Below are positions 1 to 54,180 of a DNA stretch of 54,180 nt, piece by piece. Every line of letters begins with the position of its first letter. The stretch's first letter is position 1. This stretch comes from Leptospirales bacterium. GTDB lineage: Bacteria; Spirochaetota; Leptospiria; Leptospirales; Leptonemataceae. The translations under genes and the position numbers were made by a program. The notes beneath the pieces are model-generated. The model did not search any database. It was given only the letters and a program-made list of their open reading frames with translations, and was not told where the DNA came from. The stretch lies in assembly GCA_019694655.1 (NCBI GenBank), contig JAIBBN010000017.1, positions 1-54,180 on the forward strand, read 5' to 3'.

Positions 1-1277
1 ATCAGCCAGAAGAAGACCAGATTGATATAAGTGGGCGTCATCGTATCGCCAGCGCCATTGAAAGCCTGGACGGAGACCATCCACCAGCCGTAAACGATGA
101 AGGAGATTGCCAGGATGCGCAACCATTCCGCGCCAACGGCAATGACCGCCGGGTCTTCGCTGAACAATGCGATGATCGAGCGATCCAGCGAATAGAAGAG
201 AATGGAAATCACTAATAGAAACACTGTATTGCACAGACCAATGCGCCAGACGGCGGACTCGGCGCGATCGGCGCGGCCGGCGCCAAGGTTCTGGCCGACC
301 AGCGTCGCTGCGGCATTGGACATTCCCCATGCCGGCATCAGACTGAACATCATTACGCGTAGCGTTATCGTCGCCCCGGCGACAGCCGCCACGCCGACGC
401 TGGATAGAATGCGCATCAGGAAAATCCACGCCGTAGTTGCAATGATCATCTGCGCAATGCCGCCAAGCGAGGTGCGCAGCAGATTCCAGAAGGCTGCCGC
501 GTCAAAACGCAGATGCCGCGCCGCCAGTCGCAGGTGTTTTCCACCGCGAAAAAGCAAAAGAAGCTGCAACAATACGGCGCTGCCTCGGCCAATGTTGGTA
601 GCTACGGCGGCGCCCTCAATTCCCAGACGCGGAAAAGGGCCAATGCCAAAAATCAAAAGCGGATCAAACAGGATGTTCAGTGCGCTGGCTATGGCCAGGG
701 ACCACAGCGCCATCATTGGATCGCCGGCGCCGCGAAAGACGGCGTTGATGACAAACAGCAGCAGAATGACCGCATTGCCGCCAAGCATCCAGCGCGTATA
801 GCGGTAGCCCTCGCTCAGCGCCCAGTCGTTGCCGCCCATCAGAGCCAGTAGATCGCGGGCAAAGAAAACTCCCAGAAAGCAAAAGGGGATAGAGATCAGC
901 AATGCCAGCAGAATGGACTGCACGCCGGCTATGGCCGCATCTTCCGGCCGCTTTTCGCCAATGCGTCTGGCTACGATCGCAGTGGCCGACATGGCCAGTC
1001 CGATGCTGATGGCGTAGAGCACAAAAAGAAAGGTCTCGGTAAGTCCAACCGCGGCCTGGGCATCGGGTCCAATGCGCCCGACAAAATAAATGTCCACTAA
1101 CGCAAAAGTCGCCTCCATCATCAATTCCAGGACCATCGGCGTGGCCAGCAGCAGAATGGCGCGACCGAGCGGGATGCTGGTGTAGTCGGCATCGCTGCCG
1201 CGCAGTGCATCGAGCAACTGTTGCCAGATGCTCCGGGCCCAGGAGCGGGATGGATCTGATTGAACTGCTTGCTGCAT
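1..1277 (-). CDS. MATE-family multidrug/sodium exporter (3' end outside window)
   Basis: Read on the minus strand from an ATG at 1277, the frame stays open to the window edge, so only the first about 425 residues are seen and the C-terminus is missing. The protein is very hydrophobic, with about ten membrane segments. After an about 40-residue cytoplasmic lead it opens with PLGRAILLLATPMVLE, then DIYFVGRIGPDAQAAVGL, and later has FRGAGDPMMAL and FNGAGDTMTPTYI. These are repeated landmarks of MATE exporters, which move cationic drugs or metabolites out in exchange for Na+ or H+. The two halves each carry a GAGD motif, as expected for the internal pseudo-twofold repeat. The substrate cannot be told. 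It is transcribed away from the small membrane gene at 1387. Confidence 0.85.
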   Translation of the reverse strand, partial: MQQAVQSDPSRSWARSIWQQLLDALRGSDADYTSIPLGRAILLLATPMVLELMMEATFALVDIYFVGRIGPDAQAAVGLTETFLFVLYAISIGLAMSATAIVARRIGEKRPEDAAIAGVQSILLALLISIPFCFLGVFFARDLLALMGGNDWALSEGYRYTRWMLGGNAVILLLFVINAVFRGAGDPMMALWSLAIASALNILFDPLLIFGIGPFPRLGIEGAAVATNIGRGSAVLLQLLLLFRGGKHLRLAARHLRFDAAAFWNLLRTSLGGIAQMIIATTAWIFLMRILSSVGVAAVAGATITLRVMMFSLMPAWGMSNAAATLVGQNLGAGRADRAESAVWRIGLCNTVFLLVISILFYSLDRSIIALFSEDPAVIAVGAEWLRILAISFIVYGWWMVSVQAFNGAGDTMTPTYINLVFFWL

Positions 1278-1386
1278 GATAGTTTTGCCCCGGGCTAAGA
1301 TCGCCAGCCGCGACGAATCCGCCAAACTTTTCCGACGCAGCTTTTTGCGCGTTGCCAATTTTGCCGCCTGCCGCCGCCTGTCGCTG

Positions 1387-1827
1387 ATGAAAGCAAGCCT
1401 GTTGATGCGGATTGCCGGCGGTCTGAGTCTATTTACCTGTCTTGGACATACGGCAGGAACCTTTATGCCCATTCCAGCGGAGCAGCCGGCGGTCGCCGCC
1501 GCCTTTCAATTGATGCAGGAAACCCTTGTGCCCATGCCCTTTGGTCGGCCGCAAAGCTACGCTGACATTTTTCTTGGCGTCAATCTTTGCCTTATGGTGC
1601 AACTGCTGACTTACGGGCTCATGCTTTTTGTTCTGTCAAGTCGACTGACACAGGACAGAACTGCGAGATTGATTGCAATGTTCATCGCTCTGGCCCTGAC
1701 CGCCACGGCCGCAATCAGCGCACGCTATTTCTTTCCGTTGCCTGCGTTCTGTACTGCGCTGGCGGCAATAGCAGTAGCCCTGGCGTTGGCTGTCTCGCGC
1801 CGCAGTCTCGCAATGGAGCATTCCTGA
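1387..1827 (+). CDS. small four-helix integral membrane protein of unknown function
   Basis: A 146-residue protein with about four hydrophobic segments. I chose the ATG at 1387 (MKASLLMRIAGG) because the frame upstream overlaps the divergent MATE promoter region and is Arg-rich. The N-terminal pattern, a helix ending LFTCLGHTAGTFM followed by a proline-rich loop, resembles widespread small uncharacterised membrane proteins with a helix-capping GH motif. No catalytic residues are evident. It is divergent from the MATE gene with about 110 bp between starts. Function unknown. Confidence 0.55.
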   Translation: MKASLLMRIAGGLSLFTCLGHTAGTFMPIPAEQPAVAAAFQLMQETLVPMPFGRPQSYADIFLGVNLCLMVQLLTYGLMLFVLSSRLTQDRTARLIAMFIALALTATAAISARYFFPLPAFCTALAAIAVALALAVSRRSLAMEHS

Positions 1828-1849
1828 TAGGCTGTTCTCCGTCAACGCA

Positions 1850-3262
1850 TCAGGGGGCCACAGCGCTGAAGATGTCGTTGGCCACATTTGCGTCCCCACT
1901 GAAAAGGTTTGTTGCAGCAGACTCAAAGGCGACCTGAATGCAGCGCGCACTCAAGTCTGGCAGGCTGCTCAGGCCGTTTGCCACGGCGCCGCCGGGCGCA
2001 AGCGACACGACACTGGTCACGGAGGAGGAAATATTGTGCACAAATATATCGCCCACGCCATTGGTGTCGCCTGCAAAGAGGTTTGCGGCGTTGGAGCGAA
2101 AGGCAACTAAGTTGCCGTCAAAGCCGATAGAACCATCTTGTGATCCGCCGGCAGCTTCAATGCCGCCGGCGCCTACCGACACTCGAATCGTTTCATTGGC
2201 GATCAAGTCGCGACGAAATACATCGCTTGCTGCATTCGTATCGGTTGAAACCAGGCCTGCATCTAGACTGCTGAAAAGCGCATAGCGTCCACTGCCGCTA
2301 ACGTCCTCTAGCGTCGATAATTGCGTCGTCTGGCTGCCATCGAATCGCAGTGAGGCGCGGATTGTCTGCCCGGTGAGGCGATAGTATACGAAAACATCCT
2401 GCTGGCCATTGGTGTCGCCGCTTACCAGATTGGTGGCTGAGGATTCATAGGCGATGACTGACGCATCAGCGTTGATCTCTGGATTGAAACTTCCTCCATT
2501 GCTTTCGACTCCGCCTGGTCCCAGCGATATTCGCACGGTCGTTCCCAGCAGCCGGTCGCGCAGGAAAACATCCGACTGAGCGTTCGTATCCCCGGCGACA
2601 AGATTCGAGGCCATCGACGAGAAGGTTACAAAGCGTCCGTCGGCGCTGATTCGCGCGCCGCCACTGAAGCCGCCAACTGCTTCGGCGCCTCCGGTGGCAA
2701 CGGAGAGCCGCTCTACGGCGCCAGTGTTCCGATCGTAGAGGAATGCGTCATTTTGTCCGTTGGTATCGCCGATTACCAGCGTGGTTGCGAGGGAGGTGAA
2801 GGTAACAAAGCGACCTGTAAAGCTGAGCCAGGGCGCTGTGCTAACGCTGTCCCCCTGAACGCCGCCGGGGCCGCGCGAAATGAGCGCCGTGGAACCGGTG
2901 CTACGATCGCGCAGAAAGATATCTACCTGTCCGTTAGCATCGCCAGCAACCAGATCAGAGGCTTGCGATTGGAAAGTCAGCCAGCGACCCTCGGCATCCA
3001 GACTGACTGCTGCGCTGGCTGCGTTGCCAACGCCGCCTCCGGATGCGGCAGATTCAAGACCGCTGGCATAGTTCCCACAAATGTTGGCATAGAGCAACAG
3101 CGCTCCTGGCGAGCAAAGGGCGTCGCCCGGATGGCAGGTAGTGTCAAAGCACCGGCTGCCAACCAAACTGCTTAGAATGGCTAAAGTGAAATAAGTCGCT
3201 CCTCGAGTTGCACACACAGCAGACCCCCGCTTTGACAACTGTGCGGCGGTCGATTTTTTCAA
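1850..3262 (-). CDS. exported beta-propeller-like repeat protein (TolB-type blades)
   Basis: A 470-residue protein. After an N-terminal hydrophobic stretch (about residues 22-37, ending near a Cys) there is a Cys-containing linker and then seven to eight repeats of about 55-60 residues. Each has the pattern GRFVTFSS.ASNLV.GDTN..SDVFLRDR followed by a T..IS.GPGG turn. That periodicity is typical of TolB/WD40-like beta-propellers exposed in the periplasm or at the surface. The start is a TTG at 3262, which puts a T-rich stretch directly upstream; a GTG a few codons later is possible. Lipidation is plausible, but the lipobox (VGSRC) is poor. Likely a surface or periplasmic binding protein; ligand unknown. 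Confidence 0.65.
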   Translation of the reverse strand: MKKSTAAQLSKRGSAVCATRGATYFTLAILSSLVGSRCFDTTCHPGDALCSPGALLLYANICGNYASGLESAASGGGVGNAASAAVSLDAEGRWLTFQSQASDLVAGDANGQVDIFLRDRSTGSTALISRGPGGVQGDSVSTAPWLSFTGRFVTFTSLATTLVIGDTNGQNDAFLYDRNTGAVERLSVATGGAEAVGGFSGGARISADGRFVTFSSMASNLVAGDTNAQSDVFLRDRLLGTTVRISLGPGGVESNGGSFNPEINADASVIAYESSATNLVSGDTNGQQDVFVYYRLTGQTIRASLRFDGSQTTQLSTLEDVSGSGRYALFSSLDAGLVSTDTNAASDVFRRDLIANETIRVSVGAGGIEAAGGSQDGSIGFDGNLVAFRSNAANLFAGDTNGVGDIFVHNISSSVTSVVSLAPGGAVANGLSSLPDLSARCIQVAFESAATNLFSGDANVANDIFSAVAP

Positions 3263-3269
3263 TCTCAGC

Positions 3270-3297
3270 AGAAAAAATCAGCCCTCTTTTCGGGGCC
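3270..3297 (-). terminator. possible weak terminator downstream of the FAD dehydrogenase
   Basis: On the minus strand a short GCCC...GGGC stem is followed by TGATTTTTTC, between the stop of the flavoprotein (3314) and the start of the propeller gene (3262). The stem is only about four pairs, so this is tentative. It would separate the two transcripts. Confidence 0.3.
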
Positions 3298-3313
3298 GCT
3301 CTTGCACAACTTC

Positions 3314-4978
3314 TCAGCTGGAGCGCGCTGCATGGCGGCCGGCATTGCGGCCGCTGAAGATACAGCCGCCCAGGAAGGTGCCCTCCAGCGCGTTGTAACC
3401 GTGGTAGCCGCCGCCGCCAAAGCCGGCCACCTCGCCGGCCGCGTAAAGACCGGCGATCGGCTGGCCCGCTGCATCGAGCACCTGTGAATCAAGATTGGTG
3501 TGCAGACCGCCCAGGGTCTTGCGCGTTACAATATGCAGGCGCACCGCAATCAAGGGTCCCTTGCTGGGGTCCAGAATTCGGTGCGGCTTGGCGGCGCGGA
3601 TCAGACGATCTCCGCGGTACTGACGCATCTGACGGATGGCCATGATTTGTGCATCTTTGCAGAAGAGATTGTCGAGCTCGCGGTCGCGGGCGACAATCTG
3701 GGCGCGCAACTTCTCGTGATCGATCAGGTTCTCTCCGCTCAACGCGTTCATGCCCTGCACCAGTTCGCCAAGGTCGTTCTTCACAATAAAGTCGACCCCG
3801 TGCTCTTTGAAGGCTTCCACCGGTCCCGGCGCCCGACCGCGAGCCCCCAGACGGCTTCGAATGACCTGCATCCAGCTGGCCGAGGCCAGATCCGGATTCT
3901 GTTCCGAACCGGAAAGCGCGAACTCTCTGGAGATGATGGCTTGAGTCAGTACAAACCAGGAGTAGTCGTATCCCGTGGAAAGTATCTGGCGCAGCGTTCC
4001 CAGCGTATCAAAGCCCGGCAGATAGGGCGGCGGCAGTCGCTGCCCGAGAGCGTCGAACCACATGGACGAGGGGCCGGGAAGGATGCGGATGCCGTGGTTG
4101 GGCCAGATCGAATTCCAGTTCTTGATTCCTTCTGTATAGTGCCACATACGATCTTCATTGATCGTGGCGGCGCCGGCCGAACGCGAGATGGCCACCATTC
4201 GGCCGTCCACATGATGCGGAACGCCGGAGATCATCGATTTGGGGGCCGGCCCCAGGCGATCTACAGGCCAGTTCTTACGCACCAGCTCGTGATTCCCGCC
4301 GATGCCGCCGGAAGTGACAATAACCGTTGATGCTTGAAATTCAAACTGACCGATGACCGTGCGGCTCGATTGCTCGCCCCGATTTACTTTAGATTCCTCC
4401 AGCACTTCGCCGGATACGCCGCTGATGCGCCCGTTGTTGCGAAGGATCTGGCTGACCTGATGGCGGCAGCGCAGCTGGATCAGGCCGCGGGCGACGTGTT
4501 CGCGCACCCGTCGCTCGAAGGGCGCCACCACGCCAGGACCAATGCCCCAAGTGACATGAAAGCGCGGCACGGAATTGCCATGGCCATCGGCCAGCGCGCC
4601 GCCGCGCTCCGCCCAGCCGACCACCGGAAACCAGCGCATGCCCATCTTATGAAGCCACGGGCGCATTTCGCCGGCGGCAAAATCGACAAAGGCCTCCGCC
4701 ACCGTGCGCGGCCAATGGTCCTCTGCTCGATCGAACTGCGCCGAGCCCAGCCAGTCCTGCAGCGCCAGTTCGCGGCTATCGCGAATGCCCATCCGCCGTT
4801 GCTCGGGACTGTCCACCAGGAACAGTCCGCCCAGCGACCAGAAGGCCTGTCCGCCCAGCGAGTTCTCGCCTTCCTGTTCAACGATGATGACCTTCTTGCC
4901 GGCGTCGCCCAGTTCGGCCGCCGCAGCCAGGCCGGCCAGACCCCCGCCAACGATGATCGCATCCGCTTGTTCCGCCAT
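3314..4978 (-). CDS. FAD-dependent dehydrogenase (fumarate reductase/3-ketosteroid dehydrogenase flavoprotein family)
   Basis: A 554-residue soluble flavoprotein. The N-terminus is a textbook dinucleotide fold, IIVGGGLAGLAAAAELGDAG, with an acidic residue closing the second strand (VIIVEQE) and GGQAFWSLGG following. The C-terminus has the second FAD contact, GLYAAGEVAGFGGGGYHGYN, then ALEGTFLGGCIFSGRNAG. This layout is that of the succinate dehydrogenase/fumarate reductase flavoprotein group often annotated only as FAD-binding dehydrogenase. A His-Arg pair typical of dicarboxylate reduction is not obvious, so the substrate may be a steroid-like or other hydrophobic ketone. It is monocistronic by spacing. 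Family is confident, substrate is not. Confidence 0.85.
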   Translation of the reverse strand: MAEQADAIIVGGGLAGLAAAAELGDAGKKVIIVEQEGENSLGGQAFWSLGGLFLVDSPEQRRMGIRDSRELALQDWLGSAQFDRAEDHWPRTVAEAFVDFAAGEMRPWLHKMGMRWFPVVGWAERGGALADGHGNSVPRFHVTWGIGPGVVAPFERRVREHVARGLIQLRCRHQVSQILRNNGRISGVSGEVLEESKVNRGEQSSRTVIGQFEFQASTVIVTSGGIGGNHELVRKNWPVDRLGPAPKSMISGVPHHVDGRMVAISRSAGAATINEDRMWHYTEGIKNWNSIWPNHGIRILPGPSSMWFDALGQRLPPPYLPGFDTLGTLRQILSTGYDYSWFVLTQAIISREFALSGSEQNPDLASASWMQVIRSRLGARGRAPGPVEAFKEHGVDFIVKNDLGELVQGMNALSGENLIDHEKLRAQIVARDRELDNLFCKDAQIMAIRQMRQYRGDRLIRAAKPHRILDPSKGPLIAVRLHIVTRKTLGGLHTNLDSQVLDAAGQPIAGLYAAGEVAGFGGGGYHGYNALEGTFLGGCIFSGRNAGRHAARSS

Positions 4979-5073
4979 GACTGAAGCCAGGGCGCTCTCT
5001 TCAGGAAGTCAAGCCTTTGGAACGAGCTTTGCGACTGGAAAACGACGCAGGCTTTGGCGCCGGCGAAGACTGA

Positions 5074-5880
5074 TTAGCGCAGGAGCAGGTCGCGCAGCAG
5101 TGATTTTTCACGCGCATCAAAGTAGTCGGCGTATTCGGCCATAATCTGCTCGGCCAGTTCCTTGCTCAGAAAGTCAATGCTGCGTGTGAAAGGCCGGCGG
5201 CGATAGGGCTCGTACCACTGGAAGACAAAGCCGCCATCGAGCGACCAGATGGCTGCGCCCATGCCTGTGCGCTCATCTACCGTGGAGTTCGTGCGACGAC
5301 CATAGATTGCTTCGATCTTGCCGTTGATCAAGGAGGCTTCGATGAAGGGCAGTATTACTTTAACATGGAAGAGAATCGCCTCTTCCTCGTCCCACTGTTC
5401 CATGCTCAGCTGGTGATCGGCAATGCGCTTCACCTCGTAAGGCGTCTTGTAGAAGCTGTAGCGGTATTCGATGTCATTGCGTCGCACCAGAATGTAATCG
5501 TTGCGCACTTCGTTCAGGATTTCGACGCGCTCCACAGCGTTTTGCGCCGTGGCCAGGGCGCGCAGGCGTGCTTTCACTTCGGAAAAGGTGCTGCGCCAGG
5601 GCGTTTCGGCAAAACCGCGCAGCGTGGTTTGCGCCGGCTGCATGGGCGTTGGCTGATTGGCCCCGGCCTGGGCCAGCAAAACGGAGCTGGCGTCGATACT
5701 TTGCGTACCGGCTTCGCCAAAGAACTGCTGGTCGTCGCCGCCCATGGCCGCGGCAGCGGGATCGCCGGCCATGGCCTGTTCATCGGACGCCGGGCCTTCA
5801 TCCATGGATTGCGCGCTCAGACCGGCGACGAATACCAGAAGCGTTGCCAGAAGGCTGCGACGAAAGTACATGCTATACAT
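5074..5880 (-). CDS. exported protein of unknown function
   Basis: A 268-residue protein with a clear signal peptide (RRSLLATLLVFVAGLSAQS; likely cleavage after SAQ). An Ala/Gln/Pro-rich low-complexity stretch spans residues 30-90, and a folded region follows with FAETPWRSTFSEVKARLRAL and many charged residues. The mature part starts a repeated theme in which short unstable linkers precede an alpha/beta domain. The ATG at 5880 has GAGGA upstream. It is the last gene of a possible minus-strand operon running from 8365 through the membrane proteins at 7415 and 6573. I do not recognise the family. Confidence 0.6.
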   Translation of the reverse strand: MYSMYFRRSLLATLLVFVAGLSAQSMDEGPASDEQAMAGDPAAAAMGGDDQQFFGEAGTQSIDASSVLLAQAGANQPTPMQPAQTTLRGFAETPWRSTFSEVKARLRALATAQNAVERVEILNEVRNDYILVRRNDIEYRYSFYKTPYEVKRIADHQLSMEQWDEEEAILFHVKVILPFIEASLINGKIEAIYGRRTNSTVDERTGMGAAIWSLDGGFVFQWYEPYRRRPFTRSIDFLSKELAEQIMAEYADYFDAREKSLLRDLLLR

Positions 5881-5958
5881 GTCGGTCCTCTTCGATGAGG
5901 GGATTAGAGTCCTTTACCGACTCCTGGCCGGCCGATGTCCCGCCGGCAGCGGCTTCAT

Positions 5959-6573
5959 TCAATAGTCTCCGTCTTCCTGCTCGTAATCTCCGCCGCTGGC
6001 GGCCTGTCGTAGCCGGTAGAGGGCGTAACCGATACAGACTATGGCGTTGGCGGCGCTGAAAAGAAAGCTCATTTCGTGGTACACACCCCACATCGTCAGC
6101 GACATTGCCGCCAGACAGCAGCAAATGCCAAAGAAGAAGGGCGTCTCCGATTCGAGCAGTCTGGCCAGCAATCCGTCGGGGCCGCCGCGATCGATGGCAA
6201 AGTCGCGCAGCGAGGGCCAGATAGCGTGCAACACGCCAACGAAGAGAAAGGACTGAAAGAAGTAGTTGGGGACCTGGTTTTCGCCGTGGTCGGGGACCAG
6301 CGCCACCTGGTCCGGGGATAGCAGACCGCCCAGCAGGGTCAGGGTCCACCCGCCGCCGACGCCAGCCGCCAGCGCCAGGTAATTCAGGCCGGCCTCGCCG
6401 CGCACGGTGAGGATCTCAAATTCACGGCGCAATATTGCAGTGAAATCAAGCAGCTCGTCGCGTTCGTAGCTGTCCTTTTGCTGGAAGAGCCGCAGCCAGT
6501 AATCCAGAAAAAAAGCAACGCCGCCGCACACGGAGAAAAGAACAATCCAGACAATGGCCTGAACAATTTCCAT
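5959..6573 (-). CDS. integral membrane protein of unknown function
   Basis: A 204-residue protein. The N-terminal helix (AIVWIVLFSVCGGVAFFLDY) is followed by a charged loop, then three or four further helices (LNYLALAAGVGGGWTLTLLG; FFQSFLFVGVLHAIW; FFFGICCCLAAMSLTMWGVY) and an acidic C-terminal tail. Nothing catalytic is visible. It begins 15 bp after the stop of the 275-residue protein upstream and lies 78 bp before the exported protein, so these genes are probably cotranscribed. Function unknown. Confidence 0.6.
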   Translation of the reverse strand: MEIVQAIVWIVLFSVCGGVAFFLDYWLRLFQQKDSYERDELLDFTAILRREFEILTVRGEAGLNYLALAAGVGGGWTLTLLGGLLSPDQVALVPDHGENQVPNYFFQSFLFVGVLHAIWPSLRDFAIDRGGPDGLLARLLESETPFFFGICCCLAAMSLTMWGVYHEMSFLFSAANAIVCIGYALYRLRQAASGGDYEQEDGDY

Positions 6574-6587
6574 AAGCCTACTCCAGG

Positions 6588-7415
6588 TCAGTCCTGATTC
6601 TGCGTCGAGCTTGCGCCATCAGCCAGGCGCCCTGTCGTCCAGAGCCTTGTAACGCCCTTCTCGGACAACAAGGATTCAAAGGGATCGACCTGTCCGACGG
6701 CCGGAAATCGATCGAAAATCTCAATCTCATCAAGCTGCACCTGGCGCCCGGCGCCCTCATAGCTGGTGCAGAAGCGCAACCCATGCACCGTTCGCCACTG
6801 GCTGAGCCGAAATTCCATGCCCGGCGCACGAATGGCGCTGACCCACATTTGCCAGCGCTGCGGCAAACCCTTCTCGTCGGTGACAATCAAGTACGAATCT
6901 CCCGGAGTAACGCCGCCGCTGGGGTAGTGAATTGCCAGCGCGCGTTGGCCGATGAACTCACGCTGCGCCCCCGGAGCGCGCAATTGCGTAAAAGGCAGCA
7001 GCCAGAAATAATCGTTGGTGAAGGCGCGGTAGGCGGCGCGAACAGCAGTTCGTATGTCCTCAGTATTTTCCAGCCGGCGTCCGGCGCGCCAGGCGCGGCC
7101 GTGCAGATCGCGCAGGGAAAACTGGACGCGCATTGGCTGCTCGGCATCCTGGTAGCGGACCTCGGCCAGTCGGCGATGCAGATCATAAAGGTGGCGACGA
7201 TCCGCCGGTCCGAAATGAAAGCGCAATGCCGCCACGCTCGACAAATGGTCGGCGCCGGTTGCAATTTCAATGGAACGCGCCAGCGCTTCGGCGCGCTGAT
7301 CAGCAGCGCCGCGAGGCCGGGGCTGTTGCAATCGAAGATAGATTACGCCAAAGACAATGGCCAGTGCCAGCAGCGCCAGCGCCAGCAGCGTAAGCAGCAG
7401 TCGATGCGACTTCAT
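6588..7415 (-). CDS. membrane-anchored periplasmic protein of unknown function
   Basis: A 275-residue protein with one N-terminal helix (LLLTLLALALLALAIVFGVI), acting as an uncleaved anchor, and a periplasmic domain with many beta-type segments (MRVQFSLRDLHGRAW, YLIVTDEKGLPQRWQMWV). The alternating strands and the phrase about final wording of a lipid-facing half-barrel recall LolA/outer-membrane-lipoprotein-sorting folds, but this is only an impression. Its ATG overlaps the stop of the 100-residue protein upstream (ATGA), so the two are translationally coupled. Confidence 0.55.
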   Translation of the reverse strand: MKSHRLLLTLLALALLALAIVFGVIYLRLQQPRPRGAADQRAEALARSIEIATGADHLSSVAALRFHFGPADRRHLYDLHRRLAEVRYQDAEQPMRVQFSLRDLHGRAWRAGRRLENTEDIRTAVRAAYRAFTNDYFWLLPFTQLRAPGAQREFIGQRALAIHYPSGGVTPGDSYLIVTDEKGLPQRWQMWVSAIRAPGMEFRLSQWRTVHGLRFCTSYEGAGRQVQLDEIEIFDRFPAVGQVDPFESLLSEKGVTRLWTTGRLADGASSTQNQD

Positions 7416-7714
7416 CGAGCCTGCTCCCGCGCAGCGCGCTCTTCCATGCGCATGTATTCGCGCCAGACAAGGCGCAACGAATCCAGCGCGTCCTGGACGT
7501 TCAAGGCGACGGCAGGACCATTCTCCGGTTGCAAGAGCAACAGATTCTTGCGCGGGCCTTCGACGACCTGAATACCCGGCAGAAAATTGATGGCCCGCAA
7601 CAGCAGCGAGCGCGCCGTCTCGGGGCTCAATTCGTCATCAATGGTTGATAGCTCATGGCGCAGGGCATGAAACAGCGTGAGGGCCAGGGCCCGGTCTTGG
7701 CGGGGATCCTTCAC
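7412..7714 (-). CDS. small soluble protein of unknown function, coupled to the anchored protein
   Basis: A 100-residue, largely helical protein with a GTG start. It shows heptad-like Leu/Ala patterning in the first half (TLFHALRHELSTIDDEL), then a short strand pair (IQVVEGPRKNLLLLQPENG). It overlaps the next gene by four bases and starts 27 bp after the DUF1566 lipoprotein stop. No known domain recognised. Confidence 0.45.
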   Translation of the reverse strand: MKDPRQDRALALTLFHALRHELSTIDDELSPETARSLLLRAINFLPGIQVVEGPRKNLLLLQPENGPAVALNVQDALDSLRLVWREYMRMEERAAREQAR

Positions 7715-7741
7715 GCTTGAAACATCGCAGCGCTGCCGCCG

Positions 7742-8365
7742 TCAGGGACGGATGCAGCGGACGTAGCGCGGCGTATCCTTTTCGGCAGCCAGTTGATCGC
7801 CGAAGGTGTTTTCGGCAAAGCTGATCGACCACGCCGAAGTGCCGTCGGTGTCGGTGGTATTGGCGCTGCCCGTCCAGAAGTACTTATCGTCAGGCGTCTG
7901 CGGAAAGGTATAGAGCAGTGCGCTGCGCGAGGAAAAGGCCGCCAGCGAGGCCAGTTCGCCCTGGGTTGGCAGCCGCCAGTCGCTCTGTCCGGCAAACACC
8001 AGATTGGAGCAGCTATCGTAAGCAGGACCGGAATTGGCCACGCCTTCGTTGGTAGTGCAGTAGGACGCGCCGCCGGTGATGACAGTACAGAAGGCCAAAC
8101 TGGTTGCGCCATAGACCGTTCCCGATCCTGTGCCGGCGCAATTGTTCAGGGCTGCATTCCAGGCCTGGCCCTGGGTACACTTCATCCAGCTGAAGGTTCC
8201 TGTGCCAATCACCTGGTTCACAGTGCCATTGTAGTTATCGGTGACGCCGCTGGAGGATAGCAAGAGACCCAGCCAGTCCTCGTCCTCTTCGGACTTACAG
8301 GAGGCCGCGGCCGCCACAACCAGGACCAAGGCCGCCGCCAGAGTCGCCATGCGCTTCAGGCTCAT
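7742..8365 (-). CDS. DUF1566-type surface lipoprotein
   Basis: A 207-residue protein started at the ATG of MSLKRMATLAAALVL, because the longer frame adds only an unlikely N-terminus. A signal peptide ends at AAAASC, a good spirochaetal lipobox, so the mature protein should begin with a lipidated Cys followed by an acidic linker. The C-terminal half is of the Lcl/DUF1566 type: SDWRLPTQGELASLAAF, then DDKYFWTGSAN, then PRYVRCIRP. These domains are common on outer-membrane lipoproteins and are thought to bind ligands or host matrix, although their biochemical role is not settled. Confidence in family is high. Confidence 0.8.
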   Translation of the reverse strand: MSLKRMATLAAALVLVVAAAASCKSEEDEDWLGLLLSSSGVTDNYNGTVNQVIGTGTFSWMKCTQGQAWNAALNNCAGTGSGTVYGATSLAFCTVITGGASYCTTNEGVANSGPAYDSCSNLVFAGQSDWRLPTQGELASLAAFSSRSALLYTFPQTPDDKYFWTGSANTTDTDGTSAWSISFAENTFGDQLAAEKDTPRYVRCIRP

Positions 8366-8454
8366 GTTCCAAGTATCGACGTTGCTGTAAAATCGGGCAA
8401 GCATTGCTTCCAGACCAGGCCGCCAGATGGGGGCCCTCTCAATTAGACGACGCC

Positions 8455-9426
8455 TCAGGGCCGCCCGGCTTTCCGTTTTTTCAGGGCCTCGCGCAGCTTT
8501 TCGAAGCTATCGCCGGCGTGGTAGGAACTGCGCACCAGGGGTCCGGCCTCGACATGCAGAAAGCCCTGCTGCAGCGCATGGTCGCGGAGAGCCGCAAAGC
8601 GCTCCAGCGGCGCATATTCCAGCAAGGGGGCGTGATCACGGCTGGGCTGTAGATACTGGCCAATGGTAAGCATGGTCGTCCCTGCCGCCGCCAGATCCTC
8701 GATCACTGTGCGAACCTGCGGCTCTGTTTCGCCCAGGCCCAGAATGATGCCGCTTTTGGTCAGAAAGCCGCGTTCGGCGCTGAGCTGTAAGGTGCGCAAG
8801 GAATGCTCGTAATTGGACTGCGGGCAGATGCTGCGGTAGAGCTCGGGGACCGTTTCCACATTGTGATTCACGATGTCCGGGGCTGCCAGCCAGATCCGCT
8901 CCAGATTTTCCAGCCGCGCGCGAAAATCGGGGATCAGCGTTTCTACAATGAGCCCGGGGTTGAGCCTGCGCACGGCGGCAATCACTGCGGCAAAGTGCGC
9001 GCTCCCACAATCCGGCAGATCGTCGCGATCGACGGACGTTATCACAACGTGGCGCAGTCCCAGCCGCGCCACGGTCTGGGCCAGGCGCTCTGGCTCATCA
9101 GCCTCAAGCGGCAGCGGCTTTCCGGTGGCAATATCGCAAAAGCCACAGCGTCGAGTGCAACGCTCGCCCATGATCATGAAAGTGGCGGAGCCCTGCGCCC
9201 AGCAATGGCCGAGATTGGGGCAGGAGGCTTCCTGGCAGACAGTACTCAGCCGGGCGCCATCCACAATTTGTTTCAATTGTGTTGCCGGATCGACTTCGCC
9301 CACGGCCATGCGCAGCCGCACCTTCATCCAGGCCGGCGGCGCCGGCGGCGTTGATTGCGCGTACTTCACGACCAGAAAGCTCGGGCGCCGCAGAACCTGC
9401 TTCAAGCCTTTTTTGCGCCGCGTCAT
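8455..9426 (-). CDS. lipA: lipoyl synthase
   Basis: A 323-residue radical-SAM enzyme that inserts two sulfurs into octanoyl groups on lipoyl domains of pyruvate and 2-oxoglutarate dehydrogenases and the glycine cleavage H protein. Both Fe-S clusters are present: the auxiliary cluster CQEASCPNLGHC (CX4CX5C) and the radical-SAM cluster CTRRCGFC (CX3CX2C). The C-terminal VRSSYHAGD carries the conserved RSSY serine that ligates the auxiliary cluster. Length is normal. No lipB is visible in the window. The divergent MFS gene starts about 115 bp away. Confidence 0.97.
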   Translation of the reverse strand: MTRRKKGLKQVLRRPSFLVVKYAQSTPPAPPAWMKVRLRMAVGEVDPATQLKQIVDGARLSTVCQEASCPNLGHCWAQGSATFMIMGERCTRRCGFCDIATGKPLPLEADEPERLAQTVARLGLRHVVITSVDRDDLPDCGSAHFAAVIAAVRRLNPGLIVETLIPDFRARLENLERIWLAAPDIVNHNVETVPELYRSICPQSNYEHSLRTLQLSAERGFLTKSGIILGLGETEPQVRTVIEDLAAAGTTMLTIGQYLQPSRDHAPLLEYAPLERFAALRDHALQQGFLHVEAGPLVRSSYHAGDSFEKLREALKKRKAGRP

Positions 9427-9541
9427 GACGATCCGCCCTGGCCCCGTCGGCTCCCGGATTTGCGGAAATTACTTTGCCGCCCCGCAAGGCGAAGCCAGCT
9501 TGCCAGCGCTTTCCTGAAGCAAAGCATTGGAGCAAAGCGGC

Positions 9542-10918
9542 ATGGCGCAGCAGGCGGAGACACTTCCTCTATCAAAACAACTCAGCTACGCCATCGGGCA
9601 GCTTGGCTGGAGCACGCTGGTCAATATCATTGGCTTCTGGCAGGTGAAGTTTTACATACCAACAGAAGAAGACAACATGCCGTCGTTGATCACGCGCATC
9701 ACATTCCTGGCGGTGCTCAATGCAATTGCCATCATCGCCGCGGCCTCGCGACTGTGGGATGCAATCACCGATCCCTTGATTGCCAGCCTCAGCGATCGCA
9801 GCAAGAATCCGCGCGGGCGTCGGATCCCCTTCATGAAAATTGCAGCTTTGCCGGCGGCCGTCTTTCTGACGCTATCATTCATGCCGCCCGATCGACAGCC
9901 GACCATCGCCAACATCGTCTGGCTCTGTATGATGCTGCTGGGCTTTTTTCTCTTTCTGACAATCTATGTAACGCCCTACTTTGCGCTGATTGCCGAATTC
10001 GGTCATACGCCTGCCGAACGTTTGAAGCTTTCGACCTGGATTTCCGTTACCTACGCACTGGGCATCATCGTCGCCTCACAGGCTGCTTCCATCTGGAATC
10101 CCATGATTGAAGGCGGTATGGATCCGCTGCAGGCCCGGCAGATCGCCATCGGCCTCCTGGCCGCCATCGCCGCAGCGCTGATGTTTGTTCCAGTCCTGAC
10201 CATTGATGAGCGGCGCTACAGCAAGGCCGAGCCCTCCAGTTCGGCCCTGCTGCCGGCGCTCGTACGCACCTTCAAGAATCGCAACTTCTTGCACTACACC
10301 GCAGCCGACTTCGCCTACTTCATGGGCTTGACGATCATCATGACTGGCCTGGCATACTACCTGCCGGTGATGCTTGGCATGTCCGAAGCAAATGTCGGCC
10401 TGCTGATGACGGTCATGATCGCCATTTCCTTTGCATTCTATGCCCTGGTCTATTTTCTGGCCGGTCGCTTTGGCAAGCGCCCGCTGGTTTTGATTTCATT
10501 TCTGTGGTTTGCCGCCGTGTTTGCCTTTATCTACAACCTGGGTCGCTTGCCGGCGTCGCCCGAAGCGCAGGCCTACGCCCTGGTCGTTCTGGCGGCGCTG
10601 CCCATCGCCTTTCTGGGCGTGTTGCCCAACGCCATTCTGGCCGATATTGCCGAACACAGCGCGCTCAAGGAGGGCGTACGCCAGGAGGGTATGTTCTATG
10701 CCGCGCGCACTTTCATGCAGAAGATGGGCCAGACCCTCGGCATCTTTGTCTTTGCCATCCTGACGCAATTCGGCATTGATCGTGGAAATGATCTGGGGCT
10801 GCGTTACAGCGGCCTGGCCGGAGTCGCACTTTGTGCGTTGGCCTTTGCCTTGTTTTTTGGCATGAACGAAAAGAAGCTGCTGGCGGAAACTGCAGAGTTG
10901 CAGAAGCCAGAATCTTGA
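9542..10918 (+). CDS. MFS/GPH-type sugar-cation symporter
   Basis: A 458-residue transporter with about twelve membrane segments. The glycoside-pentoside-hexuronide family signature is clear: RLWDAITDPLIASLSDRS followed by KNPRGRRIPFMKIAALP. The start is placed at the ATG of MAQQAETLPL (9542), with GGAG ten bases upstream. GPH members import sugars with Na+ or H+, but several related bacterial proteins carry other substrates, so the cargo is open. The stop lies 18 bp before coaD, so read-through into the next operon is possible. Confidence 0.85.
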   Translation: MAQQAETLPLSKQLSYAIGQLGWSTLVNIIGFWQVKFYIPTEEDNMPSLITRITFLAVLNAIAIIAAASRLWDAITDPLIASLSDRSKNPRGRRIPFMKIAALPAAVFLTLSFMPPDRQPTIANIVWLCMMLLGFFLFLTIYVTPYFALIAEFGHTPAERLKLSTWISVTYALGIIVASQAASIWNPMIEGGMDPLQARQIAIGLLAAIAAALMFVPVLTIDERRYSKAEPSSSALLPALVRTFKNRNFLHYTAADFAYFMGLTIIMTGLAYYLPVMLGMSEANVGLLMTVMIAISFAFYALVYFLAGRFGKRPLVLISFLWFAAVFAFIYNLGRLPASPEAQAYALVVLAALPIAFLGVLPNAILADIAEHSALKEGVRQEGMFYAARTFMQKMGQTLGIFVFAILTQFGIDRGNDLGLRYSGLAGVALCALAFALFFGMNEKKLLAETAELQKPES

Positions 10919-10936
10919 GCCAGGATTTTCAGCCAC

Positions 10937-11434
10937 GTGACTCGACTTGCAATTTACCCCGGCTCTTTTGATCCGATTACCAACGGCCATGTCGACATTA
11001 TCAGCCGCGCCAGTCGCATCTTCGACCGCCTGCTGGTCGCCGTAGCCGCCAATTCCTCGAAGAGCGGCCTGTTCACCTACCAGGAGCGCGTCGAGTTGAT
11101 TCGCAGCGTGGTCGGCAACATCGCCAATGTCGAGGCTGTTACCTTTGAGGGACTGCTGGTGGACTTTGCGCGCCAGTCCGGGGCCACTGCCATTGTGCGC
11201 GGCATCCGAGCCGTAACCGACTTTGACTACGAATACGCGATGTTTCAGATGAATCAGGAGGTCTTCCCCGCGGCGGAGACCGTCTTTCTGCTGGCATCCG
11301 GCGAATTCTCCTATCTCTCCAGCACCATCGTGAAGGAGTTCGCACGTTACGGCCGCTCGGTTGAGAACTTCTGCCCGCCAAGCGTAAGCGCCGCGCTACT
11401 CAAAAAGTTTGGCCACGGCGAGGCGCAGATCTGA
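10937..11434 (+). CDS. coaD: phosphopantetheine adenylyltransferase
   Basis: A 165-residue enzyme that adenylates 4'-phosphopantetheine in coenzyme A synthesis. The nucleotide-binding signature YPGSFDPITNGHVDII holds the HxGH-type catalytic motif (here TNGH), and the C-terminal SSTIVKEFARYG closes the active site. Length matches the bacterial family. The start is a GTG. The stop lies two bases before the RDD gene, making coaD the first gene of a long operon whose other members look like an envelope/quality-control set. Confidence 0.95.
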   Translation: MTRLAIYPGSFDPITNGHVDIISRASRIFDRLLVAVAANSSKSGLFTYQERVELIRSVVGNIANVEAVTFEGLLVDFARQSGATAIVRGIRAVTDFDYEYAMFQMNQEVFPAAETVFLLASGEFSYLSSTIVKEFARYGRSVENFCPPSVSAALLKKFGHGEAQI

Positions 11435-11435
11435 G

Positions 11436-12317
11436 GTGGAGGCTTCCCGACGCCAGCTTGACACCGCCCTGGAAACGCCGGCGCCGGAGTACATTGTCTT
11501 TCGCCATGCCCTGGCCGGACCGGCGACGCGATTTGTCGCAGCGCTCATCGATCAATTTGTTCTGACTGGCGGGCTGCTGCTGATCATTCTGGGACTGCTG
11601 GTCATTTTTGGCATCAGCGGTCTGGCCGCCTTCGAAAGCGGCTCTGCATTGCTGATCTTTTTGATCCTGATGGCGCTCTTCGCCTTCAACTGGTTCTACT
11701 TCGTGCTGATGGAATGGTTCACGCGCGGTCGAACCGTTGGAAAGCTGGCGCTGGGATTGCGCGTGGTCTCGCTCGATGGCAGTGCGCTGCGCTTTTCGCA
11801 GACCGCGTTGCGCAATTTGCTGCGCGTGGCGGACATGATGCCGGCAAAACTCTTCGTGGGCGGCGGGCAGATTATCCCTATTTATGCCGCAGGCGCTCTT
11901 GCTATGATCCTGAACGCGCGCACTTTCCAGCGCCTGGGCGATCTCAGCGCAGGGACGATTGTAATCCGCGATCGGAAGCGCGACGTCATTTTTTCACCGC
12001 CGCCGCCGCCAGCGCATATCGAGTCGCTGGCCGAACGACTCAACCCGCGCATCCTTCCTTCGCCCACGCTGGCCCAGGCCTTGAATGACTTCGTGCATCG
12101 CCGCTCGCGTCTGCATCCCGATCGGGCCGCGGAGATTGCGCGTGCTGTCGAACCGGAGTTGCGACGCATCTTTGGCGCGACGCAGATTCCCTGCGATGCC
12201 GTCGATCTGCTGATCGCCGCGCAGACGCGAATGTTCCGACTTTCACGCGAGGCCGCCGCATCGCTGCAACTTACGGCTGGCCGGTCGCCGCTGCAACAGC
12301 TGGGAGCAAAGCTATGA
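11436..12317 (+). CDS. RDD-family membrane protein
   Basis: A 293-residue protein begun at the GTG directly after the coaD stop. The RDD signature RFVAALIDQFVL (Arg plus Asp in the first helix) is followed by two more helices (LLLIILGLLVIFGISGL; ALLIFLILMALFAFNWFYFV), then EWFTRGRTVGKLALGLRVV, typical of RDD domains. A C-terminal about 110-residue soluble region is rich in Arg and lacks a known fold. RDD proteins often accompany SpoIIM, MoxR and DUF58 genes, exactly as here. A role in transport has been proposed for some members. It overlaps the next gene by four bases. Confidence 0.88.
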   Translation: MEASRRQLDTALETPAPEYIVFRHALAGPATRFVAALIDQFVLTGGLLLIILGLLVIFGISGLAAFESGSALLIFLILMALFAFNWFYFVLMEWFTRGRTVGKLALGLRVVSLDGSALRFSQTALRNLLRVADMMPAKLFVGGGQIIPIYAAGALAMILNARTFQRLGDLSAGTIVIRDRKRDVIFSPPPPPAHIESLAERLNPRILPSPTLAQALNDFVHRRSRLHPDRAAEIARAVEPELRRIFGATQIPCDAVDLLIAAQTRMFRLSREAAASLQLTAGRSPLQQLGAKL

Positions 12318-13306
12318 TCCCGGCGCAGTTTGTCGAGCGTCGGCTGGCCGACTGGCGTCGATTGGAAGGGTTGCTGCGCCGCGTCGAGGGCGCTCCCGAC
12401 CTGATGCTGAGCGCTGGCGAATTGTTATCCTTCTCGCGTCTCTACCGCGTTGTCTGTACGGACCTCAGCCTGGCCGATGCCAATCGGCTGTCGCGCGAGA
12501 TCCAGCTCTACCTGGAAGATCTGGTATCGCGTTCCCATGCCGCACTTTACACCGTGCGCCGCAAGCGCATCGAAGCGATTCGCGATCTGTTTTTTTTGCG
12601 CATCCCGGCGGCTATTTATGGCGATCGCTACATCCGCTTGAGTTTGCTTGCTTTTTTTCTGCCGATGATCTTTTGCGGCGTCGCTTCCTATCATTCGCGC
12701 AGCTTTGCGGCCAGCATCCTCGGCGAAGCGGATATGGAATCGTATGTAGAGATGCACTCCGACTCGCACAAGGATCCCTCTGCGGCCCAGGCCCTCGCCG
12801 GAACCGGTATGTACATCTACAATAATACATCGATTGCGCTATTGATGTTCAGCGTTGGCATCCTGGGCGGCGTCCTGTCGCTCTTTCTTACCCTGTTCAA
12901 TTCCGTGCACATCGGCGCGGCAATTGGTTTTCTGTTGAGCAGTCCGGCGCGCGACAACATCCTGTCGTGGATTCCAGGGCACGGCCCTTTCGAGTTAACG
13001 GCCATTGCCATTGCCGCCGGCGCCGGGATGCGCGTCGGCTTTTCCTGGGTCGCGGCGCGCGGCCGCGCCCGCTTGCGAGCGTTGCGCGAGGAGGCGCGCG
13101 CTTCGACGCCGGCGGTTTTTGCCGCCTGTATTCTGCTCTTTCTGGCCGCCGGACTGGAAGCTTCGCTGGCCCCGGCTGAACTTCCGCTATGGCTGAAGTG
13201 CAGCGTGGGCGGTCTGTGCCTGGTCATGATGATCGCCTACTTTGGCGTCATTGGCCGCATGGCCATGCGTATCTTGCGCAAGCGGGAGCTTGATGGACAT
13301 TCGTAA
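12314..13306 (+). CDS. SpoIIM-like (stage II sporulation protein M/DUF95) membrane protein
   Basis: A 330-residue protein starting within the RDD stop (ATGA overlap). The first about 100 residues are soluble and helical, with FSRLYRVVCTDLSLADANRL, the usual entry to this family. About five to six membrane helices follow, including NTSIALLMFSVGILGGVLS and GPFELTAIAIAAGAGMRVG. The pattern ending in HGPFELTAI is the hallmark of the SpoIIM group. This organism is not expected to sporulate. Outside Firmicutes the family sits in RDD/MoxR/DUF58 operons, and its role is unproven. Confidence 0.88.
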   Translation: MIPAQFVERRLADWRRLEGLLRRVEGAPDLMLSAGELLSFSRLYRVVCTDLSLADANRLSREIQLYLEDLVSRSHAALYTVRRKRIEAIRDLFFLRIPAAIYGDRYIRLSLLAFFLPMIFCGVASYHSRSFAASILGEADMESYVEMHSDSHKDPSAAQALAGTGMYIYNNTSIALLMFSVGILGGVLSLFLTLFNSVHIGAAIGFLLSSPARDNILSWIPGHGPFELTAIAIAAGAGMRVGFSWVAARGRARLRALREEARASTPAVFAACILLFLAAGLEASLAPAELPLWLKCSVGGLCLVMMIAYFGVIGRMAMRILRKRELDGHS

Positions 13307-14210
13307 TATTCAGTACGAACTGCGCCCGCGACGGATGCTGGAGATATTTGATTTTGCGGTGCTGGTCGTGATGCGTCGACCGGGTCCCTTCCTTACATTC
13401 ACTCTACCTTTTGCCCTTGTCTGTGTAGCGGCCAATACCGCGCTGATGTCATTGTTCGCCGATCCCGACGACGGACTGGAGTGGTGGCACTGGCTGAGCT
13501 GGCTGTTGCCGTGGATCCTGTTCCAGCAGATGCAGTTGCTTTCCTTGCCGCTCACTTTGATCAATGGTCGCTTGTTATTTGAAGAAGAGTTGCGGCCTGG
13601 TCAGATCTTTCGGGAAGCCGTGGCGCTCTTGCCGCAGTTTGCATACCATCAGCTTTTCTGGCGCGGCAGCCTGGCAGCCTTGTTTGCAGCGCCCTTTGTA
13701 ATGATCCATGTGTTGCATCGCTACTGGCACGATGCGGACCTTGGCGGCTACATGGCGCTGGAAGTTGCCATTGGCCTTGTCGCGCTGGTTGCAGGTTGGC
13801 GCGCCCTGCTCAGTCAGATTTTTCGCGGCGAGGTCCTGGCCCTGGAGCGACTGGAGCGTCCGCTGATGCGCCGCAGGATGCGCACACTGGCCGCAGGCAA
13901 TGCCGATCGCAGCCTGGGCTTTCGGCTGCTGGAGCTCAGTCTGCTATTTCTGGCAATGAGCGCTGTAAGTTTGAGCTGGAACTTTGCGCTGGAGGGTCTG
14001 GAGTTTCATGGTCGCCATTGGTGGCTGGATGCAAGCTTTGTTCCGCTTTCGCCGCCGATGCAATTGCTACTGTTCATTTTCTTTGCCTACCACTGCACGG
14101 CTCGTTTTCTCTACTATATAGATTCACGTTCCTTGCGCGAGGGCTGGGATCTGGAGCTGGGGCTGATTCGGGGTGTGCGCGATACGGAAGAGGCCGTCAG
14201 TCGACGATGA
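13293..14210 (+). CDS. integral membrane protein of the MoxR/DUF58 operon
   Basis: A 305-residue protein started at MDIRNIQYELRPRR, 14 bases inside the SpoIIM gene. About six hydrophobic segments are seen, with a Trp-rich loop (EWWHWLSWLLPWIL) and a conserved-looking FAYHCTARFLYYIDSR near the end. The order places it where DUF4013- or glycerophosphoryl-diester-like membrane proteins stand in related operons, but I cannot name the family. It overlaps the DUF4129-like gene by four bases. Confidence 0.65.
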   Translation: MDIRNIQYELRPRRMLEIFDFAVLVVMRRPGPFLTFTLPFALVCVAANTALMSLFADPDDGLEWWHWLSWLLPWILFQQMQLLSLPLTLINGRLLFEEELRPGQIFREAVALLPQFAYHQLFWRGSLAALFAAPFVMIHVLHRYWHDADLGGYMALEVAIGLVALVAGWRALLSQIFRGEVLALERLERPLMRRRMRTLAAGNADRSLGFRLLELSLLFLAMSAVSLSWNFALEGLEFHGRHWWLDASFVPLSPPMQLLLFIFFAYHCTARFLYYIDSRSLREGWDLELGLIRGVRDTEEAVSRR

Positions 14211-14986
14211 GCGTCCGTAGCCCAGGCCTCCTCCATGATTTGCTTCGACAACTGGGGCGCGGACTGATCCTGGCGCTGGCCGTAGGCTGGCCCTTAGCCC
14301 ACGGCGCCGCTTTGCTGGCCCAGGATGCTACTCGCGAGGCCTTGCAGGGTTCTGAGTGGTACGAGTATGGCCCGGATGATTATCACAAGTACGCACCCGA
14401 GGATATTGAACCGCCAGCGCAGCGCGAAGGCTGCAATCAATCCAGAGATCAGCAAATGGCGCCGGCGCCCGGCGGTCTTGGTCTGTCGCTGTTTCAGGGC
14501 CTGCTGGTTCTTGCCATCGCGGTGGTGCTGGCGCTGGTCATTGCGCTGCTGCTGCGCGTCTGGCGGGAACGCAACAGCGGCCCGGCGGACGAAGCCGATG
14601 AACTGGCCAGGGTCGAGCACGGCGCGCTGCCTGATTGGATCGCGGCCCACGGAGGCATGGAAGAGCCGCTGACCATTGCCCGCCTGCGCAGTCTGCTCGA
14701 TCAGGCGCTGGAGCAACAGGACCGTTTGAGCGCTGCCCTGCTGATGTTTCTTCTGGCGTTGGCGCTCCTGGAACAGGCTGGCTGGATCCAGGAAAAAAAG
14801 GAAAACACGGCGCGCGAGTATCTGAACGACGCGCGGCGCTCGCCGCTGGCCGTCGCGAAGCCGGAACTGTTTGAGCCCCTGCGCCATTGCCTGCGCTGTT
14901 TCGAATACGCTCGCTACGGCGGCCTGGCGCCGCCCGATATTGATCTGCGCCAATTGTGGTCGCAACTGGAGCCACAGCTGCCATGA
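14207..14986 (+). CDS. DUF4129-like membrane protein with cytoplasmic helical domain
   Basis: A 259-residue protein. After a signal-like hydrophobic start (LILALAVGWPLAHGAALL) comes a short periplasmic part containing YEYGPDDYHKY, a single membrane helix (FQGLLVLAIAVVLALVIALLL) and a cytoplasmic helical domain ending with CFEYARYGG. The Tyr/Arg-rich end resembles the DUF4129 C-terminus, where a YERaRYG-type motif is conserved. The family accompanies MoxR and DUF58 genes in many phyla. ATGA overlaps join it to both neighbours. Confidence 0.7.
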   Translation: MSVRSPGLLHDLLRQLGRGLILALAVGWPLAHGAALLAQDATREALQGSEWYEYGPDDYHKYAPEDIEPPAQREGCNQSRDQQMAPAPGGLGLSLFQGLLVLAIAVVLALVIALLLRVWRERNSGPADEADELARVEHGALPDWIAAHGGMEEPLTIARLRSLLDQALEQQDRLSAALLMFLLALALLEQAGWIQEKKENTAREYLNDARRSPLAVAKPELFEPLRHCLRCFEYARYGGLAPPDIDLRQLWSQLEPQLP

Positions 14987-16467
14987 TTTCGCCGCAAATG
15001 CTATCGGGACGCCGCGCTCTATTGCGTCTGCTGCTGTGCCTGCTGCTGGCGCCTGCTTTTGGCTGTGGCGATGGCTCGCCAGCAACCAGCTATGGAACGC
15101 TGGGCGCCGAAAGCGTCAACGGCTTTGACGCAATTGTCGCCGAGATCAAGGCATCATCGGACGATGTAATCGAAGGCGCCTATCTGACCCGAAGGATGCG
15201 GCGCGAGGCGGATGTTATTGTCTACCTGGAGCGCGATCCCGATGAGTCGCCGCAATATTACCTGTACATGGAAGCGTGGCTGCAGCGATCCAGCGTAGCC
15301 GAAATGAAGAAGCGTGCGCGCAATCCGGAACAATTTGAAGACGCTGCCGAAGATTCCCCGGACGAAGAAAGCGTTGAACCCGGCGACGACGAGCAGCAGA
15401 GCCCGGAGGACGAGGAGGAGAGCGAGATAGCAGAAGAGGCGCCCGTAGCTCCTGATTCATCCGCGGACGGCGATGATGCGACCGATCAGGACGAAGACCA
15501 GGGCGATGTCATGGCTGACGAGCGAACAAAGACGGTGCTCTACTTTGTGCGGGACACGGATGCAACCGCGCCGATGTGGGAGTTGCTGCACAGCCAGATG
15601 GGGCAAACCGAACCACAAGCCGCCTACTGCCAGCTCAGGCAAGAACTGGCAATGCAGTTCCGATCCGAGCATGACCGACAGAGCGTTCCCTTCAATACCA
15701 CTCGCATGATCGACGAGTTCGGCCGCAGCGCTGCGCCAGGCTCTTACAGTGAAGACATCTTTTCCGCAGCGCCGCCGCCATGGCCTCAGCACGTTGGCCC
15801 CTCCGGCGTACCGGCTTTGCATGTAACGGGCGAGGCGCTGCTGGCGCACAGCGTTCTTGCCGATGCTCATGGTCGTCCGCTGATACGCGAATTCCACTTC
15901 GAGCAGGCGCAGCTGCTGCTGATCTACAACACCGAGCCCTTCCTGAATTTCTGGATGGTGCACAAGCAAAACCGGCGCATGGCCCGCGACTTGATTCGCT
16001 ATGCGAGTCGCGCAGCGCTGCGCGAAGGCCGCAAGCCTGTGGCGGCTATTGTACGCAGCGGCCTGACGCCGGTGCACCGCGCCGCAGAAAATGAAATTGG
16101 CCTCTTGCGATTCCTTACGGTCTATCCCTTGAATTTGATTTTCATCCACTTTGCTGCGCTGCTGCTGCTCTATCTTATTTCGCGCTGGCCGCACAAGCAG
16201 CGGCCGCTGGAGAATCCTTCGGCCGGGCGGCGCGAATTCATGGAACACATTCGAGCGTTGGGCGCCCGTCTGTCGCGAACACGCGATCGTCGCAGCGCCC
16301 TCGAACCGCTGCTATTGTATCGTAAGCGACATTTCAATCAGGACTTGAAGCCGCTGGCCGACTCGCTCTTTGGCCCCCTGCCTGAAGCGAAGACCGCGTC
16401 AACTTCGGAACCGAATCAAAATACGAATGCGGCCACAGCGCCTGCGGAGAAGAATCCCTATGTCTAA
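14983..16467 (+). CDS. DUF4350-like lipoprotein with acidic linker
   Basis: A 494-residue protein. The signal peptide ends LLLAPAFGC, a plausible lipobox. Residues about 115-175 form an extremely acidic Glu/Asp/Ser linker (DDEQQSPEDEEESE). Next comes an alpha/beta domain with VPALHVTGEALLAHSVLADAHG, then a membrane helix (LNLIFIHFAALLLLYLIS) and a basic cytoplasmic tail. A DUF4350 protein normally stands at this operon position, beside MoxR. It starts inside the preceding stop and overlaps moxR by eight bases, so production of the two should be coupled. Confidence 0.65.
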   Translation: MISPQMLSGRRALLRLLLCLLLAPAFGCGDGSPATSYGTLGAESVNGFDAIVAEIKASSDDVIEGAYLTRRMRREADVIVYLERDPDESPQYYLYMEAWLQRSSVAEMKKRARNPEQFEDAAEDSPDEESVEPGDDEQQSPEDEEESEIAEEAPVAPDSSADGDDATDQDEDQGDVMADERTKTVLYFVRDTDATAPMWELLHSQMGQTEPQAAYCQLRQELAMQFRSEHDRQSVPFNTTRMIDEFGRSAAPGSYSEDIFSAAPPPWPQHVGPSGVPALHVTGEALLAHSVLADAHGRPLIREFHFEQAQLLLIYNTEPFLNFWMVHKQNRRMARDLIRYASRAALREGRKPVAAIVRSGLTPVHRAAENEIGLLRFLTVYPLNLIFIHFAALLLLYLISRWPHKQRPLENPSAGRREFMEHIRALGARLSRTRDRRSALEPLLLYRKRHFNQDLKPLADSLFGPLPEAKTASTSEPNQNTNAATAPAEKNPYV

Positions 16468-17437
16468 CACGCCCCAAATCGATCGCCACCAGGCCGCGGA
16501 GGATATCCAGAGGCTGCGCGCCGAGGTCAGTCGCGTCTTCGTCGGCCAGGAAGAGCTGGTAACAGGCGTACTGGCTGCACTTTTTGCTGCGGGCCACGTA
16601 CTGATCGAAGGCGTTCCGGGGCTGGGCAAGACGCTGCTGGTTCGCGCGCTGGGCAAGGCGCTTGGTTGCACCTTTTCGCGCATCCAGTTTACGCCGGACC
16701 TGATGCCTTCCGATATTACCGGCTCGCACATTTTCAATCAGAAGGACCAGAAGTTTGTCTTTGTACGCGGGCCGGTTTTCACCAACCTGCTGCTGGCCGA
16801 TGAAATCAATCGCGCGCCGGCCAAGACGCACTCGGCGCTGCTGGAGATCATGCAGGAGCGGCAGGTCACAATTGATAACCGTCGCTACAATATTGATGCG
16901 CCCTTTCTGACGCTGGCTACCCAGAATCCGGTAGAATCCGAAGGGACCTACTCCTTGCCGGAGGCGCAGCTGGATCGCTTTTTGTTGAAGCTCCTGATTC
17001 AGTATCCGGAAGAGAAGGAGGAGCTGGAGATCCTGCGCCTGCACGCAGGAACAGAGCGCTTCGACGAAGTAGACTCCATCCAGGCCGCTCTCGATCCGCA
17101 GCGCACTCTGGCCTGCATTTCGGCGGTCGCCCAGGTGCGCCTGGATGATGCTATACTGGACTATATCAATCGGCTGGTGCGCGCCACGCGCGAAAGACGC
17201 GATATCTATCTGGGCGGATCGCCGCGCGCCGGCATCGCCCTGCTCAAGACAGCCCGCGCGCTGGCCTTGATGGAGGGAAGAGATTTCGTTATTCCCGACG
17301 ACGTCAAACGACTGACGCCGCCCGCTCTGCGGCACCGCATCACCCTGACTCCGGAGGCCGAGGTCGAAGGTCGCAGCGCCGACGAAGTCATAGGCGAAAT
17401 CCTGCGGGCGGTCGAAGCGCCAGTGCGCGCCGGCTGA
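16460..17437 (+). CDS. MoxR-family AAA+ ATPase
   Basis: A 325-residue AAA+ ATPase started at MSNTPQIDRHQ, eight bases inside the upstream gene. Walker A is GVPGLGKT, Walker B is LLLADEINRAP, and the sensor region reads ATQNPVESEGTYSLPEAQLD, all diagnostic of the MoxR subgroup. The C-terminal lid carries GGSPRAGIALLKTARALAL. MoxR proteins act as chaperones that mature partner proteins, commonly the DUF58/VWA proteins encoded beside them. The 21-bp gap to the DUF58 gene and its upstream overlap make this the core of the operon. Confidence 0.95.
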   Translation: MSNTPQIDRHQAAEDIQRLRAEVSRVFVGQEELVTGVLAALFAAGHVLIEGVPGLGKTLLVRALGKALGCTFSRIQFTPDLMPSDITGSHIFNQKDQKFVFVRGPVFTNLLLADEINRAPAKTHSALLEIMQERQVTIDNRRYNIDAPFLTLATQNPVESEGTYSLPEAQLDRFLLKLLIQYPEEKEELEILRLHAGTERFDEVDSIQAALDPQRTLACISAVAQVRLDDAILDYINRLVRATRERRDIYLGGSPRAGIALLKTARALALMEGRDFVIPDDVKRLTPPALRHRITLTPEAEVEGRSADEVIGEILRAVEAPVRAG

Positions 17438-17458
17438 GGCAACTCGTTCAACCAGGGC

Positions 17459-18814
17459 ATGATCTATCCTACCAAGCGATTCCTCTGGCTGCTGGCCATT
17501 CCGCTGGCGCTGGCGGCGGTCCTGCCGGCCGCCGACTACTTGCTCAGCGGGAAGCTGCTGGGCGAGTCGGGACTTGCCGCCTGGAGCATCCTGTGGATCG
17601 TCGATGGCGCCCTGGCTGCAGCTCTGGCCATCGACTGCCTGAGCATTCCGCGCCGCAGTCGTTTCGCGGCCGAGCGTCAGTGCGATTCCATCTTTTCCGT
17701 GAACTATGCCCATCGCGTCAGGCTGCACTTGTTTTTGCTGCCTGGCTGGCGCCGCAGGGTTCGGGCTCTGGTTTACGATGACCAGCGCGAACACATGCGC
17801 GTGCGCGGCCGCCGACCGCGCATGCTACTGAGCACAGGACGCAATACGGTTGAGTACCGTTTGCAGATTCCGCTGCGCGGCCGCTACCAGCTGGAGTGCG
17901 TCTACTTGACCTGCTATTCGATCTTCGGTCTGGCGCGCAGGGTCTACCGCATTGCCTGTCCGTCGACGCTGCGCGTATATCCGGATCTCAAGGCGGTCAG
18001 CCGCTACTCGCTGCTGGCGCGACGATCACACCTTGGATTGCTGGGCATTCGCCGTGCGCGTCGGGCCGGCGGCGATACCGAGTTTGAGCGACTCCGCGAA
18101 TTCCAGCGCGACGATGAGTTCCGGCATATTGACTGGAAGGCCACGGCGCGCCAGAATAAGATGATTGTACGCACGTACCAGATGACGCAGAACCAGAGCG
18201 TCCATTTCTTGCTCGATTGCGGCCGGGTGATGACCGCGGAGTTCGATGGTCGATCGCTGCTGGACTACGCCTTGAACAGCGCGCTTTTGCTGGCGCATGT
18301 CGCCTTGAAGCAGGGCGATCGCGTGGGTCTCTCTGCCTTTGCTGCGGCGACGCTACGTTACGTAAAGGCGGCGCCCGGTCCGGTGCAACAGCGACGCCTG
18401 ATACAGGCTTCCTACGACCTGGCGGCGCGGCCAGAAGAAAGCAATCTCGACGCAGCCTTTCAGTTTCTCAATGCCGTTTCGCGCAAGCGCAGTCTGGTCA
18501 TTTTGATTACCAACGTCATCGATGAGCTGACGGCCAATCAACTACTGGCCTATCTGGGCGCAATTTCTGGCCGGCACCTGCCGTTTGCCGTACTTCTGAA
18601 GCAGCGTGAAATCGAATCGCTGGCCGACGCGCCGCCAGCAGAGAGCGGCGATTTATTCGAGATGAGCGCGGCGGCGGACTTTCTGCTCTGGCGAGAATCC
18701 GCCGTGCAGCGCTTGCGCAATCGGGGCGTGCTGTGCCTGGAGGCCTTCCCGGATCAGCTGGACTCGGCGCTGATCAACGAATACCTGAAAATCAAGGCCC
18801 GCAAGCTGTTGTAA
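17459..18814 (+). CDS. DUF58 (VWA-like) membrane protein
   Basis: A 451-residue protein with two N-terminal membrane helices (WLLAIPLALAAVLPAADYLL; AAWSILWIVDGALAAALAI). The C-terminal domain carries the DUF58 signature FRHIDWKATARQNKMIVRTY, followed by a von Willebrand-like fold with HFLLDCGRVM where a metal-dependent DxSxS-like loop would be. The usual Ser residues of that loop are not present (DCGRV), so metal binding is doubtful. DUF58 proteins are the usual partners of MoxR. The gene is followed by the LytTR regulator after 24 bp. Confidence 0.92.
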   Translation: MIYPTKRFLWLLAIPLALAAVLPAADYLLSGKLLGESGLAAWSILWIVDGALAAALAIDCLSIPRRSRFAAERQCDSIFSVNYAHRVRLHLFLLPGWRRRVRALVYDDQREHMRVRGRRPRMLLSTGRNTVEYRLQIPLRGRYQLECVYLTCYSIFGLARRVYRIACPSTLRVYPDLKAVSRYSLLARRSHLGLLGIRRARRAGGDTEFERLREFQRDDEFRHIDWKATARQNKMIVRTYQMTQNQSVHFLLDCGRVMTAEFDGRSLLDYALNSALLLAHVALKQGDRVGLSAFAAATLRYVKAAPGPVQQRRLIQASYDLAARPEESNLDAAFQFLNAVSRKRSLVILITNVIDELTANQLLAYLGAISGRHLPFAVLLKQREIESLADAPPAESGDLFEMSAAADFLLWRESAVQRLRNRGVLCLEAFPDQLDSALINEYLKIKARKLL

Positions 18815-18838
18815 CTTCGGTCGGAGGGGCGCTCCTGT

Positions 18839-19621
18839 ATGCATATCCGCGATTGGCTGCTGCCCTATGGCGGCCTTGGTCTGGCAGTCGGACTGATACT
18901 TTCCGGCGGGCGTCTGGCCAGCGAATTGTGGATCGCGCCTGTCGCGTCGCTCTTCATTTCCGCAGGCGCAATGTTTCTTTCATCGCGTCCGAGGATTGTC
19001 GCCGGCGGCGCCAGAGCAATGGTAGGCGCGGCTCTCATCGGCGGCGCTGGCGCCGCCGGTCTGCTGCATCTGGCGCTATGGGCGCTGGCGCTGGAAGAGC
19101 CCCGGCCGCTGTCCGCTGTAATGCTGGAGTTTTATGCGCCGGCGTTGCTGCTGACTGCAATCAGCGCCCTGGCTACGCTGCGCGTTCGATTGCGCCGGCA
19201 ACTCGACGAAAGGTCCAGGCCTGCGAGGTCTGAGCCCGGCCATTCCATCCCCGCGGCGCTGGCCCTGCGTCTGGGCGGGGAGACCATTTTGATTCCTTAT
19301 GCCGAAATTAACTACCTGTCTTCGCGACGCAATACCACGGTCCTGCATGCTTCCGGCAGGGATCACGCCTTGAAGCAATCGCTCAAGGCGATCCTGGCTC
19401 GGCTGCCACAAGACAAATTCATCCGTATTCATAAACAATACGCAATAGCGATTGATCGTCTGGCCGCTTTGCAAGGCGGCCAGAGCGGGAACTACGTTCA
19501 ATTGCGCGATGACGATGATACCCGGCTGCCGGTAGGGCGCGCCTATGCGTCCCGTCTCCGGCAGCTCGTCGCCGAGCTCCGGCCGGCGCCGATTCAAGGA
19601 CAGCGAAAAGTCTCCGGATAA
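18839..19621 (+). CDS. membrane-anchored LytTR DNA-binding regulator
   Basis: A 260-residue protein with about four N-terminal membrane helices and no receiver domain. A C-terminal LytTR domain follows: ILIPYAEINYLSSRRNTTVL, then LKQSLKAILARLPQDKFIRI and HKQYAIAIDRLAAL. LytTR domains bind DNA repeats and usually sense through two-component partners. A membrane sensor part fused directly suggests control by an envelope or light/ligand signal. No kinase is seen nearby. It is probably cotranscribed with the MoxR operon, and its last 28 bases overlap the convergent amidase gene. Confidence 0.85.
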   Translation: MHIRDWLLPYGGLGLAVGLILSGGRLASELWIAPVASLFISAGAMFLSSRPRIVAGGARAMVGAALIGGAGAAGLLHLALWALALEEPRPLSAVMLEFYAPALLLTAISALATLRVRLRRQLDERSRPARSEPGHSIPAALALRLGGETILIPYAEINYLSSRRNTTVLHASGRDHALKQSLKAILARLPQDKFIRIHKQYAIAIDRLAALQGGQSGNYVQLRDDDDTRLPVGRAYASRLRQLVAELRPAPIQGQRKVSG

Positions 19622-20718
19622 GCGGCAAGGGCCTGTTGCACCTCTGGCGGAAACTGATCGGCAATTGGCGCATAACTCTGGCGGATGAGCGCTGCGTTTT
19701 GTTCGGCGCCTGCCGGATGCAACAGCGGCCGCAGATCGCCGGCGCCGCTGTTGATATCGATGGTCCGGGCGCCAGCGCGACAGGCAAATTGCAGCTGGCT
19801 CAGGTCGATCCAGCGCAACTGCGCATTGGAACGAGTGCGCAGCGAGATCCTGCCAGCCTGCGGTTGGTAGACAATGCTCCATTGCGTAAAGCCCGGCGCA
19901 GTCCCATGAAAGATCCAGGCCAGCAGATCGCGCCAGCGCGGTTGAGCCGAAACAGCTCGCAATGTGGCGTAGGCGCGATCCAGCGGCGCAAGCTGCGCAT
20001 TGCCCTGCGACTGATGGAAGGCAATGGCAAAGCGCTGTCGGTGATCGTAGATGTCGTCGGGAAGTTCGCCGCGACTTTCGGCGCGCTCGGCGTAGGCCAG
20101 CGAGACGGCGTAGGAGGTGTTGGCCAGCGCGCGGCGCGGCAGTGCGGCCCCGGAGAAGACCGTCATTCTGCCATCGACAAATTCAATGATGGCGCAAGCC
20201 GCGCTGCGATCGCAAAGAAAGTAGTGCACCGGCAAGACAACGCGACGAATTCCGACGCGTCTGGCAGCGGCAATGGCGTCGGACACAGTAGCGGATAGGT
20301 CGAGCTGGTACTGGATCCACTGCAGTTCATTGAGGTTGCCGCGTTCGGCTGGCGGCGGATAGACGGCGTCATCCTGCCAGAGCAATTCGATGGCCAGTCC
20401 GGCCTCATTCATGCCGCCAGTCGGCAACTCGCGCCCAAATTGATTTAAGGTTACGCTGCCATAGCGCGCCTGCCAGTCGATCCGGTCCGATTCCACGTCG
20501 CGCAGATTGCTTTTCTGCAGACCGCGCGGATTGACGAAGAGCAGTCCCTGTTCGTAAGCAAAGTCATAGTTGGCCGCAAAGAAGAGCTGTCCTTGCTCGG
20601 AGAAGGCGGCTACGGTGCAGGCCTGATCGGGGCGCGCCGTCAGCAAGAGGATAGCGCTGCAAAGCCAGAGAAGTTTCAGGCTACGGGGCCAGACGCGGCG
20701 CGAATCATGGTTGTTCAT
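19594..20718 (-). CDS. secreted Ntn-hydrolase (choloylglycine hydrolase/penicillin V acylase type)
   Basis: A 374-residue protein. The signal peptide ends ...RPDQA, and the first mature residue is a Cys (ACTVAAFSEQGQ), the expected N-terminal nucleophile of the linear amide C-N hydrolase group. Next come an Ntn-type NYDFAYEQG strand and GGMNEAGLAIELLW. The group contains bile-salt hydrolases, penicillin V acylases and acylhomoserine lactone acylases. In a spirochaete the substrate may be a fatty amide or signal lactone, but the sequence does not decide. It converges on the LytTR gene with a 28-bp overlap. Confidence 0.8.
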   Translation of the reverse strand: MNNHDSRRVWPRSLKLLWLCSAILLLTARPDQACTVAAFSEQGQLFFAANYDFAYEQGLLFVNPRGLQKSNLRDVESDRIDWQARYGSVTLNQFGRELPTGGMNEAGLAIELLWQDDAVYPPPAERGNLNELQWIQYQLDLSATVSDAIAAARRVGIRRVVLPVHYFLCDRSAACAIIEFVDGRMTVFSGAALPRRALANTSYAVSLAYAERAESRGELPDDIYDHRQRFAIAFHQSQGNAQLAPLDRAYATLRAVSAQPRWRDLLAWIFHGTAPGFTQWSIVYQPQAGRISLRTRSNAQLRWIDLSQLQFACRAGARTIDINSGAGDLRPLLHPAGAEQNAALIRQSYAPIADQFPPEVQQALAAYPETFRCP

Positions 20719-20804
20719 GCCTCAGTCTGGCACAGTCCTGGGCGCAAGGCAAGAGGGCGGGGGACAAACGACGCCTGCGCCGGGGACCAACGACCGCAAC
20801 GTGA

Positions 20805-21737
20805 TCAGCGGCCAAAGGCGGCCACGCGCGCTTTCAAGAAGGCATCGAGCCGCGCGTTGTAGGCCTGAGGATTGACGTTGATGGCGCGGGCGTGGGCGCT
20901 CTGCCAGGGAACCTCGAAATAATCGGCGATGGAATGATCGAGCGCGGCGTAAATACGACGGGAATGATCCACGACGGTATACTCGTCGGAACGAGCATGC
21001 ATCAACAATGTCGGGATGTGGATCTGCGGCGCGTAGCGCAGCGGTGAAACATCATCGGGGTCGAAATGGGCGCGCAGCCCGGCGACGGCAAGAGCGCCGT
21101 TGAAGAGCGGCAGCACAGCCTGGCCGTACTGTTTAACGCCCTGTTCTTTCAGAATGGTCGGCAGGGCGCTGAAAGGCGAGTCCGCAATGACAAAGGCGGT
21201 TTCATTGTAGCGCGCCGCAGAAAGCAGGACAAAGACTGCGCCCATCGATTCGCCAACCAGTCCGATCTGGTCGGGGCGCAGCGATTGGCGCCGGGCAAGC
21301 CAGTGGACGACATTGTGAATATCGTCGCGTTCGAAAAATCCGTAGGTGGCAAATTCGCCGGAGCTCAGGCCGTGGCGGCGGGCGTCCATGGAAACGATGG
21401 CGCATCCGCGCTTCCAGAACAGCGGGGCATACTTCAATGCGCCGTAGCGCGTGCCGCCGTGACCATGCTGCAGGACTACCGCACAGGGTCTCGCGGCGGG
21501 GTTGTTGAAAAACCATCCCTGCAATTCGCCGACGGCGATCGGAACGGCGACGTCAGCCGGCGCCGGCAGACCAAAATCGGCGGGCGATTGAATCTTCAAG
21601 CGCTGACGGTCAACTTCCAGGGGCCGCCGATCGAAGGCGATGATGACCCCGGAGAAAAAGAAACAGAGCGCTCCATAGATCAGAATCAAGCCGGTCGCGA
21701 TGACCAGCAGCAGGCGAAGGATGCGGGAGCGATTCAC
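20805..21737 (-). CDS. alpha/beta hydrolase, membrane-anchored
   Basis: A 310-residue protein begun at the GTG of VNRSRILRLL, since the longer frame starts only at TTG. One N-terminal helix (LLVIATGLILIYGALCFFF) anchors a periplasmic alpha/beta hydrolase. The oxyanion loop is HGHGG, the nucleophile elbow is GESMG, the acid is likely the Asp of ARSDEYT, and the base is the His of SAHARAI. Resembles bem46/YqkD-type esterases. The substrate is unknown, and it is probably an independent unit. Confidence 0.8.
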   Translation of the reverse strand: MNRSRILRLLLVIATGLILIYGALCFFFSGVIIAFDRRPLEVDRQRLKIQSPADFGLPAPADVAVPIAVGELQGWFFNNPAARPCAVVLQHGHGGTRYGALKYAPLFWKRGCAIVSMDARRHGLSSGEFATYGFFERDDIHNVVHWLARRQSLRPDQIGLVGESMGAVFVLLSAARYNETAFVIADSPFSALPTILKEQGVKQYGQAVLPLFNGALAVAGLRAHFDPDDVSPLRYAPQIHIPTLLMHARSDEYTVVDHSRRIYAALDHSIADYFEVPWQSAHARAINVNPQAYNARLDAFLKARVAAFGR

Positions 21738-21809
21738 GACGCTGATCCCGGACGGACTCAGCTGCCCGGGCAAGCTTTTTCTGGCGTCGTGCGGGGCGCC
21801 GCCAGGCGC

Positions 21810-22160
21810 TCAGTTGGCGCTGGGTTCCATGGCGCCCATCAGTGCGCTCAGTTCCTGGAAGGCGCGATCGCGCTCTTTGACGCCAGTTTTCTTGATCGCC
21901 TTGCGCAGCACGTCTTCCCACTTCTTCTGCGGCAGATCGGCCTTCATCGCCTCCAGTACCTCGAGCACATTGACATCCTCGCGGGCGTTGAAGATTTCGG
22001 CTTCGTCATAGCGAAAGAGCGCAAACAGTCGCTCGATGTATTCTCCCACAGAAGCGCCGGCGCCGGCGCCGGCGGCGCCGCCAGCAACGCGCTGATTGGC
22101 CTTCTCGCGTCGGCGCATTTCGCGCTCGATTCGCTCCATCTCTGTGCGTTTCATTTGCAT
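21810..22160 (-). CDS. small basic, coiled-coil-start protein of unknown function
   Basis: A 116-residue protein, start taken at the ATG of MQMKRTEME. The first 25 residues are a charged helix (MERIEREMRRREKANQR). A Gly/Ala-rich hinge follows, then a helical domain with IERLFALFRYDEAEIFN and VLEAMKADLPQKKWEDVL. No family recognised. It follows the epimerase by 35 bp on the same strand and could be cotranscribed with it. Confidence 0.5.
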   Translation of the reverse strand: MQMKRTEMERIEREMRRREKANQRVAGGAAGAGAGASVGEYIERLFALFRYDEAEIFNAREDVNVLEVLEAMKADLPQKKWEDVLRKAIKKTGVKERDRAFQELSALMGAMEPSAN

Positions 22161-22194
22161 AGTCTTCACCGCGTTTCCGCGACGCCTCCGAGTC

Positions 22195-23232
22195 CTAAAA
22201 GAGCACCTTAAACAATTTCAGAATGCCCTGCTTCCAGGGAACCCGATGCGTAACTCCGGATTGATTCTGAAAGCTGGCGCGATTGGCCAGGTACCACCGA
22301 TAGTTGCGGATCAGCGCGTCCTGGTTCGAGTATTTCGGCTTGTAGCCGAGAATCTTCTCCGCCTTTTCAATAGAAACAAATGAATCCTTGCTCGCCGTCT
22401 CGTAGACCCACTTGTAGAGCGGCGAAAGTCGGAAAAATTCCAGAACGCGCAGAACCAGAATCATCGGACCGGCTGGAAAGCCGCGAATCTTCTTCTTGAA
22501 TCCGGCCACATCGAGCACCGCCTGGTAGTCCTCGCGCATGCTGAGAAACTTTTTGGCGCCAATGTTAAAGGTGTCGTTGGCCTTTGCTGCGGGTTTGGTA
22601 GCGCACAGGTAGATTGCATCGCAGAGGTCTTCGACATCGAGCAATTGGTAGCGATTCTTGCCGTTGCCAAGCATGGGAAAACCGTGGCCGTCCGCCGCCC
22701 AATCGTAGAACAGGGCAAATACGCCGAGGCGTTCGGGGCCTATGAAAGATTTCGGTCGAATGATGGGGACAATCATGCCCTTTTTACGGTATTCCAGGCA
22801 GACTTCTTCCGCCTGGATCTTCGCCTTGCCATAGGGCCCTACGCCATCCAGCCGGTCGTCCTCGTAGAGCGGATGATGGTCCGGGATGCCATAGACGGCT
22901 GTCGAGCTGATATGAATGACGCGCTTGACTTTGTTCTGGCGCGAAGCCTCCAGCACGTTGCGCGTTCCGGTCACGTCGGTGGACATGATGTCCTCTTCCG
23001 TGTAGAGCGGCAGCGCAGCTGCGGTGTGGATCACAACGTCGCGTCCCTTGCAGGCTTTTTTCAGCGCCTCGAAGTCGCGTATGTCTCCCTGGATTCGCTC
23101 CACGCGATTGCGTTCCGGGTAATCGAATTCCAGAAGATCGTAGACAGCGACCTTGTGTTTCTGGGCCATCAGGTAACGCGCCAGATTGATGCCCAGAAAG
23201 CCCGCGCCGCCGGTAATCAGATAGTTGGCCAT
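22195..23232 (-). CDS. NAD-dependent sugar-nucleotide epimerase/dehydratase
   Basis: A 345-residue extended short-chain dehydrogenase. The nucleotide-binding motif is ITGGAGFLGINLARYL, and the catalytic triad is present: HISSTAVYG (Ser) with the YGKAKIQAEEVC Tyr-X3-Lys. The sequence after the active site (RPKSFIGPERLG) is characteristic of the GalE/WbpP-like epimerase group or an NDP-sugar dehydratase. The reaction cannot be specified. Signature residues are intact, so it is probably active in envelope polysaccharide or surface glycan synthesis. Confidence 0.88.
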   Translation of the reverse strand: MANYLITGGAGFLGINLARYLMAQKHKVAVYDLLEFDYPERNRVERIQGDIRDFEALKKACKGRDVVIHTAAALPLYTEEDIMSTDVTGTRNVLEASRQNKVKRVIHISSTAVYGIPDHHPLYEDDRLDGVGPYGKAKIQAEEVCLEYRKKGMIVPIIRPKSFIGPERLGVFALFYDWAADGHGFPMLGNGKNRYQLLDVEDLCDAIYLCATKPAAKANDTFNIGAKKFLSMREDYQAVLDVAGFKKKIRGFPAGPMILVLRVLEFFRLSPLYKWVYETASKDSFVSIEKAEKILGYKPKYSNQDALIRNYRWYLANRASFQNQSGVTHRVPWKQGILKLFKVLF

Positions 23233-23348
23233 GCTCGCTCCATCGACAGTTCTGTCGGGGAGCTTACTAAACGCTTGTTGGCTGCTTGAATTTCAAGCCT
23301 TTCCCTGCGTCGCGCCGGACGCTGGAAAAGGCCTGCGACAGAGGGTGA

Positions 23349-23711
23349 TCAGCGGTAAACGAAGCCGTAGGCGTCGGTAACAACCGGCGTGAAGATCATC
23401 GTGATCGGCCCCAGAGGATACCACAAGATATTGGTATTCACGTTAGTGATTTCAACTCTTGACATTCCGCTTTGGCGAGCCTCTTCCAGAAAATTTTCGA
23501 CCCCTGCCCCCGTCTTTCCGTCGCCAAAGAGTCGAATCACCCCGAAGAAAAGGTGAATAGCGTAGGTTGTGGTATTCTGAAACGCGGCAGGTCGACCGCG
23601 TTCGGCTGAGGTAATCCCTTGCATGCGAGTGCTGCTCACATTAGTGACGCATCCCAGGGCGACGCTGCTAAACAGGCCAAGGATGCCGCACCAGAATGCC
23701 AGACGCTTCAT
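23349..23711 (-). CDS. small lipoprotein of unknown function
   Basis: A 120-residue protein with signal peptide LAFWCGILGLFSSVALGC; ALGC is a sound lipobox. The mature part is short, with a hydrophobic YAIHLFFGVIRLFG segment and a Gly/Thr-rich end, resembling the small lipoproteins of Leptospira that carry no known domain. It is 27 bp upstream of fliG's stop on the same strand and may be cotranscribed with it. Confidence 0.55.
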   Translation of the reverse strand: MKRLAFWCGILGLFSSVALGCVTNVSSTRMQGITSAERGRPAAFQNTTTYAIHLFFGVIRLFGDGKTGAGVENFLEEARQSGMSRVEITNVNTNILWYPLGPITMIFTPVVTDAYGFVYR

Positions 23712-23738
23712 ATTTGCTCCCTACCGGCGCAAACGCGC

Positions 23739-24911
23739 TCAGATGTAGTCGTGCTTTTCTTTTTTGATGACGATCTCGCCATCCTCATCAAGGCGTCGAG
23801 CCACATTCAATACATATTGCCGGGCCTCGTTGATTTCCTTGATGGATAGCGGCCCGCGGCGATCGATCTCTTCGACGATATCGGCGGCGCGATTCTGCGA
23901 CATGGCGTTGAAAAACTGTCTGCGAATTTCGTCGCCGGCGCCGCGCAGAGCGGAGGCCAGCAGCAAGTCGTCGTTGACCCTGGCCACCAGCAAGCGCATC
24001 TCGCGGTTGTCCAGATTCAATATCTCTTCGAAAGTGTAGAGGCGATCCTTGACCTGTTCGTAAAGATCGGGCGCCTTTTTGTCCAGCACGTCCAGAATCT
24101 CGTCTTCCTGGCTGCGATCCATGTGATTGAGGATATTGGCCAGCGTTTCGGCGCCGCCGATCTCGCTGTAGATTTCCGACTGACGTTTCTCGAATTTCTC
24201 ACGCAGCGCGCGCGCCACGCGTTGCACGGCTTCCGGATGGATCCTGGCCGCGCGCGCCAGTCGCAGCGCAATCTCGCTGCGGTACTCCTCCGGCATCTGA
24301 CGCAGCACTGCCGCGGCAATGCGCGGCTTCAGGAAGGAAACCGCCACCGCCGCTACCTGCAGGTGCTCCTGAGCCAGGGCCCCGGCCAGGACGCCGGCCT
24401 CAATCCGTTCCAGGAATTCGAAGTCGCTGTAGAGGTCGCGCCGCGTGACGCGGCTCAGGATTTCTTCGGCCTTGTCCTGGCCCAGGCCGATCTCCAGGAT
24501 GCGGCGCGCCTGATCGACCCCGCCGCGCACCGGCGCCTCGAAGTCGCGTGCGGTTTCATCAAACTCGGCCAGGATCTGGCGCTTTTCTTCGGCGCTGATA
24601 TGATCGAGCGTCGCCATTTCCGTCATCACTCGCTCGATTTCTTCCGGCGAGAGTTCCTTCAAGATGCCGGCAGCCTGCTCTGCGCCAAGCGCCAGCATCA
24701 GCCGGGCGGCGCGCTGAACGCCGTTGAGCTGCGCGGGCGTGCTGACACTGCGATCATTGACCTGGGAGCGAAAGGCCTGCAACAGTCCGTGGTCGGTGAG
24801 GGTGATATCCAGGCTCTGGCCAATTTTTCCAGCGGTCAGCCCTGGCTTATTGGACGGCTTTGGCGCGGCGGAGGGCGATCTGCGCGACGGGGATTTGCCA
24901 AAGAGACCCAT
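23739..24911 (-). CDS. fliG: FliG-type flagellar motor switch protein, divergent
   Basis: A 390-residue protein taken from the ATG of MGLFGKSPSRRS. The first about 55 residues form a basic low-complexity extension not typical of FliG. The rest matches FliG: the N-terminal ELSPEEIERVMTEMATLDHI, the middle DFEFLERIEAGVLAGALAQE, and the C-terminal torque domain with FEEILNLDNREMRLLVARVN, FFNAMSQNRAADIVEEID and DGEIVIKKE. In the middle domain the EHPQ motif reads EHLQ. Spirochaetes usually carry two FliG copies, and this looks like the divergent one. No other flagellar gene is visible nearby. Confidence 0.88.
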   Translation of the reverse strand: MGLFGKSPSRRSPSAAPKPSNKPGLTAGKIGQSLDITLTDHGLLQAFRSQVNDRSVSTPAQLNGVQRAARLMLALGAEQAAGILKELSPEEIERVMTEMATLDHISAEEKRQILAEFDETARDFEAPVRGGVDQARRILEIGLGQDKAEEILSRVTRRDLYSDFEFLERIEAGVLAGALAQEHLQVAAVAVSFLKPRIAAAVLRQMPEEYRSEIALRLARAARIHPEAVQRVARALREKFEKRQSEIYSEIGGAETLANILNHMDRSQEDEILDVLDKKAPDLYEQVKDRLYTFEEILNLDNREMRLLVARVNDDLLLASALRGAGDEIRRQFFNAMSQNRAADIVEEIDRRGPLSIKEINEARQYVLNVARRLDEDGEIVIKKEKHDYI

Positions 24912-25068
24912 ATCGTCTGGGATGCGACATAATTGTCCGCCTGGCAAGCGGAAATAGGCAGCCGATCGGCGAAACGGGGGGCCCGTACTGCCCGATCGTT
25001 TCAAATCGAGCAAAGCGGGCCCTCCAGATCATTTCGATCGCCAGGTCCTTGGCGCCAGGGGCGTCATG

Positions 25069-25713
25069 CTACTGCGCGTTACGGATGCGGTTCAGCAATG
25101 CCGTTACCTGGGGTGTACATTGCTTCTCAAGCTCCGCTCTCGTTTCGGGACGCTGGAGTAATTCGGCCAGAGGGAATTCGGTTTCCGTAGTCGTCGAACA
25201 TTCCGTCCTAAAAGTTGCGCCAGACTCGCGATCATAGCCGCCAATCAGCAAGCGGATGACGGCAAAGTTTGAACCGGAAGCGGATTGAGCTGGTAGGTAT
25301 TGTGCGAGAACCTCTACGGTAATCTGCTGCCTGTGCTTGAGACGATCGGCGGCTGCCGTGACTATCCCTTCAACCGACGACTGTCCTATCCAACCGGTCT
25401 CAAAGGGATTCCAGCCGGTGTAGACGGGAGCCACACGTTCACTGTAGCCTACGAAATTGACCGTGGCCTGCGGCGCCAGTGTTGACGCAATCTGCTCGCC
25501 CACTTTCTTACCATAATTCAAATAGGCGGCCGGAATTGGCTGCTTGCCGTCATCCCAGTGGCGGGCCTGTCCGCTGTAGACCATTGAGAAACCGCCGGCC
25601 GGATGAACAATGACATCAATGCCATCGGTTGCGGCGAGATTGCTCCGGATTTGAACGTAGTTCACGCAGCCGAGCAACAGCAGGCTAAGGCTTGCAAAAA
25701 GAAAATGCTTCAT
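25069..25713 (-). CDS. lipoprotein of unknown function
   Basis: A 214-residue protein begun at MKHFLFASLSLLLLGC, an excellent spirochaetal lipobox with Cys at residue 16. The mature part has VHPAGGFSMVYSGQA and an internal TECSTTTETEFPLAEL, looking like an exported alpha/beta domain of unknown fold. It is transcribed opposite to nothing and lies 105 bp from TldE. Function unknown. Confidence 0.6.
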   Translation of the reverse strand: MKHFLFASLSLLLLGCVNYVQIRSNLAATDGIDVIVHPAGGFSMVYSGQARHWDDGKQPIPAAYLNYGKKVGEQIASTLAPQATVNFVGYSERVAPVYTGWNPFETGWIGQSSVEGIVTAAADRLKHRQQITVEVLAQYLPAQSASGSNFAVIRLLIGGYDRESGATFRTECSTTTETEFPLAELLQRPETRAELEKQCTPQVTALLNRIRNAQ

Positions 25714-25818
25714 CGGCCGAGAGAAGGCGACCGCGTCCAAAGGTCAATCGCTATCAACAATATTGTAAGATTACTATGATAATATCGTTCTTAGCATTGA
25801 TGGCAGCGCGCACTTCGC

Positions 25819-27198
25819 TCACTCCCCGCCAATCGTTACCGGGCCAAGCAGCAGGGCCGGCGCCGCCGTGGCCCCCAGGCGCCAGTCAAGTTCCGATGCC
25901 ACGGCCTCAATGCTCAGCAGCATCTGCAGCAAATTGCCGGCGACGGTTATCTCCTGTACGGGATAGGCAAGTGCGCCGTTTTCAATCCAGAAACCTGCCG
26001 CTCCCTGACTGAGGTCGCCGGTTACGCTGTTGTAGCCCATGCCAAAAAGCTGCGTGAGATAGAGTCCGCTTTTCACCGAGCCAATCAGTTGCTCGACGCT
26101 GCTCTTGCCAGGCGCGATCATCAAGTTGGAGGGGGCCACTCCCGGCTGGCCGCGCAGTCCGCGCGCTGCATGCCCGCTGCTTTTCTGCTGCAGCCGCCGT
26201 GCGGAATAGGCGTCCGAGGGATTGGCGCAGAGTTTGCCGTTCTCAACGATGCTCAGCGGACGCGAAGTGACGCCTTCGCCATCAAAGCTGCGCGAGCCTG
26301 GCGCCCCCGCCAGCGTGGCGTCATCGATCAGGCTGAAACACTCGGCGGCAATGCGCTGGCCCATGCGCTGCGTAAGAAAGGAAGCCTGGCGATAGATGGC
26401 CGAGGCCGAGGCCGCCCCGAAGACCATTTGCGCAAAGCGACGCGCCACCAGCGGATCAAGCAGCAGCGGCGCCTGCTGGGTTTTGACCTTGCGCGCCCCA
26501 AATTTCTGCGCGGTGCGCTCTGCGGCGCGGCGTCCGATTTCTTCCGGCGCCTGGATTTCTTTCAAGAAACGATGCGTGTTGTACCAGAAGTCGCTTTGTT
26601 TTACGCCCTGATCTTCGCCCACCAGCGAAAGCGAAAGACTGACGCTGCTGCTTTGCTTCTCAGCGGCAAAGGACAGGGAGTTTGCCAGCGCCACGCGGGC
26701 GATGCTATCGCTCCAGCCCGCGCCCTCTGAATTCTGGATGCGCGGATCGCTGGACAGACCGGCGGCCTCAGCGCGCCGCGCGCGTTCAATTTTTTCGACG
26801 GCGCTCAGACTTGCCAGCGATGGATCATAGCTGTCCACGCTTGCGCTGCAGGGCCCAAGCAGATCGGCTTCGGGCAGGCCGTTGGCCGGATCGGCGTCGC
26901 CGACCGCCAGCATCTCCAGCAGTCGATCGATCAATCGTTCGATGGCATCTTCGCTAAAATCGCTGCTGGAGCTGGTCGCCACGCTGCCGTTGCGAAAGGC
27001 GCGCAGTCCCAGTCCGCGAGAAGTCGCCTCTTCCAGCGCTTCGACTTCGCCCAGGCGCACCGTAGCGCTGAAATCTTTTGACTCAACAACAATAGCTTCC
27101 GCCTGATCGACGCCGCGCCGCTGCATCCGCTGCACCAGGTCGCCGGCCAGACCAAGCAGATCGGTCGAAGTTTCAGTATGTGTTTGCATGGAATTCAT
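25819..27198 (-). CDS. pmbA: TldE/PmbA metalloprotease partner
   Basis: A 459-residue protein of the TldE family. Together with TldD it forms a heterodimeric peptidase that removes N-terminal parts of unfolded antitoxins (for example CcdA) and of microcin or RiPP precursors. TldE lacks the zinc motif, which TldD supplies. Sequence supports this by homology of the middle (VEALEEATSRGLGLRAF; LLDPLVARRFAQMVFG) and by its 23-bp distance from tldD. The two are clearly cotranscribed. Confidence 0.9.
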   Translation of the reverse strand: MNSMQTHTETSTDLLGLAGDLVQRMQRRGVDQAEAIVVESKDFSATVRLGEVEALEEATSRGLGLRAFRNGSVATSSSSDFSEDAIERLIDRLLEMLAVGDADPANGLPEADLLGPCSASVDSYDPSLASLSAVEKIERARRAEAAGLSSDPRIQNSEGAGWSDSIARVALANSLSFAAEKQSSSVSLSLSLVGEDQGVKQSDFWYNTHRFLKEIQAPEEIGRRAAERTAQKFGARKVKTQQAPLLLDPLVARRFAQMVFGAASASAIYRQASFLTQRMGQRIAAECFSLIDDATLAGAPGSRSFDGEGVTSRPLSIVENGKLCANPSDAYSARRLQQKSSGHAARGLRGQPGVAPSNLMIAPGKSSVEQLIGSVKSGLYLTQLFGMGYNSVTGDLSQGAAGFWIENGALAYPVQEITVAGNLLQMLLSIEAVASELDWRLGATAAPALLLGPVTIGGE

Positions 27199-27221
27199 TT
27201 CTCGCGGCCGACGGGCGGCGC

Positions 27222-28646
27222 TCAGCGCTCCTGGCCGCCGACAGTAATTTCACTGACGCGCACGGTGGGGATGCCCATGCCCACCGGCATGGACTGGCCG
27301 TTTTTGCCGCAGGTCCAGCCGCCGTCGGTAAACTTCAGATCGCGTCCAACCATGTCGATGCGCGTCATTACTTCCGGTCCGTTGCCGATCAGCGTCACGC
27401 CTTTCAGCGGCGCGGTCAATTTGCCATCTTCGATCAGGTAGCTTTCCTCGACGCTGAAGACAAAGTCGCCTTTGGTAATGTCGACCTGTCCGCCGCCAAA
27501 GCGACGGGCGTAAACGCCGCGTTTGACGCTGCGGATGATCTCTTCCGGATCGCTCTGGCCAGCAAGCATGTAGGTGTTGGTCATGCGCGGCATGGGCAGA
27601 TGGGCGTAGGATTCGCGCCGACCGTTGCCGGTCGCTTTGGTTTTCAGGATGCGAGCGCTGATCGAGTCGTTCATGTAGCCGCGCAGCACGCCGCCCTCGA
27701 TCAAGGTTGTCTGGCCAGGCGCATTGCCCTCGTCGTCGATGTTGATGCTGCCGCGCATATTGGCGAAGGTTCCGGCGTCCACGACGGTGCACAGCGATGA
27801 GGCGACGCTCTGTCCGATGCGATTGGAATAGTTGGAAAGTCCTTTGCGATTGAAGTCCGCTTCCAGGCCATGGCCGACGGCCTCGTGCAGCAACACGCCG
27901 CTGTCGGCCGGGCCCAGCACCACCGTCATCGGTCCGGCCGGCGCCGGGCGCGCCTCCAGCTGCAGGATGGCCAGGCGCGCCGCCTCGCCGGCAATGACTT
28001 CCGGACTGCGCTGCCGCTCGAAGTATTCAAAGCCGATGCGGCCGCCTCCCGAATCGCGACCGGTGCGCAGCTCGCTGCCGTCGGCGGCGATCGCGCTGGC
28101 GCGCAGCGTCATCATCGGCTGCACATCGCTCCACACCAGACCGTCGCTGTTGATGTAGCTGATGCGCCGCAGCTCATCGGCCAGGCCCAGCTGCACGCGT
28201 ACGATGCGCGAATCAAAGGCCCGCGCCGCCCGGTCGGCGCGCTGCAGAAAGGCCACGCGCGTTTGCAGGTCGCTGTCCGACGGGTTTTGTTCCACCTGAT
28301 AGCGGGCCGCAGTTGGCTGCGCCTGCAGCGGATGCGTTTGTACCTGCGCCCGGGAATCGCGGGCAATGGCCGAGGCGCTCTCTGCGCAGCGCTGCAGGCT
28401 TTCGGCAGTCAGGATGTCGGTGTAGGCCAGGCCCTGGCGATCGCCAATGACGACGCGCACGCCTGCGCCGCGGGAGACGCCGTGGCTGGCCGATTTAACG
28501 CGCTCTTCTTCGTAGCTGAGGCCGGTGGAGATGTTTTCTTCAAAATAGATGTCGGCAAAATCGCCGCCGCTGGACAAAGCCGCGGCAAGGGCGCGCAGAC
28601 AGTCTTCCGGGGGCAGGGGCAGTTCAGGGATGGCAGCGGAACTCAC
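27222..28646 (-). CDS. tldD: TldD metalloprotease
   Basis: A 474-residue zinc peptidase. The HExxxH zinc motif is HEAVGH, at about residue 255, followed by GLEADFNRKG, which is the TldD signature. The N-terminus is SAAIPELPLPP, with a GTG start. TldD/TldE act on damaged or unfolded short proteins and may control type II antitoxins, which is of interest because several toxin-antitoxin pairs lie in this same window. No regulator is visible. Confidence 0.92.
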   Translation of the reverse strand: MSSAAIPELPLPPEDCLRALAAALSSGGDFADIYFEENISTGLSYEEERVKSASHGVSRGAGVRVVIGDRQGLAYTDILTAESLQRCAESASAIARDSRAQVQTHPLQAQPTAARYQVEQNPSDSDLQTRVAFLQRADRAARAFDSRIVRVQLGLADELRRISYINSDGLVWSDVQPMMTLRASAIAADGSELRTGRDSGGGRIGFEYFERQRSPEVIAGEAARLAILQLEARPAPAGPMTVVLGPADSGVLLHEAVGHGLEADFNRKGLSNYSNRIGQSVASSLCTVVDAGTFANMRGSINIDDEGNAPGQTTLIEGGVLRGYMNDSISARILKTKATGNGRRESYAHLPMPRMTNTYMLAGQSDPEEIIRSVKRGVYARRFGGGQVDITKGDFVFSVEESYLIEDGKLTAPLKGVTLIGNGPEVMTRIDMVGRDLKFTDGGWTCGKNGQSMPVGMGIPTVRVSEITVGGQER

Positions 28647-28700
28647 CGCGTCAATAAAGCACAGGTCGTCGCTGGCGGCGAGAAGTACGCGCAGAGGAAG

Positions 28701-29384
28701 TCAGCGATTCGCGGCCTTAATCCCCGTCTGGCAGCAATCGAGTAATGGACACTGCTGGCAAAGCGGTCGACGCGCCCGGCACACCAGGGCGCAGAAATCC
28801 AGCATCGCCAGATTCAGCTGAAAGGGGTCCTTTGTGTGTACAAACTGATTGGCCAGCTCCAGCACGCGGCGATCGCGCCGGCTCTCGGCATGCAGCGGCA
28901 GGCCATGCAGACGCGCCATCAGTCGCGCCACATTAACGTCCACCGCCGCCTCGCGGGCGCCGAAGAGTCGACTGCGCAACATTGCGCTGCAGTAGGCGCC
29001 CACGCCGGGGATCGCTTCCAGATCGTCGCCGATGGCCGGCGCACGCCGGGCAAAGCTGTCGCGAAGATAGGCAAAGGTCTGGCGCAACTGCGTCTGGCGC
29101 CAGCGCAGGCCAAGCGGGCGCAAGATCTCATCCAGCTCTTCAGGCGCAGCGGCGGCCGCGGCGGCCGGATCACGATAGCGTTCGGTGAAACGCAGATACA
29201 CCGCCTGCACCTGATCGGCGCGCGTGCGTCGCAGCATCATCTCAGCGCTGAGCAGATGGAACCAGCTGTGCGTCTGGCGCCAGGGATAGTTGCGGCCGTG
29301 TCTTGCAAACCAGGCGCGCAGGCGTCGGCGCAGCAGCGGAAAAGCGGCGGGACGCGGGGAGCGGGTTCTGTGAGCGGGGCGCAT
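28701..29384 (-). CDS. small HhH-GPD mismatch DNA glycosylase (MutY/TDG type)
   Basis: A 227-residue glycosylase without MutY's C-terminal 8-oxoG-sensing domain. It has AEMMLRRTRADQV in the catalytic Glu position, the helix-hairpin-helix AIPGVGAYCSAML, and VDVNVARL carrying the catalytic Asp. The cysteine pattern C202-X6-C209-X2-C212-X5-C218 fits an Fe-S cluster. The whole resembles Mig/thermophilic G:T mismatch (thymine) glycosylases, which repair deaminated 5-methylcytosine. Such enzymes usually accompany m5C methyltransferases, but only a type I (m6A) system is seen here. The last gene of the core stretch before the accessory part begins. Confidence 0.85.
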   Translation of the reverse strand: MRPAHRTRSPRPAAFPLLRRRLRAWFARHGRNYPWRQTHSWFHLLSAEMMLRRTRADQVQAVYLRFTERYRDPAAAAAAAPEELDEILRPLGLRWRQTQLRQTFAYLRDSFARRAPAIGDDLEAIPGVGAYCSAMLRSRLFGAREAAVDVNVARLMARLHGLPLHAESRRDRRVLELANQFVHTKDPFQLNLAMLDFCALVCRARRPLCQQCPLLDCCQTGIKAANR

Positions 29385-29567
29385 GGCGGATTACAAAGCT
29401 ATCCCCGGCGATTGGATCGGACGGCGGGCGGCCGGGCGAATCTCGCTGTGTCGCCGCCTGCACCGCTGGAGCGCGATGGTCCGCAGGATTGGTTCTCGAC
29501 CCGGGGCCGCAGAATCGTCGCCATTCCTCCGTCCTTTGCCATTAGACGAGCCTTGCCAGTCCGCAAT
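29385..29567. other. spacer before the first accessory unit
   Basis: This 183-bp stretch lies between the glycosylase start and the GIY-YIG gene end. It has no plausible gene. A short segment at 29539-29549 (CCATTAGACGA) matches, in reverse, the D arm of tRNA-Gln/Glu genes, but the anticodon and T arms cannot be completed. The low-GC accessory genes begin directly after. Confidence 0.4.
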
Positions 29568-30203
29568 CTAAGAATCCTGGACAGGGTCTCCGTTGCTAAA
29601 GTAAGCTCGCTTTCCAATGGCATGGTTGAGAAAATCGGCAAGCTGCCGATCTCGGTCCCCGTAAACGTTCTCAATTGTAAATCCGTCCGAAACCGCTGGC
29701 ACTTTGCTGTCGCCAAGATAACCCGGTTTCATAGAGGGATACCTGGCCCGCATGATTCTATGAAGTGCAGCTTCCACCGCGACAAGTTTGTCGGAGGGCG
29801 CTTGCGCAAAGCAAAAGTGACTGCTACGCACAAGTTCACGCGCGATTTTCTTCCTTTCCGCTTCCAGGAAATCATTGCGTTCAAGCGCCATAGTTTCGCT
29901 CGAAACGTACTCTTGGGGTCCATCAAGGAATGCTACCGGATCACGTGGCAGGTATAGGAGTGCTCCGGGGTTAAGGTATGTTTTGAGGAGATGATCCTGA
30001 AACCGTCCTCCGAGGTCAACTGCCCGCCCAATGTACCACACCTTGTAACGGCTCTTTCTCACCGAATATCCGGAAAATGCATAAACACCACTGCCCAACC
30101 GCGGTAGCCGGTATTCCCCGCCATCCGCTGATTCAAGAAGACGCGCCTGGGCCTCCATGGGCCAGGACATCCAGTGAAGTGATATCGTTATTTGAGAAAT
30201 CAT
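29568..30203 (-). CDS. GIY-YIG nuclease-like protein
   Basis: A 211-residue protein begun at MISQITISLHW, with AGGAGA nine bases upstream. The GIY-YIG core is recognisable as SGVYAFSGYSVRKSRYK...VWYIGRAVDLGGRFQDH: GVY for GIY, YIG, and a following Arg. A downstream VEAAL holds the expected metal-binding Glu. Such nucleases occur in mobile elements, phages and defence. The C-terminal half matches nothing I know. It follows the 412-residue protein by 27 bp and is probably its partner. Base composition is lower in GC than the core genes, so transfer is likely. Confidence 0.65.
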   Translation of the reverse strand: MISQITISLHWMSWPMEAQARLLESADGGEYRLPRLGSGVYAFSGYSVRKSRYKVWYIGRAVDLGGRFQDHLLKTYLNPGALLYLPRDPVAFLDGPQEYVSSETMALERNDFLEAERKKIARELVRSSHFCFAQAPSDKLVAVEAALHRIMRARYPSMKPGYLGDSKVPAVSDGFTIENVYGDRDRQLADFLNHAIGKRAYFSNGDPVQDS

Positions 30204-30230
30204 GGTATTCTCCTGGAGATATTGCAAAAA

Positions 30231-31469
30231 CTAAATAGGTAGTAACTGCTGGCCCTGTTCCAGTTCCGCCAGCCGAAGGATCTTATTCGAATTTGGCGCG
30301 CCTCTATTAGGCAGGGGAAGCGACTGCTGCCCCTGCTTCAGTTCCGCCAGTCGAAGGATTTTGGCTGGCGTCGATGTCCTTGTGAGCGGTACCAATCGAC
30401 CTGGATCCGACGCAAGGGCGGACATCAATCGATCGCGCATGGTCGCGCTACATTCCGCAACCAGCAATCGGAACCGCTCAGGCAGCAGCTCAAAATCGAT
30501 TGGATCAAATCGCTCCGGCGTCATATACTCGCGAATCCATCGCCAGAGTTCGTCGCAATGAAGGCAGACCACGTAGCCCGGCGCCAGAGGGAAACACAGA
30601 AGGCGGCGACCGCGCCGCATCTTCAGGCGTCTGCGGATGTTGAAAATTCTGTAACCAGTCTTTTGCATTACAAAGATAGCAATAAGGAAAAGCCTTTTGA
30701 AACCCAGCCCGTATTGTTCCGTCATGCGTCGAAGGTGAGGATGGCCGAAAACACCAAGAATGTCAAGCGATGTGGAAAAGCTGCAACTGTCAGCCGCTTC
30801 CAGTACTGAAAGGAGAATCAAATCGTTGAGATTGTGAACAAGTTTCTTTGCCACAAAGCCATATTTGCCCGTCACAGCTTTGTCCAATTTGGCCTGAAAA
30901 CTACTTTGCTGTCGCGCGTACCACCGCGCAAGGGGTCCGCCCAAACGAGGAATAACTCCGGACGCGTCCTCTTGCCGGTGGTTGAGAAGAAGTTTACTCG
31001 GAATATGGAGTTGATATTTCAAGTTTACTGATTGTTCGACAATCACAAAGAGAGGCGCGACGACTGTGTAACGCACGAATTCAAGCGGATCGATTGCTGT
31101 GCACCATGAGGCGCCTTTGCTCCAAAGGTTCGCCGCCCTAAATGAAAGCGGCTGAACAATAAAGTACTCTTGTCGACAGCCGACAAAACGAGTTTCCATC
31201 GCCAATTGAAACGCTTTGAGAAGCTGCGTGGGCCGTGAATACTGGCTGAAATTTCTTGCTTTTGGCGGTAACCTACCGAGATGACGCGACCAGAGATAAG
31301 CGAGCAAATGTATTCGCCGCATTTCAAGAGCCGTTATCGTCCGGCGGGTGCGAAGATGCAAATACCAGCGAGCAATGGGCCCGATCCGTCGCCAGTGATT
31401 GTCCTTTCGCTGCGATTGGGGGTCCGCCGCGATAATTGACTCTGTCTCCAATTCATTTGTGATTTTCAT
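30231..31469 (-). CDS. unrecognised 412-residue protein with phage-like segment
   Basis: Basic, with many aromatic residues and no membrane segments. The region around residues 110-165 (LWSKGASWCTAIDPLEF, then APLFVIVEQSVNLKYQLHI) recalls a segment found in many uncharacterised phage proteins, where SKGTxWCTA is followed by a Tyr, an LYxII strand and KYQLHF. This comparison is from memory and unproven. The C-terminus holds two copies of KILRLAEL.QGQQ, 26 residues apart. Translation starts at ATG 31469, with GGAGG inside a perfect hairpin. First gene of a two-gene unit with the GIY-YIG protein. Confidence 0.5.
   Translation of the reverse strand: MKITNELETESIIAADPQSQRKDNHWRRIGPIARWYLHLRTRRTITALEMRRIHLLAYLWSRHLGRLPPKARNFSQYSRPTQLLKAFQLAMETRFVGCRQEYFIVQPLSFRAANLWSKGASWCTAIDPLEFVRYTVVAPLFVIVEQSVNLKYQLHIPSKLLLNHRQEDASGVIPRLGGPLARWYARQQSSFQAKLDKAVTGKYGFVAKKLVHNLNDLILLSVLEAADSCSFSTSLDILGVFGHPHLRRMTEQYGLGFKRLFLIAIFVMQKTGYRIFNIRRRLKMRRGRRLLCFPLAPGYVVCLHCDELWRWIREYMTPERFDPIDFELLPERFRLLVAECSATMRDRLMSALASDPGRLVPLTRTSTPAKILRLAELKQGQQSLPLPNRGAPNSNKILRLAELEQGQQLLPI
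30240..30360 (-). repeat. 78-bp tandem repeat (about 1.5 copies) at the 3' end of the 412-residue gene
   Basis: The plus strand reads CTGTTCCAGTTCCGCCAG at 30255-30272 and CTGCTTCAGTTCCGCCAG at 30333-30350, followed in both by (C/T)CGAAGGAT. The 78-bp (26-codon) period keeps the reading frame. A related TTCCAGGTCCGCCAG occurs in the hairpin at 32277-32309. This suggests a short dispersed element captured into the coding end. Confidence 0.6.
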
Positions 31470-31472
31470 TTG

Positions 31473-31492
31473 ATTCCTCCGGTCGGAGGAAT
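31473..31492 (-). promoter_or_regulatory. perfect hairpin covering the ribosome binding site of the 412-residue gene
   Basis: ATTCCTCCGGTCGGAGGAAT is a perfect inverted repeat (nine-base arms, two-base centre) four bases from the ATG at 31469. On the minus-strand mRNA the right arm contains GGAGG, the Shine-Dalgarno sequence. If folded, the hairpin would hide the ribosome binding site, so translation may be controlled by temperature, a protein or an RNA. Confidence 0.55.
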
Positions 31493-31888
31493 CGGGGAGA
31501 CTTGAGGCAGAAGTCCGCTCTGGTGGCGCTTTTCTAGATTTTTTTCCTTTTCTGAGACGCTATCTCAGGTCGATTCTTTCACTATCTGCGTCCCGCGGCA
31601 GCGGTCCCAGCTACAGCCAATCGGAATTCTGGCTGGTCAGCCGGAGCGGACAAAGTACGAACCCAGGGCCGAATGATTCAGGAATGTAGAGGCCCTTCGC
31701 GGCGAACCGGTGGAAGATTGAGTTGCGAAGCGAAAGCCAGCTCGACTACTTTGAGCCGGGTTCCGCGAGCGAGCTTCCGCCGCGGCCCGGACCTGCTCCT
31801 GGCGTTTACGATCTTTAACTATTTTCGTTTTCAGAACTTCAAGGGTTGGCAGGAGCGCTTGCCTTTCGCATTGCTCGGGTTTTCCGAA
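31493..31888. other. divergent intergenic region
   Basis: About 400 bp between the 412-residue gene and the plus-strand gene at 31889. It holds a small inverted repeat TGAGA-N5-TCTCA at 31553-31567 and A/T-rich tracts next to it, which could be part of a divergent promoter. A reading frame continuing the downstream gene to 31673 is open but reads like Arg-rich noise in its first 45 residues. I see no other gene. Confidence 0.35.
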
Positions 31889-32260
31889 ATGGTTCGCAGC
31901 AAGCGAATGTTTTGCGATCTATGCTGGAATGATACGCGTATTACCGTTGAGCAGCGCGGCAATGACGAGACAAAACAAGTAATCGAGGCCGCGCTCGGGC
32001 TTTTTTGCGACCGAGCACAGAAGGCGTTCTATGTCCAGGAGTTGAGTTCGGATAGCAAGCGTTCAAGGTCAGGGTGGAGATTGAGTTCATCTCTGACAGC
32101 GGAAGGGAGCGCCAATCCCGAGCTAATGCGCTATATGAAGGATCTTTTCGAGGGCGAATTGGCTACGATTGCTTCAAGAACAGGCGCCATCAATAGAGTG
32201 CAAGTCGACCTGATCTCTGAAGAATTTGAAGCGAAGATTCATATCGGTCGCGGCGATTGA
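31889..32260 (+). CDS. hypothetical protein
   Basis: A 123-residue frame begun at the ATG of MVRSKRMFCDLCW. It contains one CxxC pair (CDLC), FCDRAQKAFYVQEL, and a C-terminal VDLISEEFEAKIHIG strand-like part. There is no good Shine-Dalgarno site, and the frame stays open to 31673, so the real start is uncertain. Codon use resembles the neighbouring low-GC accessory genes. Function unknown; may be a remnant. Confidence 0.35.
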   Translation: MVRSKRMFCDLCWNDTRITVEQRGNDETKQVIEAALGLFCDRAQKAFYVQELSSDSKRSRSGWRLSSSLTAEGSANPELMRYMKDLFEGELATIASRTGAINRVQVDLISEEFEAKIHIGRGD

Positions 32261-32276
32261 AACGGAGCCCGCCGAT

Positions 32277-32309
32277 CTGGCGGCGCTGGACCGCTTCCAG
32301 GTCCGCCAG
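32277..32309. terminator. strong hairpin between convergent genes
   Basis: CTGGCGG...GGACC...GGTCC.GCCAG forms a nested stem between the hypothetical gene (ends 32260) and doxX (ends 32414), which converge. It lacks a T tract, so it could be a bidirectional terminator or a copy of the short repeat seen at 30255-30350. Confidence 0.45.
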
Positions 32310-32413
32310 AGGTGAAACGCTAACGCCGACGCCCAGACTGGATTCGGTGCGCCCGGATCGCTAGCGGCGCCGCAACAAGATTGCAGCGACAGTCCGCCGT
32401 CTGCTGCAATCGG

Positions 32414-32857
32414 CTATCTGAAGCGATCCACAAGGGCGCGGTCCACGGAGAAAGCGCCGGCGCCCGAAATCAGCAACGCGGCGCACATGCCAATGATCAG
32501 AATATGGTATTCATAACCTTCGCCTGCCTGGCTGCCGAACCAGTTCATGAAGAAGCCATTTTTGGCCTGCATCAGCGCGGCGCCGATCATCACTATGGCC
32601 AGACCGGCAGCCGCCGGCCGCGTGCAGAAACCCAGGATCAGCGCCAGCGCACCGAAGGATTCGGCGACAATGACCAGCAGTCCAATGGGCGCCGGTATTC
32701 CCAGGGAAACAAAGAAGTCGATCGTCGGCCGGAAGCCAAATCCGCCAAACCATCCAAGGAGTTTTTGCAAACCGTGGGGCAGCATTACGCCGCCCAGAAC
32801 AATCCGAACGATGGTCAGAAATACGGTCGATTCAGTAGTGAAAATTTTCTCAAGCAT
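32414..32857 (-). CDS. DoxX-family membrane protein
   Basis: A 147-residue protein begun at MLEKIFTTESTV, with AGGAGAAAGGA just upstream, an excellent ribosome binding site. Four membrane helices, the first containing VRIVLGGVMLPHGLQKLLGW, a DoxX hallmark, and the last ILIIGMCAALLISGAG. DoxX proteins are small quinone-linked or redox-related membrane proteins, and some associate with thiol stress systems. It lies upstream of the AraC regulator on the same strand with a 143-bp gap, which may be coincidental. Confidence 0.8.
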   Translation of the reverse strand: MLEKIFTTESTVFLTIVRIVLGGVMLPHGLQKLLGWFGGFGFRPTIDFFVSLGIPAPIGLLVIVAESFGALALILGFCTRPAAAGLAIVMIGAALMQAKNGFFMNWFGSQAGEGYEYHILIIGMCAALLISGAGAFSVDRALVDRFR

Positions 32858-33000
32858 TCCTTTCTCCTGACATGCGAATTGTCGCACATCGGGTGAAAGC
32901 ATAGCCTGCAGGGTATCGCCGGTAAATGGACAGAAGCGGGAATTTCCTGGACTTTTCGTTCGCCGGCCGCCCTTTGCAGCGGCGGTCTGAGGCAGCGACT

Positions 33001-33906
33001 TCAGTCTCCCGGCAGCGCTTTTCTGGCCGCGCGTCGCAAAGTCTCCGGACTCATGCCCAGGTTCTTCTTCACGAAGCGGCTGAAATAGGCGGCATCCTCG
33101 AAGCGTATTTCGCGCGCAATTTGCAGGATGCTCAGATCGGAGTGGATCAAAAGCCGTCGTATTTCAAGCAGTAGGCGCTGGCGGATCACGGCTCTGGCCG
33201 ATAAGCCGGATTCGTTCTGGCAGATCCGATTCAGGCGCGGAACAGGCAGGTCCAGTCGTTGTGCGTAGAAAGCAACTGATCGCTCTATCGAAACATGTTC
33301 GTCGAGCAGTTGCAGCAGAAGATGATAGGCCCGTGTCGTCGAGGGCGGCTGCGGGGCGCCGATCCGGTACAGATCGGCAATTTCATGAAGCGCTACATGC
33401 GAGAGGGCATAGAGAAACCTGGCGCTCCGGCCATTCTGGAAGGCCCGCACCAATCGTTCAAGATCGACCTGCAGCTGATCGGCGCTTTGCGGCGCAGCGA
33501 TTTTCGCCTGAGTCCTTCCATTGCCAAAAAACGGAAAATCGACGAGCGACAGCGTTGCGCCGGAAGTCGCCGCACAAAACTCGTGCGAGATTTTGAGCGC
33601 ATAACCGCTGAACGCAGAATCCAGGCGCCAGCAATGAACTTGCCGCGGCTTGAGCAGGAAGATGCTGCCTGGCTCGATGGTAAATTCTTCAAAATCAATT
33701 GTATGTCTTCCGAAACCGGACTGAAAATAAAATACAGCGCAATAGGGGTGGCGGTGCGGACTCGAATACTCAGAAAAGCTGGGCGGCAAATCCTGGAGAC
33801 GACCGGCAAAGAAAAACGGATCGACCCGTCCCGCTGCGATGGACGCAGAATCCAGTTCCGGAATTGCCAGAGTGGCCGTCTGATTGGCCGCTTCGCTTAC
33901 TGCCAT
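33001..33906 (-). CDS. AraC-family transcription regulator
   Basis: A 301-residue protein begun at MAVSEAANQTA, with GGGAGGG upstream. The N-terminal half is a cupin-like sensor (HRHPYCAVFYFQSGFGRHTI; FTIEPGSIFLLKPRQVHCW), and the C-terminal half holds the two helix-turn-helix motifs (ARAVIRQRLLLEIRRLLIHS; EIRFEDAAYFSRFVKKNLG) and the closing SPETLRRAA. It likely controls the divergent MaoC-like gene, from which it is separated by 191 bp containing a 20-bp palindrome. Confidence 0.88.
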   Translation of the reverse strand: MAVSEAANQTATLAIPELDSASIAAGRVDPFFFAGRLQDLPPSFSEYSSPHRHPYCAVFYFQSGFGRHTIDFEEFTIEPGSIFLLKPRQVHCWRLDSAFSGYALKISHEFCAATSGATLSLVDFPFFGNGRTQAKIAAPQSADQLQVDLERLVRAFQNGRSARFLYALSHVALHEIADLYRIGAPQPPSTTRAYHLLLQLLDEHVSIERSVAFYAQRLDLPVPRLNRICQNESGLSARAVIRQRLLLEIRRLLIHSDLSILQIAREIRFEDAAYFSRFVKKNLGMSPETLRRAARKALPGD

Positions 33907-34045
33907 AGTTTTCCCTCCCGCCGCGATTCCAGATCGATGCCAGAGCCTGGTTCGATCCCTGTCCATCTTAAAGATCGGACCGGTCCAGCCTCATGGGAGA
34001 GAGCTGCCTGCCATACTTCGGACCTGCAAAGCCCAAAAAAAGGGA

Positions 34046-34083
34046 TTGACCCGGCCGGAAAAATTAGTTTTGTTCAAAACTAA
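34046..34083 (+). promoter_or_regulatory. promoter-like site with 20-bp palindromic operator
   Basis: TTGACC at 34046 may be a -35 element. TTAGTTTTGTTCAAAACTAA at 34064-34083 is a perfect inverted repeat with nine-base arms, overlapping where the -10 and transcription start of the MaoC-like gene should be. A repressor dimer, such as the divergent AraC regulator or an unlinked TetR-type protein, is the likely reader. Confidence 0.5.
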
Positions 34084-34097
34084 ATGGGGGCAAGCTG

Positions 34098-34496
34098 ATG
34101 AACAGTGGTCTGGCGCCGGAACTGGGAAGGGTATACCGCTATACGCGAAAATTCACCCGAGGGGATATTCTGGAATTTGCCCGCATAACAGGCGATGCGG
34201 GGAAGCATCACGTGAATCCTCATGGACCGGTGGTTGCCCAGGGACTGCTGGTTGCAAGCATCGTCACCAAATTGGGCGGCGATATGAACTACGTGGCCAG
34301 GACCATGGACTTTGAGATGCGAAAGCCGGTCCATGAAGGGGATGCTATTACAGGCGAGCTGCGAATCGTCGCCCTTGTCCGCACGGCAAAGCGGCTGAAG
34401 CTGACCATGGACTGCACCTGCTTCAATGCGCTTGGCGAAACCGTGATTGCCGGCCAGTCAAGGGGCTTGATCTGGCTTACAGACGAAAACGATTGA
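34098..34496 (+). CDS. MaoC/R-hydratase-type hot-dog protein
   Basis: A 132-residue protein with a GGGGG ribosome binding site. The hydratase 2 pattern is seen in FARITGDAGKHHVNPHG, with Asp and His in place, then PVVAQGLLVASIVTKLGG. Small single hot-dog proteins of this kind hydrate enoyl-CoA or enoyl-ACP, or simply bind acyl-thioesters. The size matches monofunctional R-specific hydratases. It stands alone, divergent from the AraC gene, and may be induced by a fatty-acid signal. Confidence 0.8.
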   Translation: MNSGLAPELGRVYRYTRKFTRGDILEFARITGDAGKHHVNPHGPVVAQGLLVASIVTKLGGDMNYVARTMDFEMRKPVHEGDAITGELRIVALVRTAKRLKLTMDCTCFNALGETVIAGQSRGLIWLTDEND

Positions 34497-34572
34497 GGGA
34501 TTGCAGTTAGCTTGGGCGATCACGGCGAGTTTCGATCAGCACACTGCGCCCTGCCTGGAGAGCAAGGCGCAG

Positions 34573-37500
34573 TCAGCCGGCGAGTTCCGCTGCAATCAAT
34601 TCGGCCTGCTTGAGCACCGTCTCCGTCGCCAGAAGTTGCATGTCTGGCGGGTAGCCGTACTCGCGCAGCGCGCGCTTCACCATTACCTTCAGCCTGGATC
34701 GCACGCTTTCCTTGATCGTCCAGTCGATCGACACATTTTCCTTTACCCGCTTGTACAACTCCACGGCAAGCTCGCGGAGCTTGTCCTTCTCCATTAACTC
34801 ACGGGCGCTCGCATTGTCCGCTACGGCACAGTAGAAGGCGTATTCGATTTGCGTGAGGCCCATGGCCGAAGGCTCTTCGTCCTTCTTCTTGATTTCCTTG
34901 CTGAGCTGAATCAGCTCCTCGATGACCTCGGCAGCGGTGATTACTTTGGCGTGGTAGCGCTTGAGGGAATTCTCCAGCATTTCCAGCAGTGTCTTGCTTT
35001 CGACGAGGTTTCTCCTCGCCCGTCCCCTTATCTCATCGCTGAGAAGCTTGCGGAGCACCTCAAGGGCGAGGTTCTTGTGCTCCATCCCGGCGACTTCTTG
35101 TAGAAACTCGTCCGACAGAATGGAGATCTCCGGCTTCTGAAGTCCCGCAGCGTCGAAGACATCGATGACCTTCTCACCGACGAGCGCCTGGTCGATGACC
35201 TGCCGAATGGCCGTCTCCATCTCGACGTTGCTCATGCCCGGCCCGGGGGCGTCGAACTTGACCAGCCTCGCCTTTACGGCCTGAAAGAAGGAGATCTCCT
35301 CCTTTGCATCCATCGCCTGATCGTGAGGGAGGGCAATGGCAAAGGCCTTCGAGAGCGCCGTGACTTCGTCGATGAATCGTTTCTTGCCGTCTTCCAGACC
35401 AAGGACATGATTCTCGGCGGCAAGGATCATCGCCAGTTTGCCGGGCGTGTCCGCATCGAAGTAGTTCTCGTAGGGAAACTCGTGGAACATCTGGCTGACC
35501 ACTTCCAGCTTCTCCAGCATGAGGTTGACGGCTTCCTCCTGCGTGGCCGCCGGGTCGCCCTTACCGCCGCTCTCGGAGTAGAATGAGAGAGCGTCTTTCA
35601 GATCAGAGGCAATGCCGAGGTAGTCCACCACCAGACCGCCTTCCTTGTCCCGGTATACCCGGTTCACCCTGGCGATGGCCTGCATCAGGTTGTGACCCTT
35701 GATCGGCTTATCGATGTAGAGCGTGTGCATTGAGGGTGAATCGAAGCCGGTCAGCCACATATCCCGCACGATGGCCAGCTTCAGCTCGTCTTCGGGGTCT
35801 TTCATCCGGTCCGCCAGCACACGCCGCTGGTCCTTGGTCGTGTGGTGTTTGGCTATCTCGGGTCCATCGGATGAGGCGGCAGTCATGACCACCTTCACGA
35901 CGCCCTTCTTGATGTCGTCGCTGTGCCACCGCGGCCGGAGCCTGGTGATCTCCCGGTAGAGGTCGGCTGCAATGCGCCTCGACATGGCCACGACCAGAGC
36001 CTTGCCATCCATGCCCATCAGGCGCTGCTCAAAATGCGCCACGATGTCCTGCGCCACGAGTTCGATGCGCTCTTCACTGCCGACCAGCGCTTCAAGCTTG
36101 GTCCATTTGGCCTTCGCCTTCTGCGAGGCGTCCATCTCTTCGGTCCCGATCTCTTTGTCGAGATCAGAGACGAGCTGTTTGCCCTCATCCGATAGCTTGA
36201 TCTTCGCAAGGCGGCTCTCGTAGTAGATGCGGACCGTGGCGCCGTCTTCCACCGCCTGGGAAATATCATATATGTCCACATAGTTCCCGAAGACGGCCGG
36301 AGTGTTGATATCGGTGTTCTCTATCGGCGTGCCGGTAAAACCGAGGTAGGTGGCGTTTGGCAGCGCCTCCCGCATGTATTTGGCAAAGCCGTAGACGATC
36401 TTCTTTCCGATGACGTTCCCGCCGGCGTCTTTGTCGTCAATGGTGCGGGCCTGAAATCCGTACTGGGAGCGGTGGGCCTCGTCACAGATCAGGATGATGT
36501 TCTCTCTTGCTGACAGCTCATCGTAGACATTGCCCTCGTCTGGCTGGAACTTCTGGATGGTTGTGAAGACCACGCCGCCTGAAGCCACTTTGAGGAGTTC
36601 TTTGAGGTGACCCCGGTTGTCGGCCTGCACCGGCTCCTGGCGCAGGAGCTGCTTCGAAGCGGCGAACGTATCGAAGAGCTGGTCATCGAGGTCGTTGCGG
36701 TCGGTGATGACGAGGATGGTCGGGTTCTTCATCGCCTGCACGATCTTCCCGGCATAGAAGACCATCGTCAGCGACTTCCCGGAGCCCTGCGTATGCCACA
36801 CCACGCCACCTTTGCGGTCCTTGTACTTTCTGGGATTGCCGCTCTGTATCCCGTGCAGCGCAAGGCTGTGCTGCTCAATGTCGTCGGTGTTGAGCAGCCT
36901 GCTTTCGACCTTCTTGAAACCGGCGGCCCTCAGAGTCGATTCGACCGCACGATTGACGGCATAGTACTGGTGGTAGGCGGCCAGCTTCTTCTCCGTACTC
37001 ACCTGAACAAGCCCTGTCTCCCTGTACTCCCGCTTCGACTTCTCGAAGACCACGAAGTGCCGGATCAGGTCGAGCAGCGTCTCGGGGTTCAGCATCCCGA
37101 CAATGAGGGTTTCCAACTGGGTGGAGAGCTGCGATGCCTCCTTCCGGCCGTCCTTGGATTTCCACACCATGAAGCGACTGAAGCCGGAGGAGATGGTCCC
37201 CGCCCGAGCCTCCAATCCATCGGAAATGACCGTGAAGCCATTGTACGTGAACAGCGTCGGAATCTGGGCCTTGTAGGTCTGGAGCTGCTGGAAGGCCGAG
37301 GTGATCGTGGCGTTCGCATCCACGGCGCTTTTCAGTTCGAACACAACCAGAGGTATCCCGTTCACGAAGAGAATGACATCGGGTCGCTTGTTGATGTTGT
37401 TCTCCACTACCGTGAACTGATTGATGACGTGGAAGGTGTTGTTCTTGGGGTTGTGGAAATCCACAAGCATTGCCAGTTCGCCCCGCTCCTGCCCCCGGTC

Positions 37501-37815
37501 CTGCCTCGTTACCGTAACGCCTTCGGTCAGCAGGCGATGGAACTTCTCGTTGCCCGCAATGAGGTCCGGGGAGGCAATCCGCTCCACCTGCTTCATTGCA
37601 TCCCGGCAGGTGTCCGCATCGAGCTTGGGATTGATCCGCTGCACAGCTCGGGCAAGCACTTCGGTCAGCAGTACGTCAGAGAAGCTGGCCCGTTTGAAGG
37701 GCGCATCCGCCTCGGAATCGGGTGCAATGTCGGGGCCGTGGATGAATGCGTAGCCCTGCTTTGCAAGCAGGCCGATGACCCACTCTTCGATGGAGGCTTC
37801 GGTAAGAGAGGTCAT
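34573..37815 (-). CDS. hsdR: type I restriction enzyme R subunit
   Basis: A 1080-residue motor and nuclease subunit begun at MTSLTEASIEEWVIG (one base after the upstream stop). The N-terminal nuclease motif reads RPDVILFVNG...VVFELKSA (about residues 145-160). Helicase motifs follow: HTQGSGKS (Walker A, about 342), LICDEAHRSQYG (DEAD-like, about 443), and LGFTGTP. Motif VI-like ARVNRVYRDKEGG is present. It translocates and cleaves DNA lacking methylation at the site recognised by HsdS, with HsdM. It is last in the operon and appears intact. Confidence 0.96.
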   Translation of the reverse strand: MTSLTEASIEEWVIGLLAKQGYAFIHGPDIAPDSEADAPFKRASFSDVLLTEVLARAVQRINPKLDADTCRDAMKQVERIASPDLIAGNEKFHRLLTEGVTVTRQDRGQERGELAMLVDFHNPKNNTFHVINQFTVVENNINKRPDVILFVNGIPLVVFELKSAVDANATITSAFQQLQTYKAQIPTLFTYNGFTVISDGLEARAGTISSGFSRFMVWKSKDGRKEASQLSTQLETLIVGMLNPETLLDLIRHFVVFEKSKREYRETGLVQVSTEKKLAAYHQYYAVNRAVESTLRAAGFKKVESRLLNTDDIEQHSLALHGIQSGNPRKYKDRKGGVVWHTQGSGKSLTMVFYAGKIVQAMKNPTILVITDRNDLDDQLFDTFAASKQLLRQEPVQADNRGHLKELLKVASGGVVFTTIQKFQPDEGNVYDELSARENIILICDEAHRSQYGFQARTIDDKDAGGNVIGKKIVYGFAKYMREALPNATYLGFTGTPIENTDINTPAVFGNYVDIYDISQAVEDGATVRIYYESRLAKIKLSDEGKQLVSDLDKEIGTEEMDASQKAKAKWTKLEALVGSEERIELVAQDIVAHFEQRLMGMDGKALVVAMSRRIAADLYREITRLRPRWHSDDIKKGVVKVVMTAASSDGPEIAKHHTTKDQRRVLADRMKDPEDELKLAIVRDMWLTGFDSPSMHTLYIDKPIKGHNLMQAIARVNRVYRDKEGGLVVDYLGIASDLKDALSFYSESGGKGDPAATQEEAVNLMLEKLEVVSQMFHEFPYENYFDADTPGKLAMILAAENHVLGLEDGKKRFIDEVTALSKAFAIALPHDQAMDAKEEISFFQAVKARLVKFDAPGPGMSNVEMETAIRQVIDQALVGEKVIDVFDAAGLQKPEISILSDEFLQEVAGMEHKNLALEVLRKLLSDEIRGRARRNLVESKTLLEMLENSLKRYHAKVITAAEVIEELIQLSKEIKKKDEEPSAMGLTQIEYAFYCAVADNASARELMEKDKLRELAVELYKRVKENVSIDWTIKESVRSRLKVMVKRALREYGYPPDMQLLATETVLKQAELIAAELAG

Positions 37816-37816
37816 G

Positions 37817-38167
37817 TTACTCGTCCTCACGCTCCAGCGGGGCCTCTTCCACATCAATGACCATGCTATGGTACACCGCATGGAACCAGTCCTGGAACAT
37901 GGGAAAGCTGACCTCTTTCGGCCAGAGGGACTCCTCCGGTGTCCACTCCTCGACCATCCGCATGAAGAAGAACTCGTAGTTCTCTTGAATCCACCGGTCG
38001 AAGTGCTCGGGTGAGTCCAGTTCCTCGATCAAGAAGACCGTACCCGATTCATGTCGGGTCAGATCGACAGGCCCGTAGTTCTCGTTCTCCGCAAAGATGC
38101 GATTGGCCCAGTCATACAGCGCCTGCTTCGGGTACAGGATGAGAACGTCCCGATTGACGAGGCTCAT
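37817..38167 (-). CDS. small conserved protein of the type I RM operon
   Basis: A 116-residue acidic protein: DVLILYPKQALYDWANRIF, then a run of aromatic residues (EFFFMRMVEEW) and FQDWFHAVYHSMVIDV. It starts inside the hsdS2 stop (ATGA), and its own stop lies one base before hsdR, so it is made with the RM enzymes. Similar small proteins occur as stand-alone conserved hypotheticals, and I know no function. It may modulate restriction. Confidence 0.55.
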   Translation of the reverse strand: MSLVNRDVLILYPKQALYDWANRIFAENENYGPVDLTRHESGTVFLIEELDSPEHFDRWIQENYEFFFMRMVEEWTPEESLWPKEVSFPMFQDWFHAVYHSMVIDVEEAPLEREDE

Positions 38168-39336
38168 ACGGCGACTCGGACCTCGCCGGACATGAGTTTG
38201 GGGAGCAGGGTGTCACGAAGCTGAACCAGCGTCCGAATCTGTCGGACGCTGGAAGTCATCTTCTCCAAGATGGGCCGCACAGTTTCATTGAACTCTGCGA
38301 GCCTTTGGTAGTCCGGCTTGGGGACTTCGTAGCTTGCGAGCATTTCCCAACTGGTCCGGGGCATCCGAGTGCCGCCAGACCCGGCATCTGAGAAGTCCAC
38401 TACCTCTTTGCTGAAAAACCAAAGAAGGCAGAACAGGGCGAAGTGCTCTGCTTTGGCTCGAATAACGAGAACGTCAGTAGAACAAACGCCCGCAATAGGT
38501 GCGACAACAACCTTGTGAAAGTAGGGACGAAGCTTCCCAAAAAGGATGTCCCCTTTCCGAAAAACGGACTTGTTGCTTCCGAGTCCCTCCGGCGTACCCC
38601 ATTCATCCAAGTAGAGCCTCTTCCGAGGGATATGTTCAAGGCCCACATAGTGCTCGAAGGCATCGAGGTTTTCGGCTCTCACCCCATCCCGAATATTCTC
38701 TGCGAACTCGCCCAGGGGAACCACCGAGTCATCCGCCTCCTCCACAAACCACTGCCGAAAGAGCGTCTCGGCCATGGCTTCCAGGGTCTTGTTCTGCCGG
38801 TGCAGCAGGTCGATCTTGTCGTCGAGGCTGGAGAGAACTGAGGCGATGGCTTTTTGTTCGGGGAGGGGCGGGAGGAGGATGGGGATCTCAGACAGGTCTC
38901 GAATCGGAAGCTGTGGTTGGGCACTCCCCGAAGCAAAGTCGGCAAAAGCCCTCTTCAATGAAACGAACAGATAGTAGTTGAATTCAGGCGAAAGCTGGGC
39001 GGGTTCAGGGCGGAGTATGACCATTCCAGAGTTTATCCGCATTCGATCAAATGGAACGGCACCGTTGAAGAAAGCGACATTCCCGACAGTGCCTCTTGTC
39101 GTGAGAACGGTGTCTGTGCGCTCCAACCTTCCCTTCCGAAGTAGATTGTCTCTTGCAGCCGAAATGAATTGTGTTTCAGCGAAGTCGAAACCAGTGGACG
39201 TCACGTTCCTTGCACTCAAGAATAGACAGTGGCCCGAAGCGGTAAATTCATCCTGCTTCGGATAGTGCCTGCCTCTGTCTCCATCAATGATCTGGAGCGG
39301 TGCTGCACCAAGCTTGGTTTCCATCCACTCTTTCAT
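38164..39336 (-). CDS. hsdS: type I restriction specificity subunit, second copy
   Basis: A 390-residue specificity subunit with two target recognition domains split by the conserved central helix PLPEQKAIASVLSSLDDKID then RQNKTLEAMAETLFRQWFV. It ends TLLPKLMSGEVRV, the second conserved helix. The start overlaps the stop of hsdS1 (ATGA). Its recognition domains differ from those of hsdS1, so the operon may offer two methylation/cleavage specificities with one hsdM and one hsdR. The shared 150-bp central segment (38731-38880) invites recombination. Confidence 0.93.
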   Translation of the reverse strand: MKEWMETKLGAAPLQIIDGDRGRHYPKQDEFTASGHCLFLSARNVTSTGFDFAETQFISAARDNLLRKGRLERTDTVLTTRGTVGNVAFFNGAVPFDRMRINSGMVILRPEPAQLSPEFNYYLFVSLKRAFADFASGSAQPQLPIRDLSEIPILLPPLPEQKAIASVLSSLDDKIDLLHRQNKTLEAMAETLFRQWFVEEADDSVVPLGEFAENIRDGVRAENLDAFEHYVGLEHIPRKRLYLDEWGTPEGLGSNKSVFRKGDILFGKLRPYFHKVVVAPIAGVCSTDVLVIRAKAEHFALFCLLWFFSKEVVDFSDAGSGGTRMPRTSWEMLASYEVPKPDYQRLAEFNETVRPILEKMTSSVRQIRTLVQLRDTLLPKLMSGEVRVAV

Positions 39337-40033
39337 CTTTCCGTAGGTTTCTCCAGGTTGGCCGTGGCGCTGACCCGGACTTCACCGGACATGAGCTTTG
39401 GAAGCAGCGTGTCACGCAGTCCTTCGAGGGTCTCGATCTGGTGCGTATTGGCATCAACCTTGGTGAACAGGGTTCTGAAGTACTCCAGCTTGGGCTCAAG
39501 CGCATCTGCGGGGACGGGAACGGGTTGTTCCTCGATCATGCCTTTCGTGATGAAGTTGATCACCGAGCCCCGGTGTCCGCCTGTGATCTCATCAAGGTAG
39601 TACTTCATGTACACATACAGAAAGTCGTACCACATGACCTCGTAAGGGATCAGCACATAGGTGCGTTGATAGACTTCGAACTTCCCAGAATAGCGTTTGA
39701 TGTTGAAATCCCCATTGCCAGCCAAGAGGATGGCGCTGCCCTCGAAACTGTAGTCCGGGGCACGTAAGGTCGTCTGCGAGCATGTGAAGAATGGGTACGG
39801 GCCATCCTCGGTCGAGAAGTTCGCATTCTGCTTGCCTGTCCTCACGGAGAAGAAGTCTCCGAGCCTCTTTTGCTCCCATCCCTCATCCGCCTCCTCCACA
39901 AACCACTGGCGAAAGAGGGTCTCGGCCATGGATTCCAGGGTCTTGTTCTGGCGGTGCAGCAGGTCGATCTTGTCGTCGAGGCTGGAGAGGACGGAGGCGA
40001 TGGATTTTTGTTCGGGGAGGGGTGGGAGGAGGA
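38731..40033. repeat. direct 150-bp repeat shared by the two hsdS genes
   Basis: Positions 38731-38880 and 39884-40033 are near-identical (about nine or ten mismatches by eye) and encode the central conserved helix. The 3' ends also share an element for TLLPKLMSGEVRV. They are direct, not inverted, so recombination would delete one gene and fuse the halves. Confidence 0.75.
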
Positions 40034-40397
40034 CTTCCTCCCTGTGGACATCATTGCGATTCACGCCGGGAACGGCGCTCTTGTCATTGAACTTCTCCCA
40101 TTCTACCTGCTTCAAGAAGTAGTATATGAACACCTCGTCATTTCCGTTGAACTCGATCACATACAGAGTAGTATTCAACGGCCAGTAAGGCCCACGGGAC
40201 AGAAAGACATCGCCTATGGTACCATATCGTCCAGTGATGACACCGGGACCTGGCAGGATTGGCTCATCGTGGTAGCCAGATATGCCGGATGAAGAAAAAA
40301 TGGGAATGTTGCCGGGCTTCCGATCCTTAGCAGGCAGGTCGTGGCCCCGCTTCAGCGTTACCACCTCCCCCAGCGGCATCTCTCGCCAATCCTTCAC
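39333..40397 (-). CDS. hsdS: type I restriction specificity subunit, first copy
   Basis: A 354-residue protein with a GTG start that overlaps the TGA of the displaced hsdM tail (GTGA). The first recognition domain opens WREMPLGEVVTLKRGHDLP, followed by the conserved central helix (LPEQKSIASVLSSLDDKID), a second domain, and RDTLLPKLMSGEVRV. The overlap with an hsdM 3' end shows the original order was hsdM directly followed by this gene. It is followed by hsdS2 through an ATGA junction. Confidence 0.93.
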   Translation of the reverse strand: MKDWREMPLGEVVTLKRGHDLPAKDRKPGNIPIFSSSGISGYHDEPILPGPGVITGRYGTIGDVFLSRGPYWPLNTTLYVIEFNGNDEVFIYYFLKQVEWEKFNDKSAVPGVNRNDVHREEVLLPPLPEQKSIASVLSSLDDKIDLLHRQNKTLESMAETLFRQWFVEEADEGWEQKRLGDFFSVRTGKQNANFSTEDGPYPFFTCSQTTLRAPDYSFEGSAILLAGNGDFNIKRYSGKFEVYQRTYVLIPYEVMWYDFLYVYMKYYLDEITGGHRGSVINFITKGMIEEQPVPVPADALEPKLEYFRTLFTKVDANTHQIETLEGLRDTLLPKLMSGEVRVSATANLEKPTER

Positions 40398-40766
40398 CGA
40401 GGTGCCACCTTCCCTAGATTCTCCAGAATCGCCCGATTGAGCTTTGCCTCTTCCGCCAACTGCCCTTCAAACGCCGCCTTCAGGCCCGGCAAACCGCTCC
40501 GCCAAATCAAAGTCGTCCTCCTCCTCTGGCAGCCCAACATACCTCCCCGGCGTCAGCACAAAGTCCAGCGCTTGGACTCGGTCGAGCTTCGCTACACAGC
40601 AGAACCCTGGCTCGTCTTTGTACTTCTTCGATGATGCCCGCCAATTGTGATACGCCTCGGCGATCTTCTGGATATCCTCTTCGGCGAACTGTTTCGTGCG
40701 CCGCTTGATGAGACGACCGAGATTGCGGGCATCGATGAACATGTCGGCCTCAGCAGCAGGGCTCAT
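40394..40766 (-). pseudogene. displaced 3' end of hsdM (about 115 codons, frameshifted)
   Basis: Translates as FIDARNLGRLIKRRTKQFAE... and on through a region matching the last about 115 residues of HsdM (SSKKYKDEPGFCCVAKLDRV; TPGRYVGLPEEEDDFDLAER). A one-base insertion near 40478 breaks the frame, but the HsdM-like sequence continues to the stop at 40394 (LNRAILENLGKVAPR). That stop overlaps the hsdS1 GTG, so this is the original 3' end of hsdM beside hsdS. Translation could start at ATG 40766, inside the HEPN stop, giving an about 99-residue product. Confidence 0.85.
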
Positions 40767-41110
40767 CGTCTCTCACCCTCCAGAACCTGCAGCAAGGACT
40801 CTACCTGCGCTTTCAGCTCCGGAAGGTCGCGCGTCACAGCCTCCCAGACGATCTCCGCATCGATCTGAAAGTAGCCGTGGACAAGCACATTCCGCATTCC
40901 AATGATCCGGGGCCATTCGATTTCAGGCGCCCGCGAGCGCACTTCTATGGGCAGGGCACGTGCGGCTTCGCCGATGATTTGCAGGTGGCGCACAAACCAC
41001 GATTGTAGAAGCTCGTCGCGCTCGAAATCGGCTTTTCCGCGCACAAGATGACGCTCAATCGCAGCAATCGCCTCCAGAATATCGCGCAGGCGCTCGGCCG
41101 GGTCCCTCAC
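40763..41110 (-). CDS. HEPN toxin (HepT-like)
   Basis: A 115-residue helical protein with the RX4HXY motif at residues 73-80 (RNVLVHGY), the ribonuclease site of HepT toxins; the Tyr is the known AMPylation target in this family. It starts at a GTG within the MntA stop (GTGA), showing coupling. Its own stop overlaps the start of the displaced hsdM tail. HepT cleaves tRNA, and MntA neutralises it by adding AMP to the Tyr. The three key residues are intact, so it is probably active. Confidence 0.9.
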   Translation of the reverse strand: MRDPAERLRDILEAIAAIERHLVRGKADFERDELLQSWFVRHLQIIGEAARALPIEVRSRAPEIEWPRIIGMRNVLVHGYFQIDAEIVWEAVTRDLPELKAQVESLLQVLEGERR

Positions 41111-41397
41111 AGCGGCACGGCCTCCCGCTGGACGCGCTCCCGGAACCTGGGCTTCAGTCCGCGCTCGGTCACGACGTCTACGGATCGGCCGAGGAGTGCC
41201 TCCAATTCGTACTGGATTCCGCCGAGATCAAAGAGGCTGCGTCCGGGCTCCATCTCCACGAGGAAATCGATGTCGCTTTGCTCATCGGCGTCCGCGCGGG
41301 CCTGGGAACCGAATACTCGGACCCGGTGCGCCCCGTATCTGGCACAAATCTCCAGAATCTGGTGTCTGTGCACTCGGATTGTTTCTCGTAGTGTCAT
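41107..41397 (-). CDS. MNT-type nucleotidyltransferase antitoxin (MntA-like)
   Basis: A 96-residue minimal nucleotidyltransferase with the GSX10DXD motif (GSQARADADEQSDIDFLVE). It begins at ATG 41397 (MTLRETIRVH), about 40 bases after the promoter-like site at 41445-41474. It should AMPylate the HEPN partner encoded immediately after. The catalytic residues are intact. Lies between two copies of the hsdM tail. Confidence 0.9.
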   Translation of the reverse strand: MTLRETIRVHRHQILEICARYGAHRVRVFGSQARADADEQSDIDFLVEMEPGRSLFDLGGIQYELEALLGRSVDVVTERGLKPRFRERVQREAVPL

Positions 41398-41444
41398 GTT
41401 CAAGGGCAGCTTCCCGGGCCGCCCGCCTACAACACAGATTCCCC

Positions 41445-41474
41445 ATTTTGCCTTGAAAGGCTATCCTAAAACAA
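41445..41474 (-). promoter_or_regulatory. promoter-like site of the second MNT-HEPN module
   Basis: On the minus strand TTGTTT (41469-41474) is followed after 18 bases by CAAAAT (41445-41450). The spacer contains the same TAGGATAGCC as the copy at 42638-42667. A transcription start is expected about 40 bases before the MntA ATG. Confidence 0.5.
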
Positions 41475-41513
41475 GGACCGATCGAGCGCAGCCAGGCCAG
41501 TGCCTGGGAGTGT

Positions 41514-41744
41514 TCAGCGCGATCCGCCGACCTGGACCTTCGCCAGATTCTGCAGAATCGCCTGATTCAGCTGAGCCTCCTCCTCCATTTGGCCTTCCAG
41601 CTCCGTCTTCAGCCCGGCAAACCGCTCGGCAAAATCAAAGTCGTCATCCTCTTCCGGCAGCCCCACATACCGCCCCGGTGTCAGCACATAGTCCAACTCC
41701 TGCACGCGCTCTAGCTTGGCCACGCAACAGAAGCCCGGCTCGTC
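41514..41744 (-). pseudogene. second displaced copy of the hsdM 3' end
   Basis: The frame reads DEPGFCCVAKLERVQELDYV through LTPGRYVGLPEEDDDFDFAE to a stop at 41514, matching the last 76 or so residues of the intact HsdM and closer to it than the other tail (LNQAILQNLAKV against LNQAILENLGKV). It begins abruptly about 35 bases after the HEPN stop at 41780, without the preceding 40 residues found in the other tail. It lies directly before the promoter-like spacer of the next module. Confidence 0.85.
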
Positions 41745-41779
41745 AACTATGGTCCATCCTGACATTCAAAAAGCGCCGA

Positions 41780-42136
41780 TCATATCCTGTCCGTCCATCC
41801 ATCGCCCAGCAGCTTTTCCACCACAGCGAGAAGCGCGGGCAGGTGATCCTGTGCGACGCCCCAAACAGTTGCATCGTCGATGGCGTCATAGCCGTGAATG
41901 ATACGATTTCGAAAAGCCACGATGCGAGTGACTTCGGGAATCTGATCGGCCACGTCCGGCGCATGCTTTGCCAATCGCGCAAGCGCTTCGCCGATGATTT
42001 CAAACTCCCGTTCGGTGGCGCGACGCAGCAGCCGATCGCTCTGGTAGTCAGCGAAGTTGCGTTGGGCCTGCCAGGTGCGGATGCTCCGTCCGGCCTCTAC
42101 CACGTCGAACAGGAGCTTCCTCGAGTGGTTATCCAT
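41780..42136 (-). CDS. HEPN toxin (HepT-like), second pair
   Basis: A 118-residue protein begun at MDNHSRKLLFDVVEAGRS, overlapping the MntA stop by eight bases. The RX4HXY motif reads RNRIIHGY, so the active-site Arg, His and Tyr are all present. It is clearly related in fold to the other HEPN protein, but the sequence differs strongly, so it was acquired independently rather than duplicated. It is followed by an hsdM tail copy. Confidence 0.88.
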   Translation of the reverse strand: MDNHSRKLLFDVVEAGRSIRTWQAQRNFADYQSDRLLRRATEREFEIIGEALARLAKHAPDVADQIPEVTRIVAFRNRIIHGYDAIDDATVWGVAQDHLPALLAVVEKLLGDGWTDRI

Positions 42137-42434
42137 ACACCAGGACGCGCGTATCCTCAACTTCGCGGCGCAAGTAGGGGTTGCGCATGGCCTGATCTGT
42201 CAACAGGTCCACCCGCCTGCCGAAGAGGCGCTCCAAATCATCAGCGAGTCCCAAATAGCGATCCGCGTATTCACCGGTGGGACTGCGGTCCGACATTTCC
42301 ACCAGGAAATCCAGGTCGCTGCTGGCGGTAAGCTCCTCCCGCACTGCTGATCCAAAGACGTACAGACGATTGACGCCGTAGCGTCGGCACAGCCCCGCCA
42401 GGGCTTCACGATTCTGTTCGATTGGACTTACCAC
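42129..42434 (-). CDS. MNT-type nucleotidyltransferase antitoxin (MntA-like), second pair
   Basis: A 101-residue protein started at the GTG of MVSPIEQNREALAGL, with GGTGAGG upstream. The GSX10DXD motif is GSAVREELTASSDLDFLVE, followed by DDLERLFGRRVDLLTD, a typical MNT tail. The upstream frame contains a decayed fragment of another MNT gene. Overlaps the HEPN gene by eight bases. Confidence 0.88.
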   Translation of the reverse strand: MVSPIEQNREALAGLCRRYGVNRLYVFGSAVREELTASSDLDFLVEMSDRSPTGEYADRYLGLADDLERLFGRRVDLLTDQAMRNPYLRREVEDTRVLVYG

Positions 42435-42479
42435 CTCACCCACGGGACCGCCGGATTGCCCGGTCAGCAAGAGAAAAAC

Positions 42480-42585
42480 GCGCGGGTAACGGAGCCAAAT
42501 GCGCGCACCCGGTGCCCCCCCGTACTTGGCGCAAATCTCCAAGATTGCGGGCTTGTTGCAATCGGACTGTTTCTTCTCCCGTCAT
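42480..42585 (-). pseudogene. 5' fragment of an MNT gene (frameshifted)
   Basis: From ATG 42585 one can follow LQQARNLGDL in one frame, ILEICAKYGG in the next, and HRVRAFGSVTRAFF in the third. The last two resemble the ILEICARYGAHRVRVFGSQARA start of the MntA protein at 41397. The fragment ends where the second, intact MNT-HEPN pair begins. It has the same promoter-like spacer upstream, so this module once carried the same MntA and lost it to the present pair. Confidence 0.65.
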
Positions 42586-42637
42586 GGTCGATTACGGGCG
42601 GCGTGCTCCGGCTCCAAACTACAATACAGCAATCCCT

Positions 42638-42667
42638 ATTTTACTTTAGAGGGCTATCCTAAAACAA
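42638..42667 (-). promoter_or_regulatory. promoter-like site of the first MNT-HEPN module
   Basis: On the minus strand TTGTTT (42662-42667) is followed after 18 bases by TAAAAT (42638-42643). The spacer TAGGATAGCC is shared with the copy at 41445-41474. It lies just past the intact hsdM stop, so it may drive the toxin-antitoxin pair independently of hsdM. Confidence 0.5.
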
Positions 42668-42705
42668 GGGCCGCGCGGCGGACGGGTCGCGGCGTGCAAA
42701 AGGCT

Positions 42706-44268
42706 TCAACCTTCCTTCCCGACCCGCACCTTTCCCAGATTCTCCAGAATCGCCTGATTAAGCACAGCCTCTTCCTTGAGCTGCCCTTCAAACTCCGCCT
42801 TCAGGCTGGCAAAACGCTCCGCAAAATCGAAATCGTCGTCCTCCTCGGGCAGCCCCACATAACGCCCTGGCGTCAGCACATAGTCCAACTCCTGCACTCG
42901 CTCCAGCTTCGCTACGCAGCAGAACCCCGGCTCGTCTTTGTATTTCTTGGACGAGTTCCGCCAGTTGTGATACGCCTCGGCGATTTTCTGGATGTCTTCA
43001 TCCGCAAACTGCTTGGTGCGCCGGTTGATGAGATGGCCCAGATTGCGGGCATCGATGAACAGAATCTCCTCCGACCTCTTGGACTTAGAATCGTTGGCCT
43101 TCCCACGGTCGAGGAACCACAGACAGGCCGGTATCTGCGTGTTGAGAAAGAGTTTGGCCGGGAGGTTGACGATGCAATCCACCAGCCGGGCTTCTACCAG
43201 CGCCTTGCGAATGTCGCCCTCGCCCGACGTCTTGGAGGTCAATGAGCCTTTCGCCAGCACGAATCCGGCGACCCCGGTCGGGGCCAGATGGAACAGGAAG
43301 TGCTGGATCCATGCGTAATTGGCATTGCCCTCCGGAGGCACACCGTGCTTCCAGCGGCCATCCTTGCGGAGCTGGGCGCCTGACCAGTCCGAATCGTTGA
43401 ACGGAGGATTGGCAATGACATAGTCAGCCTTCAGGTCCTTGTGGGCATCGTTCAAGAAAGAGCCCTCGTTGTTCCACCTCACCTGCGAGCTATCGATACC
43501 CCGAATCGCCAGGTTCATTTTGGCCAGTCGCCACGTGGTATGATTGCTCTCCTGTCCGTAGATGGAGATGTCGTTCACCTTGCCCTGATGGCTCTCGACG
43601 AACTTCTCCGACTGGACGAACATCCCGCCCGAGCCGCAACATGGATCGAAGACACGGCCCTTGTGCGGTTCGAGCATGGCCGTCAGAAGTTCGACTACTG
43701 ACCTCGGGGTATAGAACTGTCCGCCCTTCTTGCCCTCTGCCAGAGCAAACTCGCCAAGAAAGTATTCGAAGACATGCCCGAGTATGTCCGCGCTGCGGGC
43801 TCTGGCATCGCGCATGGCGATCTTGCCGATCTCGTCGATCAGTCCGCCAAGGTTGGCAGGATCGAGATTGCCACGAGCGTAAACTTTAGGTAACACATCT
43901 TTTAGAGAAGGATTGTCCTTCTCAATCAAGTCCATGGCCGCATCGACCGTGGTCCCGATGTTCGGTTTCTTTGCTTCGGCTACAAGAAACGACCAGCGAG
44001 CTTTCTCCGGGACGAAGAATACGTTCTCGGCTTTGTATTCATCTTTGTCCTCCGGATCGGCGCCGGAGTAATTGCCTTTGCCGGACTTCAGGCGATCGTG
44101 CAGATCTTCGAATGCGTCCGAAATATAGCGCAAAAAGATCAGACCGAGGACCACATGTTTGTACTCTGCCGCGTCAATGTTCTTGCGCAGCTTATCGGCT
44201 GTCTTCCAGAGCTGCTTTTCGATGGGTTCCGCGGTAACGACGGAGTCTTTCTTCTTACTTCTGGCCAT
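42706..44268 (-). CDS. hsdM: type I restriction-modification methyltransferase subunit
   Basis: A 520-residue N6-adenine methyltransferase subunit that with HsdS forms the modification enzyme. The SAM-binding motif is FDPCCGSGGMFVQS (about residue 210), and the catalytic motif is NPPFND (about 286). The start MARSKKKDSVVTAE lies close to GGTT and AAGG bases. It is intact. Its 3' end exists in two further copies downstream, between the toxin-antitoxin modules and hsdS, which is the striking feature of this locus. It must now be separated from hsdS by about 2.3 kb. Confidence 0.96.
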   Translation of the reverse strand: MARSKKKDSVVTAEPIEKQLWKTADKLRKNIDAAEYKHVVLGLIFLRYISDAFEDLHDRLKSGKGNYSGADPEDKDEYKAENVFFVPEKARWSFLVAEAKKPNIGTTVDAAMDLIEKDNPSLKDVLPKVYARGNLDPANLGGLIDEIGKIAMRDARARSADILGHVFEYFLGEFALAEGKKGGQFYTPRSVVELLTAMLEPHKGRVFDPCCGSGGMFVQSEKFVESHQGKVNDISIYGQESNHTTWRLAKMNLAIRGIDSSQVRWNNEGSFLNDAHKDLKADYVIANPPFNDSDWSGAQLRKDGRWKHGVPPEGNANYAWIQHFLFHLAPTGVAGFVLAKGSLTSKTSGEGDIRKALVEARLVDCIVNLPAKLFLNTQIPACLWFLDRGKANDSKSKRSEEILFIDARNLGHLINRRTKQFADEDIQKIAEAYHNWRNSSKKYKDEPGFCCVAKLERVQELDYVLTPGRYVGLPEEDDDFDFAERFASLKAEFEGQLKEEAVLNQAILENLGKVRVGKEG

Positions 44269-44550
44269 AACCTTAACTTTTCAAGATCCGCACAATCCCG
44301 GCCGGCCGAATGTGGCTTGAACAATACGCCAGAAAGTCCAATAGCAAAATCGAGCTCTACCCATTTTCGCCGTCCCTTCGAACTTACGTTGGTTGTGCCT
44401 GGCAGTCGGTTCGGGCTTCGGGCATTCGTCGACTCCGGTTGCGGGCGGATGTTTTATGCTTGTTCGCTCAGAAAATCAACGAAGTTGTCCATTTGATTTT
44501 CGTTGAACTGTCTACGTGTTTCCTTGTAATCCATGGATGGAAACAAGAAC
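44269..44550. other. spacer between hsdM and the IS66 remnant
   Basis: A 282-bp stretch that should hold the hsdM promoter. On the minus strand TTGTTCAAGCC and TTGTGCGGATC lie upstream of the start, but no convincing -10 can be paired. No gene or repeat recognised. Confidence 0.35.
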
Positions 44551-44629
44551 GTAAGCGCTTTTTCCGGCCACCTTGTGCTGGATTGAAGCGTGTGCTAAGC
44601 TGCCCGGTTTGGAGGCAGCATGCAAACGA

Positions 44630-44770
44630 AATCAAGACCAAGGACCGAATGGCTTCAGATCCTCGCAAATTGGCGTCAATGCGGCCGGACTCGCAGGGTG
44701 TTCTGCGAGGCGCGGGCCATCAAGCCGTGGACATTTTCGCCAGCTGTACTTTTCCGGTCCCTAAAAATCC
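44630..44770 (+). pseudogene. IS66 TnpA remnant
   Basis: The frame KSRPRTEWLQILANWRQCGR, then RRVFCEARAIKPWTF, resembles the W...W...FC..R.I...TF helix-turn-helix part of the first IS66 protein. It has no start codon of its own and runs into the next frame. Confidence 0.6.
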
Positions 44771-45905
44771 ATGTTCCCTGGCGTTGAAAATCTGCGCGTG
44801 TTCGTCCGCCCTGGAAGAACGGATATGCGCAAGTCCATCAATGAAGCAGAAGACGGCGACGGCGAAGAGCAGCCTTCCGAAAAATCCGTGGTGTCTTCCT
44901 TTCTGCGTCGGAAGCGCGGCCGGCGGCCAATACCGGAGAGTATTCCGCGCGAGGAAATCATTCTCGACTTGCCGGATTCCGAAAAAACCTGCGCCTGTGG
45001 ACAGACCTTGAGTTACATCGGCGACGATGTATCCGAAGAGCTGGAACTCATTCCGCAGAAAATCATGGTCCATCGCTACATCCAGCGAAAATACGCCTGC
45101 AAGAGCTGTGAAGGGCTGGGCGATGAAAGTCGGCCTGCGGTGCGCACGGCCTTGCGTCATCGCCTTTTGCCTGGCACGATCGCCGGCGAGGGCCTTCTGG
45201 CTTATATACTTACCTCAAAATTCTGTGATGCGCTGCCCTTCTATCGCCAGGAAAAGATGTTCGATCGCATCGGCATCGACCTGACGCGCGGCACAATGTG
45301 CAGCTGGGCGATCAGAGTTGCTGAGGAGCTTGCGATTGTAAGCGAAATTCTATGGGATGAAATTCGCTCTGGTTCCAGCCTGGGCGCAGATGAAACGACT
45401 CTGCAGGTAATTTGCGAAGCGGGTCGTAAAGCAGACCAGAAATCATATATGTGGGTGTTGCGCGGCGGCCGGGCTGATCGTCCTGTGATACTGTTCGAAT
45501 ACAGATCTTCGCGCCGCCTGCTGGGCGCATGTACGCCGGCGCTTTGCCATCCGGAACAATGGGCAGGGCAATTGCCTACGCCTGGAAACTATGGCCGCGA
45601 CTCACCGTTTACGTTGAGCATGGCGAACTGGAGATCGACAACAATCTGACCGAAAACGCAATCCGCCCTTTTGTCGTCGGTCGCAAGAACTGGCTGTTTT
45701 CCTGCGTTCCTGCAGGCGCGAGGGCCAGCGCACTCCTCTACTCAATCATTGAGACGGCTAAAGCAAACGGTCACGAACCATTTTCCTACCTGAGGCATCT
45801 GTTCTTGCACTTTCCAGACAATCGAAACAACATCGAGGCTGTCCGGGATCTGATGCCCTGCAGGCTCTCGCCGGCTGCCGTGCACGCGGCGTTCAAGTCG
45901 CGGTG
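44771..45905 (+). pseudogene. IS66 TnpB-TnpC fusion, frameshifted
   Basis: MFPGVENLRVFVRPGRTDMR is TnpB. It changes at about residue 25 into TnpC: RRKRGRRPIPESIPREEI, CACGQTLSYIGDDVSEELEL, RHRLLPGTIAGEGLLAY, FCDALPFYRQEKMFDRIG, LGADETTLQVI (first Asp/DDE part). At about 45525 the frame and about 300 residues of core are lost, then the end is read in another frame: LWPRLTVYVEHGELEIDNN, IRPFVVGRKNWLFS, LLYSIIETAKANGHEPFSYL. Not functional. Confidence 0.85.
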
Positions 45906-46001
45906 AAAAAGCGCTTACGCTTGAGCTGAGTTGCATGCAAACCGTTCTGGCGAAGCCAGCGCCTGCGCTTCATGTCAGCCGAAGCGAAAGATGCGCGCCG
46001 T

Positions 46002-46793
46002 TCAACGATATTCCCTGCCATCGAAGCGCCAGGTCGTGGTGCGATCTACCGGCTGTGAAGGCGCGGATAGGTCCTCAATGTCCGTCCCTCGCGTTACGGT
46101 AACAATGTCCGGGTAGTAGGGCGCTTGGGTTACGGAGATTTCTGTAACATTCTCGGCGCAGTTGTTCCTTTCGGGCTCACATGCTCCCTCATTGCTGAAG
46201 GAGGTATTCATTTCAAATACTACAGAATACCCGGCTGAAGTTGGTCCCACGAAACGCACGTTCGCAGACGAGAAGCCCATATGAACGTCGCCGGTGGCGA
46301 GTACAAACACATTGATTTCTTGGCTGAGTCGCTTCAGGGTCGCATCCGGAGGCTGCCCGTAGCTTCCCATCGGTCCGAGCTGCGCATAGGATGCGAGTTG
46401 CCACACGGAGTTATTCCTTTTGAGGTCCGCGACGGAGATTATGGGTGCGCACGGGCGGCAGTCAAAAAAGCCTTCGCTGGGAGTCGTGCTCAAGAGGAGA
46501 ACCAGCTGGTTGGGTCTTGACGTGTCGCTCAGGATAACTCTTGAGGCGACTGTCTCTGCTGCGGCGTCGGAGGATTGCTCTTCAAACATCGGATCCGAGA
46601 TCCAGATCGAAATCCGCTGCGCCGCCGAGTAATTTCCAAAAAGGCGAACCATAACGTCGCCTTCAGTAATTGTCGGTTTGTCTATCGCGAAGGCTGCGGG
46701 GACCTTCCAGACGTTCGATTGTTGACCGCACAGCGGAAGGAGCGCAGCGGCAAGCAGGACAATCCATGTTTGAATGGGACGCAAATATCTCAT
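46002..46793 (-). CDS. putative lipoprotein of unknown function
   Basis: A 263-residue protein begun at MRYLRPIQTWIVLLAAALLP. A signal peptide ends at LLPLC, which could be a loose spirochaetal lipobox. The mature part is mostly beta (VMVRLFGNYSAAQRISIWIS; NQLVLLLSTTPSEGFFDC), with five or six Cys and a Trp-rich end. I do not recognise a family. Like most genes in this array it lies on the minus strand and is separated from the neighbour by a short palindromic spacer. Confidence 0.5.
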   Translation of the reverse strand: MRYLRPIQTWIVLLAAALLPLCGQQSNVWKVPAAFAIDKPTITEGDVMVRLFGNYSAAQRISIWISDPMFEEQSSDAAAETVASRVILSDTSRPNQLVLLLSTTPSEGFFDCRPCAPIISVADLKRNNSVWQLASYAQLGPMGSYGQPPDATLKRLSQEINVFVLATGDVHMGFSSANVRFVGPTSAGYSVVFEMNTSFSNEGACEPERNNCAENVTEISVTQAPYYPDIVTVTRGTDIEDLSAPSQPVDRTTTWRFDGREYR

Positions 46794-46886
46794 GGCGTAA
46801 CAGGTTGGATTGGCACTCGGCGCGGCAAGGGCAGGCAGCGTCAAATTCCGCAGCTGTTCGCTGCGCCGGCAAGGCGTAATTTGGCG
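46794..46886. repeat. weak attC-like spacer
   Basis: On the minus strand the upstream gene's stop lies in CTGTAACGCC, and the spacer ends in CTGTTACGCC just before the next start. GTAAC and GTTAC could pair, but the internal stem is poor. It could be a degenerate cassette site. Confidence 0.3.
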
Positions 46887-47297
46887 TTACAGGATGCGTT
46901 CTCCGGCGCGGTAGAGGCGGTAGAAGTAGAAGACAAATAAGAGCGAAAAGATAAGGTCCCCAATGACCACCACGAAAATCACAGGCCCGGCGAGGCCAAC
47001 GAGATAGAGTTGCAGTAACTTTGCGGCAAAGGCAACCTTCCCGATGCCGCCGACGATGACAATACCGCTGTGCTTGAGCGGATCCTTTGCGACGATGAGG
47101 TAACCAAAAAAGTAAATAAGCGTAGTTCCCCATGCTCCCCGGTAGATGGCCAGTATAAGGGGATCTGTGAGCTCTTTGCCAAAAAAATGGGCGAAGGTGT
47201 ACGCCGTATTGAAATAACCGAAGCCAGCCCCGATCATATTCCACACAGCAGCAAGAACGAACAGCGCTCTGAATAGTCTGATCTCCAGGTCTTTCAT
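46887..47297 (-). CDS. small four-helix membrane protein
   Basis: A 136-residue protein with four hydrophobic segments (FRALFVLAAVWNMIGAGFGY; ILAIYRGAWGTTLIYFFGYL; AFAAKLLQLYLVGLAGPVIF; GDLIFSLLFVFYFYRLYR). No polar catalytic pattern. The type is widespread among small uncharacterised proteins of genomic arrays. Gene stop sits in a GTAAC half-site. Confidence 0.55.
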   Translation of the reverse strand: MKDLEIRLFRALFVLAAVWNMIGAGFGYFNTAYTFAHFFGKELTDPLILAIYRGAWGTTLIYFFGYLIVAKDPLKHSGIVIVGGIGKVAFAAKLLQLYLVGLAGPVIFVVVIGDLIFSLLFVFYFYRLYRAGERIL

Positions 47298-47468
47298 CGA
47301 TCTCCCCGCGGGCAGGCCCGAAATTCCGACCCTGGATTCGTAAGCGTTTGCTACGCCGCGCTTTGCGTCACACTGCGCATAGCCGAACAGCTGCCAACCG
47401 TTTCGCCAGAGGCGAAATACGGCGAGGCGCGGTTCGATGCGCGGCCTGCTCCGAAAGGAGGAACCAAG

Positions 47469-47609
47469 GTGATCGAGCCCGAGCCCTGCAAAGGCGCGAG
47501 ACTCAGCGCGTCTGCCTTCGAGTTTTCGGAGGCGGGCAAAGAATCAGGCGAAACGCATTTTTGTTCATACGCACCCAGGGAGGGTGAAGTTCTTGGCTGT
47601 GACTTCTGA
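47469..47609 (+). CDS. possible small ORF with strong ribosome binding site
   Basis: A GTG start preceded at seven bases by AAAGGAGG gives 46 residues (IEPEPCKGARLSASAFEFSE; ...FCSYAPREGEVLGCDF). The sequence is unlike anything I know and may be chance, but the Shine-Dalgarno is unusually good. It lies upstream of the VapC remnant on the same strand and could be a partner antitoxin remnant. Confidence 0.25.
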   Translation: MIEPEPCKGARLSASAFEFSEAGKESGETHFCSYAPREGEVLGCDF

Positions 47610-47722
47610 CGGCGACGCGGTGAAAACCGGGGACTGCGGCGACGATATCCGGGCAAACAATGATCTGGCAATGCGGACGTAAACACCGGCGGCACCCCGG
47701 AAGGCCGCTTCCACGCTGATAA

Positions 47723-47893
47723 GATCGGACCTACAAACTCTGCAAGTCGAAAGGAGTGACAGGGAAGTTTATCGACCTGCTGATTGCATCCGTAGCTATG
47801 ACTAAAGATTTTGCGGAATTCACTCGCGACAGGGATTTCGACAATCTGAAACGGGTGATCCCGTTGCGGTTGCACTCTCCCTTCGCCCGCTAA
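47723..47893 (+). pseudogene. C-terminal fragment of a VapC (PIN-domain) toxin
   Basis: A frame opened by a stop reads DRTYKLCKSKGVTGKFIDLL, then IASVAMTKDFAEF, then TRDRDFDNLKRVIPLRL, ending at TAA 47891. The IDLLIA and DRDFD pieces are the two C-terminal acidic motifs of PIN ribonucleases. The N-terminal domain and start are absent. It is the only plus-strand gene remnant in the array. Confidence 0.75.
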
Positions 47894-47897
47894 TTTC

Positions 47898-48097
47898 GCT
47901 TAACGTTAAGCTTCCCGAAGTCGTGCAAAGTTCATTTGTCTGAAGCACGGCGCGGTGCGCGCGCTTCAAGTATTCCAAGGTCCGCGCGCGTCCGCGTGAA
48001 GCAAAAAGGGCTACAGAGTGAGCCGTTTGGGCGGAGAGCGCGAAACCCGAGCGCCGCAGGCGAAGCCGAGGAGCGGAGCGTTTGCCCGAAGTTATGC
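47898..48097. repeat. attC-like repeat 1
   Basis: About 200 bp bounded by GCTTAAC (left) and GTTATGC (right), inverted core sites. Interior blocks shared with repeats 2-4 include GAAGCACGGCGCGGTGCGCG, GCGCGCGTCCGCGTGAAGCA, GTGAGCCGTTT and GAGGAGCGGAGCG. The left site fits RYYYAAC/GTTRRRY; the right is GTTATGC. The stop codon of the next gene is inside the right site. Confidence 0.7.
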
Positions 48098-48430
48098 GCC
48101 GTGAGGCTCGCTATCTTGCAAGGCATACATGGTTGACCAGATTGAACCATAGGCTTTGCTTTTCCCTTTCTGATCGGGAGTATTCCCGATCATGGACTTG
48201 AAATTGGAGTAATCAATCGAATTGGTCAACGCCGTCATGACGCGGGCGAGTTGTTCGGAAGATATGATGATTCTGAATCGGTGGTCTGCCGCCGGCCAAG
48301 TTTGAATTTCCTGTCGCAAGCCTGCGGCGGAAACGAGATTTTGCAGATCCTGAAGGACCCTTGACCGAACATGGACCCCATCATCCTTTCGAACGATCGA
48401 GTAAAAGCCGAGTTTAGTTGCCAGCCACAT
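48092..48430 (-). CDS. conserved hypothetical protein (cassette gene)
   Basis: A 112-residue protein begun at MWLATKLGFYSIVRKDDGVH, with AAAGGAAAG upstream. It is an alpha/beta protein (ADHRFRIIISSEQLARVMT; IDYSNFKSMIG). The family recurs as small cassette genes in other bacteria, without known role. The stop codon sits inside the GCATAAC core of attC-like repeat 1. Confidence 0.6.
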   Translation of the reverse strand: MWLATKLGFYSIVRKDDGVHVRSRVLQDLQNLVSAAGLRQEIQTWPAADHRFRIIISSEQLARVMTALTNSIDYSNFKSMIGNTPDQKGKSKAYGSIWSTMYALQDSEPHGA

Positions 48431-48476
48431 ATTAGCTTTCCTTTTCAAAGTAGTCGAAGCCCGCCGGGTTCAGGGC

Positions 48477-49127
48477 TTAATGAATCGAGGTGAGCAGTTT
48501 AGGGTCTCTTCCGATGAGAACGTAGTAACGGGCCGCTCGGTATACAACACAGTGCTGGAAGTGGCCAGAGATCGAAGCTTGCAGGAATCTGTTGATTGCC
48601 CCAAGACGTTGATCGCGCGGTTGCCGAGAAAAGTGCTGGTACACTATTGTGAGCTCATTGCGATGCACATAATCCTGGATTTCATGGGAGACGACGTACT
48701 TCGGCAACTTGCTCCCTTGCGCCGATGGAGGTTGCAGGCCGTTGTCTGGATCCAGGAGCACCGCTTTGACCCCAGCGAGCTTTTTTAGGGCAATTTGGTG
48801 CCACGCGTGTCGGGATGAGGGTTCTGAAGGAACAGGATCTGAAAAATACACTGCCTTGCTGGGCAGTCGAACAGTGTCTTCCAGAGTAGAAACGCGCCGG
48901 TTCAAAAGGGTTGTGTTCAGATCACTGACCAATTGCGCATCCAGTTGGATGTGGAAAGGATCTGCGAGAAAACTGGTTTTGTGGCCATCACCATTCCTTT
49001 CTGGTCGGTCGTTCAAATACCAATTCAACCCAAAGTCACCATCCTGGTAGTCCAGAATACGTTGAATTCTCTTGATTAAATAGAACTTCGTAAAGTCCCC
49101 AATGTCTCCGGCGTATCGATCTTGCAT
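48477..49127 (-). CDS. conserved protein of the MQDRYxGDxGDF type (cassette gene)
   Basis: A 216-residue protein. The opening MQDRYAGDIGDFTKFYLIKR is conserved in a family found near mobile and defence regions. Internal AVLLDPDNGLQPPSA carries a DPDNG loop that might bind metal or a nucleotide. The C-terminal half has VSHEIQDYVHRNELTIVYQH. No experimental function known to me. It and the next gene (46 bp apart) share one cassette, as there is no attC-like repeat between. Confidence 0.6.
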   Translation of the reverse strand: MQDRYAGDIGDFTKFYLIKRIQRILDYQDGDFGLNWYLNDRPERNGDGHKTSFLADPFHIQLDAQLVSDLNTTLLNRRVSTLEDTVRLPSKAVYFSDPVPSEPSSRHAWHQIALKKLAGVKAVLLDPDNGLQPPSAQGSKLPKYVVSHEIQDYVHRNELTIVYQHFSRQPRDQRLGAINRFLQASISGHFQHCVVYRAARYYVLIGRDPKLLTSIH

Positions 49128-49145
49128 TGATCAGAGCCTCATGAC

Positions 49146-49368
49146 GCATAACGTCAAGCTAGCAGAAGTTGCGAGTACAGCGAGCAATTTGCCCGAAGTT
49201 CCGCTCCGGCACGCGCCATTTATTCTGCCTTAAGGTAGCGCGTGTCCGGATGGAGCCCAAAGAGGCGGAGTTGTGAGCCGTTTCGCGGAGAGAGCCGAGT
49301 GGCCTAGTACCACAGGGCTATGCCCCGGAGCGTAGCGGAGGGCCGGGCCGAAGGCCCGAGCGCATAAC
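49146..49368. repeat. attC-like repeat 2 (right end disturbed)
   Basis: Starts with GCATAAC at 49146, 19 bases from the start of the 216-residue gene. It shares GCCCGAAGTTCCG, GTGAGCCGTTT and GAGAG with the other repeats, then runs into CCGGAGCGTAGCGGAGGGCC and CGCATAAC at 49361-49368, where the IS1182 remnant begins. The usual right end is replaced. Confidence 0.6.
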
Positions 49369-50136
49369 CGCTGTTGAGTCTGTTGAAAAAGCCCGCTCCA
49401 GGAAAAGCAGTACCAAAAACTGACGCATCTTGCCGGCATGCCTCTGAATCGTCGGAAGGAGAGCGCAGATGACCCGCTACAAACACTATGATCGCACACA
49501 ATGTCGCATGGTCGCGGTTGATTCCGACAGACAGATTCTGCCAGGCAGTTTCGAGTCTGTGCTGGATCGGCTCATTGATCGGCGCTTTCGCCTTAGCGGT
49601 CTCGATGCACGCTACCGGAACGACGAAACCGGCGCTCCAGCATTCGACCCGCGTACTTTGCATAAGATCATTCTGTATGCATATTCGCGCGGCCTGTATT
49701 CCTCGCGGGCGATTGAAGAGGCGCGCCGCACAAATGTAGCCTTCATGGCGCTCTCCGGCTGCATAGCGTGCCTGCTGTGAAAGCGTTGTCCTGGAGCAGA
49801 CACAGCCAGACGGCGGAACTTACACGTCATAAACAATCGCGGCGAAGCGACGCATGCCAGCGGCATGAAGGCGAAGATCGACGCGCTGCGCGGTCGGCAA
49901 AAGGCAACGCCCAATGGCTGCTCTATTGCATGGTTCACAGCATCGAAAAGATCGCCAACGTCGCGGATCTCCGAAGTTTGTGATTGCACAGTCCGCGAGA
50001 GCGAGCGGCCATTCGAGCATCGCATCGCAAAAAACGTCGATTCGCCTGGATCGGATCCAGAAAGTTTGCCTCGATCTATCCGAAGGGCCGGGGCGAGGAC
50101 AGGCAGCTTCAAATTCTGTACTGATTCGTCAGTCTG
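49369..50136 (+). mobile_element. IS1182-family remnant, copy 1
   Basis: Starts with the IS1182 left end (GTTGAGTCTGTTGAAAAAGC) and reads a transposase start at 49469: MTRYKHYDRTQCRM, YRNDETGAPAFDPRTLHKII, AYSRGLYSSRAIEEARRTN, MALSG. It then jumps, without the central DDE region, to frameshifted pieces of the C-terminus (KGNAQWLLYCMVHSIEKIAN). Lacks the usual right inverted end. It is bounded by GCATAACC on the left and GGTTATGC on the right. Confidence 0.8.
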
Positions 50137-50186
50137 GTTATGCGAAGTAGCCGCGCGCATTCGCTGACTGCATCAACTCGGGCTTT

Positions 50187-50489
50187 CTATGCGGGAGCGA
50201 CTTCTCTATAGTTAGGTATCTTCGCGAGATCCTTCTTGAGGCGTTTCTGCTCTTCTTCCAGGTCAAAGTCCGTTTGGAGTCCCAGCCAGAATTGGGCCGA
50301 GTTACCAAAGAATTGAGATAATCTCAAAGCTGTGTCGGCTGTTACCGAACGAGCGCCCTTGACAATGCTACTAATCCGCGTTTGAGGCATGCCAGTCGAT
50401 TTTGCCAGTTGATACGCGGTGATACCGAGAGGCTCGAGGAACTCCTCGTTGAGAATTCTTCCCGGGTGAACGTTCTTTAGCGTTTTCAT
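50187..50489 (-). CDS. higA: HigA-type antitoxin
   Basis: A 100-residue helix-turn-helix protein begun at MKTLKNVHPGRILNEEFLEP. It contains GITAYQLAKSTGMPQTRISS and ADTALRLSQFFGNSAQFWL, the XRE/HigA signature. It binds and neutralises HigB and represses the pair's promoter. It begins four bases after higB, the toxin-first order typical of this family. The promoter-like site in the repeat upstream drives both. Confidence 0.93.
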   Translation of the reverse strand: MKTLKNVHPGRILNEEFLEPLGITAYQLAKSTGMPQTRISSIVKGARSVTADTALRLSQFFGNSAQFWLGLQTDFDLEEEQKRLKKDLAKIPNYREVAPA

Positions 50490-50493
50490 AGTT

Positions 50494-50775
50494 CTAATGA
50501 TAGTCAACTATTTCGACATCGTACACATGGCCATTCTGGTACGAGAAGCAGACTCTCCACTGATCGTTGATCCTGATGCTGTACTGTCCTTTCCGATCAC
50601 CCTGCAGTGATTCCAAACGATTTGATGGCGGAATTCTCAAATCGGCAATCGTTTGCGAGTTGTTTAACATCCTCAGCTTATCCCTCGCCTTCTGCTGCAT
50701 GTCGGGCGGAAATTTCTTTGAGAATTCTCCGTTCCAGATCAGTTCAGTCTGCTTAGACTTGAAAGACCTGATCAC
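50494..50775 (-). CDS. higB: HigB-type toxin
   Basis: A 93-residue RelE-fold mRNA interferase, toxin of the pair. It opens with MIRSFKSKQTELIWNGEFSK and contains SNRLESLQGDRKGQYSIRIN followed by WRVCFSYQNGHVYDVEIVDY; the C-terminal half is the usual HigB core. The GTG start lies only five bases from the -10 box of the promoter-like site, so transcripts may be leaderless or nearly so. A typical cassette-borne toxin-antitoxin. Confidence 0.93.
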   Translation of the reverse strand: MIRSFKSKQTELIWNGEFSKKFPPDMQQKARDKLRMLNNSQTIADLRIPPSNRLESLQGDRKGQYSIRINDQWRVCFSYQNGHVYDVEIVDYH

Positions 50776-50780
50776 AGGTT

Positions 50781-50809
50781 ATACTAACGTTCTGCGTAAG
50801 TGATGTCAA
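50781..50809 (-). promoter_or_regulatory. higBA promoter inside an attC-like site
   Basis: On the minus strand TTGACA (50804-50809) is followed after exactly 17 bases by TAGTAT (50781-50786), a near-consensus sigma-70 promoter. The -10 overlaps the GTTAGTA core half-site, and the first codon is five bases on. Confidence 0.8.
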
Positions 50810-50936
50810 CCGTAATTAGCGGCTCATAAGTCGAAGTGAGCCGAATCGGGGAACTCTTCGCTTGCCGCTCAGCCAGGATTACTTCCGAATCGTTATCGGC
50901 TCGCGCGGTTATTTCGCTTAACTTACGCGGTTAGGC
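50782..50936. repeat. attC-like palindromic site upstream of higBA
   Basis: On the plus strand ACTAAC at 50783 and GTTAGGC at 50930 bound an imperfect palindrome. The outer arms share GCGTAAGT next to TAAC, and GGCTC/GAGCC pairs lie inside. Different sequence from repeats 1-4, so it belongs to another attC type. Confidence 0.55.
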
Positions 50937-51055
50937 GACGGCACAAACGCGACTCTATGGTGATGACGGGCGTTCGACGCCCGTCAATCCTTTTGCGTAG
51001 AGACAGGAGAAAACCCGGAGGGTCTTCAACCAGAAAGTGGAGGCGCGTTTTGTGG
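50937..51055. other. short spacer with a stem-loop
   Basis: About 120 bp without a gene. It contains GACGGGCGTTCGACGCCCGTC at 50965-50985, a perfect 9-bp stem with a three-base loop, followed on the plus strand by AATCCTTTT; it may be a weak terminator. A minus-strand frame (ending RLCRRLTA) is not recognisable. Confidence 0.4.
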
Positions 51056-51103
51056 TGCCCCGGAGCGTAGCGGAGGGCCGGGCCGAAGGCCCGAGCGCAT
51101 AAC

Positions 51104-51953
51104 CGCTGTTGAGTCTGTTGAAAAAGCCCGCTCCAGGAAAAGAAGCGCCAAAAACTGACCCATCTTGCCGGCATGCCTCTGAATCGTCGGAAGGAGAGGG
51201 CAGATGACCCGCTACAAACACTATGATCGCACCCAATGTCGCATGGTCGCGGTTGATTCCGACAGACAGATTCTGCCAGGTAGTTTCGCGTCTGTGCTGG
51301 ATCGGCTCATTGATCGTCGCTTTCGCCTTAGCGGTCTCGATGCACGCACGAATCCGGCGCTCCAGCATTTGACCCACGTACTTTGCTTAAGATCATTCTG
51401 TATGCCTATTCGCGTGGCCTGTATTCCTCGCGGGCGATTGAGGAGGCGTGCCGCACAAAAGTAACCTTCATGGCGCTCACCGGCCGCATAGCGTGCCAGC
51501 TGCGAAAGCGTTGTCTTGGAGCAGACACAGCCAGACGGCGGAACTTATACGTCATAGACAATCGCGTCGAAGCAACGCATGCCAGCCGCATGAAGGCAAA
51601 GATCGACGCGCTTCGAGGTCGCCAGCTCTATTCAAAACGCATGGGCATCGTGGAGCCCGTGTTTGCGAACATCACCTTCCAGAAAGGGCTCAATCGTTTC
51701 ACGCTGCGTGGTCGAAAAAAGGCAACGCCCAATGGCTGCTCTATTGCATGGTCCACAACATCGAAAAGATCGCCAACGCTGCTGATCTCCGGCGTTTGTG
51801 ATCGCGCAATCCGTGCGCCCGGGCCGCCATTCGCGCACCGCCCTGCGAAAAACGTCGAATTGCCTGACTCCGATCAAAAAAGTTCGCTTCGATCTGTCCG
51901 AAGAGGCAGGCGAGGACAGGCAGCTTCAAATTCTGTACTTATTCGTCAGTCTG
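51104..51953 (+). mobile_element. IS1182-family remnant, copy 2
   Basis: Same left flank (CCGGAGCGTAGCGGAGGGCC) and same internal deletion as copy 1, but with about 110 bp more of the end (RMGIVEPVFANITFQKGLNR, a C-terminal IS1182 motif) and the same KATPNGCS sequence. The left limit is GCATAAC at 51097-51103 and the right limit is GTTAGGC at 51954-51960. The identity with copy 1 stops at GGTTA. Confidence 0.8.
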
Positions 51954-51979
51954 GTTAGGCACCGTTCCGCCGAACCGTG

Positions 51980-52531
51980 TCAAGGACGCAATTGTGCAAC
52001 TGGCCACGTGTGCCCCATCGTTCGTGAAAGGCCCGGGAATCCTGCCCATCGGATCGCGAACGATAGATAGTCCAGGAGTGCGAGGTCTCCATACGGAGTA
52101 TTCGTCACTGTGTACGGGCCGTCCTCACTCAGTGCGATATTGTAGAATGGACCGCCGGAAACATTCGCTTTATGGTAGTAGTCGGGGCTCACGGGAAAGC
52201 GGAATACTTCATATGCTTCCAAGTAAGATTCGGTGTCGGCAAGGTAATCACTGAGTTCTGCCAGGGCGGACTCCGGCGAATCAATCATGAGCGGGTCGGG
52301 GTACTCACAACCGCCCCAAGCCTGCGGCGGGGTCCCGCTGAAGTCGATGGAGTCCAAACGGCGATAAAAGTCCCGCAGTTCCTGCGGCAAAGGAAAGTGT
52401 TTCTCTAATTCTGCGATCGAATCAGCGGTCTGATTCGTCGCCATCCGTACTGGCGTCGCGGAAACGAATTGATAGCCTGCTTGTTCGAGGTTCTTAACCA
52501 ACCCGGATAGCTTAACGATGATGTCTTCCAT
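51980..52531 (-). CDS. SMI1/KNR4-family protein (cassette gene)
   Basis: A 183-residue protein begun at MEDIIVKLSGLVKNLEQ; the longer frame runs into the attC-like repeat. SIAELEKHFPLPQELRDFYR and WGGCEYPDPLMIDSPESAL carry the SMI1/KNR4 (SUKH) signature. Many SUKH proteins are immunity proteins against polymorphic toxins, and a nuclease-toxin partner is not visible here, which fits a mobile orphan. The stop lies about 20 bases from GCCTAAC. Confidence 0.75.
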   Translation of the reverse strand: MEDIIVKLSGLVKNLEQAGYQFVSATPVRMATNQTADSIAELEKHFPLPQELRDFYRRLDSIDFSGTPPQAWGGCEYPDPLMIDSPESALAELSDYLADTESYLEAYEVFRFPVSPDYYHKANVSGGPFYNIALSEDGPYTVTNTPYGDLALLDYLSFAIRWAGFPGLSRTMGHTWPVAQLRP

Positions 52532-52550
52532 GGTGTGAACGCGGAATGGC

Positions 52551-52759
52551 GGATAACGTATTAAGTTCCCCGAAGTTGCGCGAAGCGCAATTTGTCCGCA
52601 GCACGGCGCGGCGCGCGCACTTCTTATATTCCTGAACCTGCGCGCGCCCGCGTGAAGCAAAAAGGCGAACGTGTGAGCCGTTTGCTGAGAGTGCCAGGAC
52701 CGAGCACCGTAGCGGAACGCAGTGTAGCGGAGGCGCGGAGCGGGGAACGAGAGTTATGC
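52551..52759. repeat. attC-like repeat 3
   Basis: Bounded by GGATAAC (52551) and GTTATGC (52753). It shares CCGAAGTTGCGCGAAGCGCA, CGCGCGCCCGCGTGAAGCAA, GTGAGCCGTTTGCTGAGAG, CCGAGCACCG and GCGGAGCG with repeats 1, 2 and 4. Confidence 0.7.
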
Positions 52760-52780
52760 GACGTGCCACACCCACATTGT

Positions 52781-53812
52781 TTAGAGTGACGGAAACTCGA
52801 TTGGAGGTTTGATGAATTCTTTTCCGTATTTTTCCAATAGGGGTAACATGATTTTACGTTTTGTTTCAGAGAATCCACAAAACAGAGAGGCCAAATTCTT
52901 GTTCTTGAGAACCGGTATTAAGTCTTCTGCTTCCTGAGAGTTACCTTCAAGCAAATGGAACACATTGAGAGCGGGAGCAGATTGGAGTCCCGAGAAATCT
53001 TTTAGTTTTTTCATTTGTTGAACACGAACCGCGCGGAGCTTAGTCAACTTTGCGCAATCAGGCAAGGCTATTATCTGCGCCAGGGATTGGAGAAACAGGA
53101 TTTCCAGATTAAGAAGTTTGCTAATTTGCGAAATGTCCCGAAGACCTGCCACTTGCCACAATTCTAGGTACCTAATACTCGCGCTTTCAAGTCCTTTCAA
53201 GCTAGGAACTCCACCGAGCTTAATATCCAGAGAGCGCAAGAGTGGCAAATTGCGTACAAACTTAAGGCTGCCAATCTTGATAGATCTCAAGGTTAGGTCT
53301 TCAAGAGCGGGAAGCTCACCAATCACTTCGAGGTTCTTTGAGTGGCCCTCCAGATATAGACTCCTTAGACTGCGAAATCGGGTTATGGCATCGATGCTTG
53401 GCCTCTTAGATTTTGTGCCTTCTAAGCCCAATGTTTCTATCGAGTCCGGGAGTTTCTCAAGAAAGGAAAAGTTATCGAGGGAAAAGATGCCAACGCGGAG
53501 GGTTTTTAGCTTGGGTAAATGCGCTACTGACTCGACATGTTCTGCCTGCATTATGCAATTCGCAGTGAAATGCTGTAAATTTGGGAGATGGTCCAGCAGA
53601 CTCAGATCACAAGTTTCCGTGTGATGCCCCCAAAAACGCAGTTCGATGTCTGGACGGAGGCGAAATACGTCATTCAGCCGCTGCGCTGTCTTTACTGAGA
53701 TAGGGCTACCTGTTTGTATTAGCTTTGTCTTCAGGTCTTCCGCACGATTGCGCAAAACTTTGTCGGAGACTTTATCTGAAAACTCCCATGCATGTGGCGC
53801 AAACTGCTTCAT
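52781..53812 (-). CDS. leucine-rich repeat protein (cassette gene)
   Basis: A 343-residue protein without a signal peptide. About eight to ten leucine-rich repeats of about 22-24 residues are seen: HLPKLKTLRVGIFSLDNFSF, LRSLYLEGHSKNLEVIGEL, LPLLRSLDIKLGGVPSLKG, IRYLELWQVAGLRDISQIS, LNLEILFLQSLAQIIALPD. It is a cytoplasmic binding protein of unknown partner. Base composition is clearly poorer in GC than the neighbouring genes, so it came from elsewhere. It begins 32 bases after the core of repeat 4. Confidence 0.75.
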   Translation of the reverse strand: MKQFAPHAWEFSDKVSDKVLRNRAEDLKTKLIQTGSPISVKTAQRLNDVFRLRPDIELRFWGHHTETCDLSLLDHLPNLQHFTANCIMQAEHVESVAHLPKLKTLRVGIFSLDNFSFLEKLPDSIETLGLEGTKSKRPSIDAITRFRSLRSLYLEGHSKNLEVIGELPALEDLTLRSIKIGSLKFVRNLPLLRSLDIKLGGVPSLKGLESASIRYLELWQVAGLRDISQISKLLNLEILFLQSLAQIIALPDCAKLTKLRAVRVQQMKKLKDFSGLQSAPALNVFHLLEGNSQEAEDLIPVLKNKNLASLFCGFSETKRKIMLPLLEKYGKEFIKPPIEFPSL

Positions 53813-53843
53813 ATTGGCAAGAATCCTGTGGGTGTGGCATGTC

Positions 53844-54055
53844 GCATAACGTATTTGTGTAGCCGACGTGCGAGCGCAGCGAGCATGTGCCCGAAGTTCC
53901 GACCCGGCGCGCGCGCTTCTTATTTTCCACTTTTCGCGCGCGTCCGGGCGAGCGAATAAACGGAGCGAAGCGAAATGTTTCGCGAGAGGAACGAGTGGCC
54001 GAGCACCGCAGGCGGCCTGCCCGCCGAGGAGCGGAGTGGCTACATGGAGTTATGT
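53844..54055. repeat. attC-like repeat 4
   Basis: Bounded by GCATAAC (53844-53850) and GTTATGT (54049-54055), 212 bp. It shares GAGCGCAGCGAGCATGTGCC, CCGAAGTTCCG, GCGCGCGTCCGGGCGAGC, GAGTGGCCGAGCACCGCAGG and GAGGAGCGGAGTGG with the other repeats. Confidence 0.7.
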
Positions 54056-54057
54056 GT

Positions 54058-54180
54058 TCAGCTAACCTTCATGTCTAACACTCCCATGGTATCCGCAGGC
54101 CTTTTGCCCATGTTGCGATACCCGCGGTGGGGGCGTTCGTAGTTGTAGAACTGGATCCATTTGTTCAGGTCTCGCTGCAG
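54058..54180 (-). CDS. IS481/IS3-like transposase, C-terminus (continues outside window)
   Basis: The last 40 codons of a transposase whose start is outside the window. LQRDLNKWIQFYNYERPHRG then YRNMGKRPADT is the conserved end of rve-domain transposases, which carries the final catalytic Glu segment. The stop TGA lies two bases from the right core of attC-like repeat 4, so it occupies a cassette position. Confidence 0.85.
   Translation of the reverse strand: MQRDLNKWIQFYNYERPHRGYRNMGKRPADTMGVLDMKVS

Follow-up and report, generated by a model that had tools for sequence, protein, structure and literature searches.

Profile comparison identifies a 412-aa protein of a Leptospirales bacterium as a cellular relative of a family of large-phage proteins, the WC-domain family. 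Its gene (gene A) lies directly upstream of a second gene (gene B) whose product, judged by its signature residues, is a GIY-YIG-like protein and putative nuclease. The two genes lie in a 54,180-nt stretch of DNA (GCA_019694655.1, contig JAIBBN010000017.1, positions 1 to 54,180), which we refer to as the window.

30231..31469, minus strand: gene A, 412 aa, ATG start; a bacterial protein akin to the 'WC-domain' family of jumbo phages (related to phrog_17056)
29568..30203, minus strand: gene B, 211 aa; GIY-YIG-type endonuclease-like protein

As an earlier reading made from the sequence alone had described, gene B follows gene A after 27 bp (the gene A stop ends at 30231 and the gene B ATG is at 30203). 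This ATG is preceded by a ribosome-binding-site-like sequence and yields 211 aa; an alternative TTG at 30227 would yield 219 aa. Both reading frames are open and both genes are intact.

The WC domain of gene A and its viral relatives

Single-protein searches with gene A and gene B returned no significant match in Pfam, PHROGs, NCBIfam or PADLOC, and nothing significant by tblastn in phages, plasmids, viral contigs and genome contigs or among solved structures. Gene A had no direct PHROG match (hmmscan, E <= 5) and no PADLOC match, and neither protein significantly matched a known defence family. Weak gene A matches in four relatives (G004, G008, G018 and G026; E 6.6e-4 to 0.0074) contained internal stops and were dropped as chance; another gene A search of the phylum tallied 2 of 392 genomes, the second being the chance match in G004. 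The sequence-only reading was thus correct that the larger protein is matchless beyond a SKG.WCTA...KYQLH segment, and that segment proved to be a real homology signal to the viral WC family.

30954..31199, minus strand: WC domain of gene A (aa 91-172), P..S..A....GasWCTA...F..Y...PLfvI....KYQLH, from alignments A1-A3

We scanned viral contigs with a motif derived from gene A, WCTA...KYQ[LF]H, and recovered 109 stretches with 113 motif places. Nearly all of these share the consensus PkTeASC.lG.GTkWCTA....F..Y..gpLYI.....KYQFHFe, and the few that were chance or broken (e.g. L057) were left out. Against a profile of 69 distinct viral domains, from which gene A was excluded, gene A scored 46.2 bits (E = 2e-11 at Z = 1e5), while plain shuffles of gene A scored at most 5.1 bits (537 of 2,000 reported). 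As the motif had been the selector, we also implanted both motifs into 2,000 gene A shuffles, the best of which reached 25.1 bits compared to 46.2 for the real protein. The suggestion of a phage-flavoured partner therefore stands, since gene A has true viral relatives by this measure. When one motif was masked gene A scored 20.6 or 26.5 bits, and when both were masked it scored 1.2 bits, demonstrating that the homology depends on the motif region. Together, the implant and masking controls attribute some 20 bits to non-motif residues, a contribution that needs the motifs as anchors of the alignment.

A second scan, performed with alignment A3 and with KYQLH[FIL][EPQ][ST] as the only selector, produced 37 viral loci confirmed by tblastn with the gene A domain (best segment: 42% identity); at least five of these loci or contigs were already in the first scan and one (L092) is a member of A3. 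By blastp, full-length gene A aligned with viral locus L183 across aa 59-166 (E = 2.6e-6, dbsize 1e9). Both results lean less heavily on the profile and agree with it, on loci that in part belonged to the first collection. With the 90-aa domain alone, tblastn pointed to four phage records (E 0.6-5), including CcrBL9 and SCTP-2, which were confirmed later: when viral members L091 and L183 were used as tblastn queries against 50,697 phage records (E <= 1e-5), 14 records matched, comprising 11 PA5oct-like Pseudomonas phages, CcrBL9 twice and SCTP-2, all larger than 280 kb. Plasmids contained no tblastn match to L183.

Among PHROGs, phrog_17056, a family with no assigned function, was matched by 25 of the 38 members of A1. 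Gene A has the domain P.T..ASC..G.GT.WCTA...F..Y..GPLY.I....KYQFH in common with phrog_17056, related PHROGs and the PA5oct protein EST35_0205; a helical N-terminal part in front of the domain may also be common to them (weak colinearity), and the C-terminal half is member-specific. Unlike the phrog_17056 proteins, gene A is located on a bacterial chromosome, and its identity to the other 66 rows of alignment A2 is 16-33%. The C-termini of WC proteins vary (LRR_5 in 4 and DUF4116 in 3 of the 38 A1 members); gene A is without the LRR or DUF4116 repeats of some viral members and has two KILRLAEL repeats in its own C-terminus. Our searches found no relative of its C-terminal half.

30238..30362, minus strand: a 47-nt repeat, imperfectly duplicated (83%) at a spacing of 78 nt, encoding KILRLAEL[K/E]QGQQ at gene A aa 370 and 396

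The helical N-terminal part (DPT...gkY..W...ED...L..F...DI..Y) scored 4.5 bits with its own profile, a score attained by 2 of 2,000 shuffles, consistent with weak colinearity; with an earlier profile it scored -0.7 bits and several shuffles scored higher. The AF2 model of gene A, built from A1, has a pLDDT of 79-93 per ten-residue block across aa 11-200, predicts confident helices in the N-terminal part and is poor beyond aa 200. A Foldseek search of BFVD with this model returned 17 viral proteins at E <= 1e-3, the best from Caulobacter phage CcrBL9 and some from two Marseillevirus genomes; no PDB entry was found at E <= 0.001. In the VIA rows for gene A (Z <= 5.4) helical-repeat chains were at the top and a few were GNAT-like (Z <= 4.1). 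PPR rows were dropped as a repeat artefact, as no stretch matches on its own.

The same BFVD search placed PcfJ-like phage proteins at E 0.07-0.10, and PcfJ (PF14284) was weakly matched by 2 of the 38 A1 members (best E 0.0025); gene A itself had no PcfJ match (Pfam, E <= 5). A relationship between the WC and PcfJ domains is only suggested by these data. Our literature search returned nothing on the A-B pair, phrog_17056, a WCTA phage motif or PcfJ as a phage protein domain, and PMC5512222 mentions neither PcfJ nor WCTA.

The PA5oct homologue EST35_0205 scored 110.7 bits against the WC profile and is annotated 'structural protein, ESI-MS/MS'; the virion role of the WC family comes from this one phage record. 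The preceding PA5oct gene, EST35_0204, appears by eye to be large terminase-like. For MIJ3, a phage related to PA5oct, the accessible part of the published description identifies only four structural proteins (tail, minor tail, tail fibre and capsid), and the WC protein is not named there (PMC6892783). We also considered a Cys-His catalytic dyad in the WC domain and rejected it, as its invariance in A1 and A2 was forced by the pattern used to collect their members. Of the 19 rows that the pattern had not picked, 13 have W-C (several of the other six are visibly frame fragments), and the His of KYQ.H is kept in 5 of the 11 such rows that show this place. Given these frequencies, we do not propose a Cys-His active site. 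From these comparisons, gene A is a cellular relative, and most likely a descendant, of a family of jumbo-phage proteins, at least one of which is virion-associated; its members keep a conserved N-terminal half that contains the W-C-T-A domain.

The GIY-YIG core of gene B

29991..30089, minus strand: GIY-YIG core of gene B (aa 39-71), GVY-x15-YIG-x-A-x-DL-x-x-RF-x-x-H

Gene B reads GVY...WYIGRAVDLGGRFQDH, with GVY at aa 39 and YIG at aa 57 followed by DL, R67 and H71, and candidate catalytic Glu residues occur after the core at E116 and E144. This arrangement (GVY...YIG.A.DL..RF..H, then Glu) is that of the GIY-YIG enzymes (PF01541; I-TevI-like, UvrC and T5orf172). The description of gene B as GIY-YIG nuclease-like is thus upheld by its signature residues, though its score against the Pfam GIY-YIG model (13.1 bits, E 0.12) is below the gathering cut-off of 22.6. 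The profile searches that the sequence-only reading had called for led from gene A to the viral WC family and for gene B gave only this sub-threshold match. In a six-frame GIY-YIG search of its own genome, gene B ranked third (14.6 bits, E 0.136), behind two above-cut-off matches.

A DNA pattern for YIG[R/S]A.DL..RF..H identified six stretches in viral contigs, all of them phage-homing-like GIY-YIG ORFs. We aligned gene B with five of these, the sixth being identical in sequence to one of the five. Gene B and the five phage ORFs keep G39, Y41, Y57, I58, G59, A61, D63, R67, F68, H71, L85 and E116, of which the places from Y57 to H71 were forced by the pattern in the phage rows. The spacing from GVY to YIG is about five residues longer in gene B than in the aligned phage ORFs. 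The AF2 model of gene B built on these six rows has low confidence (pLDDT 41.6), yet it retains the beta-beta-alpha-beta-alpha order. Its two best Foldseek PDB rows are both I-TevI (E 0.083 and 0.094), a weak match with some circularity, as the alignment behind the model included phage GIY-YIG rows.

The likeness of gene B to the phage homing-like ORFs is confined to the core (best blastp E 2.3 at dbsize 1e8). NUMOD-like tails are seen by eye in the phage ORFs and not in gene B, for which Pfam reports none, and we saw neither homing-type repeats nor an obvious DNA-binding module in gene B. UvrC-type GIY-YIG enzymes have an Asn at a place where gene B has a Lys (YPSMK). In PADLOC, gene B had two weak matches to PDC-S14 (E 0.025 and 0.046), each spanning 35-36 residues of the GIY-YIG core.

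Chromosomal setting and occurrence of the pair

The gene order moxR - (gene at 20805) - epimerase - fliG - mutY is kept in relative G011. In the window, tldE and tldD separate fliG from mutY; we did not find these two genes at that place in G011. The tested window genes to the right of mutY had no match in the 4.7 kb and 15.1 kb beyond mutY in G011 (E 1e-8), and none was found in 20-kb stretches of six other relatives. Synteny with G011 thus stops at mutY, and the non-syntenic region opens with genes B and A. This region also contains a type I restriction-modification (R-M) system ~3 kb beyond gene A, DoxX, AraC-type and MaoC-like genes, an IS66 remnant and an LRR protein.

28701..29384, minus strand: MutY-like glycosylase gene, the last gene of the block syntenic with relative G011
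34573..44268, minus strand: type I restriction-modification genes hsdR, two hsdS and hsdM, in the same non-syntenic region as A-B

The base composition of the pair is lower in GC than that of its neighbours, as previously noted (gene A = 0.518; gene B = 0.520; nine genes measured to the left = 0.552-0.661). GC3 is also low (gene A = 0.545; gene B = 0.514) relative to the 0.70-0.79 of eight of the nine left-hand genes, the exception being a lipoprotein gene at 25069 (0.616). The earlier description of a two-gene unit is supported in that the pair is operon-like, has a foreign composition and is located at the start of a non-syntenic region with type I R-M genes and an IS66 remnant. We also considered terminal inverted repeats of a transposon at 29523-29534 and 31481-31492 and dismissed them: six pairs of such quality are present in 2.3 kb, no target duplication is seen by eye, and the right arm is accounted for by the hairpin at the gene A start described below.

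A search of 392 genomes of the phylum with the WC profile identified a single copy in one genome, that of the bacterium analysed here, and gene B was likewise found only in this genome. The sequence-only reading had staked its proposal beforehand on the two genes co-occurring elsewhere, and on this point it failed within the reach of our searches, neither gene being found in the other 391 phylum genomes sampled. In a second phylum the WC profile matched 1 of 329 genomes, namely the centre genome, itself chosen for its match. In a third it matched 0 of 316, a result without a positive control because the pattern match of that centre (L118) was chance. A pattern scan of genome contigs returned 23 stretches; among these, the WC profile matched 11 ORFs, distributed over 10 loci.

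Given the low GC and GC3, the absence from the other 391 phylum genomes and the end of synteny at mutY, the best reading of A-B is a horizontally acquired two-gene operon. These features bear on an alternative in which two unrelated accessory genes became neighbours by chance, gene B being a repair- or restriction-type GIY-YIG protein and gene A an independent acquisition. The mixed content of the region (type I R-M, IS66 remnant, LRR protein) and our finding no conserved A-B pairing would fit such a history. The 27-bp spacing, common strand, near-identical GC and similar GC3 argue against it, as does the absence of both genes from every other phylum genome sampled, and we consider it unlikely.

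We found no second A-B pair in the other 391 phylum genomes, in the viral WC loci or, by blastp, in 259 loci. Across the roughly 13,000 ORFs of these 259 loci, the only blastp match to gene B below E 0.03 was gene B itself, followed by four pattern-selected GIY-YIG ORFs (E 0.035-0.11) and one unrelated-looking row (L014, E 0.31). A strict GIY-YIG motif expression matched 1 of 5,219 locus ORFs, again gene B itself, and none of 1,306 ORFs in a second set. When we used a GIY-YIG profile made from alignment A4, which includes gene B and so gives it a score by construction, a GIY-YIG ORF (E <= 1e-3) was found in 9 of 195 WC-profile loci (7 distinct), 0.3-4.8 kb from the WC gene and homing-like by eye. 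Four window loci had been removed from these 195, many of which are redundant, and some of the nine positive loci lie in the sets scanned with the strict motif. Two further matches (L077 and L101, E 0.0087) were rejected as nucleases because each represents the N-terminal portion of a broken WC gene; those in L067 (E 0.011) and L183 (E 0.04) look real but weak. In the nearest viral case (L201) the GIY-YIG ORF lies 316 nt after the WC ORF, though a 148-aa open frame overlaps this gap and direct neighbourhood is therefore not established.

Homing nucleases are common in large phages, so this proximity does not count as evidence of a system; it does suggest how genes A and B could have met. One alternative follows this route throughout and views A-B as a passenger fragment, in which a homing-type GIY-YIG nuclease and a neighbouring phage 'cargo' gene were transferred together from a jumbo phage to this chromosome and serve no selected host function. 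Large phages do carry WC-domain paralogues (one to eight matches per virus record in ten of ten records, all chosen for having one; two matches may fall in one ORF), and GIY-YIG ORFs occur near the WC gene in the nine viral loci just described. The three phyla of cellular genomes also gave no further finds, bar the one centre genome chosen for its match, and 'HEG-islands', in which nuclease genes move cargo between phages, are described in the part of the literature available to us (PMC10448857). Against a passenger, both genes are intact, gene B shows by eye none of the NUMOD-like tails of the phage ORFs and resembles them in the core only, and a scan of the neighbours of A-B revealed no further phage gene. 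On balance we regard this account as possible, if rather doubtful.

The hairpin at the gene A start and possible functions of the pair

31472..31493, minus strand: perfect 9-bp hairpin over the gene A ribosome-binding site, from folding and a genome search

At the start of gene A, GATTCCTCC-GACC-GGAGGAATC forms a perfect 9-bp stem (-13.8 kcal/mol folded alone) that contains the ribosome-binding site GGAGGA. In context, the gene A start region has a z of -2.8, with 1 of 200 shuffles folding equally well, and the hairpin sequence occurs once in the genome. The gene B start region is ordinary (z = -0.6; 56 of 200 shuffles fold equally well). An unusual hairpin-controlled start had been claimed for both genes; the hairpin is real at gene A only, so that the original observation holds for layout, composition and motif and not for a common hairpin-controlled start. 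A 9-bp stem with a loop of 3-9 nt is not itself rare in the window (8 exact matches at five distinct places), and the striking feature is its position over the Shine-Dalgarno sequence.

This asymmetry would fit a toxin-antitoxin-like pair in which gene B is a DNA-damaging toxin, gene A its controller, and the hairpin and the A-B order tune their ratio. The gene order and a strong hairpin at the gene A ribosome-binding site only are in its favour. However, usual antitoxins are much smaller than the gene A product, and the best-annotated relative of gene A, in PA5oct, is a virion protein, making this the most improbable of the alternatives that we considered.

Our best explanation of the locus as a whole, which we put forward tentatively and at somewhat less than an even chance, is that A-B is an acquired, phage-descended nuclease cassette with phage interference as its likeliest mechanism. 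The part of this explanation that concerns identity and origin is, taken alone, very probable. That A and B interfere with phages is itself doubtful, and we view interference and passenger status as nearly equally likely. For the interference model we infer joint action of A and B, DNA cleavage by B, phage as the target and regulation by the hairpin. In such a model gene A would go back to a protein of the phage particle or of its assembly, and would recognise, or interfere with, related large phages on infection; gene B would cleave DNA, and the hairpin over the ribosome-binding site would keep gene A translation low. The earlier designation as a 'defence or mobile unit' is tenable as an interpretation of gene content and chromosomal place, and is not supported by a recurring pair.

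GIY-YIG chemistry is used elsewhere in conflicts between phages, their parasites and hosts. The available portions of published reports place GIY-YIG and T5orf172 nucleases in phage-parasite conflict and anti-phage systems (PMC8263062, PMC10952713, PMC9519451); in them, the defence systems PD-T4-3 and PD-lambda-1 contain GIY-YIG domains (PMC10952713), and Odn of ICP1 is a chimera of a T5orf172 (GIY-YIG superfamily) nuclease and a domain resembling its parasite's counterpart (PMC8263062). The captured part of Odn, with which we compare gene A by description, is a DNA-binding domain fused to the nuclease, whereas gene A is a separate protein and a relative of a virion component. In a more specific version of the interference model, which we consider improbable, gene A would be a sensor or decoy that engages a giant-phage particle or assembly step and brings nuclease B to the phage DNA. 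If this were true, A-B would be a restriction-like defence that draws its specificity from a captured virion protein, and not from DNA sequence or modification.

If A-B does nothing for its host, it would be a record of gene flow from a jumbo phage to a chromosome, perhaps by a nuclease-plus-cargo route. If A-B interferes with phages, it would be a case of a virion protein recruited for recognition. Among the paralogous families of giant phages that are still unexplained is the WC-domain family, with one PA5oct member annotated as a virion protein, and a single-copy cellular member beside a nuclease provides a small, testable handle on what this domain binds.

An open reading frame beside gene A and other low-GC genes

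31673-32260, + strand: ORF of 195 aa, divergent from the neighbouring gene A
48477-49127: protein of 216 aa, start MQDRYAGDIGDFTKF, GC 0.499 (low)

The ORF adjoining gene A, which encodes the WC domain, has a GC of 0.524, low like that of gene A, and searches of Pfam, PADLOC, NCBIfam and plasmids returned no match to it. Gene A and the GIY-YIG-like gene B may have it as a third member of their unit, or it may be no gene at all. The 216-aa protein had no match in Pfam, NCBIfam or PADLOC. We also observed a leucine-rich-repeat protein of low GC (0.453) adjoining one that, on visual inspection, resembles SMI1/KNR4 proteins but had no match in a Pfam search (52781-53812 and 51980-52660).

WC-domain genes in large phages

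Some large phages carry WC-domain genes in tandem (loci L054, L069 and L141, and virus record G397 at L035), with three copies at L054. Across whole records, each chosen for having a match, WC-domain matches number seven in the large phage SCTP-2 and eight in G397. On two viral contigs (L077 and L101), a stop codon before the WC domain splits the gene.

A transposase remnant and paired specificity genes

44771-45649: partial IS66-type transposase
38164-40397: two neighbouring hsdS genes

The Pfam DDE_Tnp_IS66 match to the transposase reaches only position 115 of 284. The hsdS genes of the type I restriction-modification system, with hsdM ~2.3 kb away, have in common a near-identical segment, PPLPEQK.IASVLSSLDDKIDLLHRQNKTLE.MAETLFRQWFVEEAD, through which the specificity genes might be able to recombine.
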